From contig NZ_JADEXU010000042.1 in NCBI RefSeq assembly GCF_015206895.1, forward strand, positions 1 to 55,049: a stretch of DNA of 55,049 bases, in the 5' to 3' direction. This DNA is from Nostoc sp. LEGE 12450 (GTDB lineage: Bacteria > Cyanobacteriota > Cyanobacteriia > Cyanobacteriales > Nostocaceae). Positions 1-55,049 of the stretch are shown piece by piece. The notes beneath the pieces were generated by a model. The model was not told the DNA's origin and made no database searches. It was given only the letters and a program-made list of their open reading frames with translations. Made by a program: the position numbers and the translations under genes. Within the stretch, counting starts at the first letter, position 1. Each line of letters opens with the position of its first letter.

Positions 1-70
1 TCAAGTACTTCAAATGATGTTGCCTCTGGTTTTAGACTTTTTCTTGCCAAGTTCTTGCACCATTATTTCC

Positions 71-718
71 CTACAAGGTTAAGATTACAGGATTTCCACT
101 CTTCTCTAGTAAGTTTTGCCACGCTAGATCTGCACCAGTGAGGTTAACTTCACTTAAGTTAGCACTACTTAGGTTAGTCCTCTGAAGTGAAGCTTGTTGC
201 AGGTCTGCTCCGCTTAGGTTAGCTCTCATTAGGTATGCCTTACTGAGGTCGGCTCCACTTAAATTAGCAAGGCTAAGGTCTGCTGCTGTTAAATCAGCAT
301 AACTTAGATTGGCTTGACTTAAGTCTGCCCAACTCAACTGAGCATAACTTAGATTAATTTCACTCAGTTTCGCTGATGCAAGTACTGCACACCTCAAATT
401 AGCATTAGTAAAATTTCTTTCTCCGATTGCATAACGGCGTAAAATTTCTTCAATTGTTACTCTGCCTAAAACAGCTTTTGATGCGCCTTGATAACACCAT
501 GTAGTTTCTAATAGCTTGGCAGCAGTGTTAACAGCTACTTCATCACCGGAATCCACAATCACACCATTGCAGCCATCCCACTGACCATTAAGCATCAGGG
601 CAATCTCACTAGCGGCAGCAGCTGAATCAAATAGTAAAACAGAATATTTTTGCTGCGGTTTTAACCAGTTATTCCAAACAATCGAGATGATATTTTTCAT
701 TTCTATAAGTTTTGCCAC
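71..718 (-). CDS. Pentapeptide-repeat protein
   Basis: The 215-residue product has an N-terminal segment of about 95 residues with no recognised fold and a C-terminal run, roughly residues 98-205, of A(D/N)LxX repeats ([22 protein letters not shown]). Such repeats fold as a right-handed quadrilateral beta-helix and are very common in cyanobacteria, usually with unknown function. Two possible starts exist, Met1 and Met7 (MKNIIS), and I cannot choose between them. The first 70 bases of the window, downstream of its stop, hold no convincing gene. A role as an adaptor or scaffold is inference. Confidence 0.8.
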   Translation of the reverse strand: MAKLIEMKNIISIVWNNWLKPQQKYSVLLFDSAAAASEIALMLNGQWDGCNGVIVDSGDEVAVNTAAKLLETTWCYQGASKAVLGRVTIEEILRRYAIGERNFTNANLRCAVLASAKLSEINLSYAQLSWADLSQANLSYADLTAADLSLANLSGADLSKAYLMRANLSGADLQQASLQRTNLSSANLSEVNLTGADLAWQNLLEKSGNPVILTL

Positions 719-1315
719 TTTTAGGCGATTATGGCTCTAACTATTCTGGCTAATAACAATCAGACTGGTGTGTGTAACAACCGACTATTATTGTATGGGC
801 TTAACGAACGCTTGCCAAAAGTTATCTCTTGAAATGGCGGAGGTATTTGACCAGACTGCCATCAATGCTTTTTACTTCTCCTTTAAGAAAAAATTGAAGT
901 TACACCGCTATGTTCAAAGCTTCTGGCAATTTGGCATCACAACTCTCTAAATTGCCGTTTAAATGAGATATCAAAAGAACAGTCGCAAATCGCCAGTTGT
1001 TGATCCAACGCTGTAGAACTCAGCAGCCAACCCACAGCGCTCGGTCATCGCTTCGCTACATACAACTGGCTAGTAATGTACTAGAAAACACATAGTAAAT
1101 GTGCGTAGGCACAGCCCGTCGTAGACATCGCATCGGTGGTTCTTGGAGTTTTTCGTGAAAGCAGTAAAGTGGGTACAACCGCACCCCCACTGTCTGCTAA
1201 ACTCTGCTTCTAGGAAACCCGGATATCCAAATATTGATAATGTCGTTAATTCCAAATACATTAGCAACCTTCATGGCTGTTTTCCCAATCGCCAATCCAA
1301 TCACTTAGATTTAAT
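719..1315. other. Intergenic, no supported gene
   Basis: Several short open frames occur on both strands but none has a recognisable domain, a good ribosome-binding site or natural-looking composition. I see no tRNA and no strong terminator here. Confidence 0.5.
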
Positions 1316-1863
1316 ATGAATGAGACTTTAGCAGCCAAACTAGGGGAATTACAAGCCCAAATTTATTGGTTACATGATGTTGAGGAGTTTGCCCAATTGG
1401 CATTAGCAGCAGCTACTATATGAAACTTGGTTATACTCAACAGCAGGCAGAAACGGCAGGTAACTTAATTAGTCAGGCTTATCAATTAGCGGATGATGCT
1501 GCTTTAGCCCAGAAAGCAGGTAATTTTGACAAAGAAATGCAGTTTTATGATCAAGCTAAAGATAAATTAACCCAAGTAGAAACTACATTAGTTTATCAAA
1601 CCAGTATCGCCATACATCAAATGAAATGGTGGATGTATTTTCGTCATAAACAAAAATTAAAAACTATTATTCACTTATTTTTACAAGATTTTAAAGCGGT
1701 AGGGTTGATTAACTTATTTACTGCTCTTAAACTTACATATTTTCTAATGGAAATAGGCAGAGTTCACAAATCGCGTGACATCAAAACCACGAAACATAAT
1801 GCTATAAAATACTGGACAGAATTATTGAAAATCAAACCGCCACAATATCCTTATCTTGGTTAA
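1316..1863 (+). pseudogene. Alpha-helical protein, probably one gene split by a frameshift
   Basis: A 35-residue frame (MNETLAAKLGELQAQ...) starts at 1316 and stops at 1421-1423. A second frame begins at the overlapping ATG at 1420 and runs to 1863 (147 residues, beginning MKLGYTQQQAETAGNL). Read as one protein with a one-base shift, the sequence passes smoothly from a Gln/Leu-rich helix into a helical segment like those of TPR or MIT hairpins (about residues 10-60 of the second part), then a basic, hydrophobic tail. The ATGA overlap could instead be translational coupling of two small genes. No family is recognised. I favour a frameshifted gene with modest confidence. Confidence 0.4.
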
Positions 1864-1973
1864 ATTGCTTATTTTTAGGCTTGAGCGCGATTGGTAAACT
1901 ACGCATCCTTAACTTTTCCTCTCTTGATGGGGAGAGCGATCGCTTTCCTTGCTTGAATGAAGGATAAACACAA

Positions 1974-3836
1974 TCAAATTACTGCCACTTTTTTTAATGC
2001 TGTCTCCAAACGACTGGTAAATTCCGATGAGCGATCGCAAGTCATAATCAACTGCTCAATTGCCCGTGTCATCGCCACATACAATAGTCGCGCTTCTTCT
2101 TCTGGTGTAGCGTGTCCGTACTGATCAGGCATAAAACCAATACCAGGAATAAGCACCACTGGGAACTCTAGCCCTTTGCTGGAGTACATGGTTATGAGTT
2201 TGATGCTTTGTTCGGCTGGGTGATAGTTGCGGCTGTCACTGTCGGCGTTGACCCACTCTATTGGGATTTGGGCTTGTTGGAAGTCGTTGTAGATGCGATC
2301 GCCCATAAAGTTGGAGCGATAGATAATTGCTATTTCGTTCCAGGGGATATCTCGCTCGTGTAATTGTTGCACTCGCCCTGCTAAGTAATCTACCTCGTGT
2401 TTAAAACTGGGTAAACGGATGAGGTCTGGTTTGGGGCCTTGCCGTCCTGCACTAGTCGGTTCTACCAATACCACTTGGTCATCATCCCCGGTGGTAGGGG
2501 TCATCACTTCTTTAGCAAATTCATAGGCTACCCCTAACACTTGAGCAGTGTTGCGGTAGTTAAGTTTAAAAATGGTGGTGCGTCCCTGTGCCTGAATACC
2601 CACGCTCTTGAAGCTAAATTTCTTAGTGCGTTGTTCACCGTAGAGGTTTTGGGCATCGTCGTAGAGGATAAGCAAAGAATTGGTTTCGGGGTTGACCATC
2701 TGGGCAATCAACTTTAACCACTCTGGTTTAAAGTCGTGGCCCTCGTCTAGCATCACCGCGCCATAAGTGCCAGCCGGTATCAACTGGGCATCGACAGCAG
2801 CAATAACTCGGTTAACCAATTCTTCTATATAAGCTTCACCTTGATACTCTCTAGAATCTGGTCTGGGGATGTCATATTTTTTGAGTAAATCCATACACCA
2901 CCCATGAAAATGTCGTACCTTAATGCGACTGACTCGGTTTTGGTCTTGGATAGTCTGCCGGAGTTTGGCAGCAAGAGAGACATTGAAGCACAGCACCAAA
3001 ATTGGTTTATTACTGACTTGTGCAAGGTGTTGACAACGGTAGGCTAAAATCATCGTTTTGCCGGAACCAGCTACACCATGAATTACCCGATGTCCATCAC
3101 CTAGACTCCGTGCCAGCTGCTCTTGCTGCAAGTCCATAATCTTGAGAATGTCGGGAATTTGCAACTGCGGTTCTTCTTCAGTATCGGCGGTGTCTGGTTC
3201 AAATTTGGTATTAATCCACAACTCTGGGAACAGATGCCAACGGATTCTATCTATTTGACTGCTGGTGAGTGTCTTGCCAAATTGATATGCCGATAAATCC
3301 CAAAGTCGCTGCTGAAATTCACCTGCATCTGTGCTTGGGAGCATTTCATCTTTGCAGATAACTAAGTGTTCCTCAAACACTGCTGGTAGTTCACTTTGCT
3401 CAAAAGCTTTGCGGGTGACGTTGGTGAATACCACGCCGTAACCGTAGGGAATGACCAGCTTACCTTGATATTTACCTTCCTGCTGCACTAAGGCGGGGTC
3501 TTTTTCTAGCATCTTGTTGACTGCTAGGGCATAATCTCTGGCTTGTTGTAGTGGGTGTTTAACTTCTTTGATTCCATCTTCAGTAATTATGGTGACTGTG
3601 GAGGGATTGATACTTTGAATAGTGTCTAATTTCCAATCTTTGACTTCCAGGATGAACAAGCCCCGGCTGGGGTGCAGCACGATAAAATCTGGATGCAATT
3701 GCTTTTTACCTACTGGCACGTCATACCATAGCAAGTAATCATTCTCTAATTTTTCCTCCAAGCGCTGCGCTAACCTCCTCTCCCCAGGGGTCATCCGCAT
3801 TGAGCAGCTATTAAATGAGGGAATTAGTGTGGCCAT
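1974..3836 (-). CDS. NERD-domain nuclease fused to UvrD/Rep-like helicase
   Basis: This 620-residue protein joins a nuclease-related domain (NERD) to a superfamily 1 DNA helicase. In the NERD part, about residues 15-130, Asp50 and the EVK triad at 64-66 form the D...ExK nuclease core. The helicase shows a P-loop GVAGSGKT at 254-261, a Walker B box LDEGHD near 363-368, a YDDAQ motif near 392, YRN near 427, SSKGLEF and the C-terminal LLYVAMTRA motif. Proteins of this layout act on DNA ends or branched DNA and are often found in mobile DNA and defence islands. It stands alone on the minus strand. The exact substrate and a defence role are inference; the domain assignment is firm. Confidence 0.9.
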   Translation of the reverse strand: MATLIPSFNSCSMRMTPGERRLAQRLEEKLENDYLLWYDVPVGKKQLHPDFIVLHPSRGLFILEVKDWKLDTIQSINPSTVTIITEDGIKEVKHPLQQARDYALAVNKMLEKDPALVQQEGKYQGKLVIPYGYGVVFTNVTRKAFEQSELPAVFEEHLVICKDEMLPSTDAGEFQQRLWDLSAYQFGKTLTSSQIDRIRWHLFPELWINTKFEPDTADTEEEPQLQIPDILKIMDLQQEQLARSLGDGHRVIHGVAGSGKTMILAYRCQHLAQVSNKPILVLCFNVSLAAKLRQTIQDQNRVSRIKVRHFHGWCMDLLKKYDIPRPDSREYQGEAYIEELVNRVIAAVDAQLIPAGTYGAVMLDEGHDFKPEWLKLIAQMVNPETNSLLILYDDAQNLYGEQRTKKFSFKSVGIQAQGRTTIFKLNYRNTAQVLGVAYEFAKEVMTPTTGDDDQVVLVEPTSAGRQGPKPDLIRLPSFKHEVDYLAGRVQQLHERDIPWNEIAIIYRSNFMGDRIYNDFQQAQIPIEWVNADSDSRNYHPAEQSIKLITMYSSKGLEFPVVLIPGIGFMPDQYGHATPEEEARLLYVAMTRAIEQLIMTCDRSSEFTSRLETALKKVAVI

Positions 3837-4200
3837 AGATGGTAGATGTTTATACGGGTTTAGAAGCGATTGGGGTTTCCTCGCTTGATTGGGAGGGCGA
3901 TCGCTCCTACTGTTAGTCTTCCCATAAGAATGGGGGCAGCGATCGCATCTAGTCTATTAGCTGGGGTGATGGAGTGTGGGTGCGAGCGCCTGTTAATTCT
4001 TTCAAGCGTGAGCTTTTGGGTAATTAAGCTGCTTCGGACGGTTCAGCCTTGGCACGTCGTTTGAAACTTTCAAAATCAACAAACTTAGATTCTTTAGCAG
4101 TTTCCCAGACTGCTTTAATGATTCTGTTTATGCGGTTCCCAAAGCTAAGAAGATAAAGATTTAATTCTCCCTTTAAAACTTGCGATCGCCCCATCCCACC
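3837..4200. other. Intergenic, HIP1-bearing
   Basis: The segment carries several GCGATCGC-type octamers and short inverted repeats typical of cyanobacterial spacers. No gene is supported. It separates the minus-strand helicase from the minus-strand gene at 4201-4698. Confidence 0.5.
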
Positions 4201-4698
4201 CTACAGCTGCTCCATCTTAATCCCCACCACTTCCAGCATCACCGTAGTAATCGGCACAAGTCGCCCCACAGTGGTGTAAGAGCTACTCCCAACTGGCGTT
4301 GTTGTGGCACGCTCCCGAAACCGCCGCATGGTAATCAAAAACCACTCCCGCGTTTTTGGCATCGGTAGCCTGTACAGCTGGCGAGTATTGACAAAGTAGT
4401 AAAATAGCCAATCTGCCTCAGTGTACATAAAGCAGCCGGGGGTTCCACGTTCTAAATTGCTGTGAGTTTCAAAGAAGAGGTTACGAGTTTTATTCCACCT
4501 ATCGCCCTTAATCTCAATCAAAATTTCGCTATTCTGTGTTGTCCAAATGAGGTCAATATCTCTGTGTTGAAACTTGGGGTTATCCTCAACATTAACAACG
4601 CTGATGGTTTCTGACTTTCCCCATAACCACGCCTCAATGTCAGTAGCCGCCTGATTGGCTACCTGCACCGCATCGTTCATACTGTAAGCGTAGGTCAT
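4201..4698 (-). CDS. Hypothetical protein, possible PD-(D/E)XK-like
   Basis: I chose the start at 4698 (MTYAYSMNDAV), which gives 165 residues. Upstream in-frame codons run into the divergent photolyase promoter region and look non-coding. The middle contains DIDLIWTT...ILIEIKGDRW, an acidic strand pair followed by E-I-K, reminiscent of a restriction-like D-(E)xK nuclease core, then WLFYYF. I cannot name a family with certainty. It diverges from the photolyase gene with only about 67 bases between the starts, so the two promoters probably overlap. Confidence 0.65.
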   Translation of the reverse strand: MTYAYSMNDAVQVANQAATDIEAWLWGKSETISVVNVEDNPKFQHRDIDLIWTTQNSEILIEIKGDRWNKTRNLFFETHSNLERGTPGCFMYTEADWLFYYFVNTRQLYRLPMPKTREWFLITMRRFRERATTTPVGSSSYTTVGRLVPITTVMLEVVGIKMEQL

Positions 4699-4765
4699 GG
4701 TTCTAGTTCCACCATTTAAATTAGTTAGTACAATTGTATTATTAATTGATATAGAAAATTGAGTT

Positions 4766-6313
4766 ATGCACCTTCTGTGGTTTCGTCGAGACTTACGTTT
4801 GACTGACAACGAAATTGTCACCTTAGCGTCTGCCAATAATGCCGCAGTTTTACCATTCTTCATTATTGACCCTTGGTTTTATCAATGGGTTGATGTCGGT
4901 AAAGCACGGGTGCGGTTTTTGTTTGAGTCTTTAGAAAATCTAGATAGCAATTTACAAAAATTAGGTAGCAAACTAATATTATTTGAAGGTAATGCTGTAG
5001 AGATTATACAAAAATTAACTCAACAATTAACACAGCAGGGACACAGACCAAAACTCTACTTAAATCGTGATGTACAAGTTGAGTATGGTATTAGCCGAGA
5101 TAAAAGTATAGTTAATTTATATCAAGTATTAAATCTCGAATATCATCTGGGACTAAACAACTTTTTACAATTACAAGATAAACGCGAGCAGTGGTTTAAC
5201 GAGTATTACACATATCAAAGACAATCTGTTGACCCAACTCCCACTAGTATCAACACTCCATCACTTTCTCTAAACATACCTCAAATTACATTTTCTGAAC
5301 TAAAACATAAATATCATGCTTTTTTGCAAACAGAACAGGTATATTTTATTGGTGGAGAAACACAGGCACAAGGTACATTAAATTCATTTCTTAAAAGTAG
5401 ATTTAACGGCTATCATTGGAAACTTTCACGCCCTTGGTTAGCACAGCAAGGAGCAACATCGCATTTATCACCACATCTGACTTTTGGTACAATTTCAACT
5501 CGCATTGTTTACCAACGTGCTAAGGCAAGGGCAGCAGAACTTACAAATCAGCCCAAGGCAGAATTTTCCTTAAAAGCATTTCGTGACCGTCTACGCTGGC
5601 ATGATAGTTTTACACAGCGCCTTTATTTTTACCCAGAAATAGCTTACAAAAACCGCTATACAGAATTTGATGAATGGTATACACCTGTAGAGTTACCACC
5701 AGAAAAGCAAGAACTATTTCACGCTTGGCAGGAGGGAATGACAGGCTTTCCCCTAGTAGATGCCAGTATGCGACAACTAAAAACTATGGGTTGGATGAAT
5801 TTTCGGATGAGGGCGATGTGTGCCACATTTTTAACTATCAATTGCGGTATTTCCTGGCATCATGGCGCTAGACATTATATGAACTATTTAGTAGATGGAG
5901 ATTTAGCAATTGATAATTGGCAGTGGCAGATGCAATCAGGTGTTACTAATCCCTTAAGTGATACTTTTTGCATATATAACCCAAATAAGAATATTCAGGA
6001 AAAAGACCCAGACCTCAAATTTATTTACTATTGGATAAGCGAACTAAAAGGTTACACTCTACCAGAAATTATTCAAGGTAAATATATTGGCACTAGTTCT
6101 TATCCACAAACTATTTTAGATTGGGCTAAAACCCGTAAAGTTAACGGTAAAATCATCTCTGACCTTCGGAAAAAAGTAAGAGAAAGGTTAACTCTCCAGG
6201 GTGGAACAGAATATGAAAGTGCAGTTGCAGCTCAAGAAACAGTCAATAAATACTGGCAGCACAAAGATAGGGAGTACAAAGAATTCAAAGAATTAGAGGC
6301 AGAACTAGAGTAG
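4766..6313 (+). CDS. DNA photolyase / cryptochrome family flavoprotein
   Basis: This 515-residue protein starts MHLLWFRRDLRLTDNE, the classic photolyase N-terminus, with an alpha/beta antenna-binding domain to about residue 135. The FAD-binding helical domain follows: FPLVDASMRQL, GWMNFRMRAM, WHHGARHYMNYLVDGDLA and the motif DNWQWQMQSG. The usual CPD photolyase segment after WQWQ (asparagine-rich, ending YFRIFNP) is replaced by VTNPLSDTFCIYNP, so it belongs to a variant cyanobacterial branch. It would bind FAD and either repair UV-induced pyrimidine dimers with light or act as a blue-light sensor; sequence alone does not decide. Length is normal for the family. Confidence 0.92.
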   Translation: MHLLWFRRDLRLTDNEIVTLASANNAAVLPFFIIDPWFYQWVDVGKARVRFLFESLENLDSNLQKLGSKLILFEGNAVEIIQKLTQQLTQQGHRPKLYLNRDVQVEYGISRDKSIVNLYQVLNLEYHLGLNNFLQLQDKREQWFNEYYTYQRQSVDPTPTSINTPSLSLNIPQITFSELKHKYHAFLQTEQVYFIGGETQAQGTLNSFLKSRFNGYHWKLSRPWLAQQGATSHLSPHLTFGTISTRIVYQRAKARAAELTNQPKAEFSLKAFRDRLRWHDSFTQRLYFYPEIAYKNRYTEFDEWYTPVELPPEKQELFHAWQEGMTGFPLVDASMRQLKTMGWMNFRMRAMCATFLTINCGISWHHGARHYMNYLVDGDLAIDNWQWQMQSGVTNPLSDTFCIYNPNKNIQEKDPDLKFIYYWISELKGYTLPEIIQGKYIGTSSYPQTILDWAKTRKVNGKIISDLRKKVRERLTLQGGTEYESAVAAQETVNKYWQHKDREYKEFKELEAELE

Positions 6314-6435
6314 TTAAGATGAAGGATAGCGATCGCAGCTAGTTCTAGGGGAAAGTCAGTTAAGAGCGTAGTTTACATACGTTGGCATCGCCTCAACAAA
6401 TGGGAACCCTGGTAATAGTTGCGTTTCTCACCGTC

Positions 6436-6558
6436 ATGAAATTCTTAAGCTTCCTCAAACCCAAACCAGCCCAGCCAACTATTTTATGCTATGGACAACA
6501 AAGCTGCGGCGTTGAGCAACAGCAAATTCAATCAGTTATGGAATGGCTAGAGAGCTAG
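6436..6558 (+). CDS. Small hypothetical ORF (40 aa)
   Basis: The frame begins MKFLSFLKPKPAQPTILCYGQQ and ends at a TAG at 6556. It is a plausible short protein with one cysteine pair (CYGQQSCG), but no family is recognised. It may be the remnant of a longer gene cut off by the inserted glutathione-transferase segment just downstream. Confidence 0.3.
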   Translation: MKFLSFLKPKPAQPTILCYGQQSCGVEQQQIQSVMEWLES

Positions 6559-6617
6559 TTTACTGGAGTTAGAACACACACCCAAAGCAGAAAATTGGAC
6601 TGAAAGGAGAAATCACC

Positions 6618-7283
6618 ATGACCCTGACAATGACACCCACTATTACCGCCTTTGAACGGTCGCCTGATGGCGGCAAGGGACTGGCGCGTGACATGCGCGT
6701 TCGCTGGGCGCTCGAAGAAGTGGGCCAACCTTATAACGTTCGTCTTGTTTCGTTCAGTGAGATGAAGCAACCCGCGCACCGTGCGCTTCATCCTTTCGGG
6801 CAAATTCCAACCTATGAAGAAGGCGATCTCGCCCTGTTCGAGTCGGGGGCGATCGTGTTCCATATCGCAAAGCGCCATACAGGGCTGTTGCCAGACGATG
6901 CGAATAGTCGAGCGCGAGCGATCGCATGGATGTTTGCCGCACTTAACACGATGGAGCCGCCAATCGTTGATCGGGAAATCGCCACGTACTTAGAGCGTGA
7001 TGAGGTCTGGTACGAGCAGCGCCTGCGTGTCGTCGAAGGTCGCATCCGTAACCGGCTCTTAGAACTTTCCAGTCACCTTGGAGATGCCGAATGGCTTGAT
7101 GGCGCATTCAGCGCAGGCGACCTGATGATGGTGGAAGTGCTGCTCAGGTTGAAAGACTCGGGTATGCTGGACGACTATCCGAATCTCTCTACCTATGTCG
7201 CCCGTGGCGAAGCGCGGCCCGCCTTCAAGCGTGCTTTCGCCGCTCAATTAGCGGTTTTCACTGGCAAGCAACCGACTGGCTGA
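6618..7283 (+). CDS. Glutathione S-transferase family protein
   Basis: The 221-residue product has the thioredoxin-like N-domain of GSTs (residues 9-85), with HPFGQIPTYEEGDLALFESGAI giving the cis-Pro and the ESxAI glutathione-binding motif, and an all-helical C-domain ending in FSAGDLMMVEVLLRL, the N-capping box. GSTs conjugate or reduce substrates with glutathione in the cytoplasm. A clear Shine-Dalgarno AAAGGAG lies upstream, with the ATG codons at 6618 or 6630. The gene is visibly GC-richer, with different codon use from its neighbours, suggesting acquisition from a proteobacterium-like donor. Confidence 0.9.
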   Translation: MTLTMTPTITAFERSPDGGKGLARDMRVRWALEEVGQPYNVRLVSFSEMKQPAHRALHPFGQIPTYEEGDLALFESGAIVFHIAKRHTGLLPDDANSRARAIAWMFAALNTMEPPIVDREIATYLERDEVWYEQRLRVVEGRIRNRLLELSSHLGDAEWLDGAFSAGDLMMVEVLLRLKDSGMLDDYPNLSTYVARGEARPAFKRAFAAQLAVFTGKQPTG

Positions 7284-7407
7284 CTAGCGCAAAAGATAGA
7301 TATAACAGGAATAAGTTGATTTAGCCTCTCTAGGCACGTATTCAAGCCAGCAATTGAGGACTTCTTTTACATTGGTCGCAGCTACAAGCCATTTACTCCT
7401 TCACCTT

Positions 7408-8752
7408 TTGAACCTCACACGACTCAAAGTCGCGTGATTCCTGTTTCAACGATCTCTGCCTGAAAAAATCCAGGACTTACAAGTTCTCCGCAGGCGTATA
7501 TAGCATCCGGCGCACCGACGGCTGCTGTTAAAATTCTCAACCCCTCACTCAATATATTTAAACTTGCATTTGCGTCTCTCAAGTTGTAATTATTGCAAAT
7601 AGGACAAGTCCATTCACGCAACTTTAAATCCTTAACTAGTGGATTGATAAAAACACAGCAGTTGCAAGTCTGAGATGAGGGATAAAACGTACCAACTTTT
7701 TGTACAATTCTGTCATGCCACAAAGCTTTGTATTCAAGCATAGTAACGAACTTAGACCAGCTAGCGTCTGAGATACTCAAAGCTAATTTGTGATTCTTTA
7801 CCATGTTGCTAACTCGCAAATCCTCAATACAGATAATACTGTTTTCTTTGATTAAGCGAGTTGACAGTTTGTGCAAAAAGTCATCTCTCAAATTCGTAAT
7901 CCGTTCGTAGGTACGAGCCAGCTTGATTTTCGCTTTGACTCTGTTGCTACTACCTTTTACACTGCGGGATAGCTTTTTGTGTGCTTTACGTAACTTCCTT
8001 TTTTGAGTTCTGTAATACTTCGGGTTCTCTACCGTCTCGCCATTGCTGGTAGTTAGATAAGACTTCAACCCTAAATCTAATCCAATATTCTCTGTTACCT
8101 GGGGATATTTTTCTATCTCTGTTTCACACAGAATACTAGCAATATATTTACCTCTGGAAGTGCGAGTTATGGTAACGTTTACAAGCTTCCCAGTAATGTC
8201 TTGGGATTTGTGGAACCTTACCCAACCTAACTTCGGTAGCTTTAAACGATTTTCTATTATCTGAATGTTGCCGTTAGTCAGGTTAGTTTTGTAAGACTGC
8301 TTGCACCCGTGTTTCTTTTTGAATTTAGGAAAACCTACCCCTTTCTTGCCTTTAACCTTCTTTAAGTCAGCAAAAAAGTTTTTGTATGCTGTTTCTAAAT
8401 TCTTAATTGAATTTTGTAAGGCAAACTTATCTATTTCTTTCAACCATTCAATTTCTTTCTTGAGTATAGTTAGGTGTTGACTACAAGCATTATAATTTAA
8501 GGTTTTTCCCTCACTTGCATATAACTCTTTCTTTAGTGCCAAAAAGCGGTTGTACACATATCTCACACAGCCAATTGTCTTATTAATTAAGATTTCTTGG
8601 TTGTGTGTAGGTATGAGAATGACTTTAAACGCTTTTTGGATGGATGACAATTTATTAAATCCTCTGAAGACCCTTCCATTTTAACAGAAAATGATACTTT
8701 ATATAGAGCGCATAACTCATGACTGGAAGTCACGAGTGTGCGGCTTGAAGAA
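7408..8752 (-). mobile_element. IS200/IS605-type TnpB-only element, copy 1
   Basis: The element is 1345 bp long, the same length as the copy at 19345-20689. On its coding strand it begins TTCTTCAAGCCGCACACTCG next to a TTGAT flank and ends with a small hairpin (GCGACTTTGAGTCG) followed by GTGTGAGGTTCAA. Boundaries were set by comparison with copy 2, where the empty site can be rebuilt exactly. A left-end hairpin CTCGTGACTTCCAGTCATGAG is visible in both copies. No TnpA (Y1 transposase) is present, so it must be moved by a transposase supplied elsewhere. Confidence 0.85.
7424..8650 (-). CDS. tnpB: TnpB RNA-guided nuclease (IS1341-type OrfB)
   Basis: The 408-residue TnpB has the RuvC triad in GLDLG (near Asp192), CIEDLR (near Glu276) and RDANAS (near Asp359). 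Its zinc knuckle is CNCC...CPIC; the usual Gly after the first knuckle is Val here (CCVF), which may weaken zinc folding. The start is a TTG codon (TTG-TCA-TCC). TnpB proteins are guided by an RNA made from the 3' end of the element and cleave DNA next to a short flank motif. It closely resembles the copy at 19447. Confidence 0.9.
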   Translation of the reverse strand: MSSIQKAFKVILIPTHNQEILINKTIGCVRYVYNRFLALKKELYASEGKTLNYNACSQHLTILKKEIEWLKEIDKFALQNSIKNLETAYKNFFADLKKVKGKKGVGFPKFKKKHGCKQSYKTNLTNGNIQIIENRLKLPKLGWVRFHKSQDITGKLVNVTITRTSRGKYIASILCETEIEKYPQVTENIGLDLGLKSYLTTSNGETVENPKYYRTQKRKLRKAHKKLSRSVKGSSNRVKAKIKLARTYERITNLRDDFLHKLSTRLIKENSIICIEDLRVSNMVKNHKLALSISDASWSKFVTMLEYKALWHDRIVQKVGTFYPSSQTCNCCVFINPLVKDLKLREWTCPICNNYNLRDANASLNILSEGLRILTAAVGAPDAIYACGELVSPGFFQAEIVETGITRL

Positions 8753-9041
8753 ATCAAATTAATATTCGGCTTTCAAACTTAGCTTAATTCTTAAAGTAGA
8801 TGAGATAAATCATTAAAAATGCCTATACTGCGATTATCAAGCAATGAATTTATTAGCTCCTGGTTTTAGACCTACTAGGAGCTTTTTATTTATTATCCAT
8901 CTCAATTAGTGGGTATATCACCAGAAGTAATAGCATTCATCCTCAAGGCTATTAATAATTGGTTCTGTTGGTAGATTGAATGTCAATGTTTAGATTGCTA
9001 TTGTTTATTTGTAAGTAAAAAACGTTTATCAAATTAAAACA
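8753..9041. other. Intergenic upstream of glsB-like gene, with terminator
   Basis: This AT-rich spacer contains the hairpin described at 8855-8888 and is otherwise free of coding signal. It provides the promoter region for the membrane protein at 9042. Confidence 0.5.
8855..8888 (+). terminator. Rho-independent terminator-like hairpin
   Basis: AGCTCCT pairs with AGGAGCT around a 15-base loop and is followed by TTTTTATTTAT. The transcript it ends is unclear, because the TnpB element separates it from the nearest plus-strand gene. Confidence 0.6.
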
Positions 9042-9314
9042 ATGAATATTCTTGCTTGGATTGTTTTAGGTCTAATTGCTGGTGCTATTGCAAAGGCTAT
9101 CTACCCCGGTCATCAAGGCGGCGGAATTCTTGGAACAATCATATTAGGAATTATTGGTGCTTTTGTTGGTGGTAGTTTGGGTGTGTTCTTCAGTACAGGA
9201 ACCTTGACATTAGCCGCCCCCACTTTGAGCATTCCTGGTATTGCAGTAGCGGTTCTTGGCGCAATCGTTGCGGTATTTTTGTGGAATTTGCTAAATCGTC
9301 GCAGTGCAATCTAA
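9042..9314 (+). CDS. GlsB/YeaQ/YmgE family membrane stress protein
   Basis: This 90-residue, glycine-rich protein has three hydrophobic segments: residues 3-22 (AWIVLGLIAGAIAKAI), 28-50 (ILGTIILGIIGAFVGG) and 65-84. The GGGILGTIILGIIGAFVGG block is the hallmark of the transglycosylase-associated/GlsB family. These small inner-membrane proteins are linked with envelope and general stress, though the biochemical activity is unknown. It is monocistronic, with a hairpin 80 bases downstream. Confidence 0.9.
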   Translation: MNILAWIVLGLIAGAIAKAIYPGHQGGGILGTIILGIIGAFVGGSLGVFFSTGTLTLAAPTLSIPGIAVAVLGAIVAVFLWNLLNRRSAI

Positions 9315-9395
9315 TAAATTAAATTGGAATCAATTAATAGTAAACATCAGGGAATTCATTTCACTATATTTTATCCCTGAATTTAATTAAAACAG

Positions 9396-9425
9396 TAGCG
9401 CTTACCTATATTTAGGTAGGCGCTA
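9396..9425 (+). terminator. Hairpin downstream of glsB-like gene
   Basis: TAGCGCTTACCTA and TAGGTAGGCGCTA pair at 12 of 13 positions around a four-base loop. Only a short T-rich stretch follows, so it may be a terminator or mRNA 3' stabiliser. Confidence 0.5.
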
Positions 9426-9514
9426 TTATCATAGCGATTGCTCTTGCGGGTAGGCATCACACTTATTCAATCACCAGATAGAGTTCAATGAAGGGAAACT
9501 GATGATAGCTTGAG

Positions 9515-10027
9515 ATGATAGAACGCTTATCTCAACCCCCCGAAGTGAAAAAGTCACTATTAATCGCCCTAATCTTCACCGCCTGTACAGCCGTGTCACC
9601 AGTCAGCATTGCTGGTACTGTCATTGGTTCAACCCATAGCATAAAAATGTCTTCATTTAACCTCAGTTCCCAAAAATGGCAAAACCGCGTGTTACTAGTG
9701 TTTGCACCGTCGGTTGATAACCATAGCTATCAGCAACAGATGCAGTTATTTAACCAGCACCAAAACGGTTTTACAGACCGGGATTTAGTTCTCGTTCAGG
9801 TTTTGGCAACAGATAAAAGCTATGCCAACGGACAGTTAATAGATGAATCTTCTGCTGTCAAGTTGCGAAATCGCTTTGGGGTTGATCAAGAAAATTTTCG
9901 CGTCATTTTGGTAGGCAAAGATGGTGGTGTTAAGCGCAGTGACACAAAACCTGTCCAGGCAGCAGCAATTTTTGAGCAAATTGACGCTATGCCCATGCGC
10001 CAGCAAGAGATGCGCTCTTCGAGGTAG
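9515..10027 (+). CDS. DUF4174 domain-containing exported protein
   Basis: The N-terminus (KKSLLIALIFTACTAVSPVSIAGTV) is a signal peptide, possibly of lipoprotein type through its cysteine. The remainder matches the DUF4174 pattern: RVLLVFAPSVDNHSYQQQ, then FTDRDLVLVQVLA, then LRNRFGV and FRVILVGKDGGVK. DUF4174 proteins look thioredoxin-like but lack the CxxC pair, as here, so redox activity is not expected. Function is unknown. A hairpin at 10115 probably ends the transcript. Confidence 0.85.
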   Translation: MIERLSQPPEVKKSLLIALIFTACTAVSPVSIAGTVIGSTHSIKMSSFNLSSQKWQNRVLLVFAPSVDNHSYQQQMQLFNQHQNGFTDRDLVLVQVLATDKSYANGQLIDESSAVKLRNRFGVDQENFRVILVGKDGGVKRSDTKPVQAAAIFEQIDAMPMRQQEMRSSR

Positions 10028-10114
10028 AAAGTAACTATAAAATATAAGCGAGGAAGCGATCGCTTGTGACAAAGCAGTACACTTGCTATGCACCGAAAAT
10101 CAAAGAGTGCGATG

Positions 10115-10143
10115 GCGATGCCACCATGAGCCGGTGGCATCGC
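10115..10143 (+). terminator. Strong hairpin between DUF4174 and S1/P1 genes
   Basis: GCGATGCCACC pairs perfectly with GGTGGCATCGC across a 7-base loop. There is no T-tract, so it may be a cyanobacterial-style terminator or an interspersed palindromic element. Confidence 0.5.
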
Positions 10144-10287
10144 ACCCTTAAACTCGTTAATGTACAGCTCTGTTTATTGTAAATATATGAGTATTGTGTA
10201 GGGTGATTTATTTTTCTCATGCAAATTTAACCTTAACTTACCTGAATGCAACCTATACTTTAGCTGTATTTTCTAACAAAGAATTTT

Positions 10288-11247
10288 ATGCTGAAGTTAC
10301 ACTCTTTCGCTAAAGTTGCTTTATTAACGGCATTATCAACAACCTTGATTTTGCAAAATCCAGCTTTTGCTTGGAATAAGGCTGGTCACATGGTTTCAGG
10401 AGCGATCGCCTACAGCGAACTCAAGCAGAATCATCAAGAAGTAATTGAGAAAATGGTTGCCATTTTAAAAGAACACCCTGAATACTCTAAATTTGAGCAG
10501 CAGTGGAATTCCCTCAAACAATCTAATATTTCTGCTGAAAATAAAAATTTGTACTTGTTTATGTGGGCGGCAAAATGGCCAGATGAAGCTCGTGGCAATC
10601 AAACATTTGATCGCCCAACTTGGCACTACATAAATTTTCCTTATCAACCAGGCAGTTCTTCAAACTCTATTCCTCGTCAAATTCCCGGTGAAGAAAATAT
10701 TATATTTGCTTTCCAAAAAAATCTTGATATTGTTCAAAGTAATGCCACCAACAGCGAAAAAGCAATTGCAATATGCTGGTTATTCCATCTAGTAGGAGAT
10801 GTGCATCAGCCATTACATACCACCAAATTAATTACTAACCAGTATCCAGAACCAGAAGGTGATAGAGGTGGTACACGTTTTTATATTAGAGTTAAACCAG
10901 ATAGTCAAACAATTAGTTTGCATAAATTCTGGGATGACCTCATACTAGGCTCAGAAAATTTTCAAACTGTTCGCAACACCGCAACCAAGATAAGAGCCGA
11001 CTATCAACGCAGTAAATTGCCAGAATTAAGAGAAACTAAATTTGATAATTGGGCAAAAGTAGAGAGTTTTAATATCGCTAAACAAAAAGCATATCTCAAT
11101 GGTAAACTTTCTGGCAATAGTGATAAAAGTGATGGAAAGGTTTTACCGCAGAATTATGCTGCTACTGCTAAACCAATAGCAGAACGTCGGATGAGCTTGG
11201 CAGGCTACCGTCTAGCTGATGTGCTTAATAAACTGTTCGGCAAGTGA
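10288..11247 (+). CDS. Secreted S1/P1-type nuclease
   Basis: A signal peptide (residues 1-28, ending NPAFA) precedes Trp29. In S1/P1 nucleases the mature N-terminal Trp is a zinc ligand, and the following WNKAGHMVSGAIAYSEL fits this exactly. Further zinc ligands appear in MWAAKWPDEAR, HYINFPY, CWLFHLVGDVHQPLHTTK, GDRGGTRFYI and LHKFWDD. The enzyme would hydrolyse single-stranded DNA and RNA (and 3'-nucleotides) outside the cytoplasm using three zinc ions, plausibly for phosphate scavenging. The 319-residue length is normal. It is transcribed alone, with a terminator at 11275. Confidence 0.93.
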   Translation: MLKLHSFAKVALLTALSTTLILQNPAFAWNKAGHMVSGAIAYSELKQNHQEVIEKMVAILKEHPEYSKFEQQWNSLKQSNISAENKNLYLFMWAAKWPDEARGNQTFDRPTWHYINFPYQPGSSSNSIPRQIPGEENIIFAFQKNLDIVQSNATNSEKAIAICWLFHLVGDVHQPLHTTKLITNQYPEPEGDRGGTRFYIRVKPDSQTISLHKFWDDLILGSENFQTVRNTATKIRADYQRSKLPELRETKFDNWAKVESFNIAKQKAYLNGKLSGNSDKSDGKVLPQNYAATAKPIAERRMSLAGYRLADVLNKLFGK

Positions 11248-11274
11248 TAAAAGATATACAATCTCTTTTGTTCT

Positions 11275-11306
11275 CCACCTGCATGATGTCGGTGGTTTTT
11301 GATTTT
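11275..11306 (+). terminator. Rho-independent terminator of the S1/P1 gene
   Basis: CCACC and GGTGG pair around TGCATGATGTC and are followed directly by TTTTTGATTTT, 28 bases after the stop codon. Confidence 0.65.
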
Positions 11307-11625
11307 ACTAGAGCGATCGCCTTACCCTAAAAAATACAAGCGTTCGCATGATTGCGTCTCGTAGAGAGGAAAAATTGGGAGTGCGATCGCATCATCAGAG
11401 GTTTCCGCCAGAACCGCTAAAAAGTTCAGGAACGGGGTTGTCATCAAAGCAGTACACTGGTTGCCGAAATTACCAGAGGCTGAGGTGGTAAACTTTTCTC
11501 TTGTTTAATGGCGGATACCCCCCAATTCGGTATTGCTACCTTTCCTATGTTGTAAACATCTGAACACCTAGTATGATTTATCAGAGATTCCGCGTTGTTT
11601 AGCTTTACCAGTTTCAACTAAATGT
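11307..11625. other. Intergenic, HIP1 sites
   Basis: This spacer holds several GCGATCGC octamers and no supported gene. The promoter of the PEP-CTERM-like gene at 11626 should lie in its last 100 bases. Confidence 0.45.
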
Positions 11626-12342
11626 ATGCATAAGCTAAAGGTATATTCTCTGACTTTAATACTTTCAGTATTAATATTTCCCAGTCATGCTGTTGCTTTT
11701 GCTCCGTCACTTTCAACACAGGTTAAGGAAGTAGCACAGTGGTTTACAGGTTTTTTTGATAATGCTCAACAGGTGACGAATAACCCTACTGTTCCACTCA
11801 TCACTATGTCTAACTGTAGTGTGCAACTAGCCGATAACAACTCAGTTGCTAACACACAGAACATTTATCTAGAACAGAAAAGTAATGTTTTCGAGCGCAT
11901 CAGGTTTTATTCTTTTAGTGAGGGAAATTCTGTAGTCAATCTCAGTGTTCGTAGCTTTGTCAACAGTGATATTTTAGGTGGGTTGTGTAATCAACCAGAA
12001 CAACAGCGAATCATTAACATTAGCAATATAGCTACAACAAGCTGTGACCTCTCACTCACCTGGGAACCGAATCGCTACATAGGCACTAACGCCCCAAATG
12101 GTTGCCCAACAAGTACTGGTGGCAAGGTAGTTTCTAACGTAACTTTCTTGAATAACGGTGTTAACTCGTTAGACCAAATTTTCGCTGCCAACGGTAATTT
12201 GATTGTCAACACGCCAATTGAGTTTCGCAGAATTGCATCTATCCCTGAACCATCCTTTATCTTAGGAATACTAGCTCTTGGCATCTGGGGGAATGCCACA
12301 GCACTTTCAAGCAAAGTAAAACACAAATCAACTCAGAAATGA
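11626..12342 (+). CDS. PEP-CTERM-like exported protein
   Basis: The 238-residue protein has a signal peptide (YSLTLILSVLIFPSHAVAF). The C-terminus reads IPEPSFILGILALGIWGNA followed by a basic tail SSKVKHKS, matching the PEP-CTERM sorting signal (PEP motif, hydrophobic helix, basic end). Proteins with this tag are handled by an exosortase and delivered to the cell surface or exopolysaccharide. The body is Asn/Ser-rich with four to five cysteines and no recognised domain. The signal is a little unusual because the basic end has spaced Lys rather than an Arg cluster. Confidence 0.75.
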   Translation: MHKLKVYSLTLILSVLIFPSHAVAFAPSLSTQVKEVAQWFTGFFDNAQQVTNNPTVPLITMSNCSVQLADNNSVANTQNIYLEQKSNVFERIRFYSFSEGNSVVNLSVRSFVNSDILGGLCNQPEQQRIINISNIATTSCDLSLTWEPNRYIGTNAPNGCPTSTGGKVVSNVTFLNNGVNSLDQIFAANGNLIVNTPIEFRRIASIPEPSFILGILALGIWGNATALSSKVKHKSTQK

Positions 12343-12485
12343 CAGTCTCTGTGCGAACTACCGCATAAATGCAGGTGAAAGCGCTTTACGCGATCGCATA
12401 TTTGATAAACAAACGCTGTCACCGATAAAATTCTTATAGCACTTGCATAGATTTTCGAGAAGACCCCAACGCCGAAGTAGAAGAG

Positions 12486-12704
12486 TTGTGGCAACCGGAG
12501 GGGGCAACCTACTATAACGGCGAACTAATTTTGCAACCACAACAGCGATTGACGCAACAGCAACAGCTAGAACTGCTAGATACCCATCCTATGTTTACTG
12601 GCAAATGCCCTCAATGCGGATATGAGTTTGATCGCGACTGGTCAGCACGGGTGCATTGGGATTGTCAAAATCCAGAGTGTGGGTGGATGGATGATAGCGT
12701 GTAG
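12486..12704 (+). CDS. Small zinc-ribbon protein or gene remnant
   Basis: The frame ends in CPQCGYEFDRDW...WDCQNPECGW, a zinc-ribbon-like four-cysteine arrangement. It has no ATG: the nearest possible start is TTG at 12486, while the open frame extends further upstream (CIDFREDPNAEVEEL) without a start. It may be the 3' part of a broken gene or a short protein with a non-standard start. Confidence 0.4.
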   Translation: MWQPEGATYYNGELILQPQQRLTQQQQLELLDTHPMFTGKCPQCGYEFDRDWSARVHWDCQNPECGWMDDSV

Positions 12705-12738
12705 GACAATTTCTGGAAAACTCTATCTACTTTCTTAC

Positions 12739-13143
12739 TTAAACTTGGCTGAACTTACCAGAGTAAAGTTCATCAGATACTTCTTTAAGTTCTGGTTCAA
12801 CCACTGTCAAATGTTGCTCTAAAATTGCCAAATTCCTAATGTTGGACTTATAGAAAGCATCAAATAAATCACCCACTAAAGGCACAGTACCCACTACTGT
12901 TTCTAAACCTACATTAAAAATCATTTTGGCTAAGTCTTCACGCGGGATGCCAAACCGGGTAGCTAAAAATATGATGTAAGCTGAAAACGCTGTACTGATT
13001 AAATCACCAGCACCGGGAATCAAACCGATAATTGGGTCTATTCCAATGCGAAAACCCGTTAGCGGGATACGTATAGATGTATCCATCAAGCGGCTGAGTT
13101 TGCGGATGCGATTTAGAGTAGCAAGGCGTTTAGCAGCGTCCAT
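12739..13143 (-). CDS. DUF4112 family membrane protein
   Basis: The 134-residue product shows the DUF4112 signature: LSRLMDTSIRIPLTG, then GIDPIIGLIPGAGDLIS, and later VVGTVPLVGDLFDAFYKSN. It has two amphipathic or membrane-inserted segments with paired GxxPxxGD motifs. The family is widespread in bacteria and fungi, and its function is unknown. The ATG at 13143 has a purine-rich leader. It diverges from nuiA about 180 bases away. Confidence 0.9.
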   Translation of the reverse strand: MDAAKRLATLNRIRKLSRLMDTSIRIPLTGFRIGIDPIIGLIPGAGDLISTAFSAYIIFLATRFGIPREDLAKMIFNVGLETVVGTVPLVGDLFDAFYKSNIRNLAILEQHLTVVEPELKEVSDELYSGKFSQV

Positions 13144-13322
13144 AATTTACGATATTTACACTACTTTTAAAATGCACCATTTTTAGTTATTTGTCTTGTA
13201 CCGTTAGAAATAACAAATATGAATAAAAATCCACCAATACTGTCTAAAAAAGCAGATAGATGGATGATATAGTTTATTGCGATGCCTTCCTGCGGCGGTA
13301 AACTACGCTCTATTAAGTGCTT

Positions 13323-13724
13323 ATGACCAAAACTTCAGAAATCCTAGACCAGCTTCGTACAGCAGCGAATGGTTTACTTATGATGAGCGAATCCGAGTAT
13401 CCATTTGAGGTTTTTCTTTGGGAAGATGCTGCACCTATAACACCCCAAAAAGTTATACAACAAACAAATCATCCTCAAGATACACCCATTAAAATTGTGG
13501 GGATTGACGATTTTTTTAGCGTTGCAACTACTCCCGAAGATTGGCACGGCGAAGAAGAGAAAGCAACCGTCAAACGCTTTCAAGCTCTTGTACAGACACT
13601 CAAAGAAAACCTGAGTAATTTGCAGGTGTATCGCCTCAGCAGTAAAGAGATTGATGTTTATGTTATTGGTCAAACTCCATCGGGAGACAGTATCGGACTG
13701 TCCACAAAAGTTGTAGAAACTTGA
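13323..13724 (+). CDS. nuiA: NuiA, inhibitor of the NucA nuclease
   Basis: The protein (133 residues from the ATG at 13323; a GTG at 13317 would add two) closely follows Anabaena NuiA: MTKTSEILDQL, LLMMSESEYPFEVFLWE, DDFFSVATTPEDW, and the conserved end STKVVET. NuiA binds NucA at the active site, with its C-terminal Thr reaching toward the catalytic Mg, and protects the producer cell. It sits tail-to-tail with nucA, only 5 bases apart, so the two transcripts probably overlap at their 3' ends. Confidence 0.95.
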   Translation: MTKTSEILDQLRTAANGLLMMSESEYPFEVFLWEDAAPITPQKVIQQTNHPQDTPIKIVGIDDFFSVATTPEDWHGEEEKATVKRFQALVQTLKENLSNLQVYRLSSKEIDVYVIGQTPSGDSIGLSTKVVET

Positions 13725-13729
13725 CTTGT

Positions 13730-14599
13730 TTACGAATTATCTATTTTACTTTCAATAACTTCTTGGATATTTGGCGAAACATTAGAGAGAAAATCATATC
13801 CTGTGAGTTTTTCCAATTCATCAACACTTACTTTGTAAGCTCTCCAATCATTATTTAATTCTTCCTGGTTAGGGATGTTCACCGCGATGACACGGGTGCT
13901 TGCAGTAATACCATCAAGCCCAGCGCCGGGGTTGTCTAGTACGACAACTATCTTCCAAGTTGTCTGAGGAACCGTCACCTTACCTTTGAGGGGTTCGCCT
14001 TGGCTACCAAAAGGGCCTGCAACAATGTAAAGTTCTTTTCCCTGGCTTACCAGTTCTCGGCAATAGTCTTCTAAATTCCCCCAAGTGTTCCGGTTGTTGT
14101 CTGGTGTCTGCGGCATCATGTTGGTCATGAGGAAAGTTGAGGAATTATCCTCTACTGTTAGAGAGCGGTCTGCCGAAGGTACAATATGTCCTCGGTCATA
14201 ACCTGAAGCAGAGTACATAGAAGGAGTTATCCGCACCCAACCCGCAGGCAAAGTATTATCAGGGCGAAAGTTATCTTGACGCTCTGCTTTCCCTAACCAT
14301 GACTTATTTAACTGCCAGCTTGCCCAGTTGGGAGTTCCCTTGCTTCGGTTGTAAGAGACTACATATTGTGTTTTAACCAGCAGATAATTATCAGGAGTAT
14401 CCACCAGAGCGATCGCATTGCTGGGATTTCCCAAAAGCAGGTTAGCGCTGGTTGAGGGTTTAGTAGGTACAATCGGCGTTGCCTGCAATGGTTTTTCTAT
14501 TGTTGATGTTGGCACCTGGCTTGGTGCTGGCGAACACCCCAATAGAGCAATTAGCCCAGTGGCAACAGCCAAAGCCTGAAAACGTTTGATTAAACGCAT
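13730..14599 (-). CDS. nucA: NucA, sugar-non-specific DNA/RNA endonuclease
   Basis: This is a DNA/RNA non-specific beta-beta-alpha-metal nuclease of 289 residues. The DRGH motif is at 135-138 with His138 as general base. Asn169 in DNNRNTWGNLE is the Mg ligand and Glu177 matches the third key residue, with spacing as in Anabaena NucA. The N-terminus has a lipoprotein-type signal (LIALLGC, Cys22) followed by a Pro/Thr-rich linker, so the enzyme is exported or membrane tethered. It degrades extracellular nucleic acid. Its dedicated inhibitor lies convergently downstream. Confidence 0.95.
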   Translation of the reverse strand: MRLIKRFQALAVATGLIALLGCSPAPSQVPTSTIEKPLQATPIVPTKPSTSANLLLGNPSNAIALVDTPDNYLLVKTQYVVSYNRSKGTPNWASWQLNKSWLGKAERQDNFRPDNTLPAGWVRITPSMYSASGYDRGHIVPSADRSLTVEDNSSTFLMTNMMPQTPDNNRNTWGNLEDYCRELVSQGKELYIVAGPFGSQGEPLKGKVTVPQTTWKIVVVLDNPGAGLDGITASTRVIAVNIPNQEELNNDWRAYKVSVDELEKLTGYDFLSNVSPNIQEVIESKIDNS

Positions 14600-14809
14600 A
14601 AATTTTAGATACTATCGGAGATTAATTTAATCATCATCATTTTTGAGGCGATTTCCAGATTTTGACTACAAGAGCGATGCCTACGGTGGGCTGCGCCTAC
14701 GCCCTATTGCTCAAGTTTCCTCTAAGAAAATGCTTATGAGCGATGCCTAACGGCGGCAAGCTACGCTTTGGCTCTACAATCAGTTTATTGCTATCAAAAT
14801 TGATATCAA

Positions 14810-15325
14810 ATGGCTGACAACAAGACCCCACCAAGCGAAATGATTCGCGTGCCTACTGCCTTAATTCCAGTAGTCAGAGAACTATCGCGGCTGCATCGCC
14901 AAGGGCATACAATTGCCTTGCTGCAAGGCTTGGAAGAATTGCTCTCAAAGTTTGATAGCAATATTGATATCGATGTTGCCCCAAGCAGCAAATCGGTTTT
15001 GCAGCTAGAGAAGAAGCTGGAAACCAAACTAGAGGCTATCTCCAAGCATCTGGAAAAATTGGAACGGGCTATTTCATCAACTCGATACAACAGTCAACCC
15101 AAACAAAGAAGACAAGCTAACCCATACCAACAAACCCTAGTTGAACTGCAAGCATTGCCTCCTGAAAACCTAGCACCGCGACTAGGTTTAAGTCCGTCGA
15201 GCCTCGCACCGGAAAGAGAAAAACTCACTACCAAAGAATTTATCAGTTGGACTCGTAACCGCGACCCAAGGGGCATAGGTTGGGAATGGAATCCAAAAGA
15301 TGGACTTTACCATCCAGTGAAATAA
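14810..15325 (+). CDS. Hypothetical DNA-associated protein upstream of integrase
   Basis: The 171-residue product begins MADNKTPPSEMIRVPTALIPVVRELSRLHRQGH, a helical pattern common in short cyanobacterial plasmid proteins. It continues with a coiled coil (about residues 66-90) and ends in a Trp-rich segment (FISWTRNRDPRGIGWEW). The ATG at 14810 follows interspersed repeats. It lies 62 bases upstream of the tyrosine recombinase on the same strand and may be its accessory factor. No family name can be given. Confidence 0.65.
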   Translation: MADNKTPPSEMIRVPTALIPVVRELSRLHRQGHTIALLQGLEELLSKFDSNIDIDVAPSSKSVLQLEKKLETKLEAISKHLEKLERAISSTRYNSQPKQRRQANPYQQTLVELQALPPENLAPRLGLSPSSLAPEREKLTTKEFISWTRNRDPRGIGWEWNPKDGLYHPVK

Positions 15326-15387
15326 TTTCAAGTGCCTAAATGCTACAGCTTGAACACAAAAAACGGGGTGTTGCTTGACCACAAATA

Positions 15388-16584
15388 ATGGAGCAAGCAG
15401 TTAAGCACATCCACGGCGTTGTCGTAGAATATAAAAGCTTCCTGAAACGACACTTCCAGGAAGCTATATTTTTATGTGAGCGTAACCCTAAAGACCAGAT
15501 GGATGTTACTAATATTGAGATTGGCTCTGTAGAAATTCTGCCTGCTACTCCCCAACCTAGTGTAATTAAAAACACTAATGCTCAAGTAACTCCAGAATTG
15601 GTAGAGGAGGTAATTCGGCAATATTATTACCGCACGCCTGCGGTGGGTAATGATGAGGAGTTAATTTTGGCTTGGGCTGGAAGCCAAAACCGCGAACAAA
15701 CTAAACGAAAATACTACCGATTTGGTCAAAAATTGCTTGATTGGGTACGTCATGAAGGTATACCTGATTTAAGATTGCTACAGCAGCCAAAATTACTCGA
15801 ATTTATTGCTAGTTGGGGTGAGATTTCCCCTTATACTAAAAGTAACCGAGTGCTGATATTGCGATCGCTGTGGAGCTATGGGAGCGGGGAGAGTATTGGC
15901 TATTTCTTGCGGAATATTGCAAGTAGTATAAATTACGACAATTTCAGTAATTTACCGAAGGCAGAGCGATATCTAGAAGATTTCGAGATGAAGAAGCTAG
16001 CTGATGCAGCCAAGCAGTTGGGGGGTAAGTATTGGCTAGTTTTTAGTTTGATTTTTTACAGTGGGATGCGGGTTGGTGAAGTTGGTCGCGTGACGATTCC
16101 AGGTGATGAACCGGGCCAACCCAAGGAAGATTATCCGGGGTTATATTGGCATAATTTCCAGTGGTATCCCGACCCGACACCAGAGGATAGAAACCGGGGA
16201 TACTATACGATTAAGTTCCGAGGCAAAGGTGGCAAGTACCGCGAGATTGGCTTAGACCATCAGACTTCGCTCGTTCTCAAAAAGTACCGGGGGATGGCTA
16301 GTGATAAGATGCCCGTGTTTGCGAATATGTCACCTGACCCAGCAAAAAAGGGGTTGCCGTTGAGCGATCGGGCAATTAAAAAGTTGATTCAGGATATATC
16401 TGAGGTGGCGAAGGTGAAGTTTTCGTGTCACTGGCTAAGGCATTCTCATGCAACGAGGGCGGTGGAGAGTAAACCGCTTTTTCAGGTGCAAGACCAGTTG
16501 GGACATAGCAAGAGCGATACTACCAAGGGGTATGTAAGAGTGAAGAAGGATGCGGGAACCGGTACAGTGCTGCCGAGATTTTGA
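15388..16584 (+). CDS. Tyrosine recombinase / site-specific integrase
   Basis: The 398-residue protein has a core-binding helical domain (about 70-190) and a catalytic domain with Arg228 in YSGMRVGEV, a lysine in the FRGKGGKYRE hairpin (280-286), the HWLRH box (His348, Arg351), His373 in LGHSKSD and the nucleophile Tyr382 in KGYVRV. All catalytic residues are present. It would cut and rejoin DNA between two sites, for example in dimer resolution or element integration. No attachment site pair is evident nearby. It differs clearly from the resolvase at 41629, which has a divergent box. Confidence 0.9.
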   Translation: MEQAVKHIHGVVVEYKSFLKRHFQEAIFLCERNPKDQMDVTNIEIGSVEILPATPQPSVIKNTNAQVTPELVEEVIRQYYYRTPAVGNDEELILAWAGSQNREQTKRKYYRFGQKLLDWVRHEGIPDLRLLQQPKLLEFIASWGEISPYTKSNRVLILRSLWSYGSGESIGYFLRNIASSINYDNFSNLPKAERYLEDFEMKKLADAAKQLGGKYWLVFSLIFYSGMRVGEVGRVTIPGDEPGQPKEDYPGLYWHNFQWYPDPTPEDRNRGYYTIKFRGKGGKYREIGLDHQTSLVLKKYRGMASDKMPVFANMSPDPAKKGLPLSDRAIKKLIQDISEVAKVKFSCHWLRHSHATRAVESKPLFQVQDQLGHSKSDTTKGYVRVKKDAGTGTVLPRF

Positions 16585-16693
16585 GGAAATGTATCTCCAT
16601 GCTAGACCAACTGATAGCAGCGCTTTGTATTTGCCAGATGATGATGAGTAGAGGGAGTGCGTAGCTTGCTGCCTTTTGCATCGCTTTGGGGCG

Positions 16694-17056
16694 TTAGAGA
16701 ATTTCTACTATGCGCGGTTGTCCATCAGGATAATAAACACCCAGACAGTTGTTTTTAGTACCAGTAATTACCCAAGGATGAGTTACATAGGTGCTTTGAG
16801 TAATTCTCTTATTTGGAGCAATTAAGGCGTAAAACTTTCGTTGACCAGAGTAATCAAGCCAATATAATCTTACTGGTGTGCTTCGCTGGTTGACAAATGT
16901 AATTTCCGTGGCTATTTTTCCACTGCGGGAAATTGAAACGGATTCAGCTTCACATTGTTGGGATTGGGCATTGGCAGCAGGTACACCAGCACTTATTGTA
17001 AATGAAAGCAACGCACTGCTAATAATGGCGAAGTGAAAGCGTGTAAATTTGAGCAT
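16694..17056 (-). CDS. Exported protein with VHL beta-like domain
   Basis: The signal peptide (IISSALLSFTISAGVPAANAQS) is followed by a beta-sandwich resembling the von Hippel-Lindau beta domain: ITFVNQRSTPVRLYWLDYSGQRKFYALIAPN...QSTYVTHPWVITG...CLGVYYP. Bacterial secreted proteins with this fold are known but have no assigned role. Two cysteines (CEAES and NNCLG) could form a disulphide in the periplasm. Length (120) fits a single domain. It is monocistronic. Confidence 0.85.
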   Translation of the reverse strand: MLKFTRFHFAIISSALLSFTISAGVPAANAQSQQCEAESVSISRSGKIATEITFVNQRSTPVRLYWLDYSGQRKFYALIAPNKRITQSTYVTHPWVITGTKNNCLGVYYPDGQPRIVEIL

Positions 17057-17249
17057 TAATAAGTAGCATGAAGAGTTTCACACTATTGTTTCACCTTGTT
17101 GCTTTCTCTTGGTTAACTTTTTTGGAGAGTTCGATTAATGAGGGCGATAAGCTTGCTCCACCAGACGATCGCCCAACGCTATATATTAAGTTATGCTGCA
17201 AATTTCAAATATTATCATCATCCCCGATAGCGAACTCATTCCTTAGCTG

Positions 17250-17456
17250 ATGTCCGACTCAATCGACTGTCAACCATTGCCATTTCAAACTATTTGCAAT
17301 GACTGTGCTTTTCATATCAACGTAGAAGGAGCCATACAGTGCATTCACCCTGACGAGTTTGAGGTTAATTGTTCAACCACCATTTTCTGTAATTCATTCC
17401 AAAGTGCAATTGTAATTGATAGTCCTTGTGTTTCCTTCGGTAAGGATGAAGAATAG
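17250..17456 (+). CDS. Small cysteine-rich hypothetical protein
   Basis: The 68-residue frame from the ATG at 17250 has seven cysteines, including CNDC, CIHP and FC, suggesting a small metal-binding protein. No family is recognised. It precedes an HNH protein on the same strand by 55 bases and the two may be co-transcribed. Confidence 0.5.
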   Translation: MSDSIDCQPLPFQTICNDCAFHINVEGAIQCIHPDEFEVNCSTTIFCNSFQSAIVIDSPCVSFGKDEE

Positions 17457-17511
17457 GCTTTTACACTGCTATTCATATTACAATTGGTCAAGCCTCAATT
17501 GCATTACACTG

Positions 17512-17808
17512 ATGACGTTTACCCATTCTCTGTACCCAGACAATTGGTCAGAACTTGCCACTTCAGTTAAGCAACAAGCCCAGTGGCGTTGTCAAAAGTG
17601 CGGGTTACAGTGCATCCCCCCAGGAGAAAACACAGCAAAACTTACACGCTCAAAACGTAGAGTGTACACGCTACAGGTACACCATTGGGACAGAAATCCA
17701 GCAAATAATCACAGAGGCAACCTTATAGCTCTTTGCAGTGCTTGTCACCTTTTATACCATAGAGGCGGTAAGTCTAATGTTTCACCGGGGCAGTTATCGT
17801 TGTGGTAA
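17512..17808 (+). CDS. HNH endonuclease domain protein
   Basis: Starting at the ATG at 17512 gives 98 residues. A zinc site CQKC (near residue 25) pairs with CSAC near the end, and the HNH core reads LQVHHWDRNPANNHRGNLIALCSACHLLYH, with the paired His, the central Asn and the final His. The upstream in-frame extension lacks a good start. Such small standalone HNH proteins may be homing-type or defence nucleases; the role here is unknown. A strong hairpin lies about 40 bases after the stop. Confidence 0.8.
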   Translation: MTFTHSLYPDNWSELATSVKQQAQWRCQKCGLQCIPPGENTAKLTRSKRRVYTLQVHHWDRNPANNHRGNLIALCSACHLLYHRGGKSNVSPGQLSLW

Positions 17809-17846
17809 ATGCGATACCTGCTTTAACTCTTCGGGTAACAGACTCA

Positions 17847-17883
17847 AACTCAAAAGCCTAGTCATAACGACTAGGCTTGAGTT
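17847..17883 (+). terminator. Strong hairpin after the HNH gene
   Basis: AAGCCTAGTC pairs perfectly with GACTAGGCTT around ATAAC, extended by AACTC/GAGTT. It is a probable terminator although the T-tract is weak. Confidence 0.55.
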
Positions 17884-17985
17884 GGGTATATTCCCAAAGG
17901 TTAATTATAGAAAGTGCGTTATATTTGCTTGTCTGTGTGTTACTACCACAGTAAAGTTAGCGATTCCGGAAAATTAAAAACGATA

Positions 17986-18366
17986 TTACTCGATTCCAAA
18001 CCAACCGCCAGTATCACCACCAGCCCAGCCGCCATTGCGTGCAGCAGCAAATGTTTGATTGCAAAGGGTTTTGAACTCAACAGCAGCACTAATATCTTTA
18101 CCCTCATAACCCAAGGGGTGAAATATCCGCCCAATGTATCGACCTTGTAATCGGATTTGACCCATTACATAAATTCCACCACCAACAGAATAAATACTTC
18201 CTTCTTCATTGCGAGAATAACAAGCAATATAACCGCCATCTCGCAACATATACTTGTTGACGGTGGGCAGAATTTTCTCTGTATATCCAGGCGCTGCCCA
18301 GTTGACAACACTCCCTTCGTCACTAACGTATACCCTAAAGTCTTCTGGTAAAAGATAATTTGTCAT
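17986..18366 (-). CDS. Hypothetical protein
   Basis: I placed the start at 18366 (MTNYLLPEDFRVYVSDEG), giving 126 residues. An upstream Met at 18402 is possible. The protein is rich in aromatic and Gly residues, with repeated short strands (GGYIACYSRNEEGSIYSVGGGIYVMGQIRLQGRYIGRIF) suggesting a beta-rich fold, and it ends GGWAGGDTGGWFGIE. No family recognised. Confidence 0.6.
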   Translation of the reverse strand: MTNYLLPEDFRVYVSDEGSVVNWAAPGYTEKILPTVNKYMLRDGGYIACYSRNEEGSIYSVGGGIYVMGQIRLQGRYIGRIFHPLGYEGKDISAAVEFKTLCNQTFAAARNGGWAGGDTGGWFGIE

Positions 18367-18504
18367 TTGATATGCTACTGTTTCACAGAATACTGAAAAC
18401 AACAGTGTAGCAGTAGTATCTCAAACTCTACCCACCTTTATATAAAACAATTTTCTTAGAGGAAAGTGGGAGCGATGCCTACGGCGGCAAGCAACGCCAT
18501 TAAT

Positions 18505-18645
18505 TCAATTCTGCTCAATATTATTAATATCTTCTTCCCAAACGATAAGTTTTCTATTTACCATCTCTTTAAAACACTCCTCTTCTAATAAACAAAGGGT
18601 GTCATCTGGTATAAGTTTCAGCCAAATTTTAATTAGGATTTTCAT
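18505..18645 (-). CDS. Small hypothetical protein (46 aa)
   Basis: It starts at Met MKILIKIWLKLIPDDTLCLLEEE and is acidic in the second half. A further upstream start at 18699 is possible but looks like repeat-derived sequence. It may be co-transcribed with the gene at 18692. No function can be suggested. Confidence 0.4.
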   Translation of the reverse strand: MKILIKIWLKLIPDDTLCLLEEECFKEMVNRKLIVWEEDINNIEQN

Positions 18646-18691
18646 ATTATTACAGTATTTATACTGTGGAGCTTGTGCCGTGGGCATCGCA

Positions 18692-18898
18692 CTAATCATT
18701 AACTAAAAAGTGGTTATCTGATTTACAAAATATTAGCTCACATCCAAACTCAACAACATACACCTTTGTTAATTCAAACTTTTCTGACCTTTCAGTAAAT
18801 AAACAAGTAACTGTTTTTTCTTCTTCTCTGCCAGAATTACAATATTTAAATGTTCCTGTAATAACTCTAGATTTTGTGGGTTTGTCTTCATCCATCAT
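18692..18898 (-). CDS. Small hypothetical protein (68 aa)
   Basis: From MMDEDKPTKSRVITGTF it reads as a small beta-rich polypeptide with three Cys (KYC, VTC, GC, IFC spacing). A start at 18940 would add 14 residues but crosses a GCGATCGC repeat. No family recognised. Confidence 0.45.
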   Translation of the reverse strand: MMDEDKPTKSRVITGTFKYCNSGREEEKTVTCLFTERSEKFELTKVYVVEFGCELIFCKSDNHFLVND

Positions 18899-19344
18899 AT
18901 TTCTCCATTTTTTAGAGGAAATTGTAGGGCGATCGCTCACTGTACTATGAAGAGTTCAATTTTAAAAGCCTTGCTGGGACTAAGTTTTAGATGATTAATT
19001 TCCTTTTTTCTGGTTTATATCGATTAATTAGACTTGGTACTATAGTTTTGAAAAATAAATTGTGATTAAAGGGGAATATGAATGGCGATTGCTATTCGAC
19101 AAGCTCGTGACGACGAACTTGAAGCGCTGATTCCGATACTACTGTTGGCAGAACAATCGGAGCGTGCGCTGCGATGGGGACTTGCTAACCTCGTCGATGC
19201 TGTATATCGCATGGACGACAGCGAACACTTGGTTGGTGCAGCAACCATGAAATGGCGCAGCGACCCCTGCGAAATTATGGAACTTGGTATAGCCCCTGAG
19301 TTTCAAAGGCAAGGTTTAGGTAAAGAGTTCGTTGCTTGGTTGAT

Positions 19345-20689
19345 TTCTTCAAGCCGCACACTCGTGACTTCCAGTCATGAGTTAGGCGCTCTATATTAGG
19401 TGTCACTTTGTGTTAAAATTGAAAGGTATTCAGCAAATTAAAGAAATTGTCATCCATCCAAAAAGCATTTAAAGTTACTCTCATACCGACACACAATCAA
19501 GAGGTCTTAATCAACAAGACGATTGGTTGTGCAAGATATGTGTATAACCGCTTTTTGGCACTAAGACAAGAGTTATATACGACTGAGCAGAAAACCTTAA
19601 ACTACAATGCTTGTAGTCAAAAGCTAACTATACTCAAGAAAGAAATTGAATGGTTGAAAGAAGTAGATAAGTTTGCCTTACAGAATTCACTCAAGAATTT
19701 AGAGACAGCATACAAAAACTTTTTTGCTGACTTAAAGAAGATGAAAGGGAAAAAGGGTGTAGGCTTTCCTAAGTTTAAAAAGAAGCATGGATGTAAACAG
19801 TCTTACAAAACTAACCTGACCAACGGTAATATTCAGGTAATAGATAATCGTTTAAAGCTTCCCAAGCTAGGATGGGTAAAGTTTCATAAGTCGCAAGACG
19901 TTACCGGAAAGCTTGTAAATGTTACGATAACTCGGACTTCTTCTGGTAAGTATATTGCTAGTATCTTGTGTGAAACTGAGATAGAAAAATACCCTGAAGT
20001 TGTTCAAAATATTGGTTTAGACTTAGGGGTTAAGTCTTATCTTGTTACTAGTGACGGTGAAGTTGTAGATAATCCTAAATATTACAGAACTCAAACTCGT
20101 AAGTTACGTAAAGCTCATAAAAAACTATCCCGTAGTGCAAAAGGTAGTAACAACCGAGTTAAAGCGAAAATCAAGCTGGCTCGTACTTATGAACGAATTA
20201 CAAATTTGAGAGATGACTTTCTGCACAAGTTATCAACTCGTCTAATCAAGGAAAATAGCATTATCTGTGTTGAAGATTTGCGAGTTGCCAACATGGTGAA
20301 GAACCACAAATTAGCATTGAGTATTTCAGACGCTAGTTGGTCTAAGTTCATTACCATGCTCGAATATAAAGCTTTATGGCATGACAGACTTGTGCAGAAA
20401 ATCGGCACGTTTTATCCCTCCTCCCAAACTTGTAACTGTTGTGGTTTTATTAATCCACAAGTTTTGGATTTAAACTTGCGTGAATGGTGTTGCCCTAGTT
20501 GCAATAGCTATAATTTGAGGGATAAAAACGCAGCACTGAATATATTAAGCGAAGGTTTGAGATTATTAACCGCCGTCGGTACGCCGGAGGTTATAAAAAA
20601 CGCCTGTGGAGAACTCGTCAGTCCTGAAGTGATTCCGGCAGAGATCATTGAAGCAGGAATCACGCGACTTTCAGTCGTGTGAGGTTCAA
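19345..20689 (+). mobile_element. IS200/IS605-type TnpB-only element, copy 2
   Basis: The element is 1345 bp long, immediately after TTGAT (19340-19344) and ending ...GAGGTTCAA at 20689. There is no target duplication: deleting it restores the acetyltransferase frame exactly. TTGAT followed by the left end and TTCAA at the right end are typical of ISDra2-like members. Its length matches copy 1 at 7408-8752. Confidence 0.9.
19447..20682 (+). CDS. tnpB: TnpB RNA-guided nuclease
   Basis: The 411-residue protein has an intact RuvC triad, Asp192 (GLDLG), Glu276 (CVEDLR) and Asp359 (RDKNAA), and an intact zinc ribbon CNCCG...CPSC (Cys329, Cys332, Cys349, Cys352). The start is TTG at 19447. In this family the RNA made from the gene's 3' end and right element end carries a guide copied from the flank, here the acetyltransferase sequence beginning TCAAGAGGCG. 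Unlike copy 1, the zinc-knuckle Gly is kept, so this is the more likely active copy. Confidence 0.92.
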
Positions 20690-20928
20690 TCAAGAGGCGA
20701 GGCAACGCGGCAAGAGACAGATACTCGTCGGCACGTCTAATTCAAGTATCGCCAACATTGCTTTTTATCAAAAGTGCGGATTTCGGATGGATCATGTGCG
20801 CCAGGACTACTTTTGGTATTTACCTGAGCCAAGCTACGAAAACAGCATTCAGATTCAGGACTTGCTCGTATTTCGTTTCGATTTGGTGCCATCCTCAACT
20901 AGGAAAAACAAACTGAAAGAGGAAAAGC

Positions 20929-20976
20929 AAATTAGGGGTTCAGCTGGGATACCTGCAAATTGGGACACGTTGTAAA
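20929..20976 (+). repeat. Inverted repeat, left copy (about 47 bp)
   Basis: It matches, in reverse complement, 23394-23439 at about 40 of 46 positions, sharing TTTACAACGTGTCCCAATTT. The two copies bracket the genes at 21044-23247. It overlaps the 3' end of the acetyltransferase frame. Confidence 0.7.
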
Positions 20977-21043
20977 GTTTTGTAACGCATAGAAAGCGAA
21001 ACCCTTGATATACAGTCAGAATAGCTTTTGTTGAAAGCGTTTA

Positions 21044-22165
21044 CTACTCAACTTCCTGCCAGCCCTCAATAGTCGCAAGTAAAATGTTAACTAGTGGATG
21101 ATCAACTGCTTCCTTAAATGCCTCAGTTCCTCCTGCCTTGAGCGCATTAATGATCCTTGCTTTCAGTGTTGGGTTATTTTTAATTTCCTCAACTGCTTTA
21201 GCTACAACTGCTAGTTTTTCCGTCTCACTCGTAGTGGGGTTAGTTGCTTCCAGTTGCTTAAAGAGTTTCTGAATATCTGCTGCTGCTTCAGCAAGATTTT
21301 GCTTTTCTTCTAACTCGTATATATACTGATTAGCTTGCTGATGACCATTATCCTGAATTTTGTTAGCAAAATTAGCAATTTTAGCTTGACTCATGTCATT
21401 ATGAAATGTTTCTGACACAGATTTGTCCTCTAGGGTTAAACTTTGAATAAAAAACTTTTGTTCTTTATAGGCATCATTAATTGTGAGTGCTTGGATATTT
21501 GATCCTGAAATAGCCTTTTTCTGTTGAGGTAAACATAAATTTTTGACAATTAATAAAGCATTATTCCAAAAACTATGATTTCTCTGAAGATAGGATAAAA
21601 TTAATTGGATTTGTTCAGCTTCTTGAAGCATATCTTGGCTTTCAAATAATTCCTTCCCTTGAAGAAAACTTTTTATTGCTTTATTTCGTTTACCTTGTTG
21701 ATAAAAAATATATCCTTGTCCTGTATAAGCTACTGCACAATTATTGTCTAAATTAATTGCTTCTTGAAAAAGTATAAGAGCAGCTTCAAATTCATCTGCA
21801 TTTTTAAAATCATTTCCCAATATAGCATAGGCTACCGCAACTCCATCATTATCAAGCTCTAATCTCTGCTGTAACTTGTCCAAAAATTTATGACCTTTAA
21901 AACTAATGCGACCATCTACTTGAATATTTTTATTTAGTAATTGCTTGTAGCTCTGTATCTTTTGATCATAATTTTGACAATGCTTAAGAATTTCAAACTC
22001 AATCAGCGTTGCTTCTTCTAAAGAGATACCAAGCATTTTTTGGTACTCTGTTAGTTGATAACGAGCATTATCTGTTAAATTACCATCTAAAATTTCATAA
22101 TATTTATATACCAATTGTTCAACTTGGTCTCGATATTCTTGAATTATATTTTCTGCATTTTTCAT
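21044..22165 (-). CDS. TPR protein with cyanobacterial C-terminal adaptor domain
   Basis: Of the 373 residues, about 110-185 contain tetratricopeptide-like repeats (VAVAYAILGNDFKNADEFEAALILFQEAINLD, AVAYTGQGYIFYQQGKRNKAIKSF). The last 85 residues (LAEAAADIQKLFKQLE...LKARIINALKAGGTEAFKEAVDHPLVNILLATIEGW) match a C-terminal module found on many cyanobacterial pentapeptide, TPR and NTPase proteins. This suggests a protein-protein adaptor, perhaps in signalling or conflict systems; that role is inference. It lies 44 bases before the lipoprotein gene's stop on the same strand. Confidence 0.75.
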   Translation of the reverse strand: MKNAENIIQEYRDQVEQLVYKYYEILDGNLTDNARYQLTEYQKMLGISLEEATLIEFEILKHCQNYDQKIQSYKQLLNKNIQVDGRISFKGHKFLDKLQQRLELDNDGVAVAYAILGNDFKNADEFEAALILFQEAINLDNNCAVAYTGQGYIFYQQGKRNKAIKSFLQGKELFESQDMLQEAEQIQLILSYLQRNHSFWNNALLIVKNLCLPQQKKAISGSNIQALTINDAYKEQKFFIQSLTLEDKSVSETFHNDMSQAKIANFANKIQDNGHQQANQYIYELEEKQNLAEAAADIQKLFKQLEATNPTTSETEKLAVVAKAVEEIKNNPTLKARIINALKAGGTEAFKEAVDHPLVNILLATIEGWQEVE

Positions 22166-22209
22166 TATATATTAAATCAATTTTTAGCAGATAACCAAAA
22201 CTAAACTCC

Positions 22210-23247
22210 TTACCTTTTACGGTTTAAATCATCTTTTTTATAATCATCAATAAGATAATTTATGACCTTTATGGACACTGCTGTACTGGCTCCAATTAAA
22301 ATTCCTTGCCTGACTTTATATCCTCTACTTGACCACAAATCTCCTTTTTTGATTAGTTCTTTGTTAAGATATTTATTTAAGTCTTCAGTAAGTTCTTTGT
22401 TAATAAATGAAGAAAAAGATTTATTTACTGCTTTCTTTTCATTTTTTAAGAAAAATATATCTTCAATTGATAAACTGTCGTTTTCACTGTCGTTTCCATT
22501 TATTAATTTTCTAGTTCTTGCATCTAAGCTATATGAAATAAAACTAGCGATTAAGAATTCATCTGTAACTTTATCGGCTGCTAATTTTAAAGAAGCATCC
22601 ATTAAATTTTTAGGAACTTTATTGCCAATTTTTATAGATAGTGTGTCGTTTAATTCTTGATAAATGTTAGTGGATAATTTAGAAAAGTAATATTTTTCAA
22701 ACTTTCCGTATAATTTTTCATCTAATATTTTATCGTTTTTAAATTTCAGCTTTTGAGGTAAATCTCTATAAATTTTTTCGGTTAAATATTCATATACAGT
22801 TTTAGTATCATCAGGTATTACTTCAGTCTCTGTAATTATTTTATCTGTAAGTTCTTGCTTATATCTTATATAAGATTTGCCAGTGAGATCCTTAAATTTT
22901 TTCTCTCTAGCTATAAACTCTATAAACTCTTCTTGTTCTAAAAATACTGGTTGAGATTGCAATGAAAACTTAATTTTATATTTTTTTGCAGATTTACTAT
23001 TTGCAATTTTCTTTATTGGCGAACTAGAAAGGCCTAATGAACGAACAGTTCTCCCTAACTCTACTATGTCACGAACTTCTTCTTGCGAACTTTTTTTGAT
23101 TTTTACTTTGACTGTTTTCCGAATAATTTCTTTTTCACCTTCTTTAGCTATTTCACTTTTTAATATTCTTTGGCAACCATAGAGTGTGAAATTACTAAAT
23201 ACGCTAATTGCAATAATAATAGATATAAGATTTACTTTTTTTAACAT
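22210..23247 (-). CDS. Hypothetical lipoprotein, AT-rich
   Basis: The 345-residue product begins MLKKVNLISIIIAISVFSNFTLYGCQ, a lipoprotein signal with Cys25 as the likely lipid site. The rest is Lys-rich, predicted helical, with a possible membrane segment near the end (GILIGASTAVSIKVINYLI). Codon use is strongly AT-rich compared with neighbours. Gene order suggests an operon with the TPR gene downstream. The pair lies between inverted repeats at 20929 and 23394, a possible transferred cassette. No family recognised. Confidence 0.65.
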   Translation of the reverse strand: MLKKVNLISIIIAISVFSNFTLYGCQRILKSEIAKEGEKEIIRKTVKVKIKKSSQEEVRDIVELGRTVRSLGLSSSPIKKIANSKSAKKYKIKFSLQSQPVFLEQEEFIEFIAREKKFKDLTGKSYIRYKQELTDKIITETEVIPDDTKTVYEYLTEKIYRDLPQKLKFKNDKILDEKLYGKFEKYYFSKLSTNIYQELNDTLSIKIGNKVPKNLMDASLKLAADKVTDEFLIASFISYSLDARTRKLINGNDSENDSLSIEDIFFLKNEKKAVNKSFSSFINKELTEDLNKYLNKELIKKGDLWSSRGYKVRQGILIGASTAVSIKVINYLIDDYKKDDLNRKR

Positions 23248-23393
23248 TTTATTTATTCTATTAACGCTTATTTTTAATCATTATCGCCCTCTTGTAGAGA
23301 GGTTATGAATTATTTTAAGTGTTTTCACGGTTATTAGCTGGATTTATTGATGAGCAAGTTGGTAAATTAATAAAACACATTCCGCAACATTTA

Positions 23394-23439
23394 TTTACAA
23401 CGTGTCCCAATTTACACGTATCCCGGCTTTACCCCAATT
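23394..23439 (-). repeat. Inverted repeat, right copy (about 46 bp)
   Basis: It is the partner of 20929-20976 in opposite orientation. See that entry. Confidence 0.7.
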
Positions 23440-23862
23440 AGGTATGAAAACTAAGGGTAGAATTAGTTCTTCGGGATGAAGAGGGAGAATGGCAGCAATA
23501 ATGGTTCCCACTTAAATCTGCCTGCTCACCGAAAAATTTACAGTTAATTGAGATAGTAGCCTAGATATAGATATGGTTACTTTAAGCTTGAGTGACTAGT
23601 GTTATGTACATTGAATCATTATCGATAGCAACCCTATTAGGGAAGCGATCGCTGCTGCACTCAACTAACAATTTTTCACTCATAAGAAAGGAGATCCAGG
23701 GTGCGTAGTTTACCGCCGTAGGCATCGCCTTTTCTTAGAGGATAATCAGATACTTGAGGGGAGCATTAGGGCAGAACTGTTCCACGTCTTTTGAGTGCCG
23801 TATATTTACAGTTGTCCAATAACATACAAGAATATTGCAAATTAGTAGCTATACCTCGATAC
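23440..23862. other. Intergenic with interspersed repeat
   Basis: It contains a GCGATCGC site and one copy of the interspersed GCGTAGTTTACCGCC-GTAGGCATCGCC element at about 23703-23730. No gene is supported; the promoter of the gene at 23863 should lie at its end. Confidence 0.4.
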
Positions 23863-24291
23863 ATGAAAAGTTTCATCTGTTATGTTACTCTGCTCTTATT
23901 TGGCGCTAGCTTACTAGCTAACAGTCGCAGTACTGCCAATGAATCATCTATTACTAGCAATAGTCTCGTTGTTGCAGAAACTACGAGTAGTGAAGAATTC
24001 ATCGCTAGGGGTACAGAACCCTTTTGGAGTGTTACTGTGAGCAAGAAGGCAATTGTCTACTCTTCGCCAGACACAAAACAGCAAACCTTCTCCTATGTTG
24101 CACCTCTAAAAGCAGAGGCGCGTCCCGCAGACTTGGTGCGAGTTTACCGACTTCAAGGCAAAGGCAACAATATCTTAATCATCAAAAAAGTCGATGCCTG
24201 TAGCGATGGTATGTCAGATAAAGAGTATCCATACTCGGCAATTTTTATCCTGGGGAATAAGGTTTTAGAAGGTTGTGCTGAGAAAAAATGA
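23863..24291 (+). CDS. Exported protein, COG3650-like
   Basis: I used the ATG at 23863 (MKSFICYVTLLLFGASLLANS), which starts a clear signal peptide; upstream in-frame sequence is not convincing. The 142-residue product has FIARGTEPFWSVTVSK and VYRLQGKGNNILIIKKVDACSDGMSDKEYPYSAIFILGNKVLEGC, resembling the exported GTEPFW family related to COG3650. The two conserved cysteines (DAC, EGC) probably form a disulphide. The role is unknown. Confidence 0.75.
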   Translation: MKSFICYVTLLLFGASLLANSRSTANESSITSNSLVVAETTSSEEFIARGTEPFWSVTVSKKAIVYSSPDTKQQTFSYVAPLKAEARPADLVRVYRLQGKGNNILIIKKVDACSDGMSDKEYPYSAIFILGNKVLEGCAEKK

Positions 24292-24672
24292 TGCCCCATC
24301 TGCAAATTTAGCCTTTACCGCCAAGGCATTCACGCAGCGTTCGCCCGTCCCCAGAATTGTGCAGTAGACAAACGTATACTACAACTGTATTATTAATATA
24401 AGTCTCAATTACAAATACTACAAGCCTTCAATGATCAGCAGATTCTCTTCAACCATTAGTAGCACGGTGCATTGCCGACCCAACAAGGGTTTAGGCAGAG
24501 TATTCGCGCTGTTTGCGTTTGAGGAAATATATCTGTTTGCCGCCGATAAATCTGCAAGTGTTGGCATTTTCGGAGCAATTGCCGGATGGCTGAATCTAGA
24601 TCAACTTATCCAAAGCGGGAGGTGCAAGTGTTTTATAGCACCAACATAGGGCAAAAAGTATCAACTACCTGA
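24292..24672. other. Intergenic, no clear gene
   Basis: A 72-codon frame at 24431-24649 exists but has no domain and odd composition, so I do not support it. The stretch ends in the terminator at 24673 and may contain the leader of the HNH gene. Confidence 0.4.
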
Positions 24673-24710
24673 CCCCCGCTCCTGTTCACCAGAGGCGGGG
24701 GTTATTTTTT
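24673..24710 (+). terminator. Rho-independent terminator or attenuator before HNH gene
   Basis: CCCCCGC pairs perfectly with GCGGGGG across a 15-base loop and is followed by TTATTTTTT. It lies just 16 bases before the HNH start codon, so it could end an upstream transcript or act as an attenuator for the nuclease gene. Confidence 0.75.
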
Positions 24711-24726
24711 GAGGAGTGAATCAGTG

Positions 24727-25248
24727 ATGCAAGCTCAACCACACATATTACAAAATTCGGTGGTGGTCTTCTCTAAGAACTACCTACCACTGGCACGTAT
24801 CAACATTAAACGAGCAATCGTGCTGTTAGTCACAGGTCAGGCAGAATCGTTGGATTTTGGCAGTACAAAGCAGTGGGAAGTACGCTCACCCAGTGTTGTA
24901 CTACAAGTTCCCGAACATATTCGCTTGACTATGGGTAATCCCGAACGCCACTGGAAAGTACCACCTGTAAATCGGCGTGAAGTACTCAAGCGAGACAACC
25001 ACACTTGCCAATACTGCGGCAGCAGCAAGTGTCTGACGCTCGACCATGTAATTCCCCGCTCAAAAGGTGGGCAGCACAGTTGGGACAACGTTGTAACAGC
25101 GTGTGAGAAGTGTAATTCAATCAAGAGCGATCGCTTACCGCATGAAGCTGGAATGGTACTCAAAAGCAAGCCCAAAGCCCCAATTCACCCAGCAGTTGCA
25201 TTTGCTGAACAATTTTGGAACGCACAACGCCTGAGTGAATCTGAGTAA
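24727..25248 (+). CDS. HNH endonuclease
   Basis: I chose the ATG at 24727 (a GTG sits one codon earlier) because GAGGAG lies 9-14 bases upstream. The 173-residue protein has an N-terminal beta domain (VVVFSKNYLPLARINIKRAIVLLVTGQAE) and a C-terminal HNH: CQYCG...TLDHVIPRSKGG...SWDNVVTACEKCN, with both CxxC zinc pairs and the DH/N/N core. This layout is widespread in cyanobacteria. A direct role is unknown. It is the last protein gene before the tRNA array and is read in the same direction. Confidence 0.9.
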   Translation: MQAQPHILQNSVVVFSKNYLPLARINIKRAIVLLVTGQAESLDFGSTKQWEVRSPSVVLQVPEHIRLTMGNPERHWKVPPVNRREVLKRDNHTCQYCGSSKCLTLDHVIPRSKGGQHSWDNVVTACEKCNSIKSDRLPHEAGMVLKSKPKAPIHPAVAFAEQFWNAQRLSESE

Positions 25249-25334
25249 TTTACTTCAAACTCAATCAGAGAGGGCAATACCGCGATTACGTAACACTGCC
25301 CCCTCAGTTCTTTCAAAAAGTTTGTAGTATGCCC

Positions 25335-25363
25335 TTGACATCTTGTAATACGTTATGTAGTAT
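25335..25363 (+). promoter_or_regulatory. Candidate promoter of the tRNA array
   Basis: TTGACA at 25335-25340 is followed after 17 bases by TAGTAT at 25358-25363. The -35 is a perfect consensus and the -10 matches four of six positions. It lies about 85 bases ahead of the first tRNA and is the best sigma70-type promoter near it. Confidence 0.5.
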
Positions 25364-25449
25364 AAATGTAGTGAAGCACTACAGCCTCTCAAAAAGGCAT
25401 AGCGCAAACACTTCTGAACCATGAAAACTAAATAATTGCCATCCAACGT

Positions 25450-25525
25450 GGGGGTGTAGCTTAGTCCGGTTTAAAGCAGTCGCCTGTCGAGCGAAAGACC
25501 GTGGGTTCAAATCCCATCATCCCCG
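25450..25525 (+). tRNA. tRNA-Asp(GTC)
   Basis: The acceptor GGGGGTG pairs with CATCCCC; the anticodon loop is CTGTCGA. The discriminator is G and no CCA is encoded. It is the first gene of the array. Confidence 0.9.
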
Positions 25526-25528
25526 TGT

Positions 25529-25605
25529 AGCCTTGTGGACGAATAGATAAGTCGTTCTGATTCTCAGTCAGAGAGAAGCGGGTGCAACTCCCGTCAAGGC
25601 TTCCA
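25529..25605 (+). tRNA. tRNA-Glu(CTC)
   Basis: The acceptor AGCCTTG pairs with CAAGGCT; the anticodon loop TTCTCAG sits in stem TCTGA/TCAGA; CCA is encoded. CTC is an unusual glutamate anticodon for cyanobacteria, which normally use TTC alone. Confidence 0.8.
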
Positions 25606-25608
25606 AAT

Positions 25609-25682
25609 GAGGATGTAGCTCAGTCGGAAAGAGCGCTTGTTTCCGAAGCAAGTGGTCACAGGTTCGATTCCTGTCGTCCTCG
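25609..25682 (+). tRNA. tRNA-Arg(CCG)
   Basis: The acceptor GAGGATG pairs with CGTCCTC (one G-T pair); the loop TTCCGAA lies in stem CTTGT/GCAAG; the T-arm GGTTCGATTCC is canonical. Confidence 0.9.
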
Positions 25683-25688
25683 TAGTAT

Positions 25689-25762
25689 GTCCAGGTCGCC
25701 TAACGGTAGGGTATTGGTCTGCAAAACCGACTGTGCGAGTTCAATTCTCGCCCTGGACTCCA
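25689..25762 (+). tRNA. tRNA-Cys(GCA)
   Basis: GTCCAGG pairs with CCTGGAC; the loop CTGCAAA sits in stem TTGGT/ACCGA (one mismatch-prone pair); CCA is encoded. Confidence 0.88.
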
Positions 25763-25767
25763 AACGT

Positions 25768-25867
25768 TGCAGTGTAGCGATTTACGGCAAAGCCCCAAGC
25801 TCATAACTTGGTATATGCGAGTACCCTTCGGGAACGCTGGCGCGAACGACTCTCGCCACTGCTACCA
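25768..25867 (+). tRNA. tRNA-Met/Ile2(CAT) with an insertion in the T-loop
   Basis: The anticodon loop CTCATAA lies in a perfect stem CCAAG/CTTGG, and TGCAGTG pairs with CACTGCT apart from the first pair, followed by ACCA. The T-stem GCGAG (25817-25821) and CTCGC (25852-25856) are separated by about 30 bases instead of 7. The extra DNA contains CCCTTCGGGAACGCTGGCG, a palindromic repeat type common in Nostoc. The gene may be a pseudogene or need unusual processing. Whether it is elongator Met or lysidine-modified Ile is undecided. Confidence 0.6.
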
Positions 25868-25870
25868 AAT

Positions 25871-25941
25871 GCACAGATGGTGTAATGGTAACACCACAGT
25901 CTCCAAAACTGTTGTTCTGGGTTCAAGTCCTAGTCTGTGCG
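25871..25941 (+). tRNA. tRNA-Trp(CCA)
   Basis: GCACAGA pairs with TCTGTGC; the loop CTCCAAA lies in stem ACAGT/ACTGT; the D-loop is short (AATGGTAA). Confidence 0.88.
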
Positions 25942-25965
25942 TTGCCGTGTCCTGACCGAAAAAGC

Positions 25966-26037
<72 letters not shown>

Positions 26038-26068
26038 CAACAGCTTTTTCAACTTACATGGCATACAT

Positions 26069-26145
26069 GGTGCAGAAGCGAAGTGGCCGAGCGGCACGTC
26101 TTTCAAGCGTGTAATTAGCGGGTTCAAGTCCCGTCTGCACTACCA
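26069..26145 (+). tRNA. tRNA-Glu(TTC)
   Basis: The anticodon loop CTTTCAA lies in stem CACGT/GCGTG. GGTGCAG pairs with CTGCACT (G-T first) followed by ACCA. The T-arm GCGGG-TTCAAGT-CCCGT is canonical. Confidence 0.8.
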
Positions 26146-26151
26146 AATTCA

Positions 26152-26233
26152 TGGGTCGGCTCGCCTACTGGTGTGGGCAACGGTCTGTAAAACCGCCGCG
26201 TTTGCGTTGCTGGTTCAATTCCAGCCCGTCCCA
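26152..26233 (+). tRNA. tRNA-Tyr(GTA)
   Basis: The loop CTGTAAA sits in stem CGGT/ACCG. A long variable arm (CGCGTTTGCG region) is present, as expected for bacterial tRNA-Tyr. One acceptor mismatch is visible. Confidence 0.82.
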
Positions 26234-26237
26234 TTCT

Positions 26238-26325
26238 GGAGAGATTGCTATCGGCAGGGCAAGCTGTTTGCTAAACAGTCGTGGGATTCAGCATCTCACT
26301 GTGGGTTCAACTCCCTCTCTCTCCG
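26238..26325 (+). tRNA. tRNA-Ser(GCT)
   Basis: GGAGAGA pairs with TCTCTCC; the loop TTGCTAA sits in stem GCTGT/ACAGT; a long class II variable arm is present; discriminator G. Confidence 0.88.
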
Positions 26326-26331
26326 CCTTAT

Positions 26332-26405
26332 GAGAACGTGGTGTAACTGGATAACACATCAGTCTACGAAACTGAAGAGTGAAGGTTCAAGTCCTTCCGT
26401 TCTCG
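26332..26405 (+). tRNA. tRNA-Arg(ACG)
   Basis: GAGAACG pairs with CGTTCTC; the loop CTACGAA lies in stem TCAGT/ACTGA. The A34 would be edited to inosine. Confidence 0.9.
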
Positions 26406-26410
26406 CCTTA

Positions 26411-26486
26411 TCCCCTGGTAGCTCAGTTGGTAGTAGCGTCTGTCTGAAGAACAGAAGGTCGTCGGTTCGATTCCGACCTGGGGGAC
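26411..26486 (+). tRNA. tRNA-Phe(GAA)
   Basis: TCCCCTG pairs with TGGGGGA using two G-T pairs; the loop CTGAAGA sits in stem TCTGT/ACAGA; the T-arm TCGGTTCGATTCCGA is canonical. Confidence 0.88.
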
Positions 26487-26494
26487 TGGCACAT

Positions 26495-26569
<75 letters not shown>

Positions 26570-26574
26570 TTTAT

Positions 26575-26648
26575 TGGGAAGTAGGCAAACAGGCAAAGCC
26601 GTCGCACTTTGAATGCGAAGTTTGAGGGTTCGATTCCTTCCTTCCCAG
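26575..26648 (+). tRNA. tRNA-Gln(TTG)
   Basis: TGGGAAG pairs with CTTCCCA; the loop CTTTGAA sits in perfect stem TCGCA/TGCGA; the discriminator is G. Confidence 0.9.
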
Positions 26649-26653
26649 CTTAT

Positions 26654-26731
26654 ACTCCTGTAGCCCAACTGGAAGAGGCGGCTGTCTCAAAAACAGTCTG
26701 TGTACGGGTTCGACTCCCGTCAGGAGTACCA
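26654..26731 (+). tRNA. tRNA-Leu(CAA), short variable loop
   Basis: ACTCCTG pairs with CAGGAGT plus ACCA; the loop CTCAAAA lies in stem GCTGT/ACAGT. The variable region is only a few bases, whereas bacterial tRNA-Leu is normally class II with a long arm. Confidence 0.8.
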
Positions 26732-26736
26732 GATAT

Positions 26737-26813
26737 CGGGATGTAATTCAGTGGTCTAGAAGCCTTGTTTTGGGGACAAGGAGCCGTAGGTTCAAATCCT
26801 ACCATCCCGACCA
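26737..26813 (+). tRNA. tRNA-Pro(TGG)
   Basis: CGGGATG pairs with CATCCCG followed by ACCA; the loop TTTGGGG sits in stem CTTGT/ACAAG. Confidence 0.92.
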
Positions 26814-26816
26814 TTT

Positions 26817-26890
26817 GCCCTTGTGACGAAACTGGCAAACGTGCTGGTCTTAGAAACCAGATTTTGTGGGTTCAACTCCCACCAAGGGTA
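26817..26890 (+). tRNA. tRNA-Leu(TAG), short variable loop
   Basis: GCCCTTG pairs with CAAGGGT; the loop CTTAGAA sits in stem CTGGT/ACCAG. The D-arm (GACGAAACTGGCAAACG) resembles normal tRNA-Leu but the variable loop is about five bases. Confidence 0.85.
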
Positions 26891-26910
26891 CTGGGCATTT
26901 GCCCAACTAT

Positions 26911-26985
26911 ACTCCCGTGGCGAAATTGGTAAACGCTTCCGTTTGAGGGACGGAATTTTTGCAGGTTCAATTCCTGTCGGGAGTA
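26911..26985 (+). tRNA. tRNA-Leu(GAG), short variable loop
   Basis: ACTCCCG pairs with CGGGAGT; the loop TTGAGGG lies in stem TCCGT/ACGGA. The D-arm GGCGAAATTGGTAAACGC is typical of tRNA-Leu; the variable loop is about six bases. Confidence 0.85.
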
Positions 26986-26992
26986 ACAAATT

Positions 26993-27064
26993 GGGTCGTT
27001 GGCAGAGCGGGTATGCAGCCGCCTTTTAAGCGGATTCATCCAGGTTCAACCCCTGGGCGACCCA
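26993..27064 (+). tRNA. tRNA-Lys(TTT)
   Basis: GGGTCGT pairs with GCGACCC (one weak pair); the loop CTTTTAA sits in stem CCGC/GCGG; discriminator A. Confidence 0.9.
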
Positions 27065-27073
27065 TCCAATCTT

Positions 27074-27148
27074 GGGCGTTTGGCAGAACGGTTATGCTCC
27101 TGACTCTTAATCAGGCTGACACAGGTTCGACCCCTGTAGCGCCCACCA
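27074..27148 (+). tRNA. tRNA-Lys(CTT)
   Basis: GGGCGTT pairs with AGCGCCC followed by ACCA; the loop CTCTTAA lies in perfect stem CCTGA/TCAGG. Confidence 0.9.
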
Positions 27149-27154
27149 AAACTT

Positions 27155-27228
27155 ACCCCTGTAACCCAAGTGGAAGAGGTGCCAAACTTAAAATTTGGAA
27201 GTTGCTGGTTCAAATCCAGTCAGGGGTA
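27155..27228 (+). tRNA. tRNA-Leu(TAA), short variable loop
   Basis: ACCCCTG pairs with CAGGGGT; the loop CTTAAAA sits in perfect stem CCAAA/TTTGG. The variable loop is about five bases, which is abnormal for a bacterial tRNA-Leu. Confidence 0.85.
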
Positions 27229-27229
27229 T

Positions 27230-27307
27230 CGCGGAGATAGAGCTATGGTGCGCTCTGGGGTCTCATAAGCCTTCACATACCGGGTTCAAATCCCGGCTCC
27301 GCTACCA
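27230..27307 (+). tRNA. Initiator-like tRNA-Met(CAT)
   Basis: C1 faces T72 as a mismatch, the hallmark of bacterial initiator tRNA, then GCGGAG pairs with CTCCGC and ACCA follows. The loop CTCATAA lies in stem GGGGT/GCCTT, G-rich on the 5' side but with G-T pairs where the initiator usually has three G-C pairs. Confidence 0.8.
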
Positions 27308-27310
27308 AAT

Positions 27311-27384
27311 GCTGGTGTAGCTCAATGTGGCAGAGCAATTGCCTTGTAAGCGATGAGTTGCAGGTTCAACTCCTGTCACCAGCC
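27311..27384 (+). tRNA. tRNA-Thr(TGT)
   Basis: GCTGGTG pairs with CACCAGC; the loop CTTGTAA sits in stem ATTGC/GCGAT. A run of C residues follows the acceptor. Confidence 0.9.
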
Positions 27385-27391
27385 CCCAAAT

Positions 27392-27462
27392 GCGATTGTG
27401 GTGTAATGGCAGCATCAGAGTCTTCCAAACTCACGGTACGAGTTCGAGTCTCGTCAATCGCT
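27392..27462 (+). tRNA. tRNA-Gly(TCC)
   Basis: GCGATTG pairs with CAATCGC; the loop CTTCCAA lies in stem GAGT/ACTC; the T-arm GAGTTCGAGTCTC is canonical. Confidence 0.9.
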
Positions 27463-27467
27463 TTCTT

Positions 27468-27543
27468 AGCCCTGTAACTCAGTTGGGAGAGTGCCTCTCT
27501 TACAAAGAGGAAGTCGCGGGTTCAATCCCTGCCGGGGCTACCA
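27468..27543 (+). tRNA. tRNA-Val(TAC)
   Basis: AGCCCTG pairs with CGGGGCT followed by ACCA; the loop CTTACAA sits in perfect stem CCTCT/AGAGG. Confidence 0.92.
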
Positions 27544-27549
27544 ATTTAT

Positions 27550-27622
27550 GGGAGTGTTGCCTAATGGATAAGGCATCGATCTTCTAAATCGAGCAATGTA
27601 GGTTCGACCCCTACCACTCCTG
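27550..27622 (+). tRNA. tRNA-Arg(TCT)
   Basis: GGGAGTG pairs with CACTCCT (G-T first); the loop CTTCTAA lies in perfect stem TCGAT/ATCGA. Confidence 0.9.
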
Positions 27623-27627
27623 CTCAT

Positions 27628-27701
27628 GGGTTCGTAGCTCTAATTGGGAGAGCGCCTGTTTTGCACACAGGAGGTTGTGAGTTCAAGCCTCACCGAATCC
27701 A
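27628..27701 (+). tRNA. tRNA-Ala(TGC)
   Basis: GGGTTCG pairs with CGAATCC (one G-T pair, third position, which differs from the canonical G3-T70 location check); the loop TTTGCAC sits in stem CCTGT/ACAGG. Confidence 0.9.
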
Positions 27702-27706
27702 CTCTT

Positions 27707-27781
27707 GGTGTCTGAAGCCAAAGCGGTCGCGGCGCTGGTTTGTGGAACCAGTCATAACGGGTTCAAGTCCCGCCAGACACC
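27707..27781 (+). tRNA. tRNA-His(GTG)
   Basis: An extra G at -1 (27707) faces C73, the histidine identity feature. GTGTCTG pairs with CAGACAC; the loop TTGTGGA sits in perfect stem CTGGT/ACCAG. Confidence 0.92.
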
Positions 27782-27789
27782 CCTTATAT

Positions 27790-27872
27790 GGAAGATGCTG
27801 CTCAAGGGAGGGCAACTAGTCTTGAAAACTAGAGCAGGGTAATACCTGGGGGTTCAATTCCTCCATCTTCCG
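27790..27872 (+). tRNA. tRNA-Ser(TGA)
   Basis: GGAAGAT pairs with ATCTTCC; the loop CTTGAAA sits in stem CTAGT/ACTAG; a long variable arm (GCAGGGTAATACCTG) is present. Confidence 0.92.
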
Positions 27873-27876
27873 CCTT

Positions 27877-27948
27877 CCACCTGAAGCCGAAAAGTGAGGC
27901 GCTGTGCTGATAACACAGATTATTGAGGGGCAGTACCTCCCAGATGGA
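27877..27948 (+). tRNA. tRNA-Ile(GAT)-like, degenerate T-loop
   Basis: The loop CTGATAA lies in perfect stem CTGTG/CACAG, and CCACCTG pairs with CAGATGG except for one position. The T-arm GAGG/CCTC encloses GGCAGTA instead of the universal TTCRANY loop. It is probably a decayed or unusual tRNA. It is the last member of the array. Confidence 0.55.
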
Positions 27949-28080
27949 TTTTTCAATAAGGATTTTGAGAAGCAGTGCAAGCCATACATAGACGCGCAGT
28001 GGCTTGCCAACAAGCATCGCCACATTCAGCTTTTACTGGACTGCGTAGTTTACCGCCGTAGGCATCGCCTTTAAGTCACA

Positions 28081-28142
28081 TAGTTAAAAACTCAAATATC
28101 TAAAAATTTAACTTTTCAAGTTTTTGAATATCTGAAATTTCA
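28081..28142. repeat. AT-rich repeat downstream of the partition genes
   Basis: TTTTTGAATATCTGA, then GGTACGCAAA a few bases later, matches motifs on the other side of parA (29133-29157 inverted, 29222-29250 direct). It overlaps the stop codon of the small partner gene. It is a candidate partition site. Confidence 0.5.
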
Positions 28143-28484
28143 GGTACGCAAATTTAGCCATTGCTCTAGCAAATCTTGAACAAGTTCGCTAAACTCCCGC
28201 TTTTCGCCATTCTGACTGGACTTTAACAGTTCAATTTTGACTGCTGTGTGAGTATTTCTTTTAATGTAAGCAGTTACCTGCTCATAGTCAGGGTCAGAGC
28301 GTTTGGCTTTGGGTCGTCCCCGTTTTGGCGGTTCGGTTTGCAATTGGGCAACTGGCTTGAGTTCTACCTTTTCAGGTTGTTGAACTTCTGGCAATTGAAT
28401 TTCTGTTTCCTGGCTTTGATTTTCTGGCTCCGGTTCAGGTTCACGACCCTTTGCTGCATCCAAAATACCTTTGAATTTGCTCAC
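28140..28484 (-). CDS. Small partition partner, ParB/RHH-like
   Basis: I chose the GTG at 28484, which overlaps the parA stop (GTGA) and has GGAGGTGA just upstream; 114 residues result. The middle is Pro/Glu/Gln-rich and disordered, followed by a basic stretch PPKRGRPKAKR. The C-terminus (YEQVTAYIKRNTHTAVKIELLKSSQNGEKREFSELVQDLLEQWLNL) looks like a ribbon-helix-helix-type DNA-binding and dimerisation domain. Position and overlap with parA make it the likely centromere-binding partner. The fold is inferred from sequence pattern. Confidence 0.75.
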   Translation of the reverse strand: MSKFKGILDAAKGREPEPEPENQSQETEIQLPEVQQPEKVELKPVAQLQTEPPKRGRPKAKRSDPDYEQVTAYIKRNTHTAVKIELLKSSQNGEKREFSELVQDLLEQWLNLRT

Positions 28485-29074
28485 TTCATCACCTCCTGAC
28501 CGATGCTTTGATAATCTCGCCAAGCAATTTTGGCGCGTGGGTCAGAAATTTTGTTAACTGGTACACCAGCTAACGCGGCTTTTTGAAAGGCAACTGCATC
28601 ACGGACACTACTCTTAAATAGAGGTAATCCAGCCTCAGTTAACATTGCCCTTGCTTCTTCTCCATCTCGCCGGGGTTTAGGTGGAATGCGAGTAATAAGG
28701 ATGCGAAATTTATCAGCACCTAACGAATTGAGAGTAGTAACAGTCTGCATGAGGGCATCAAGTGATAAAGCATCCGGGGTAGTAGGAAGCACAAGTAAAT
28801 CACATCCTTCCACAAGTGCTTCTAAATCTTCCTGTTCCGGTCTTGCTTGGGTATCAATGATAATGTGCTGGTAATTCTTCGCATACTTTGCAGCTTGCCG
28901 CTCATCAATCACTTTGAAGGGCAGAGCGCCACGTTTTGACCAACCGCTAGCAGAACGGTTTGGGTCGCCGTCAATAAGAAGTGTCTCGCCAAAGGCTTGT
29001 AAGTAAGTAGCTAAATGAACTGCTGTTGTGGTTTTCCCCACCCCTCCCTTGAAGGATGCAACTGTGATAATCAT
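28481..29074 (-). CDS. parA: ParA family partition ATPase
   Basis: This 197-residue, short type Ib-like ParA has the deviant Walker A KGGVGKTT (residues 9-16) with the signature lysine, the A' box HIIIDTQA and LLVLPTTPD. It lacks the N-terminal HTH of larger ParA proteins. It uses ATP-dependent nucleoid binding to distribute plasmid copies. It is translationally coupled to the partner gene at 28140 and lies downstream of AT-rich repeats. This type is typical of cyanobacterial plasmids. Confidence 0.95.
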   Translation of the reverse strand: MIITVASFKGGVGKTTTAVHLATYLQAFGETLLIDGDPNRSASGWSKRGALPFKVIDERQAAKYAKNYQHIIIDTQARPEQEDLEALVEGCDLLVLPTTPDALSLDALMQTVTTLNSLGADKFRILITRIPPKPRRDGEEARAMLTEAGLPLFKSSVRDAVAFQKAALAGVPVNKISDPRAKIAWRDYQSIGQEVMK

Positions 29075-29079
29075 GGTGA

Positions 29080-29286
29080 TATCTCAAATATTGAGTTTTT
29101 CAAATGCTGAAAACTTGAATTGTTAAATCTCTAAGTTTTTGCGTACTCAAAAACTTAACCCTCTGCGAATGTTATTACTGTACCAGCTATGCTCAGGCTT
29201 TTAAATACTTACATTTTTAAACTTTTGAATATTTGAGTACGCAAAAATCCAAAAACCTGTAAACAGTGCATTATTCTGATTCAATT
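29080..29286. repeat. AT-rich repeat region between parA and rep
   Basis: It contains GTTTTTGCGTACTCAAAAAC (29135-29154) and TTTTGAATATTTGAGTACGC, the same elements in opposite orientation, plus several AAAACTT stretches. It probably serves as parS/operator and holds the promoter for parA. Confidence 0.55.
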
Positions 29287-32200
29287 TTAATTGGCTAGCA
29301 ATAGTTGATTTAAAGGTATTGAGCATTCTTGCTTGTCGCCCCAGCATTTACGAGCGATCGCTATTCCCCTGAAGACAGCTTTCAAAACATAGCTTCGGAA
29401 GTGGGAACCAAAACCCGTTTCCTTAATTTCAGCTTGTGTAGCGATCGCCTGCTGTGCCAATTCCTCTAAAGACAATTGCTGCTGATATTTTTGATGAAGT
29501 TGCCAGAGATGCGAACGCTGGTTTTCTGAAAGTAGCGGCCAAACTTCATTAATCTCGGCTTGGCTCACCGCAACTTCTCCCCAGTTAGAAATTTTTAGTA
29601 GTTTTTCAATTACCGCTTCTCTTGGTTGCTGATTTTCAACTGGTAACTCAACCGAGATGCCTGCTCTGGGCGTAGCCATCGCCTGATTTCCTGAGTTATG
29701 AGTGATGACCATTGACTCGACTTCTTCTGTTAGCGTCTGTGTTTTCTGCTTTGCGTACTGCTCTTGTAATGTAGTCAGCGTATTAATTTCGGTTTCTGTA
29801 ACTGCTGACAATTGGCAATTGGGAATTGTTGCAAGTGCAAGGGCCTCTAGTTTTGCTTTGGCGGCTTTTTCTCTGGCTAGGATATCGCGCTCTACCCATG
29901 CCGTGAAAACTTCCTCTCGGCGATCGCTAACGGGAACAGCGCGACCATCGACAAAAACCAGATTCCCCTCATCATCTTTTTGGAAGTCTGGCGCGGCGGC
30001 ACCGTAAATCCAGACTTGGTTGCCTCGTGTTCCCTCTCGCCGCAATCGGGGGAATTTATACCCAGTAAGAGACGCTAGTTTTTGACAGACTTGCATGGGA
30101 GTATTTAGAAGAGCAAACATATTACTCTTAGCGCCAAGAATTAAGCTCAAATCGGACTGATGAGTTTTTGCTTTCTCAAATACTGCTTGTGCTAATGGGT
30201 GATTGTTGCTCAATCCGTCCGTTTCTCGAAGCTCTTTGTACCCAATCCAGTCTAAAGCATCAATTTTTTTCCCAATAAAGCTTTTATTAGTATCAGGAAT
30301 GAAATAATCTCCACCGCCATTTTTTAAAGCGGTAGACATGACGTTTATTTCTCTATCCGGTAGAAATTCCCTACCCACGCCAAGGTAGTAATCTAGTCGA
30401 ATTATAGAATACCAGTTTTTATCATCTTTCTCTACTAATTCGGGAGTAACGGTCACGTTATAACGCCTTTCAATCTCACCTTTTCTGTGTTTTAACTGTT
30501 CGGACTCAGTTTTGCAATTCTGTTTATCTAGTTTCAAAAACTGTTCATCTGTAATGCTTTCAGATGCGGTGACGTTTTCACAGTGTCCCGCATATTCTGA
30601 TTTGCAGTTTTTGTAAATTTCTTGCTTAGTAGTTTCTACTTCTGCGGGTTCAGGTAACTCATCTGCGCCCACTTCACAGATGATATGTCCCTCAGATTTC
30701 AAATCACTAATAATTTGCGATTCATAGCTATTCATCCCATCATTGATGATTGCCCCTAACTTCGCCCAAGTATTAATGCAAATGCTCTCAAAATTGCCTT
30801 CTATCGATTCCTCAAATCCCAAATCAACGAGCTTTTTAATATTGGCTTTATTCTTGATGTACTCACCTGCTAGTAATGCCTTGACACTATTGGAGCCATT
30901 GCCTACCCTATTGATGCCTACTGGATTAAGCCAGATGTAACGAGGGACTGGAGGGCGGTAACGTGATAAATGCTGTCTGACACCATCGGTAGTTTGTACG
31001 CCTTGAAAAATCCCAAAAACATAATCAAAATGCTTTTCTTCAATTGATACCCCAGTCTCAATGGTCGAGGTAGTTAGAACGAGGTCATAGTTTTTAATTA
31101 CCTCATTTAAATCATCTGTACAGCCAAAAGCCGGATGACCAAGGGTAGTTGTACTTTTAGAATCAATTCGTAAAATTCTCAGATGTGGCAGAAGTTTTTT
31201 ATAGTACGCCTCCAAATTGCGAGAACCCCATTTAGAACTAGCCCGTTGTCCAGACAAAGCAACAAAGCACTTATCCCCATTCTCTAGTTTTTGGGTCAGG
31301 ATTTTTACTAATTGTGCTGGATTATTACCCTGTACTAAATTTACCTGCCAAGGCTCTACAAACTTAAATGTGTTTTCCACGAGAAAAGTGTCAATCTCTT
31401 GCCCGATCAGCCCTTTGATAAAGTCAATACCAATATCGTTTAAGTCAGCATCGGCTATGAAGATTTTCCCACCATAATTAACAACATTTTGTAGCAGGCG
31501 TTTGAAATTTTTGATGATGGCTACGCGATCGGTCTGACAAGTCGAACTGCTCAACAAATGCCAGATTAGCTGCATGATTTCATCCAAAATCAACCAGCAG
31601 CCTTTCCACTCATCAGGGTTAAATTTGGCTTGGCTTTTTGGATGTAAGCTATCAATTACTAACCCCATTCCGAAATGTGAGCCTTGCTCAGTCTGCTTCA
31701 CTTCGGTAATGAAAGGTAATCCCAGTTTTTTTACAAGCTGGGTTGCCAGTTGCACCCGATGGGTAATTACTAACACTCTCCTCTCACCAGCGCGAATTAT
31801 CGGGTCAGTTAGCCACTGAAGCAAGTGAGTTTTACCTGTGTTCTTTGGCGATTTCAAGCCTATTAGCTGCTTACCCAAAGGAATAGCCAACTCACCCAAG
31901 TAACGCTGATTTAAGTTCAAATCTGGGGTGTATGTGAGCCGCCTTAGTTGCTTGGTGTTCCACTCATCTAATTTCAGAGCATCGCAGTAAATAGTATCAA
32001 ATTGGTCGCGGCCGTAAGCGGCTAGTACATCATCAATTCCTTTGCCTAATGCCAAATGCCACCCCATTACTCGGACTTCACAACCACGCAAAGATAAAAG
32101 CTTGGCAGTTTTAGCGATCGCACCATTCACGCTTCTAACCGTGGTGCGCTTTACATCGGCATCGAAACAGAAATAAATTCGCCTGCCTGATTGAGCATAA

Positions 32201-33132
32201 GTGGCTAACTGTGGGATTAGGTACGGTGCGCCGTTATTTTCGCCGTATTCATCCTTTGGTTGGCGACGGCCTCCCCATACTCCGGGTATACCAATGGCGA
32301 CATAACCACAAGATAAGATTGCAGCTGCTTTTTTAGCACCCTCGCAGATGATAACGGGAATTTGGGTATTCTCTCTCACCCATCGCCAAAAATCACCAAA
32401 AGGTAAACTTTGGTAATTTTCTGGTAGTGCCACATCGTAGCGGCGGCTAATTAATTCCCAGATCCGGGCGGGAATCCGTAAGGCAAAAATTTCTGTGTCA
32501 ACTTTGGGGGGATGCTCATACTTAATTGCCTTGCTGTTACCCTCATCTATTCTTGGCGTGTTGGGCTTGAAGCATCCCCAATCGGAATCTTCACCAGTGA
32601 TAATATTTATTCCGCTACACCACCAACCACCATTAGAGAGGTGAGCATATCGCCGCATATCCCCATCGCGTAGCCGCCCATCGTTGCGGCGGCTGATTTT
32701 ATCGGAGTAGAGCAAGTAATCAAAAGCGGCATTCCCTGACAGCGATTTGAAGTTAAGTGCCGCTATCTCACTGTCAATCCCACTCTCACCCCACTCTTGC
32801 CAGTGGCTTGCTTCAAAATCTTCTCTGGCTGGCAAAGTATAAGGTGCGGATGGCTCTTTGAATCCTTGATAATTACCCAGTGCTTGAATTTCGCTATCAT
32901 GGTGATGGCTACGCCCAGAGCAGGCATCGCCTTGCGCCATGTCATTTTGGTTGTCGGCTACAACAACTTGATGGACTTTTCCATCTCTGGACTCAAGTCT
33001 TGAGACTTCATGCAAAGCCCAAGGGGTACTTCTGAGCTTACCTCGCTTGTTGAATTTTCTAAAAACCTGCCTTAGTTCTTGATTTAGTGATTTTTGGGGT
33101 GAGGCTATCTTGCCGAATCCTTTGTGATTCAT
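29287..33132 (-). CDS. CyRepA1-family plasmid replication protein
   Basis: The 1281-residue protein has a DUF3854/TOPRIM-like domain (IPVIICEGAKKAAAIL...IGIPGVWGG at 258-288 and RIYFCFDADVKR at 318-328). A helicase-like P-loop domain follows (SPKNTGKT at 428-435, Walker B WLILDEI at 513-519, later TTSTIETGVSIEEKHFDYVFG and QHLSRYRP). This primase-plus-helicase layout defines the cyanobacterial CyRepA1 replication proteins. A long C-terminal half includes a conserved YFIPDTNKSFIGKKIDALDWIGYKELR region. It would start and drive plasmid replication. A small upstream gene overlaps its ATG. Confidence 0.9.
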   Translation of the reverse strand: MNHKGFGKIASPQKSLNQELRQVFRKFNKRGKLRSTPWALHEVSRLESRDGKVHQVVVADNQNDMAQGDACSGRSHHHDSEIQALGNYQGFKEPSAPYTLPAREDFEASHWQEWGESGIDSEIAALNFKSLSGNAAFDYLLYSDKISRRNDGRLRDGDMRRYAHLSNGGWWCSGINIITGEDSDWGCFKPNTPRIDEGNSKAIKYEHPPKVDTEIFALRIPARIWELISRRYDVALPENYQSLPFGDFWRWVRENTQIPVIICEGAKKAAAILSCGYVAIGIPGVWGGRRQPKDEYGENNGAPYLIPQLATYAQSGRRIYFCFDADVKRTTVRSVNGAIAKTAKLLSLRGCEVRVMGWHLALGKGIDDVLAAYGRDQFDTIYCDALKLDEWNTKQLRRLTYTPDLNLNQRYLGELAIPLGKQLIGLKSPKNTGKTHLLQWLTDPIIRAGERRVLVITHRVQLATQLVKKLGLPFITEVKQTEQGSHFGMGLVIDSLHPKSQAKFNPDEWKGCWLILDEIMQLIWHLLSSSTCQTDRVAIIKNFKRLLQNVVNYGGKIFIADADLNDIGIDFIKGLIGQEIDTFLVENTFKFVEPWQVNLVQGNNPAQLVKILTQKLENGDKCFVALSGQRASSKWGSRNLEAYYKKLLPHLRILRIDSKSTTTLGHPAFGCTDDLNEVIKNYDLVLTTSTIETGVSIEEKHFDYVFGIFQGVQTTDGVRQHLSRYRPPVPRYIWLNPVGINRVGNGSNSVKALLAGEYIKNKANIKKLVDLGFEESIEGNFESICINTWAKLGAIINDGMNSYESQIISDLKSEGHIICEVGADELPEPAEVETTKQEIYKNCKSEYAGHCENVTASESITDEQFLKLDKQNCKTESEQLKHRKGEIERRYNVTVTPELVEKDDKNWYSIIRLDYYLGVGREFLPDREINVMSTALKNGGGDYFIPDTNKSFIGKKIDALDWIGYKELRETDGLSNNHPLAQAVFEKAKTHQSDLSLILGAKSNMFALLNTPMQVCQKLASLTGYKFPRLRREGTRGNQVWIYGAAAPDFQKDDEGNLVFVDGRAVPVSDRREEVFTAWVERDILAREKAAKAKLEALALATIPNCQLSAVTETEINTLTTLQEQYAKQKTQTLTEEVESMVITHNSGNQAMATPRAGISVELPVENQQPREAVIEKLLKISNWGEVAVSQAEINEVWPLLSENQRSHLWQLHQKYQQQLSLEELAQQAIATQAEIKETGFGSHFRSYVLKAVFRGIAIARKCWGDKQECSIPLNQLLLAN

Positions 33133-33458
33133 ACTGCCACCCCTCCAACCTTGGCTTCAATTTGGAGAAGTACGGCGGCCACCTGACCACTAAACATGCC
33201 AAGCTTTACTAATCGCTGTAAGTAAAAGGACTCCTCTAAGTTGAGGTTAGGCGATCGCAGTAAATCCGGGTCGGGGCATGGTCTTAGAGCAACGTCACAG
33301 CAACCCGCTTTTAAATATTTGGTGCTAGTTCGGCGATTGCTTATATGGTTTGATAATTCCGAAATTCGAGATTCTTGATTGTTGCGGAAAGTTTGCGTTA
33401 GAATATTAGGCTTTTCATTCGCAAACCCCTGTCTGTCAGAAGTGAGGGGTTTATTCAT
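33129..33458 (-). CDS. Small protein upstream of and coupled to rep
   Basis: The 109-residue product has no recognised domain (a Cys pair GCCDVALRPC and an Asn/Leu-rich middle). It overlaps the rep start by ATGA, so the two are translationally coupled. That arrangement suggests a regulator of rep expression or a leader peptide, which is inference. Confidence 0.6.
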   Translation of the reverse strand: MNKPLTSDRQGFANEKPNILTQTFRNNQESRISELSNHISNRRTSTKYLKAGCCDVALRPCPDPDLLRSPNLNLEESFYLQRLVKLGMFSGQVAAVLLQIEAKVGGVAV

Positions 33459-33977
33459 TGGGTTGTCCTTTGTTGGTTTGGACAGCCCCTTAACTTTTAA
33501 ATTTGCAGATTGTAGGGATTAGTCGGTAAGCTTGAAATAGTTATAAATTTAATTAGACTTGCTGGTTGCAGAGTCTGGGGGCTGAAACGTCTAGTAAACG
33601 TTTCTTTGTGCGCTGCTTTTGCTTACCGTGGTGGATTGATTGACTAATCTAATCCCTGCGATCGCACTCAAAAAGCTGAGGGCTGTGTAGCTAGCATTTT
33701 TTTTGCTAGTTATTTTGTGAACTCTAGATGAATTAAGCTAAGATTTTATATCTTTTGTGTAGTCCTCAAAAATACAAACTATTGGTAAGGGGATCGCATA
33801 CTTTGGAAATCTCTTCATATACCAGTACCGCCATTGCGTAGCTTGCCGCCTTTTGCATCGCGGAGTATCCGTAAAACTTCTTCTAAAAGTACTGTCTGAC
33901 TGGGCAAGGTTCTATTTTTGTTCGCCTCAAATCGCTCAACTCTACGATAGATTAGAGCGATCGCGGTGCTATCTGTT
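33459..33977. other. Regulatory region upstream of rep and Uma2 genes
   Basis: No gene is supported. Features seen: GAAACGT-CTAGTAA-ACGTTTC, a 7-bp hairpin at about 33577-33597; AT-rich stretches; one copy of the interspersed GCGTAGCTTGCCGCC repeat near 33836. It may contain the rep promoter and possibly the origin, since it immediately precedes the rep transcript. Confidence 0.4.
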
Positions 33978-34637
33978 TCACTCATTGTCCGCTTTTAGTC
34001 CCTGTTCAAATTCATCAACAGCCTGAATTGAATCTGAAATCGTAATGCATTGCTCTAGCAAGGAAATGTCTAATCCTGGCAGTATTTCGCTTGCTGCCCT
34101 AAGCTCATAGCCATAAGTATCAGGGTAAATGGTGGCAAGCTCAGTCTGGGAATTGTCCCGTAGGTGGTATAGCTTAAACTGGTTTCTCTCCCAGAACCAA
34201 ACCTCTGCAACTCCTAATCTTCGGTAGATTTCCAATTTATGTATGTTGCCACTGGTGAGAACTACTTCTATGGCTAAGTCCGGTACACTTTTCTCTTCAC
34301 CTATGCAGTAACATTCGTCTGGTTCGGCACCTGCTTTTTTTGCTTTGTTTCTAAAAGTAGAACTTCCCATAGGTACAAAACGAATGCGTTTGCTGTAAAA
34401 GAAACGCTCTAACAGCATTCCTAAATTCGTTTTGATTTTTTCATGCCTGATTGATGGCGACACTATCTCTAATATTCCATCTAAATAAGTAACACGGTAA
34501 TGAGAGTTGTTTTCTAGTTTGACTAGTAGCGCTTCATAGCTTTCCCAACTTACGCCACTGCTGATAAACCTTTCCTCTGGGTCTGAGGTATGACCCAATT
34601 CTGGCTCATCAATTAGTTCTTTAAGACTGCTGACCAT
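33978..34637 (-). CDS. Uma2 family (DUF820) endonuclease-like protein
   Basis: I placed the start at 34637 (MVSSLKELIDEPEL) because GGGAG lies just upstream, while the further Met at 34691 lies inside an interspersed repeat. The protein has the PD-(D/E)xK core of the Uma2 family: YLDGILEIVSPSIRHE, PDECYCIGEEKSVPDLAIEVVLTSG and YRRLGVAEVWFWE. The family is hugely expanded in cyanobacteria and its role is unclear. It is the last gene of the block 33978-35643. Confidence 0.88.
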   Translation of the reverse strand: MVSSLKELIDEPELGHTSDPEERFISSGVSWESYEALLVKLENNSHYRVTYLDGILEIVSPSIRHEKIKTNLGMLLERFFYSKRIRFVPMGSSTFRNKAKKAGAEPDECYCIGEEKSVPDLAIEVVLTSGNIHKLEIYRRLGVAEVWFWERNQFKLYHLRDNSQTELATIYPDTYGYELRAASEILPGLDISLLEQCITISDSIQAVDEFEQGLKADNE

Positions 34638-34697
34638 TGTCAATTCTCCCGTTTTATCTTTTGGCGAAACCGAATAGCTCACCGTAGGCATCGCATC

Positions 34698-35006
34698 TCA
34701 AGGTAAACGCCCAACTAACTGAACTAAGATTGCTTCTAAGCTTGCCAATGCAGCATTTGTAGTCCGTTGATGCTCCTCAAAGTTACGTTGGTGCTGTTCA
34801 AAATTACGTTGATGCTGTTCAAAATTGTGTTGTAAATTTTCTGTACTTTCCCGTAATTCCAAAACCACACCGTCCAGCACAGCACTACGAGCTAAAACAC
34901 TGGTGGCAGTTTCGATAAATGAGTCTAGTTGTTGCTGAGTATTAGCTTGCTGTCTGGCTAGATTCTCAATCAGCTGTCTTGTGTCCTCTGGCTGTGCGTG
35001 GGTCAT
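34698..35006 (-). CDS. Coiled-coil protein with NFEQHQR heptads
   Basis: This 102-residue helical protein carries four consecutive 7-residue units (NFEQHQR, NFEQHQR, NFEEHQR and a divergent first LQHNFEQHQR). Each unit is one heptad, so the repeats extend a coiled coil. It starts inside the stop of the GIY-YIG gene (ATGA overlap), implying coupled translation and probably a physical partnership. No family name. Confidence 0.7.
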   Translation of the reverse strand: MTHAQPEDTRQLIENLARQQANTQQQLDSFIETATSVLARSAVLDGVVLELRESTENLQHNFEQHQRNFEQHQRNFEEHQRTTNAALASLEAILVQLVGRLP

Positions 35007-35461
35007 GCTGATTTCTCCTGTTTATCTTTATCCTGTACTGCTTTAGCGAGTAGAGTAGCTGCAAGATTGCTAGCACTTCTATTTTCTTCTTTTGCCCATT
35101 CTTCAATTTTTTTAAGAGTGGTGTTGTCTGAGAAATAAACAGTCAATCTATCGCTGGCATCGGGATTATTTGTTCCGTTGAGCTTTGGTTTGAAATAGTT
35201 AATTAAAGCTGTTTCTATCTGTCCTAATAGTTGCGTATCGCTACACTCAAGCCATGCAATACGGGTTTTATCTCCCATTTTTGTGAACTGTTTGCGTCTA
35301 TTGTGCGCTTTCAACCTTTGAGTAAGGTTCTTAGTTTTGCCAATATAAGCAATCTCATCTTCACTAAAGACAAAGTAAATAGCTTGATAACTGGGCAATT
35401 GTAAATAATTGTCTAATGGCAGTGATGGTAATTTAAAAGGGTTGATGGTTTTTACATTCAT
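35003..35461 (-). CDS. GIY-YIG nuclease fused to a ribbon-helix-helix-like tail
   Basis: The N-terminal domain shows a GIY-YIG pattern, AIYFVFSEDEIAYIGKTKNLTQRLKAH (residues 27-53), with a downstream Glu in GQIETALINYFKPKLN as metal ligand. The second part, DRLTVYFSDNTTLKKIEEWAKEENRSASNLAATLL (103-137), has a ribbon-helix-helix pattern that would bind DNA or dimerise. The fusion suggests a site-targeted nuclease or a nicking regulator. It overlaps both neighbours by 4 bases. Confidence 0.8.
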   Translation of the reverse strand: MNVKTINPFKLPSLPLDNYLQLPSYQAIYFVFSEDEIAYIGKTKNLTQRLKAHNRRKQFTKMGDKTRIAWLECSDTQLLGQIETALINYFKPKLNGTNNPDASDRLTVYFSDNTTLKKIEEWAKEENRSASNLAATLLAKAVQDKDKQEKSA

Positions 35462-35643
35462 GCCGCTCCTTTGCCTCTATCAGTTTTAGATGAGTGGGCT
35501 TCGTTTTCTGTTACCCAAGTTTCTACTAGCTCAAGCAAAACCTCATTCATGCTTACACCTTTGAGAGCGCAGATTGACTTGAATCTAGCCCTCATAGATT
35601 CAGGTAGAAACATTTTGTAAGTTACTTGTTTTTCTTCAGTCAC
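35458..35643 (-). CDS. Small ribbon-helix-helix protein
   Basis: The 61-residue product (VTYKMFLPESMRARFKSICALKGVSMNEVLLELVETWV) has the beta strand plus two helices of a CopG/Arc-like DNA-binding dimer. It is the first gene of the block; an inverted repeat TTATCC-N6-GGATAA lies 30 bases ahead of its start, a fitting operator for autoregulation. Confidence 0.8.
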   Translation of the reverse strand: MTEEKQVTYKMFLPESMRARFKSICALKGVSMNEVLLELVETWVTENEAHSSKTDRGKGAA

Positions 35644-35673
35644 AACAGATTTACCACATTTACATACCTTTGA

Positions 35674-35691
35674 TTATCCCCTTAAGGATAA
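35674..35691 (-). promoter_or_regulatory. Candidate operator for the RHH protein
   Basis: TTATCC and GGATAA form a perfect inverted repeat separated by CCTTAA, immediately upstream of the operon's first start codon. Binding by the RHH product is inference. Confidence 0.45.
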
Positions 35692-35916
35692 ATCAAGTCA
35701 TTAGGGTAAATGGGTGTATTGCGTTATTAACGTGGTTAGGGTTATAGTAGCATCTAAGGCAATCGATCAACAACAAGCCACTAATTAGCGTCCTACGAGT
35801 ACCCCAACGACTTACAGAGTAAGGGGTTTAGCGATTAGGATCGACATTGTGATGTGTACTTATTCTGATTGCTAGCTAGTTACTATCTGATTCACATTGA
35901 TTACTGTAGTAAACCC

Positions 35917-36285
35917 ATGAAACCTAGACGGAGCAAACATTCTACAGACCTAGACTCCTTCCTTGATTTCCCATCTACCAAGACATATTTAGCTGAGGTC
36001 TTGGGTGTTAGCCGCTCGACTTTGGTCACTTGGGAGAATTTAGCCTTCTGGAGAATCCCCAGTTTCAGAGATGCTTACCCGAAAAAAGCCGACAACACTC
36101 ACGATCGGGAGTCGCCCTTGTCGCCATATCAAGCATGGGTTTTGGGGAGAGTAGGGCGATTAATGGCTCAACTCCGACGCAGCGATCGCGTCAAAGGCTA
36201 TATCGCCAAAAACCCGAATGATTTTTCTAGATACCGCTATCAGCAAGCATTCCAGCAAATCCAAAAAATCCAAAAGGGAGCGTAA
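35917..36285 (+). CDS. HTH DNA-binding protein
   Basis: The 122-residue protein (start at the ATG at 35917) contains FPSTKTYLAEVLGVSRSTLVTWENLAFWRIPSFRDAYP, a helix-turn-helix resembling MerR or excisionase type. It continues SPYQAWVLGRVGRLMAQLRRSDRVKGYIAKNPNDFSRYRYQQAF. It begins a rightward block whose next genes follow at short spacing (3 bases to the next start), and probably regulates it. Confidence 0.7.
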   Translation: MKPRRSKHSTDLDSFLDFPSTKTYLAEVLGVSRSTLVTWENLAFWRIPSFRDAYPKKADNTHDRESPLSPYQAWVLGRVGRLMAQLRRSDRVKGYIAKNPNDFSRYRYQQAFQQIQKIQKGA

Positions 36286-36288
36286 ATC

Positions 36289-36933
36289 ATGGCAACACGG
36301 AAGAGAACCACAGCACCAACAGCAGACACAGTAAGCATTCATGATGCTTGCTTAAGATATATGACCACGGAACAGAGCTTGAGACTGGCTTTAAGCCATG
36401 TTCGCCCTGATGATTTCGACACTGTAAAGGCAGTTTCGGAATTAGATTTAGAAGCGATCGCCTCATACTTTCAGCCAGAATTACCAACTGTGGCTAGCAC
36501 CTCAGAGTTACCTGAAAATTCACAAAATTTAACACAGCAAACATCTGAGCCAGCTACAGAACAGCCACAAAATGCCCTATCCCTACAAGGGCAACAGCAA
36601 CATCTAACAGCCCCTACCCCCGGCTCAAGCCCTAACGCCCAAATGACGCTGATTGAACAGCTAACTAGGCAGGCATCAGAAGAAATTGCAGCAGTAGACG
36701 CTATAGCCCAAGTTAAGAACCAACTGATTCTAAATAACTTGGCTGTGCGAGATACGGAACTAACAGAGAGTATCAATCAGCACTGGCAACACCAAAAGCA
36801 AGGATATTTGGGAGCGATTAGAGATTTGGCTGGACTTGCACAACAAAAGCCAGAAGTTACCCCAGATGAAACTGACCTGACCCAAGAAATTGAAGGCATC
36901 ATCACCGAACTGGGAAAAAAGCTAATCGCGTGA
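36289..36933 (+). CDS. Hypothetical protein, Gln/Thr-rich
   Basis: The 214-residue product has an N-terminal helical part (SIHDACLRYMTTEQSLRLALSHVRPDDFDTVKAVSEL), a Gln/Ser/Pro-rich linker (about 80-130) and a C-terminal helical part. No family recognised. It is close-coupled behind the HTH gene, starting 3 bases after its stop. Confidence 0.6.
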   Translation: MATRKRTTAPTADTVSIHDACLRYMTTEQSLRLALSHVRPDDFDTVKAVSELDLEAIASYFQPELPTVASTSELPENSQNLTQQTSEPATEQPQNALSLQGQQQHLTAPTPGSSPNAQMTLIEQLTRQASEEIAAVDAIAQVKNQLILNNLAVRDTELTESINQHWQHQKQGYLGAIRDLAGLAQQKPEVTPDETDLTQEIEGIITELGKKLIA

Positions 36934-37000
36934 GAGCGATCAACATCCTGTTATCTCCCCTCGACTTTGTTAACTGGTTATTAGAAAGAGTACTAACGCC

Positions 37001-37237
37001 ATGACTTTTACAATTTCCGGCATTGAATCAGAGGTAAATATGAGCGGTAATTCCTTACCAGAGCTAGTTGCTCAAGCTCAGGAATTACTTGGGCAAATCC
37101 GCCAGCATCCACAGTTTAAAGGCTTGCGTTTTGATTGTGATATAGCTCTTGGTGACGTTAAGCAATATTTCAACTACTTGGAATGGGCTGCTAATGCTGA
37201 GTTAGAAGTATTTCGGTTTGAAGGTTTTACAGAATGA
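37001..37237 (+). CDS. Small hypothetical protein (78 aa)
   Basis: It is acidic and helical (LPELVAQAQELLGQIRQHPQFKGLRFDCDIALGDVKQYFNYLEWAANAELEVF). A second possible Met lies at residue 14. It resembles the next small gene in size and charge. Function unknown. Confidence 0.55.
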   Translation: MTFTISGIESEVNMSGNSLPELVAQAQELLGQIRQHPQFKGLRFDCDIALGDVKQYFNYLEWAANAELEVFRFEGFTE

Positions 37238-37347
37238 TTTTCGGTGGCAATACAAAGCAATCGCTGCCTCGGACAAAGTAAGCGCTCGCCTGTGAATAGC
37301 AAATGGAATGCAGTCTCCGCCGATGAAAACTACAGAAAAATTATCTT

Positions 37348-37557
37348 ATGAATACAGAACAAATCAAAGCAATTCTGAGAGGTTGTTCAGCATCCTTACA
37401 AGTAGTTTTGAGCGATGCTAACTATCAGAAAATCCAACAGCATGAATATTTTTCAACTAACAATGATTTGATGTTAGGCGACGCAGTTCAAGCACTAAAT
37501 GAGGTGTTAGCGGCTATTGATGATGTTGAATATCTAGCTCTCACAAAGCTCAACTAA
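37348..37557 (+). CDS. Small hypothetical protein (69 aa)
   Basis: The acidic, helical product MNTEQIKAILRGCSASLQVVLSDANYQKIQQHEYF...VQALNEVLAAIDDVEYLALTKLN shares general character with the protein at 37001. Function unknown. Confidence 0.5.
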   Translation: MNTEQIKAILRGCSASLQVVLSDANYQKIQQHEYFSTNNDLMLGDAVQALNEVLAAIDDVEYLALTKLN

Positions 37558-37643
37558 TTTGCTAAAAAATATCAAAGCCATGACGCATATTCAGATAAGT
37601 TCGCTGATTGGCTTTTTTAATTTTGCAATCCCTTATTAGCAAT

Positions 37644-37832
37644 ATGGACGAACTAAATAGTCAAATTGAGAATGCAAAGACGGATGAGAAAGAGCTAAAC
37701 AAAGTCCTGAAGAAATATGACTTAGATGAGGAATTAGCACTTGAGTTTAGCGAAATAGACAAGGCATTTAGGCAATTAGAAATTAAGTACCAATCCCTAC
37801 TAAACACTAGAAAATTTTTGAACAATGGCTAA
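37644..37832 (+). CDS. Small coiled-coil protein (62 aa)
   Basis: The highly charged coiled coil starts at the ATG at 37644 (MDELNSQIENAKTDEKELNKV). Its end overlaps the start of the gene at 37825 by 8 bases, implying coupled translation. Confidence 0.6.
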   Translation: MDELNSQIENAKTDEKELNKVLKKYDLDEELALEFSEIDKAFRQLEIKYQSLLNTRKFLNNG

Positions 37833-38499
37833 AATCGACACTACAAAAGCAGCGGCTCAAGCTGTAGCAGAAAAGCTGGCAAGAGGTAAAGTCAACTCAC
37901 CATCTAGCACTAACTCCGTATCTGCTACACCTACCACATCTACTGCCATTCCTATAGATAGCCGTATTCCTGGATTGTTGACCGTCACGCCGGATTTAAT
38001 ACCTGGAATGATGCCACCATTCCAGGCGAATCATTATCATATTTCAGATCCACTTAATCCTCCTGAAACTCTCCCACAGGCAAGCCAAAGTCAGCTAGAT
38101 ATTGGGATGAAAATCTATGAAGGCTCTACACGGGCGCTCAAATTGACGGGAGCAGCGCTCGACCTGACACGCGAAAAATTCACTGTTATTGGTAAACACT
38201 CAAAGGCTTTTGGTGCTGGCATCCAAGCCGCTACCGAGATTGAGAAAGTCAAAGGGAATTATTTAGATTACCTTAATCAAAAAGAAGTAACTACCCAAAA
38301 ATCAGTTGTTTTAGATGTCAACCAAGTGAAGACGGTTGCCGATACAAGCATTTCCGTTCATAGCAAAGACGAACTAAATCAAAAACTGTTGCAAGCCTCC
38401 ATTAAAGCTGAGGAATCACGGCTAAAAACTGTTGAATCTCAAGGGAAATTATCAAGCTTTAAGGCACAGTTAGGCGATTATATAGAGGTGAAGCAATGA
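37825..38499 (+). CDS. Hypothetical partner of the P-loop protein
   Basis: The 224-residue product has a Thr/Ser/Pro-rich N-terminal segment (about 25-100), a helical middle (LDIGMKIYEGSTRALKLTGAALDLTREKFTVIGKHSKAF) and a charged C-terminus. It overlaps the next gene's ATG by 4 bases. No family recognised; a tight pairing with the large ATPase is likely. Confidence 0.6.
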   Translation: MAKIDTTKAAAQAVAEKLARGKVNSPSSTNSVSATPTTSTAIPIDSRIPGLLTVTPDLIPGMMPPFQANHYHISDPLNPPETLPQASQSQLDIGMKIYEGSTRALKLTGAALDLTREKFTVIGKHSKAFGAGIQAATEIEKVKGNYLDYLNQKEVTTQKSVVLDVNQVKTVADTSISVHSKDELNQKLLQASIKAEESRLKTVESQGKLSSFKAQLGDYIEVKQ

Positions 38500-40667
38500 A
38501 AGCAATACATGGGTTAGGACTTGGTGTATTTGGCTTCTGTACCGGCTTGGCATTTGCTTCTGGAGGGTTTCCAAACGATACAGCCAAACTAATCTCTATG
38601 CTTGGTATAGGGGCGTTGCCAGCAAGTTTTATTACTTATCTAGTCGCGGATACTAAATCACAAAGACTATTAACCCATGCCGAAAGTAAGAATGAACAAG
38701 CAGGTCAAACGCTGCATAAAATCATCAGGGATTTTGAAAGGAGCAAGTCAAGGTTAGCCACTGTTAGTAGCCAGCTAGAATCTTTGAAAGATGAACTCAA
38801 AGAAGCGAGAAATACCATCAACTCGTTAGGTCATAACAAACTAGAAAGCACAGCAATAATAGCTCAACTGCAAGCCAAGTTAAATCAATTATCTACACAG
38901 ACTCAAAAAGATACCCAGCGTATTGAATATCTGGAAAGTGAGACTGAGCAATGGGAATTGAACTTTAAAACTCAAGTAGAAGCGGAGGCTAACAAACGCT
39001 TTCAACTTGCCAAGTCACAGGAATTAGAAAAGATTTATCATGAACACGATTCTATTACCTCTGAAGCTATGGAGCTATTCAGAAGGTTGCAAAACTGGGG
39101 TGAGAAGGTAGCGCATGGTCATCAAAGTAAAGCCGAGATTATCAAGAGTTTGGCAAGTAGCTACAACGAAAATTTAGATGAGGTTGGGGAAGCGATCACT
39201 AGTGAGCGCCAAAATTATCTTTTGCAAATCGAATTACTAAACGAGCGTATAGGTCAGCTACAGCAACAATTGCTTGGTGATTTAATAGAACCCGTGTATG
39301 GTGAATTTGGCTTTGATATCAACGGGAAAATCGCCAACGAAATAGCGCGTACCTTGTTTACTGATATCAGTCTGGCTTTGAACGTTAAAGGCTTCCAGGT
39401 TAAGCCTGACAGCGTTGTAGATGTAGGTTATGGCTATTCCCGGTCTGTGCATCCCAAAGCCATCGTGGAGGCTATCAGCAAGCATTCTGACACGCTGGCT
39501 AAAAAGTTAGGACTATTCAAAATAACAAGCGTTCGCAAGCTGGAAATAACCGATTGTATTGTGGTCAGTTACCGTATGGGCCCAGCCATCAAAACAGATG
39601 AAATTAAGCTGATGGTTGGGACTCCTGACGAATTTATAAACTACGTCACTTCTCACCCTATCCGCTATCGGCTGATTGCAGATCCGGGCGTTGGTAAAAC
39701 CCCAACCACTGCGGTAATGATTAGCGAAATCCTCAAAGCTGGTTGTACTCGTGGCAATACTGGCAAGGGCGAGAAAGTGCCTAATACTCTGGTTACAGTG
39801 TCTTATCCTGGTGCTGTTGCTTCACTCAAAGATAGCAACTATCCTTTAGAGCATTTCCTTAAGTATGGCGACACAACAGCCGCGATTAAATCCTTTGATG
39901 ATTGCCTAGACGACGGAAATTTTCGAGTTCAAAACCCCACATTCGCTGCTAACTTCTTTCAAATTTGGGCATGGGATGAATTAGATAACACCCTAAATTC
40001 TTGCAGTGAGCCATACAAGGCAGGGGAAAACCTCAAGAAGATTCTGAAACAGTTTGGTCATAATAACATCGGCTGGATTGTGTCTGGTCAATCAGTGATG
40101 ACCAAACAAATCCCAGGTTTTACTAATGATGATCGGTCACTCTTTACCGAAATAATCATTGGCATTCCCAAAATCAGACATTACCTGAATACCTACGGCA
40201 AGGGGAAAAACAGCGAGTCTAACTTGGCTAAGTTGATTCGGAACTTAGACGCAATTGAAGAATACATCAACCATAAAAATGAGTTAGTTACCGATGATGC
40301 GAGATTATTAAGAGTAGCCTTAGTAGTCGATTCTCGCTCACCCAAACTTTATTTTTTACCTAATTTAGATAAAGTCAGTTTTAACTATCAAGAAATAGAG
40401 GATACAAAGCGACTGGCAAGGGTTGCCAAGTCCCCTGACACGAATGACACGAGATTGACAAGGGATACTTTAAAGCCAAGCACAGTAAGCACTGACACGG
40501 TGATGTCAGTCGCGTCATTTCCGACTATAGGGGGTAGCCGCCAAAGTGACACAAAGCCTTATTGTCCCCACTGTGGTCACGCAAATCTAACCGTGAGAAA
40601 GGATAAAAGATATTACTGTTTGAACTGCAAAAAAATAACAGTTTCTAACAAAATAGTTTGGAAATAA
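38496..40667 (+). CDS. Membrane-anchored coiled-coil P-loop ATPase with zinc ribbon
   Basis: Of the 723 residues, two hydrophobic segments (about 5-25 and 35-52) anchor the N-terminus. A long coiled coil spans about 60-280. A P-loop, ADPGVGKT, lies near residue 400, with an IWAWDELDN Walker B-like strand near 490 and QFGHNNIGWIVSGQS following it. The C-terminus is a zinc ribbon, YCPHCGHANL...YYCLNCKK. I cannot name the family. It resembles membrane-linked ATPases of conjugation or phage-like machines but lacks their diagnostic sequences. It ends 5 bases before the next gene. Confidence 0.7.
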   Translation: MKAIHGLGLGVFGFCTGLAFASGGFPNDTAKLISMLGIGALPASFITYLVADTKSQRLLTHAESKNEQAGQTLHKIIRDFERSKSRLATVSSQLESLKDELKEARNTINSLGHNKLESTAIIAQLQAKLNQLSTQTQKDTQRIEYLESETEQWELNFKTQVEAEANKRFQLAKSQELEKIYHEHDSITSEAMELFRRLQNWGEKVAHGHQSKAEIIKSLASSYNENLDEVGEAITSERQNYLLQIELLNERIGQLQQQLLGDLIEPVYGEFGFDINGKIANEIARTLFTDISLALNVKGFQVKPDSVVDVGYGYSRSVHPKAIVEAISKHSDTLAKKLGLFKITSVRKLEITDCIVVSYRMGPAIKTDEIKLMVGTPDEFINYVTSHPIRYRLIADPGVGKTPTTAVMISEILKAGCTRGNTGKGEKVPNTLVTVSYPGAVASLKDSNYPLEHFLKYGDTTAAIKSFDDCLDDGNFRVQNPTFAANFFQIWAWDELDNTLNSCSEPYKAGENLKKILKQFGHNNIGWIVSGQSVMTKQIPGFTNDDRSLFTEIIIGIPKIRHYLNTYGKGKNSESNLAKLIRNLDAIEEYINHKNELVTDDARLLRVALVVDSRSPKLYFLPNLDKVSFNYQEIEDTKRLARVAKSPDTNDTRLTRDTLKPSTVSTDTVMSVASFPTIGGSRQSDTKPYCPHCGHANLTVRKDKRYYCLNCKKITVSNKIVWK

Positions 40668-40671
40668 ATAT

Positions 40672-41169
40672 ATGGACTTGGATGATATTACGACACTTAT
40701 CTATCAGCCTAAAAATGACCATGAGCCGGGATTTATCTATTTAATGGAAGCAGAGGGCTATCACGGGCTAATTCCTGGTTGTTACCTCCGTCGTTGCAAA
40801 ATTGGGTTATCTCGTAATCCCGAAGCTCGACTTGATAGCTTTCATAGGAATCAACCACCTTGTAACGTGAAAATCCTCAAGACTATTTATGTAGAGGATA
40901 TGGCAGATGTAGAGGGTGAATTACATCAACAATTTAGCCAATGCAATGTTGAGTTAATCAAAAGTCAAGAGTGGTTTGATTTTAATCCAGTGCAATTTCT
41001 GATGGTTAACTGGGAATTTGAGAAGCGATCACTACACGTCTTTAGCATTAGCGACTTGCCAATTAAGCTAATCATTTTCAGCATGATCGGGCTTGTGGGA
41101 GTGGGAACCGTAGCGGGAAGATTAACAAGTCAGTCACCAATGCAGCCGCAAAAACAATTAGCTAAGTAA
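40672..41169 (+). CDS. GIY-YIG (T5orf172-like) protein with membrane tail
   Basis: The first 120 residues show the GIY-YIG pattern typical of T5orf172-type proteins: GFIYLMEAEGY, CKIGLSRNPEARLDSFHRNQPPCNVKIL, DVEGELHQQF and SQEWFDF. A hydrophobic helix follows (IKLIIFSMIGLVGVGTVAGRL, about 137-157). A membrane-tethered nuclease is unusual and fits a partnership with the membrane ATPase just upstream. Confidence 0.8.
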   Translation: MDLDDITTLIYQPKNDHEPGFIYLMEAEGYHGLIPGCYLRRCKIGLSRNPEARLDSFHRNQPPCNVKILKTIYVEDMADVEGELHQQFSQCNVELIKSQEWFDFNPVQFLMVNWEFEKRSLHVFSISDLPIKLIIFSMIGLVGVGTVAGRLTSQSPMQPQKQLAK

Positions 41170-41191
41170 GCAAAATTCAAGGGTAGACAGA

Positions 41192-41235
41192 GATTACTTA
41201 TGAGAATGTTCTTTATATGATTCTCATAAGTAATC
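41192..41235 (+). repeat. Perfect 16-bp inverted repeat
   Basis: GATTACTTATGAGAAT (41192-41207) pairs with ATTCTCATAAGTAATC (41220-41235) across 12 bases. It lies just after the block's last gene. It lacks a T-tract, so it could be a terminator-like hairpin or a protein-binding site. Confidence 0.6.
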
Positions 41236-41247
41236 AATCAAAAAATT

Positions 41248-41270
41248 AAGGGAGGTTGTTAGCCTCCCTT
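41248..41270 (-). terminator. Terminator of the small minus-strand gene
   Basis: AAGGGAGG pairs with CCTCCCTT. On the minus strand it is followed by AATTTTTTG, a good T-tract, and it lies just beyond the stop at 41277. Confidence 0.6.
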
Positions 41271-41276
41271 TGGTTC

Positions 41277-41438
41277 TTAGAACGGTGTGTTACCCGTCTG
41301 GTTTACTTTGGCGAGATATCCGCGCCAGTAATCGCCCTCAGTTGTTTTAGGTGGAAGTGAGATCGCCGCGTCGAATTCACCATCGTAGTAGTCGCTAGTA
41401 GCTTGGAATTGTTGAGGTTTAGAAATTGTGAGTAACAT
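41277..41438 (-). CDS. Small hypothetical protein (53 aa)
   Basis: The frame begins MLLTISKPQQFQATSDYYDG and contains PPKTTEGDYWRGYLAKVNQTGNTPF. An AAGGT box precedes the ATG and a terminator follows, so it looks like a real short gene. It faces the telomere resolvase gene, with the shared promoter region between them. Confidence 0.6.
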   Translation of the reverse strand: MLLTISKPQQFQATSDYYDGEFDAAISLPPKTTEGDYWRGYLAKVNQTGNTPF

Positions 41439-41497
41439 GAGAATACCTTTTATTTTTTAAGCGCGGGTTATCAGCCCGCTTTTTCTGTGGTTTTTTC

Positions 41498-41610
41498 AAC
41501 CTGTTATTAGCATAGCTAACCTGTTATATAATGTCAATAACCTGTTAAAAATATCTCACAGGTTATTGACATCGGCTAACTTGTTAGTTAAATTAATAAC
41601 AGCTTAGAAA
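41498..41610 (+). promoter_or_regulatory. Repeat-rich promoter region of the telomere resolvase gene
   Basis: It contains three direct AACCTGTTA copies, a 14-bp perfect inverted repeat (TGTCAATAACCTGT at 41532-41545 and ACAGGTTATTGACA at 41558-41571) and TTGTTAGTTAAATTAATAAC, which resembles the core of the terminal palindrome. This suggests that the resolvase or a partner binds here and controls the gene. The ribosome-binding site GGGGAG is about 10 bases before the ATG. Confidence 0.6.
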
Positions 41611-41628
41611 TAAAGGGGAGTCAGTCAG

Positions 41629-43485
41629 ATGTCTAAAGCAGTTCAGGAACAAGTAGATCAACTCTTTGTTGCGGTCAAAGATTTGCAAAGCCTTGAAGAG
41701 ATCAAGCCACACTGTGAGAAGTTCAACGAGTGGATAAATACCAACACTAACTACAGCATTAAAAGCTTAGGCACTGTGCTGAGTCGGTCTGGCTTCTATA
41801 AAAAATTCAAGTCACTGCCATTAGAGCAAGGGAAAAACGCTGATTCTGTTCCCAAGCATGATGCCCAAGGCAACGTAACAGGTTATGAGTTAAAGCACTA
41901 TGTTTTATTGCTGTGTGGTCTAGACAAAAGCCATTGGGAAGAAAGAAACAAGTCTACACGGGTAAGCGATCGCCTCGAAAATGGTCAGGAAATCAGCCCA
42001 GATGAATATCTAGAGGTAACAGGTAAGCTGCTAGAATCCCAAGATTTGCATGAAGTAGCAGTGGGCTTAATTGCTGCCACTGGCCGCCGCCCCCATGAAG
42101 TTTTAGCCCGTGCTAAGTTTGCGGCTGTTGAGGGTCAAAGCTATCAGGTAATGTTCACTGGTCAAGGTAAAAAACGGGGAGATAAGCCAGTATTCCCCAT
42201 CGCTACCCTCTACCCTGCTAGTTACGTCATTGAGCGATTGAACTGGTTAAGAAAGGAGCCAACAACTAAAGCACTCTTGGCAGAGGTGGCTAACGAGAAT
42301 CCTACAGACCTTTCAGCCCAAAACCGTGCTATTGATAGTCGCCGCAACGGTTCACTTAATCGAGTAGTTCGTGGTTATTTTGGGGACAAGGGAGATAAAA
42401 CCCCAATTCTGAATTTTCGACACGGAGAAGAACAAGACAACTGCAAAGCACTCCGGGCCGCATATTTAGCACTGGCTACCGAGCGCGATTGTACTGGGGC
42501 GATGGGTTCTAAGATGCTACACGCCGCTAGGCTAGCTGGCCACTTTGTTAAGGACGCTCCCACTGACCGAGACTTACAAAATCTTGTAACCACTTTGGGG
42601 TATGCCGACTATTACCTTACAAAGCCTGTAGGTTTCCCGGATGCTCCGTCAAAAGAAAAACTTTCAAATGTTCGGGTTAGTTCAAGAGATTTAGAAGCTA
42701 TTCGTCACCTGCAAGAGGAATTAAATTTACCCAATCAGCAATCAGCTATTACCTACTTGCTTGAGTCATTTAACAATCGATTGGACACTGCAAAGCAATT
42801 ACAGTCAGCACAGCAGAGAGTTGCCCAATTAGAAACAGAGATTAAAGAGTTACGCCAAAGTAATAACCAGTTAGAAGACATCAATAACCAACTGGATATA
42901 ACTAACAAACAATTGACAAAGGAGAAAGCAGCAATGGAAACCACAGCACAGCAACCCCAGACAGTTACTCTAAATGTCACCGAGTTAGATTCTTGGCTAG
43001 AACAGAAAATTGTTGAGGTGGTGGACAAGTTAACTCAAAATGTGGCTATAGCACCTGCTACTACTGCCACAGTTGCCAAGGTAACACCCATCAAAGAAGA
43101 GATTGACTGGCAAGCCAAGACTGATGCTGAGGTCTGGGGGAGCAAAGCACCGGGGGCAGGTATAGAGAAAATCCGTCGGTCTTATCAGGCTATATGTCTG
43201 TACAACAATACCGTGGCAACTCTTGACTCAGATCGCTTGGCTGTGACTAACCAAGCACTCAGGGATTTATCAGGCTGTAACGGTTTGCTGATCAGAGATT
43301 GGATTGAACAGCACAAGGATGAGGTGATTAGCCATAATGCTAAGTTCGGTATGGAAAACAAGAAAGACCCCAGTAATCCAGCCAGCTATGCTAACAAGGG
43401 CAAGGATACAGATAAAATTCTGTTGCTGATAAATGAAGAATTTTTAAGTGGTGAAGGCTTTAAGACAGGGACTAAAGCCAAATGA
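41629..43485 (+). CDS. Telomere resolvase (protelomerase) family protein
   Basis: This 618-residue protein carries a divergent tyrosine-recombinase core. The key arginine lies in LIAATGRRPHEVLARAKF (Arg153/154), as in phage and Borrelia resolvases (TGRRxxEI). It is followed by FTGQGKKRGD (Lys181/182), HGEEQDNCKALRAAYLALA (Arg276, replacing HxxR), His305 in LAGHF and the nucleophile Tyr325 in TTLGYADYYL. A coiled coil spans about 385-440 and a separate C-terminal domain follows. Such enzymes cut a palindrome in replicated DNA and rejoin each strand to itself, giving hairpin telomeres. Together with the terminal palindrome it is the key gene of this window. Catalytic alignment is by eye. Confidence 0.85.
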   Translation: MSKAVQEQVDQLFVAVKDLQSLEEIKPHCEKFNEWINTNTNYSIKSLGTVLSRSGFYKKFKSLPLEQGKNADSVPKHDAQGNVTGYELKHYVLLLCGLDKSHWEERNKSTRVSDRLENGQEISPDEYLEVTGKLLESQDLHEVAVGLIAATGRRPHEVLARAKFAAVEGQSYQVMFTGQGKKRGDKPVFPIATLYPASYVIERLNWLRKEPTTKALLAEVANENPTDLSAQNRAIDSRRNGSLNRVVRGYFGDKGDKTPILNFRHGEEQDNCKALRAAYLALATERDCTGAMGSKMLHAARLAGHFVKDAPTDRDLQNLVTTLGYADYYLTKPVGFPDAPSKEKLSNVRVSSRDLEAIRHLQEELNLPNQQSAITYLLESFNNRLDTAKQLQSAQQRVAQLETEIKELRQSNNQLEDINNQLDITNKQLTKEKAAMETTAQQPQTVTLNVTELDSWLEQKIVEVVDKLTQNVAIAPATTATVAKVTPIKEEIDWQAKTDAEVWGSKAPGAGIEKIRRSYQAICLYNNTVATLDSDRLAVTNQALRDLSGCNGLLIRDWIEQHKDEVISHNAKFGMENKKDPSNPASYANKGKDTDKILLLINEEFLSGEGFKTGTKAK

Positions 43486-43627
43486 TAATCTTTTTTCAAG
43501 CAGCGATGCAGTTCTCCTTCAGGGAGTTCATTCTTTTAAAGAAATTCAGTTTCGTTCTTCCTCGAAAATCCTAAGATTCAAACTGTAGTGTTCATCAGAG
43601 GCTCTATCTATCGCTTTAGTGAACACA

Positions 43628-44239
43628 ATGTTAAAACACAGAACTTTTAGCCAAAACTTGATGACTGCTGGACTCAGTATTATAGGTTTGAGCAGCTTAC
43701 TCACTCCGCGTCTGCTTGCCTCATCCATTCCCACAACTTTGCCGCAACTGTCAAAGCAGCTATCATCTATCCCAAATACCTTGCGATCTCAGCAAGGAAT
43801 TGACTACGCTCCGCTTCAACAGTTACTACAGACTGGAAAATGGCAAGAAGCCAATCAGTTGACTTCGGTTCTGGTTCTCAAGGCTGCCCATCAAGAGCAA
43901 CAGGGTTATTTGAGAGCAACAGACACTCGAAATGTAGCCTGTTCAGATTTACAAATTGTTGATCGCCTCTGGAAAAGTAGCAGCAATGGGCGATTTGGAT
44001 TTAGCACTCAAGCAACCATTTGGCGAAACCTCAAGGGAGTCAGTTACGAGGATTCGTTACGATTTGAGCGGAATGTGGGTTGGAACTCTACTCAATCAAC
44101 ACTTATCGATGATCCCAGCACTGTCCCAGTTGGTTATTTTCCCTTTCGCCCCGCAGGTAAGACGGGGATCAACAATGCTTTCGGCGGTTGGTGGATTCGA
44201 GAACTGCCAATCCGGTTGCAGCAGTGCAATATCAAATAA
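43628..44239 (+). CDS. Exported GUN4-domain protein
   Basis: The 203-residue product (ATG at 43628; a GTG at 43619 would add three) begins with a signal-like segment (SQNLMTAGLSIIGLSSLLTPRLLASS). The GUN4 core follows: DYAPLQQLLQTGKWQEANQLTSVLVLKAAHQEQQGYLRATDTRNVACSDLQIVDRLW. GUN4 binds porphyrins and helps Mg-chelatase in chlorophyll synthesis. Many cyanobacteria carry extra GUN4-like proteins of unknown role, and the export signal sets this one apart. Confidence 0.85.
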   Translation: MLKHRTFSQNLMTAGLSIIGLSSLLTPRLLASSIPTTLPQLSKQLSSIPNTLRSQQGIDYAPLQQLLQTGKWQEANQLTSVLVLKAAHQEQQGYLRATDTRNVACSDLQIVDRLWKSSSNGRFGFSTQATIWRNLKGVSYEDSLRFERNVGWNSTQSTLIDDPSTVPVGYFPFRPAGKTGINNAFGGWWIRELPIRLQQCNIK

Positions 44240-44295
44240 CTGTATGTCACTTAGCAACAAATATTATTCCCATTTCGGGAATAATCATGAGGTTT

Positions 44296-44434
44296 GACAA
44301 ACCCGTTCCATTGCCCCAGAAGCCATAACTGGCAAAAGGTTGAGGGAGGTTTGTTTATTTTGGTGAAGGTTTTGCAAACCCTCCAAAGCCTCAGAAACTA
44401 CCTGTGGCAAGAGGTTGAGGAAGGTTTGTATAAA
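44296..44434 (+). repeat. Two tandem hairpin-forming repeats
   Basis: Copies at 44296-44357 and 44374-44434 share the scheme AAACCC...GGCAAAAGGTTGAGG-AAGGTTTGT, with AAACC pairing to GGTTT in each. Spacing is about 78 bases. They precede the pentapeptide gene. Confidence 0.55.
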
Positions 44435-44603
44435 TGTCGTTTAACGGGTATTTTCTGACATTTTTCTTCGTAACCATTTTCCGAAAAGCACCGATAGGTA
44501 GGTATGCAAGGGTTGGAATGGGGAATAATCAATAAATCAACCCGAATTAATTAACATGACCAATACCTAAGAATGGTATTTTAAAGGTTATTTATGGTGA
44601 TTT

Positions 44604-46046
44604 ATGTGGATTTATTTGTTACGGATTTATTTGTTGCTTACAAAATTTAGCGAGCGGATCAAATCCTTATTTCCAATTCTAAGAATTATTATGTGGTTTG
44701 TTATTCCATTGGTAGCAATAATAATTTTTGCAAAACTTTATCCTTTTAAGGAAATAGGTGGATGGACTGGTATTGGAGAAGATTCAAATAAATCAAAAAC
44801 GCTAGAAGCGGAATTTAATCCTAAGACAAAAGAAATTATTAAAATAACGTATAAAGATACTGAAAATTTTCAATCAGCTAAGACCTTATGGGATTGGTCA
44901 GGTTTAGTTGCAACAATCGCAATTCCTTTTGCATTGTTTTATTTTGAACGAAGAGAACAAAGACGATCTGAAAAGCAGGCAGATACAGAGAAAAAAATAG
45001 CTGATAATAATTTACGTGAGCAAGCTGTAGAAGCTTATATTGACCGAATGTCAGAACTGCTGATTGATAAAAAGCTAAAAGTATTAATTAGCAAAGAATT
45101 AACAAAATCTGAATCAGACAAAGACGAATATGTTGTACTAGATGCCGCACTTGATATAGCTCGCGCAAGAACATTATCGATACTACGAAGATTGGAGCAA
45201 GATACTGTAAAAATAAAAAGCGTTATTAAATTTTTATCGGACGCTGAACTATTAGATAAGAAGATTCTAAGCGGTACAGACCTAAGTAATGTCAACCTTA
45301 GCGGGACCAATCTCAGTGGTGCCGACCTTACCGATGCCGACCTTAGGCGTGCCGACCTTAGGCGTGCCGACCTTAGGCGTGCCGACCTTAGGCGTGCCGA
45401 CTGCAGCGGTGCCTATTTTGGGCGTGCCGACCTCAGGTGTGCTGATCTCAGCGGTGCCATCCTCAGGGATGCCTACCTCAGCAGTGCCGACCTCAACGAT
45501 GCTAACCTCAGTGGTGCCGGACTCAGAAGTGCCGACCTCAGCCATGCCTTTTTCGGGCGTGCCAACCTCAGAGGTGCCGACCTCAGCGGTGCCGACCTCA
45601 GCGGTGCTATCCTCAGTGATGCCGACCTCAGCGGTGCCGACCTCAGCAAAGCCAACCTTGTAACTGCTTACCTCAGCAGAGCCAACCTCAGCAGCACCAA
45701 CCTCATCAATGCCAACCTCAGCAGCACCAACCTCAGCAGTGCCAACCTTGTGACTGCTTATCTTCCCGAAGCCAAACTCATAGGTGCTAACCTCAGCAGT
45801 GCTAACCTCAGCAGTGCCGACCTCAGAAGTGCCGACCTCAGAAGTGCCGACCTCAGCAATGCCAACCTCAGCGATGCCGACCTCAGAGGTGCCGACTTCG
45901 TAAATACTGAACTTGAAGGTGCCAAACTCGAAGGTGCCAAAAACCTAACTTCTGAGCAAGTTAAAAAAGCTAAGAACTGGGAGAACGGAATATACAACAA
46001 AGAGTTTCGTGTCCAGTTAGGTTTGTCACCAGAACCTATTAAGTAA
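44604..46046 (+). CDS. Membrane pentapeptide-repeat protein
   Basis: The 480-residue protein has two N-terminal membrane segments (about 2-16 and 27-46) and a third near 95-112 ([16 protein letters not shown]). A helical stretch follows (about 115-225), then about 40 pentapeptide units A(D/N)LSx (residues 228-445). The DNA is accordingly made of near-perfect 15-bp units (CGTGCCGACCTTAGG and similar). Its architecture resembles the ion-channel-like pentapeptide proteins of cyanobacteria, but no function is known. The ATG at 44604 has no strong SD; a nearby ATG is at 44594 in another frame. Confidence 0.85.
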
Positions 46047-46080
46047 TACAGCAGCAAAAGAAGTGATCGCGCTACTGTCT

Positions 46081-46200
46081 TACTCCAGGATGGGAAATAA
46101 GCCGCTGAGTGTGGAGAGATGCTCAAAGATGCTAAAGATAAAGAATAAGTTAGACAGAGATAGCGGCGATTGTGCCATCGCTGGAAGCGCGATCGCTCCT
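46081..46200 (+). repeat. Degenerate repeat module, copy 1
   Basis: It shares CAGGATGG-AAATAAGCCGC-TGAGTGTGGAGAGATGC, GGCGATTGTG and GCGATCGCTC with 47427-47556 and 48176-48288. None of the three codes for a protein. Confidence 0.5.
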
Positions 46201-46730
46201 CCCTTCTTCATCCCCAATACCCAATGCCCCACTTAAATAAGGAGTGTGGTAAATTTTGCGATTCTAGGCGGCTGTAGGGTGTTGGCTGTGGATTTGTACC
46301 CTCAGCTTGGTGTAGGGCATTGTGGCGGTGGTAGTGGTGCGTAGCTTGTTACCAAAGGCGATCGCCCAATCTTCAATACTCAATGCCCTATGCTTCAACT
46401 AGGGGAAGTGTAAAGCCAGTGGGGATGTTCCATACCCTCGTGTTTTTATATATATAGAAAAAACTACTAGGGTATGGAACGCCCTCTAAGCTTTGTTCTG
46501 TAAGCTTTACAGCCGATAAAAATTTTAAACAGTACTTAGAACAGCAATATGCTAAATATTGCTACTTAGTGACTTAGGAGCGCGGCGGGAACCGGATTAG
46601 ATGAGGTGATTTTGTTCGCGGTCAGAAATTGAAACTTCAAAAGCTATGCTAATTTTCCAGATATTAAAACTGAAGTTTGCAAGCGATCGCTATGGCTATC
46701 AGCCAAAGAAGGAGCGCGGTTATAGGAGTT
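46201..46730. other. Intergenic with a long interrupted hairpin
   Basis: No gene supported. The main feature is GTTCCATACCCT (46427-46438) pairing with AGGGTATGGAAC (46469-46480), plus an inner GTTTTT/AAAAAC pair, forming a 54-base hairpin. An interspersed repeat copy lies near 46340. Confidence 0.45.
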
Positions 46731-46892
46731 ATGCCACAAAAAAATAATAAGCCTAACTATTGGGGCGATGATGTAACCTCCTTCTTCAGAATGTCGTTAT
46801 ACCTGTGTAATACGGTCTTAATCCTTACTCTGTATGTGTTTTACCTTGATGTCGTCATAGGCATATTTCCCGACATTTTCTCCAACTGGTGA
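46731..46892 (+). CDS. Possible small membrane protein (53 aa)
   Basis: MPQKNNKPNYWGDDVTSFFR is followed by one hydrophobic helix (MSLYLCNTVLILTLYVFYLDVVIGIF). The spacing of its GGAG to the ATG is short. The leading GGAGTTATGCCA also appears at 53788, so part may be repeat-derived. Weak support. Confidence 0.35.
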   Translation: MPQKNNKPNYWGDDVTSFFRMSLYLCNTVLILTLYVFYLDVVIGIFPDIFSNW

Positions 46893-47135
46893 ACACATCT
46901 GATATTAGCTAAGGATGGCATCATCAACTTTTTATTCTTTTTAATTCCTAAGTTTGTTGAAAAAGCATATCTTTACAGCAAATTTATGAAACATATTGAA
47001 TTATGAAAGTTGTATAAAATATATATGTGTGAAACAAAATCAGTATAAATTATTTTTAAATAGTAATCTTAAGTTGGATCTATTCACCAGTAAAAAGAGC
47101 ATCAGTAGGTTTCCAGACGCAGGAAAATTCACGCA
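46893..47135. other. AT-rich spacer
   Basis: Very AT-rich, no coding signal; presumably the promoter region of the small exported protein at 47136. Confidence 0.4.
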
Positions 47136-47372
47136 ATGAAATCAGATCGATATATAAAGATAGTTTTGACTGTTATCGCTGTAGCATTGGTTTTTTTGAC
47201 TTGGGAAAATGCATTAGAAGTAAAGTATGCAAATGCAGCACAAGGAATAAGCAAAATTGCTATTTGCGATAAGTCTGGTAAATATTGTGCTGATGTAACC
47301 CCAACGGTAAATGCTAATGGAGAAGATGCAGGAGTAAGATTAAACACACTTGTATTACAGCAGCGTAATTGA
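47136..47372 (+). CDS. Small exported protein (78 aa)
   Basis: A signal or membrane segment (YIKIVLTVIAVALVFLTWENALEV) is followed by YANAAQGISKIAICDKSGKYCADVTPT with a Cys pair. This pattern is common for small exported proteins of cyanobacteria. No function known. Confidence 0.6.
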   Translation: MKSDRYIKIVLTVIAVALVFLTWENALEVKYANAAQGISKIAICDKSGKYCADVTPTVNANGEDAGVRLNTLVLQQRN

Positions 47373-47426
47373 CCAGGGGAAGTGATCGCCGCATTACCCT
47401 GTTTACCCTCATTGCCTATTAACTCA

Positions 47427-47556
47427 CCCCAGGATGGAGAATAAGCCGCGTGAGTGTGGAGAGATGCCCAAATGCAAATGCTAAGGCAGAAGCTAGAGAA
47501 CCTTGTAGGCGATTGTGGCGGTGGAGAGGTGCAATTGAAAGGGGTGCGATCGCTCC
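47427..47556 (+). repeat. Degenerate repeat module, copy 2
   Basis: It matches 46081-46200 and 48176-48288; a partial further copy (CAGGATGAGCTATAAGCGGC) follows at about 47567. Confidence 0.5.
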
Positions 47557-47715
47557 ATTGCCCACGCCAGGATGAGCTATAAGCGGCGGTGTGGTGCGTA
47601 GTTTGCCGCCCTTGGCATCGCCTTGAGAAGAAATAGGTTTGGAAAATGCCAGTTTCCATAACCTATTTTTCAATCATGACCCGTTATAACCGTCCAATCT
47701 TCCCAGTTTACTTAT

Positions 47716-47761
47716 CAGAATCTTGCTTATAAGAAGATGATTTCTTATAAGCAAGATTCTG
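47716..47761 (+). repeat. Perfect 20-bp inverted repeat
   Basis: CAGAATCTTGCTTATAAGAA (47716-47735) is exactly complementary to 47742-47761 with a 6-base loop. It is an exceptionally long hairpin, with no T-tract, upstream of the Nif11-like gene. Confidence 0.7.
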
Positions 47762-47893
47762 AGAAATGAAGAGCAGCGCGTCGCTATAATTATCTTTCCC
47801 CCGAATCTTGATACCCTTGTGCTGCTAGTCTTAAAAAATATACTGCTGTTTTTCTTTATATTACGAGTAGCTAGCGAGGATCAAATTTTAAAT

Positions 47894-48109
47894 ATGGCTT
47901 TTGAGCAAATCGAAGCATTTTTAAAGAAAATGCAGTCTGAACCTGAACTTAAAAACGAGGTGCTTGCAGCACCAACCGCAGATGATGTTGCGCGAATAGC
48001 ACTAAAGCTTGGTTTTGAATTTTCAGGTGATGAATTATTGAGAATGTCAGGTAAGAAAGTTGGCAGCATTACTGTTAGAAAAACTGATCTTCCTGGAGAG
48101 TACAACTAG
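47894..48109 (+). CDS. Nif11-like leader peptide / RiPP precursor-like
   Basis: The 71-residue product starts MAFEQIEAFLKKMQSEPEL, the Nif11 N-terminal pattern, and continues DDVARIALKLGFEFSGDELL. The short tail after the leader domain is SGKKVGSITVRKTDLPGEYN, which lacks Cys and lacks the usual GG cut site, so it may be a non-RiPP Nif11 protein. No modification enzyme gene is nearby. An upstream extension to 47819 lacks a start. Confidence 0.8.
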   Translation: MAFEQIEAFLKKMQSEPELKNEVLAAPTADDVARIALKLGFEFSGDELLRMSGKKVGSITVRKTDLPGEYN

Positions 48110-48175
48110 GGGTGACGCGAGAATTTTTGAAAAAGGCAGCTATGCTGAGGGATGAATAGCGATCGCTTTTAACTT

Positions 48176-48288
48176 CCTCCCAAGATGAGAAATAAGCCGC
48201 GTAAATGTGGTGAATGGGCAAATAGCCAAGTTAGGAGATTAAAGGGACTATAGGCGATTGTGGCGGCGGTAGTAGGTGCGATCGCTCT
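48176..48288 (+). repeat. Degenerate repeat module, copy 3
   Basis: It shares AGATGAGAAATAAGCCGC, GGCGATTGTGGCGGCGG and GGTGCGATCGCTC with the copies at 46081 and 47427. Confidence 0.5.
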
Positions 48289-48619
48289 TGACGGGCGGTT
48301 ATGCGATCGCGCCGTTGTCATGCCAAGAATTGAGATCCTAGCGACAAGTGAGAGGATAGCCAAACTTGCCGCCCCTCGCAACACTTTCTCATCGCTCACT
48401 TCCAAGTATCTCTGCAACTGCTCCAAATTTCGATGCCCCGAAATTTCCTAAATTATCCGCAGTGGAATGGAACTTCTCGACAACATTTCCCCCAGCAATA
48501 ACCGGATTTGATGAATTTCAACCTGTAGTTACTGAAGATCCGATTGGGGACAACTCTGATCGCATCTAGCAACAGAACCTAGTACATCTAGCTCTTCACA
48601 CCAAATAATTTTTCCCACT
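48289..48619. other. Intergenic; weak 67-codon frame
   Basis: A frame at 48366-48569 (ending FPPAITGFDEFQPVVTEDPIGDNSDRI) lies just ahead of the terminator at 48620 and could be a short real gene, but no domain or good start supports it. Confidence 0.3.
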
Positions 48620-48652
48620 GCCCTCTAGAATCAATTTTTAGAGGGCTTTTTA
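48620..48652 (+). terminator. Rho-independent terminator
   Basis: GCCCTCTA pairs with TAGAGGGC, followed by TTTTTATTG. It suggests a plus-strand transcript ends here. Confidence 0.75.
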
Positions 48653-48660
48653 TTGTCTAT

Positions 48661-48762
48661 GCTAGCTATGCCAATAAAGGAAAGGACACAGATAAAATTC
48701 TGTTGGCTTCAAATGAAGAGTTGCTTAGTGGTGAAGGCTACCGCAAGGCTAAATCTCAATAG
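48661..48762 (+). pseudogene. 3' fragment of a second telomere resolvase gene
   Basis: The frame reads ASYANKGKDTDKILLASNEE, then LLSGEGYRKAKSQ and a stop. It aligns with the last 35 residues of the protein at 41629 (SYANKGKDTDKILLLINEEF, then LSGEGFKTGTKAK), with about 75 percent identity over the core. Nothing upstream continues the homology. It is the decayed end of a second resolvase copy. Confidence 0.85.
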
Positions 48763-48906
48763 CGATCGTATTTGAAAAGAGTTAACCCCTCTTGCGGGGA
48801 AGTGAGGAGGATGACGGCGATCTGAGCAGAGAAAATTTTGTCAGGTTGGTAGCTGAGGGTTTGTTTTGGGATTGCTAAGGATAGTGTCAAAAGTGGTGTA
48901 TTAGTC

Positions 48907-49155
48907 GTGAGCGAATCAGAACAGCCTTCAAAACAAGACAAGCTTTCCGAAAAACAAATGATTGTCCAGGGTCTTCTGTTCGTTTTCGTGTTGGTTCCAT
49001 CTGTATTTTTCGTTTTTAGTATTATTATTTCGGATTATTTGGCTCAAACGCCACCGGATCGCTCGTTTGATGATGCAGCTAGAAATTCAAAGGCTCTAGC
49101 TTGCGAATCAAAAAAGCAAAACGAGGGCGGTGAGCCGAGGGATTGTTGGAAATAA
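48907..49155 (+). CDS. Small single-span membrane protein (82 aa)
   Basis: It starts with a GTG (48907), MSESEQPSKQDKLSEKQMIV, then a hydrophobic helix (QGLLFVFVLVPSVFFVFSIIIS) and a charged Cys-containing tail. No family recognised. Confidence 0.6.
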   Translation: MSESEQPSKQDKLSEKQMIVQGLLFVFVLVPSVFFVFSIIISDYLAQTPPDRSFDDAARNSKALACESKKQNEGGEPRDCWK

Positions 49156-49293
49156 CAAAACCTTGTGTGATACTCCTTTTTCTTGCGTGGATAGGTAGAT
49201 AGGGGTAATCACTTGGTGTAAAGTGCTTGTTTTTGGTAGTCAGCTGGTACTTGCAGTTGTGCTGTACTCATTGCTTCCATCCCTGCATTGGAA

Positions 49294-49413
49294 ATGCTTA
49301 CAATCCGAGAGGTAAAGCGGATGGCTAGCTGTTTAGGGGTAGAGAACTACAGCAGCATGAGAAAGGGCAAGTTGATTGAAGAAATACTAGCTAAGGAATC
49401 AGTAGCGGCGTAA
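49294..49413 (+). CDS. Small Rho-N/SAP-like peptide (39 aa)
   Basis: MLTIREVKRMASCLGVENYSS and MRKGKLIEEILAKE show the LxxxELRxxAxxLGIxxYSxMRKxxLIxxI pattern of a Rho N-terminal-like DNA- or RNA-binding motif. The open frame extends upstream without an ATG, so it may be the tail of a broken longer protein. Confidence 0.5.
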   Translation: MLTIREVKRMASCLGVENYSSMRKGKLIEEILAKESVAA

Positions 49414-49785
49414 TTGACCAGGGGTAGCCGTGACAGCGATACCCCTAACTTAGAGATTGTAGGCAAGCGATCGCTCTTGTAACGTGCGGGTACGCCATCA
49501 CCGCCCTCGTCTTTGACATGAGATTCCAGAAAAATCTCACGAATCAAAGCTGCTTGTGCAACAAAATTGTTTAATTGACCAAATTGCCTTCTGCCTAAGT
49601 TCTTCACCATCGACTCCATTAGCAGAGATGGTGAAAGGCAACCAATATTGTTTGAGGGTTAATATCACTATTTGAGGTAAGTTGCCTAAACCAAAAGGTT
49701 CTGTTTTCAGATAACTAATTACATGCCCGTCGATAGTGTCTACCCTTCGCTTAATTGAAAGAATTACTTGTTGGCTCTGTTTCAT
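49347..49785 (-). pseudogene. Frameshifted hypothetical gene
   Basis: The first frame (49785 down, MKQSQQVILSIKRRVDTIDG...ELRQKAIWSIKQF) stops soon after a TTTT run near 49566. In the next frame the reading continues VAQAALIREIFLESHVKDEGG, a natural extension (IKQF-VAQAALIREI). One extra T would explain it. The tail beyond that is probably unrelated repeat DNA and overlaps the small gene at 49294. Confidence 0.45.
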
Positions 49786-49980
49786 TTTTGTTATGCAAAA
49801 GTTTGTGTGGATTAATCACAGCAGCGTCGCGGGAGCAATATCACTTTGCAGAATCAAAATGCAGAACTGAATTAAAGTCTAACCGAAATATTTTCCTTTA
49901 CAAACTCAGTCATAATCCCCACTAAGTCTATGTAATTAGTGGGTTTTAAATTGCGAAATTGTATACCAAATCACAATTTC

Positions 49981-50136
49981 TCTAGGACTGTTCTAGGACT
50001 AGTCTGCGACTGCTCTAGGACTGCTGTATGACTAGTTTGGGGAATCACGGGGAGCAATTGCTAATTTCTCTACGACTAGTCTACGACTGTTCTACGACTG
50101 TTCTACGACTGCTCTACGACTAGTTTGGGGAATCAC
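49981..50136 (+). repeat. Two blocks of 11-bp tandem repeats
   Basis: Block 1 (49981-50048) has TCTAGGACTG-type units and block 2 (50067-50136) has TTCTACGACTG units. Each block has about five units and ends in the same ACTAGTTTGGGGAATCAC. This is the look of an iteron array or a protein-binding site. Confidence 0.75.
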
Positions 50137-51374
50137 TATTTTTTGCTGTCAAAAATTCTTCGATTAAAGAATAAAATAAACGTACCCACTACGCTTATTT
50201 TGGGTAACTTCAATTTCAGCCATTTTTGGATGGCTTTTGAAGCGAAAAAATGAAAATTTGGGATAAAAAATTATTTTAGCAGTGTTAGGTGGGATGGTTG
50301 ACGCGATTGCAATCAGCTAAAATTGACTACTCAAAAACGACAAAAGAACGACAAAAGCGGATCAAGTTTCACAGATGGAATGACAACGCCCATTCACCCA
50401 ATCCCTAATCTCCAATGTCTAATAGGGCCGCCAGGGGAGTAGAGCGTAGGATGACTACGGGCATCGCCTCTTCCCCAACACGCAATGCCCAATGCCCAAT
50501 GGCGAATGCGTTCGAGCTAGAGGCGAGAGAGTCAGCATTGGGGGAATAGGAGCCGGTGGCGATCGCTTCGGGAATTAAGCATAGGGCGAAGAAGGTGGTT
50601 CGGCTAGCAAGAACCGCAGGCATCGCGGCCATTCATTGTCTAAGGCATTCTTCTAACTACTGCTGGGAGCAAAATCAAGAGCGGTGGGTTTAAGGTCTGA
50701 AGGGGTTCGGTTATGCGATCGCGCTGTTGTCATGCCAAACTTGCGGCTTCTTTTGTAGCCGGGGACTTAGACCCGCCGAAGTTTGTTAAAGAAACAAAAT
50801 CCACAAAAAAAAATTTACCCCTGTTTTTGACCCTTTTTTTGTCTATCTAATTGATAATTACTCTCAATATTAACCGCCCAAACCCTGATTATTGACATAT
50901 TTATCAAGAAATATTACAGTTTTGGCACTAGTTTATTGATTCGACTAAATTCGTGCATCTGATAGAAAAGCTCGACAAAACATCCATTTTCCCAATTCTC
51001 ACCAACTACATTCAACATCTCCCAATATCTAGACAATATCTTCCAAATCTCCAATTTTTTCTTACCTTTTTACCACTTAAAAATCATCCAGTTACAAAAT
51101 TCTCATTAGCTCAAAAATTCCCAATAAATCCGAACAGTTCCCAAGACTTCTGAGAAGTCTGCCATTTTGTCCCAATAATTGGTCAATTATTGGGAAATTC
51201 GCTTAAAAGCTTTTAAGCCCTGGAATCCATCTTTTTCTGACGCACAGTACGCCATATTTGGCGGAAAGTTTTTGACAGCCAAAATTGAAAAGCAGAAGCA
51301 GAAGTAAGAGCCATCAATAAATACTACGAAATAACTACACAATCACGACAAAAGCCACCGATGCACAAGCCTTG
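50137..51374. other. Long gene-poor stretch
   Basis: No gene supported. It contains interspersed repeats (about 50440-50640, 50710-50760), AT-rich DNA, AGACTTC-TGA-GAAGTCT at 51144-51160 and CCCAATAATTG-GT-CAATTATTGGG at 51171-51194, both perfect inverted repeats. Confidence 0.45.
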
Positions 51375-51449
51375 AAAAAGATACCAGCCGTCACAACCAA
51401 GATCCACGCTAGACAACGAATAAACTCGAAACACAGCTGGTATCTTTTT
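51375..51449 (+). terminator. Terminator-like hairpin with long loop
   Basis: AAAAAGATACCAGC (51375-51388) pairs with GCTGGTATCTTTTT (51436-51449). The pairing ends in a run of seven T. It may end a small RNA. The loop is about 47 bases and could itself fold. Confidence 0.5.
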
Positions 51450-51705
51450 TTGCGGTCTCCCCCAATGAGTTCACCCCTCTTTTCACAAACGTATTACGGG
51501 GGGTAAGAGGGGTGGAGAGAGGAAGTGTCCAAGGCAATTGAAGAAATTGAGCCGAATGAGAATATATAATACTACGATGTTGCAAAGGTACTTCAAAAAA
51601 CTGCTCAATCGAGTAATTGCTTGAGCAAGTAAATCTGTAATTCCAACTGTGAGACAGAGTAAATCACAGCAGTCTTTAGAGTGTTGCTGTCAGCACCAAT
51701 ACGCT

Positions 51706-51948
51706 TTATGACAAAAGGCCCCCAGCACATTCAAAAAGAGTACTCAAAACAATTTTAGTCAAACCTCTGCCCGACATTCGACGCTCTCGCTCTCGTAAAA
51801 ATTGCAGCAACTGGCCATCGCTACTGTCGTGACTGCGCTTAATCGAAAGCACTTCTAAATTAGGTTGCTCTATGTCCTGTATTCCTACCGAATTAAAGAA
51901 GATTGTGTGTAAGCCATCGTGTTGATTGATACCAAATTTCGATGACTG
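51706..51948 (-). pseudogene. Start-less reading frame, probable gene remnant
   Basis: An 80-codon open frame on the minus strand encodes QHDGLHTIFFNSVGIQDIEQ and LEVLSIKRSHDSSDGQLLQF, then RERERRMSGRGLTKIVLSTL. The composition is that of a real protein but no start codon precedes it; a stop lies just upstream. It is probably a truncated gene. Confidence 0.4.
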
Positions 51949-51994
51949 TCAAAATGCGCCGTAAACTACCCCTAGTATCCCAAAACTAGTACCA

Positions 51995-52054
51995 AATGAC
52001 AGTCGTTTGACAGTCATTGTCCAAAAACCCGATGACTGTCAAACGACTGTCGTT
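51995..52054 (+). repeat. 25-bp inverted repeat of GACTGTC units
   Basis: The left arm, 51995-52019, contains AATGACAGTCGTTTGACAGT; the right arm, 52030-52054, contains GATGACTGTCAAACGACTGT. Arms are complementary at all but two or three of 25 positions. A further GATGACTGTCAAA unit lies at 51941. Confidence 0.7.
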
Positions 52055-52162
52055 ATGTACACTAAAGGTGCTTTTGGGCGTATTTTGACAGTAGGCAGTA
52101 AGCGCGATTTCTCCCCCAAAAGTGGATTTCGGGCATTTGTATAAGTGATACCATACTCACTA

Positions 52163-52221
52163 TGGTTTCATGCCCTGCGGGTGGCTGCGCCATCTCTCGC
52201 TGCGCTCGTGACATGAAACCA
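52163..52221 (+). repeat. TGGTTTCATG hairpin with GC-rich interior
   Basis: TGGTTTCATG (52163-52172) pairs with CATGAAACCA (52212-52221). The stem encloses a GC-rich segment and is followed by GCGGGGTTTTTTAG. Confidence 0.5.
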
Positions 52222-52473
52222 CCGTTCGCCCTGCGGGGTTTTTTAGTACTACAAAGTACTGCATTTGTAGCATAAATCTTTGATGTCGCCACTAACAATT
52301 CTCAGAATTGAAAAACTAAAAACATTCGGCAATGTTGCCGCAAGTGATGACCATGTTACCAGGAATAGGGAAACACCCAACGCAGATCCAACTAGAGAGA
52401 ATGTCCGGTTGATTGGGGGAGAAGACTCACGCGACTGTTAGCAGCGATCGCTCTTGTAACGGGCGGTTACGCC

Positions 52474-52595
52474 ATGTATATAGAGGGCGTGACTACGGTA
52501 TCAGAACTTGATACAAAATACGGCTATTCTCAGTGGTGACTACCAAAAACCGTATAAAAACCAGCATTGCCAAGCTAGTACAAAAATGAAGTGGT
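52474..52595 (+). repeat. About 120-bp repeat, copy A
   Basis: It shares TATATAGAGGGCGTGACTAC, GTATCAGAACTTGATAC (a palindrome) and TCAGTGGTGACTACCAA, then GTATAAAA...CCAGCATTG, with copies B and C. Confidence 0.75.
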
Positions 52596-52616
52596 TGCCC
52601 GTAGTCAGGTCAAGAA

Positions 52617-52826
52617 TTGAGATTGGAGATTTGGGGTTTTGGTAGTCATGGTTTGGTAGTCACGATGAATTTGGTAGTCATGATGATTAATATCTATTTA
52701 TATAGAGGGCGTGACTACGGTATCAGAACTTGATACAAAATGCCGCTCTTCTCAGTGGTGACTACCAATTTTGTATAAAAGCCAGCATTGGCAAAGCAGT
52801 ACAAAATTGAGATGGTGGCGCGGTTA
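52617..52826 (+). repeat. About 200-bp repeat, copy B, with iteron-like units
   Basis: It includes three TTTGGTAGTCA(T/C)G-type units (52638-52685) and then the same block as copy A. Confidence 0.75.
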
Positions 52827-52836
52827 TGCCAGTGGG

Positions 52837-52882
52837 GAGACGCGGCAACGCCGCCGTCGCGTAGGCAACGCAGTTGCCAGTC
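52837..52882 (+). repeat. GACGCGGCAACGCCGCCGTCG repeat, copy 1
   Basis: A 45-bp interspersed palindromic repeat that begins GAGACGCGGCAACG and ends GCAGTTGCCAGTC; the other copies are at 54096 and 54613. Confidence 0.7.
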
Positions 52883-53090
52883 AAATATCAAATATAAGGT
52901 GAGATTTAATAACTTAAGTCTTGAAACATGAAAAGATAGTCAGATAAGGAAAGCGCTGAGTCAGCAGCGCAGTTAGGAAATTGGTAGGTTTAATACAATA
53001 ATGCTAATATGCTGGCACTAACTGTATAGACTGATCAAAAAGCGAGGTTAACAGCGATCTCTTCTATTCGTTGTTAACCTCGCTTTTTCA
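52883..53090 (+). ncRNA. Possible small RNA ending in a strong terminator
   Basis: There is no reading frame, but there is a GCGCTG-AGT-CAGCAGCGC hairpin at about 52962 and a 17-bp perfect terminator stem (AAAAAGCGAGGTTAACA 53037-53053 with 53072-53088) ending in TTTTT. This looks like the end of a non-coding transcript. The 5' end is not visible. Confidence 0.4.
53037..53090 (+). terminator. Perfect 17-bp rho-independent terminator
   Basis: AAAAAGCGAGGTTAACA and TGTTAACCTCGCTTTTT pair perfectly across an 18-base loop. The A-run before and T-run after make it bidirectional. Confidence 0.8.
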
Positions 53091-53386
53091 CCCTTGTATT
53101 TGCGTAACTTGCGTCCAAAGGCATCGCGATCGCAGTTCACCTCCTAGCCAATACTCACAACCTGTTATCAATCTCAAAACTAGTTAGTAAAAATGTCTAA
53201 CCGGATAGATGCAATATAGAGCGTAGCTGCCAGTTCTACGCACTTGGGGAAATTGCCAGCCGTCTTAGAGATGCTCTCGCGCTCGGTAGGCGATGCCTTT
53301 GGCGGGTGTAGCCATCGCGGACACAGCTTCGCAGTTAAAGTAGTTATGTCTTAAAATTTTCAATAGGCATAACTCTTGTAACTGCC
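53091..53386. other. Spacer with CCTGTTATC motif
   Basis: No gene. It carries AACCTGTTATC (about 53160), as in the resolvase promoter and near the end, and an interspersed repeat near 53290. Confidence 0.4.
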
Positions 53387-53818
53387 ATGACAGACCGCAT
53401 CGACCAAATCATAGAGAAGCTTCAACAATTAAAGGAAATCAGGCAGCATCTGGTCAATGAACCAATGTCTGAATCTGGGGTCTGGATTCATCAGTATGAG
53501 GTACGCAAAAAATATAAAAAAGATGGTGAAATCTACTGGTATGTATACGCAAAATGGCAAGCTAATGAGCCAATTTTCAAGAGGAACCCAAAAGCTAGGC
53601 TAAAAGGGATTGTGAAGCGCGGCAAGAACCCAGAGTATACCTGCCACCAACACATAGGCAGAGTAGGCAGTAGCACTGGGTTAGGAACCGATCCAGAGGT
53701 AACAGAAGCATATCGTGAATGGGAAAATCGCAAGCAATTGGATGCGATCGATAAAGCCTTGGAAGAGATAGAGAACGCGCTCATCGGAGTTATGCCAGAA
53801 AACAATGATAAGGCATAA
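53387..53818 (+). CDS. Hypothetical plasmid protein
   Basis: The 143-residue protein has an N-terminal helix (RIDQIIEKLQQLKEIRQHLV), a beta-rich basic middle (WIHQYEVRKKYKKDGEIYWYVYAKWQANEPIF) and C-terminal helices. The basic middle suggests nucleic-acid binding. No family recognised. It is the last protein gene before the end. Confidence 0.65.
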   Translation: MTDRIDQIIEKLQQLKEIRQHLVNEPMSESGVWIHQYEVRKKYKKDGEIYWYVYAKWQANEPIFKRNPKARLKGIVKRGKNPEYTCHQHIGRVGSSTGLGTDPEVTEAYREWENRKQLDAIDKALEEIENALIGVMPENNDKA

Positions 53819-53904
53819 TTATTTGAAAGGATTTGGTGTGATGCCCCGTGCCCATCACCCAATGCCCAACGCCCAATGCCCAATGCTCACTACTCTAAAA
53901 ATAG

Positions 53905-54080
53905 ATTGGAGGTTATGGGGTTTTGGTGGTCATGGTCTGGTAGTCATGATGATTAATATCTATATATATAGAGAGCGTGACTACGGTATCAGAATTTGAT
54001 ACAAAATTCGGCTATTTTCAGTGGTGACTACCAAAAATTGTATAAAAGGAAGCATAGCCAAACTAGTACAGCCGCCCAAT
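53905..54080 (+). repeat. About 175-bp repeat, copy C
   Basis: It matches copies A and B, including GGTAGTCATGATGATTAATA and the GTATCAGAATTTGATAC palindrome (one change). Confidence 0.75.
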
Positions 54081-54095
54081 GCCAATCGCGGATAG

Positions 54096-54140
54096 GAGAC
54101 GCGGCAACGCCGCCGTCGTTAGGCGACGCAGTTGCCAGTC
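54096..54140 (+). repeat. GACGCGGCAACGCCGCCGTCG repeat, copy 2
   Basis: See copy 1 at 52837; few differences. Confidence 0.7.
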
Positions 54141-54325
54141 CAAGGCTACTCACTGGGAAGAATCGCTAGCAGTCCTTGGGATGGTCAACGCCAGGGTCAA
54201 CAGTTAAAGAAGCGATCGAGATGCGATCGCCACGGGACAAGCTCAACTAACCATAGAAATCATCAAGGTCATTAAGCAATTTCTCATTAACAAATCAATG
54301 GATGAGGATTCAGGTATTGGCTGTG

Positions 54326-54430
54326 AGGGAGATGAACAAACCATCATAAGTCTACAACCTGTTATCTTGTTTTTTCTTAAAAGTATAACAAGATGAAGCG
54401 ATTTCACTAGTGATTGAGATAGCGATGGCG
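54326..54430 (+). repeat. Subterminal module, copy 1
   Basis: It contains AACCTGTTATCTTG, a hairpin (ATCTTGTT...AACAAGAT) and TTGAGATAGCGATGGCGT. It aligns with 54471-54580. Confidence 0.65.
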
Positions 54431-54470
54431 TGCCCGTCTACTATAGGTGATAGCCTACTTAAGCATCTGT

Positions 54471-54580
54471 GGGGAAAATGAACAAATTATTATAAATCTG
54501 CAACTTGTTATATTTTTCTTGCAAAAACTATAACAGGATGATGGGCTTTCCGCAAGGATTGAGATAGTGATGGCGTAACC
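54471..54580 (+). repeat. Subterminal module, copy 2
   Basis: It contains AACTTGTTATA, a hairpin (TGTTATA...TATAACA) and TTGAGATAGTGATGGCGT, matching copy 1 at about 70 percent. Confidence 0.65.
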
Positions 54581-54612
54581 GCCCGATGGAAGCGATCGCC
54601 AACCCATAGCAC

Positions 54613-54657
54613 GAGACGCGGCAAAGCCGCCGTCGCTCGGCAACGCAGTTGCCAGTC
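54613..54657 (+). repeat. GACGCGGCAACGCCGCCGTCG repeat, copy 3
   Basis: Third copy of the 45-bp element; see 52837. Confidence 0.7.
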
Positions 54658-54730
54658 CATAATCCCAGAGCAATCGATACTTGCGGCTTCCTTACGTACC
54701 AAGGGAACGCAAGCTGTTAGGAATGAGTAA

Positions 54731-54923
54731 TCTGTTAACATATTCTGGACGTTCTAACTGGTTATGGTGTCTTGGAGATAACTTAACAGTTACGCGAGAA
54801 TACTGTTATATTCTGAAGGCGACGAAATAACCAATGGCTAAAACATAGTTATAGAAAGACTTTCAGGCGCTGACTAAGCCTAACAGCTTGGTGCAGACAT
54901 GAACTGGTTATAGAATTCAGGCA
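54731..54923 (+). repeat. Subterminal motif cluster
   Basis: TCTGTTAAC, GTTCTAACTGGTTA (54751), AACAGTTA, CTGTTATA and GACATGAACTGGTTATAG (54897) repeat the words of the terminal palindrome (GTTCTAACCAGTTA, CTGTTAATTT). They are candidate resolvase-binding sites. Confidence 0.6.
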
Positions 54924-55049
54924 ATGCAGATATCAGATGTTCTAACCAGTTAATGCAGACATATATCTCTACTTGTCTGTTAATTTAAATTAACAGACAA
55001 GTAGAGATATATGTCTGCATTAACTGGTTAGAACATCTGATATCTGCAT
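54924..55049. repeat. Perfect 126-bp palindrome at the end: candidate hairpin telomere
   Basis: The left arm, 54924-54986, and the right arm, 54987-55049, are exact reverse complements (63 bases each, centre between 54986 and 54987, centre sequence TTAATTTAAATTAA). The palindrome ends exactly at the window edge. This is what one gets by reading around a covalently closed hairpin. If so, the true DNA end is at 54986. An assembly fold-back is the alternative. Confidence 0.8.

Follow-up and report, generated by a model that had tools for sequence, protein, structure and literature searches.

The window, i.e., the whole stretch of DNA analysed here (all of contig C309, 55,049 bp, from a host genome of 8.8 Mb), is very probably the right-hand portion of a linear plasmid whose two ends are likely capped by covalently closed hairpins, and the palindrome at which the contig stops most likely arose when the assembly rounded one of the tips. 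The closest named matches of the contig are Nostoc plasmids. An earlier note on this DNA had described the final 126 bases as an exact palindrome, and 54924-55049 is indeed equal to its own reverse complement. The following features define the ends.

54924..55049, no strand: exact terminal palindrome, arms of 63 + 63 nt without a spacer, axis 54986/54987
1..127, plus strand: left contig end, with an exact copy at the ends of contigs C201, C197 and C78
50336..54986, plus strand: terminal inverted repeat common to the left arm, from the end match of contig C148 (50336 to the tip, 4651 nt)

The axis at 54986/54987 is the predicted hairpin tip, and the bases beyond 54986 would be the opposite strand of the same arm. 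A chance origin of the 126-nt palindrome is excluded, because the next perfect palindrome in the window has arms of only 9 nt. The contigs of this genome overlap by exactly 127 bases, indicating an assembly at k=127, and in de Bruijn graphs at this k a contig must end 63 nt beyond a fold-back axis, leaving 2 × 63 = 126 nt. The length would thus be a product of the assembler rather than of biology, with the real inverted copy extending further; the palindrome therefore marks a fold-back, and its length is uninformative about biology.

A search for a second end, which had been proposed in the earlier note, also located the other end of the plasmid. The left end of the contig itself is a repeat branch point and no telomere. 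Contig C148 (12,940 bp) leads into the same repeat as the right end of the window; it matches the left arm of the linear plasmid pNsp_d at 99.7% over 5,762 bp, and because its final 127 bases equal window 50336-50462, with no 128-mer in common, the left arm enters the repeat of the window 4,651 nt from the tip. The two ends of the plasmid thus appear to share one inverted repeat, 4.65 kb long or longer, which was merged into one assembled copy. No second telomere copy was found in this genome by blastn or by a 16-mer search with 1 mismatch, since the repeat collapsed into one copy, and the left tip of this plasmid would be read from that copy. Fold-back, as expected of a hairpin-ended linear replicon, was observed on the right in the window and at both ends in relatives.

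As the window and C148 join a single repeat copy, the assembly graph fits equally well a circular plasmid with one perfect palindrome of ~9.3 kb, its arms head to head at 54986 like an unresolved replicated telomere, and the records CP026691, AP018302 and AP018305 are labelled circular with inverted repeats that meet at the record junction. This circular reading is nevertheless improbable, as circular DNA does not stably maintain perfect palindromes of kilobase size, and five contigs were found to fold back at both ends, although of the four tested only AP018215 discriminates. The two ends of AP018215 differ, and the 73 and 49 nt beyond the respective axes match the arm of their own end without a mismatch (0 in each), while the same bases against the arm of the other end gave 6 and 5 mismatches. 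This is the strongest case, because a circular junction would give the opposite pattern; in G078:C53, G467:C76 and G493:C99 the two ends are identical and so do not discriminate between hairpins and a circle. Mate pairs spanning the putative palindromes were also absent in the linear plasmids of Nostoc sp. N6 according to the available part of their report (PMC5987646). Two Fischerella NIES-4106 plasmids, AP018302 and AP018305 (L057, L058), hold inverted repeats of 2832 and 1491 nt at the junction of their circular records; a tip core of the TTTAAA class was absent in both, and they are probably linear, with ends that fall short of the tip or with a different tip.

The hairpin-capped linear plasmid is also consistent with named relatives. 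In pNsp_d of Nostoc sp. ATCC 53789 (NZ_CP046707, 65,222 bp, linear), collinear matches cover window 1944 to 54996, the final 3.4 kb are 98% identical with the same tip, the inverted ends span 5.1 kb, and each end of the record extends 9-10 nt beyond the axis. This plasmid was announced as linear, and the accessible text of that announcement (PMC7118181) uses none of the terms telomer, hairpin and inverted. For Nostoc sp. N6, the linear plasmids pNPM8, pNPM9 and pNPM10 were described in 2018 with inverted ends and AAATTAACRGAC at each end, and their hairpins were inferred there from palindromic reads, a coverage drop and the absence of spanning mate pairs (PMC5987646, in the part available). 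The same end motif is present in the window, where 54987-54998 reads AAATTAACAGAC. The sequences of pNPM10 and pNPM8 terminate exactly at the axis, and pNPM9, which PLSDB lists as circular and its own paper describes as linear, has inverted ends that meet at the junction. The resolvase of pNPM8 is 90% identical over 99% to that of the window, yet the plasmid of the window is a different element, as its last ~100 bases are unlike those of pNPM8 except for the core. According to the same report, pNPM8 holds 24 tRNA genes (PMC5987646, available part); the window holds an array of 28 predicted tRNA genes at 25449-27874, one of them called tRNA-Pyl(cta). In pC052_H (44,291 bp), axes were located at 14179 and 38103 with halves that are unequal through assembly gaps, and this record looks like a dumbbell that was read through.

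The tip itself and the gene expected to act on it are described by the following features.

54976..54997, no strand: conserved tip core TCTGTTAATTT/AAATTAACAGA, central hexamer TTTAAA
54755..54986, plus strand: subtelomere with boxes AACNNGTT (54756, 54902, 54944) and GCAGAYAT (54893, 54926, 54955)
41629..43485, plus strand: telomere resolvase (protelomerase family), 618 aa, Pfam PF16684, ending 11.4 kb before the palindrome
41493..41628, plus strand: upstream region of the resolvase with four AACNNGTT boxes (41498, 41518, 41539, 41578)
37825..41169, plus strand: three genes upstream of the resolvase (224 aa, 723 aa and 165 aa), the 165-aa product with T5orf172/MUG113 matches
29287..33132, minus strand: plasmid replication gene by homology, with a DUF3854 domain; the collinear gene of pNsp_d is annotated as CyRepA1 family

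Across relatives the tip consensus is TCYGTTAATTT|AAATTAACRGA. Among 217 family genomes, 19 contain the 16-mer GTTAATTTAAATTAAC, at 27 places in all, and 16 of these 27 axes lie at most 75 nt from a contig end. The arms exceed the pattern at 23 of the 27 places, and TCYG precedes it at 22, covering 14 genomes including the source genome; four of the 27 matches are bare 16-mers and look like chance. Fifteen of the 22 full tips stand at a contig end; the other 7 are internal fold axes, located in G422:C3 (arm 748), in G462:C170 (arm 4658), in G491:C234 (arm 3942, dividing this contig of 7,884 bp exactly in half) and in G490:C8 and C9 (two axes per contig, with arms between 21 and 444). Of the same 217 genomes, 23 contain the reversed control pattern, at 25 places in all, with arms of 8-10 nt and none less than 500 nt from a contig end. 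The genome count of the 16-mer by itself (19/217) is therefore not above that of the control (23/217), and tip and control are told apart only by position, arm length and association with the resolvase. A stricter 22-mer was present in 6 of 388 order genomes at 9 places, all at most 75 nt from a contig end and with two of the genomes outside the family, and the reversed 22-mer in 0 of 388; this search misses the sampled G481, the record of which stops 9-10 nt beyond the axis.

This recurrence bears on a further reading, in which the fold-back arose artificially, during library making or assembly, at an arbitrary site. Such chimeras do exist, and contig_7 of Nostoc sp. KVJ20 (L026) ends at 12476-12815 in a 340-nt imperfect palindrome without the core, which may be an artefact or another type of end. 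Since the assemblies of 14 genomes fold at the same base of the same motif, against 0 of 25 places for the control pattern, and since the 22-mer lies near a contig end at all of its places, the artefact reading is already refuted by recurrence, and hardly any weight is left to it. A hairpin telomere, as claimed in the earlier note, is strongly supported by the recurrence of the tip in independent assemblies together with the resolvase-family gene, and a linear cyanobacterial plasmid by the inverted repeat common to the left arm and by the tip shared with related plasmids.

The tip consensus is to be read within its sampling. The invariance of GTTAATTT is partly built in, because most rows were retrieved with it, while TC at -11 and -10, in 17 of 17 clusters, was not built in by retrieval. 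Several rows are apparently the same molecule and not independent (G395:C9/AP018215, G481:C5/CP046707, G467:C76/L030, G490:C8 and C9/CP040279 and CP040280, G475:C174/L028, G483:C169/L046). The consensus excluded G441, G456, G522 and G540 (bare 16-mers), G461:C14 (a contig-end palindrome of 28 nt without TCYG and without boxes), AP018302 and AP018305 (near-perfect inverted ends without the core) and L026/KVJ20. The palindrome of G461:C14 (L086 1-28) has the tip 16-mer at its centre and occupies the extreme end of the contig, which is 127 kb long.

The resolvase-family gene which the earlier note had placed 11.4 kb away on the same molecule was located at 41629-43485 on the plus strand, and its product matches PF16684 with E=1.1e-28 and 100.5 bits, where the cut-off is 27. 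Both its sequence and its predicted fold make the 618-aa protein a resolvase of the ResT/TelK/TelA type, with homology to these enzymes in the catalytic domain. Candidate catalytic residues are R154, K181/K182, K273, R276, H305 and Y325, and among 78 resolvase sequences R154, K181, K182, R276 and H305 are invariant. Y325 and Y328 are each invariant in the same set, and Y325 is favoured as the candidate nucleophile from the end of the structural alignment of the model (333 to TelA 413). In related linear plasmids the same gene order precedes the resolvase, and the last gene is annotated as a GIY-YIG nuclease. No relative was found when IMG/VR was scanned with the window resolvase, and a phage collection gave three weak matches, two of them from the same Vibrio phage. 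Among 10 window proteins run against Pfam, no match to phage structural genes was obtained.

Some repeated sequences were also observed. A 79-nt piece of the resolvase 3' end (43381-43459) recurs at 48661-48739, 5.3 kb downstream, at 81%, and the left inverted end of pNsp_d is adjoined by 645 nt from the 3' half of the resolvase. Window 7408-8757 and 19340-20689 form an inverted pair of ~1.35 kb that is 84% identical, perhaps two copies of a mobile element. A 15-nt repeat run at 44604-46046 encodes a pentapeptide-repeat protein, and the reading frame at the left contig end looks similar by eye.

PF16684 is present in 76 of 217 family genomes. It was found in 17 of 19 tip genomes compared with 59 of 198 others (p=4e-7), and in 5 of 23 control genomes compared with 71 of 194 others (p=0.17), in a test that treats genomes as independent and uses counts tallied by hand. 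Tip and resolvase lie on one contig in 13 of the 14 full-tip genomes, G491 being the exception. Among 25 resolvase loci, a contig-end palindrome was found in 4, with the tip core in 3 of these; the rest end elsewhere or are limited by their flanks, and L042 ends 2 nt before the axis. AP025026 and CP117767 carry a resolvase and are recorded as circular, without inverted ends, and in p057_I, with a resolvase 99.8% identical, the tip motif was absent from the 90 of 158.8 kb examined. In distant resolvase contigs from the phylum, palindromes with a score >=14 were absent from G005:C11 and G215:C47 (whole) and from the fetched parts of G296:C54, G296:C79, G127:C6, G072:C29, G042:C12, G167:C2, G135:C3, G280:C1 and G278:C104; G293:C48 holds one internal palindrome with 14-nt arms, and the survey was run without G027 and G036.

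The AACNNGTT box links the two sites on the plasmid. Three copies lie in the 287 bp ahead of the tip (0.09 expected) and four in the 228 bp ahead of the resolvase start (0.07 expected), and the box at 41578 sits in the 17-nt spacer of a promoter-like TTGACA/TAAATT pair (about 41566-41594). All 9 of 9 long-resolvase plasmids hold 1-4 such boxes in the 220 bp upstream (background 0.07-0.34), and in 5 of the 9 a box lies in the spacer of a TTGACA/TA...T promoter-like pair. The subtelomere boxes AACNNGTT and GCAGAYAT are predicted to be binding sites of the resolvase, and because the AACNNGTT boxes occupy both the telomere and the promoter region of its gene, the resolvase is predicted to repress its own gene, suggesting self-regulation.

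It may be argued that the hairpin is real but made or processed by another factor, the encoded resolvase having another role. Some PF16684 carriers show no visible hairpin end, and in 59 family genomes PF16684 is present and the tip 16-mer absent. The association of tip and resolvase, their common contig in nearly all full-tip genomes, the same boxes beside tip and resolvase start, and a second resolvase class with its own tip make this very unlikely, even more so than a circular plasmid.

For a linear plasmid served by its own resolvase, the following course is proposed by analogy with TelA, ResT and TelN. Replication would start internally and round both hairpins, giving a circle in which two plasmid copies are joined head to head. 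The resolvase encoded on the plasmid would bind as a dimer to the boxes beside the palindromic tip and, through a 3'-phosphotyrosine (candidate Y325), cut 6 bp apart around TTT|AAA; the cut strands would refold into hairpins, and two linear plasmids would be freed. The resolvase would also repress its own gene through the boxes in the promoter region. The plasmid's own end would thereby be covalently closed. GC skew was considered as evidence of an internal origin and not used: the cumulative minimum of the window lies at ~38.1 kb (p=0.13 by block shuffling), the minimum is non-significant in AP018302 (p=0.49), CP046707 (0.053) and pNsp_f (0.097), and it is significant in AP018215, AP018305, CP026683 and pNPM8.

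A different terminal palindrome was observed on contigs with a short resolvase (~346 aa): in G078:C59 at both ends, with 19-nt arms reaching the edge, in G484:C117 with an 84-nt arm to the edge, and in G476:C106 with an arm of 38 nt that falls 9 nt short of the edge. In the linear pNsp_f, the right end stops close to the axis of this same sequence, which reads AGTCCTTGBTWNCATWCCTTGTTCTC. A contig-end palindrome was present in 3 of 16 short-resolvase contigs, 11 of which were examined only in part, and of 386 phylum genomes, 1 contained the tip 22-mer of this class, which stands there at each end of G078:C59. Either TCATGA or TCTAGA forms the central hexamer, and TCATGA is the hexamer of Agrobacterium as well, according to the accessible part of PMC3558466. 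In 12 of 17 upstream regions, TTGAC...TCCTTRKTTACTAT places the tip box inside a promoter-like pair; in 3 of 17 the box stands without a -35 match, and in 2 of 17 the start was not located. Since the tip box recurs in the resolvase upstream regions, each class appears to use its own box at both tip and promoter. The predicted model of the short resolvase (35 sequences, pLDDT 84) matched only TelA, TelK and ResT at E<=0.001 (8/8).

It is about an even bet that filamentous cyanobacteria hold at least two hairpin-telomere modules, each a resolvase with its own tip and boxes that represses its own promoter through the telomere box, namely long (~600 aa)/TAACNNGTTA/TTTAAA and short (~346 aa)/AGTCCTTG/TCTAGA or TCATGA, and that hairpin-ended replicons are common. 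If so, one protein would both make ends and count them, and cyanobacterial genomes would often include hairpin-ended linear replicons that have been overlooked, as the resolvase gene occurs in about a third of the family genomes.

The bacterial hairpin telomeres that are understood in detail are those of Borrelia, of Agrobacterium and of a few phages. In the accessible part of PMC3558466, cyanobacteria are mentioned in passing among bacteria with hairpin telomeres. Hairpin-ended Nostoc plasmids with the present end motif were already published in 2018 (PMC5987646, available part), and the plasmid of the window adds a member; the terms 'telomer', 'resolvase' and 'protelomerase' are absent from the main text of that paper as available. 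Added here are the resolvase link, the telomere boxes in the resolvase promoter and the second telomere class with a shorter resolvase, for which no earlier report was found in the open-licence literature. Hairpin telomeres thus recur across filamentous cyanobacterial genera, with resolvase, tip and boxes readable from sequence. In short-read assemblies they leave a recognisable signature, which at k=127 is a palindrome of 2 × 63 nt closing the contig; this offers a route to linear replicons in public assemblies and would correct records labelled circular, and the paired enzymes and sites make resolvase specificity and self-regulation testable.

Compared with known systems, TelA of Agrobacterium and TelK of phage phiKO2 share with the window resolvase the sequence of the catalytic domain, the predicted fold and a palindromic tip, while sequence identity to ResT of Borrelia is low (17-18%). 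The active-site set of TelA is R255, K286, Y363, R366, H394 and Y405, with an H-to-Y spacing of 11 compared with 20 in the window resolvase, and the counterpart by spacing of the TelA pair Y363-x-x-R366 is K273-x-x-R276. The model of the window resolvase also contains a long helix (370-439) and another helical region, which lie beyond the reach of most TelA alignments, and the tip hexamer is TTTAAA in the window whereas it is TCATGA in the TelA system.
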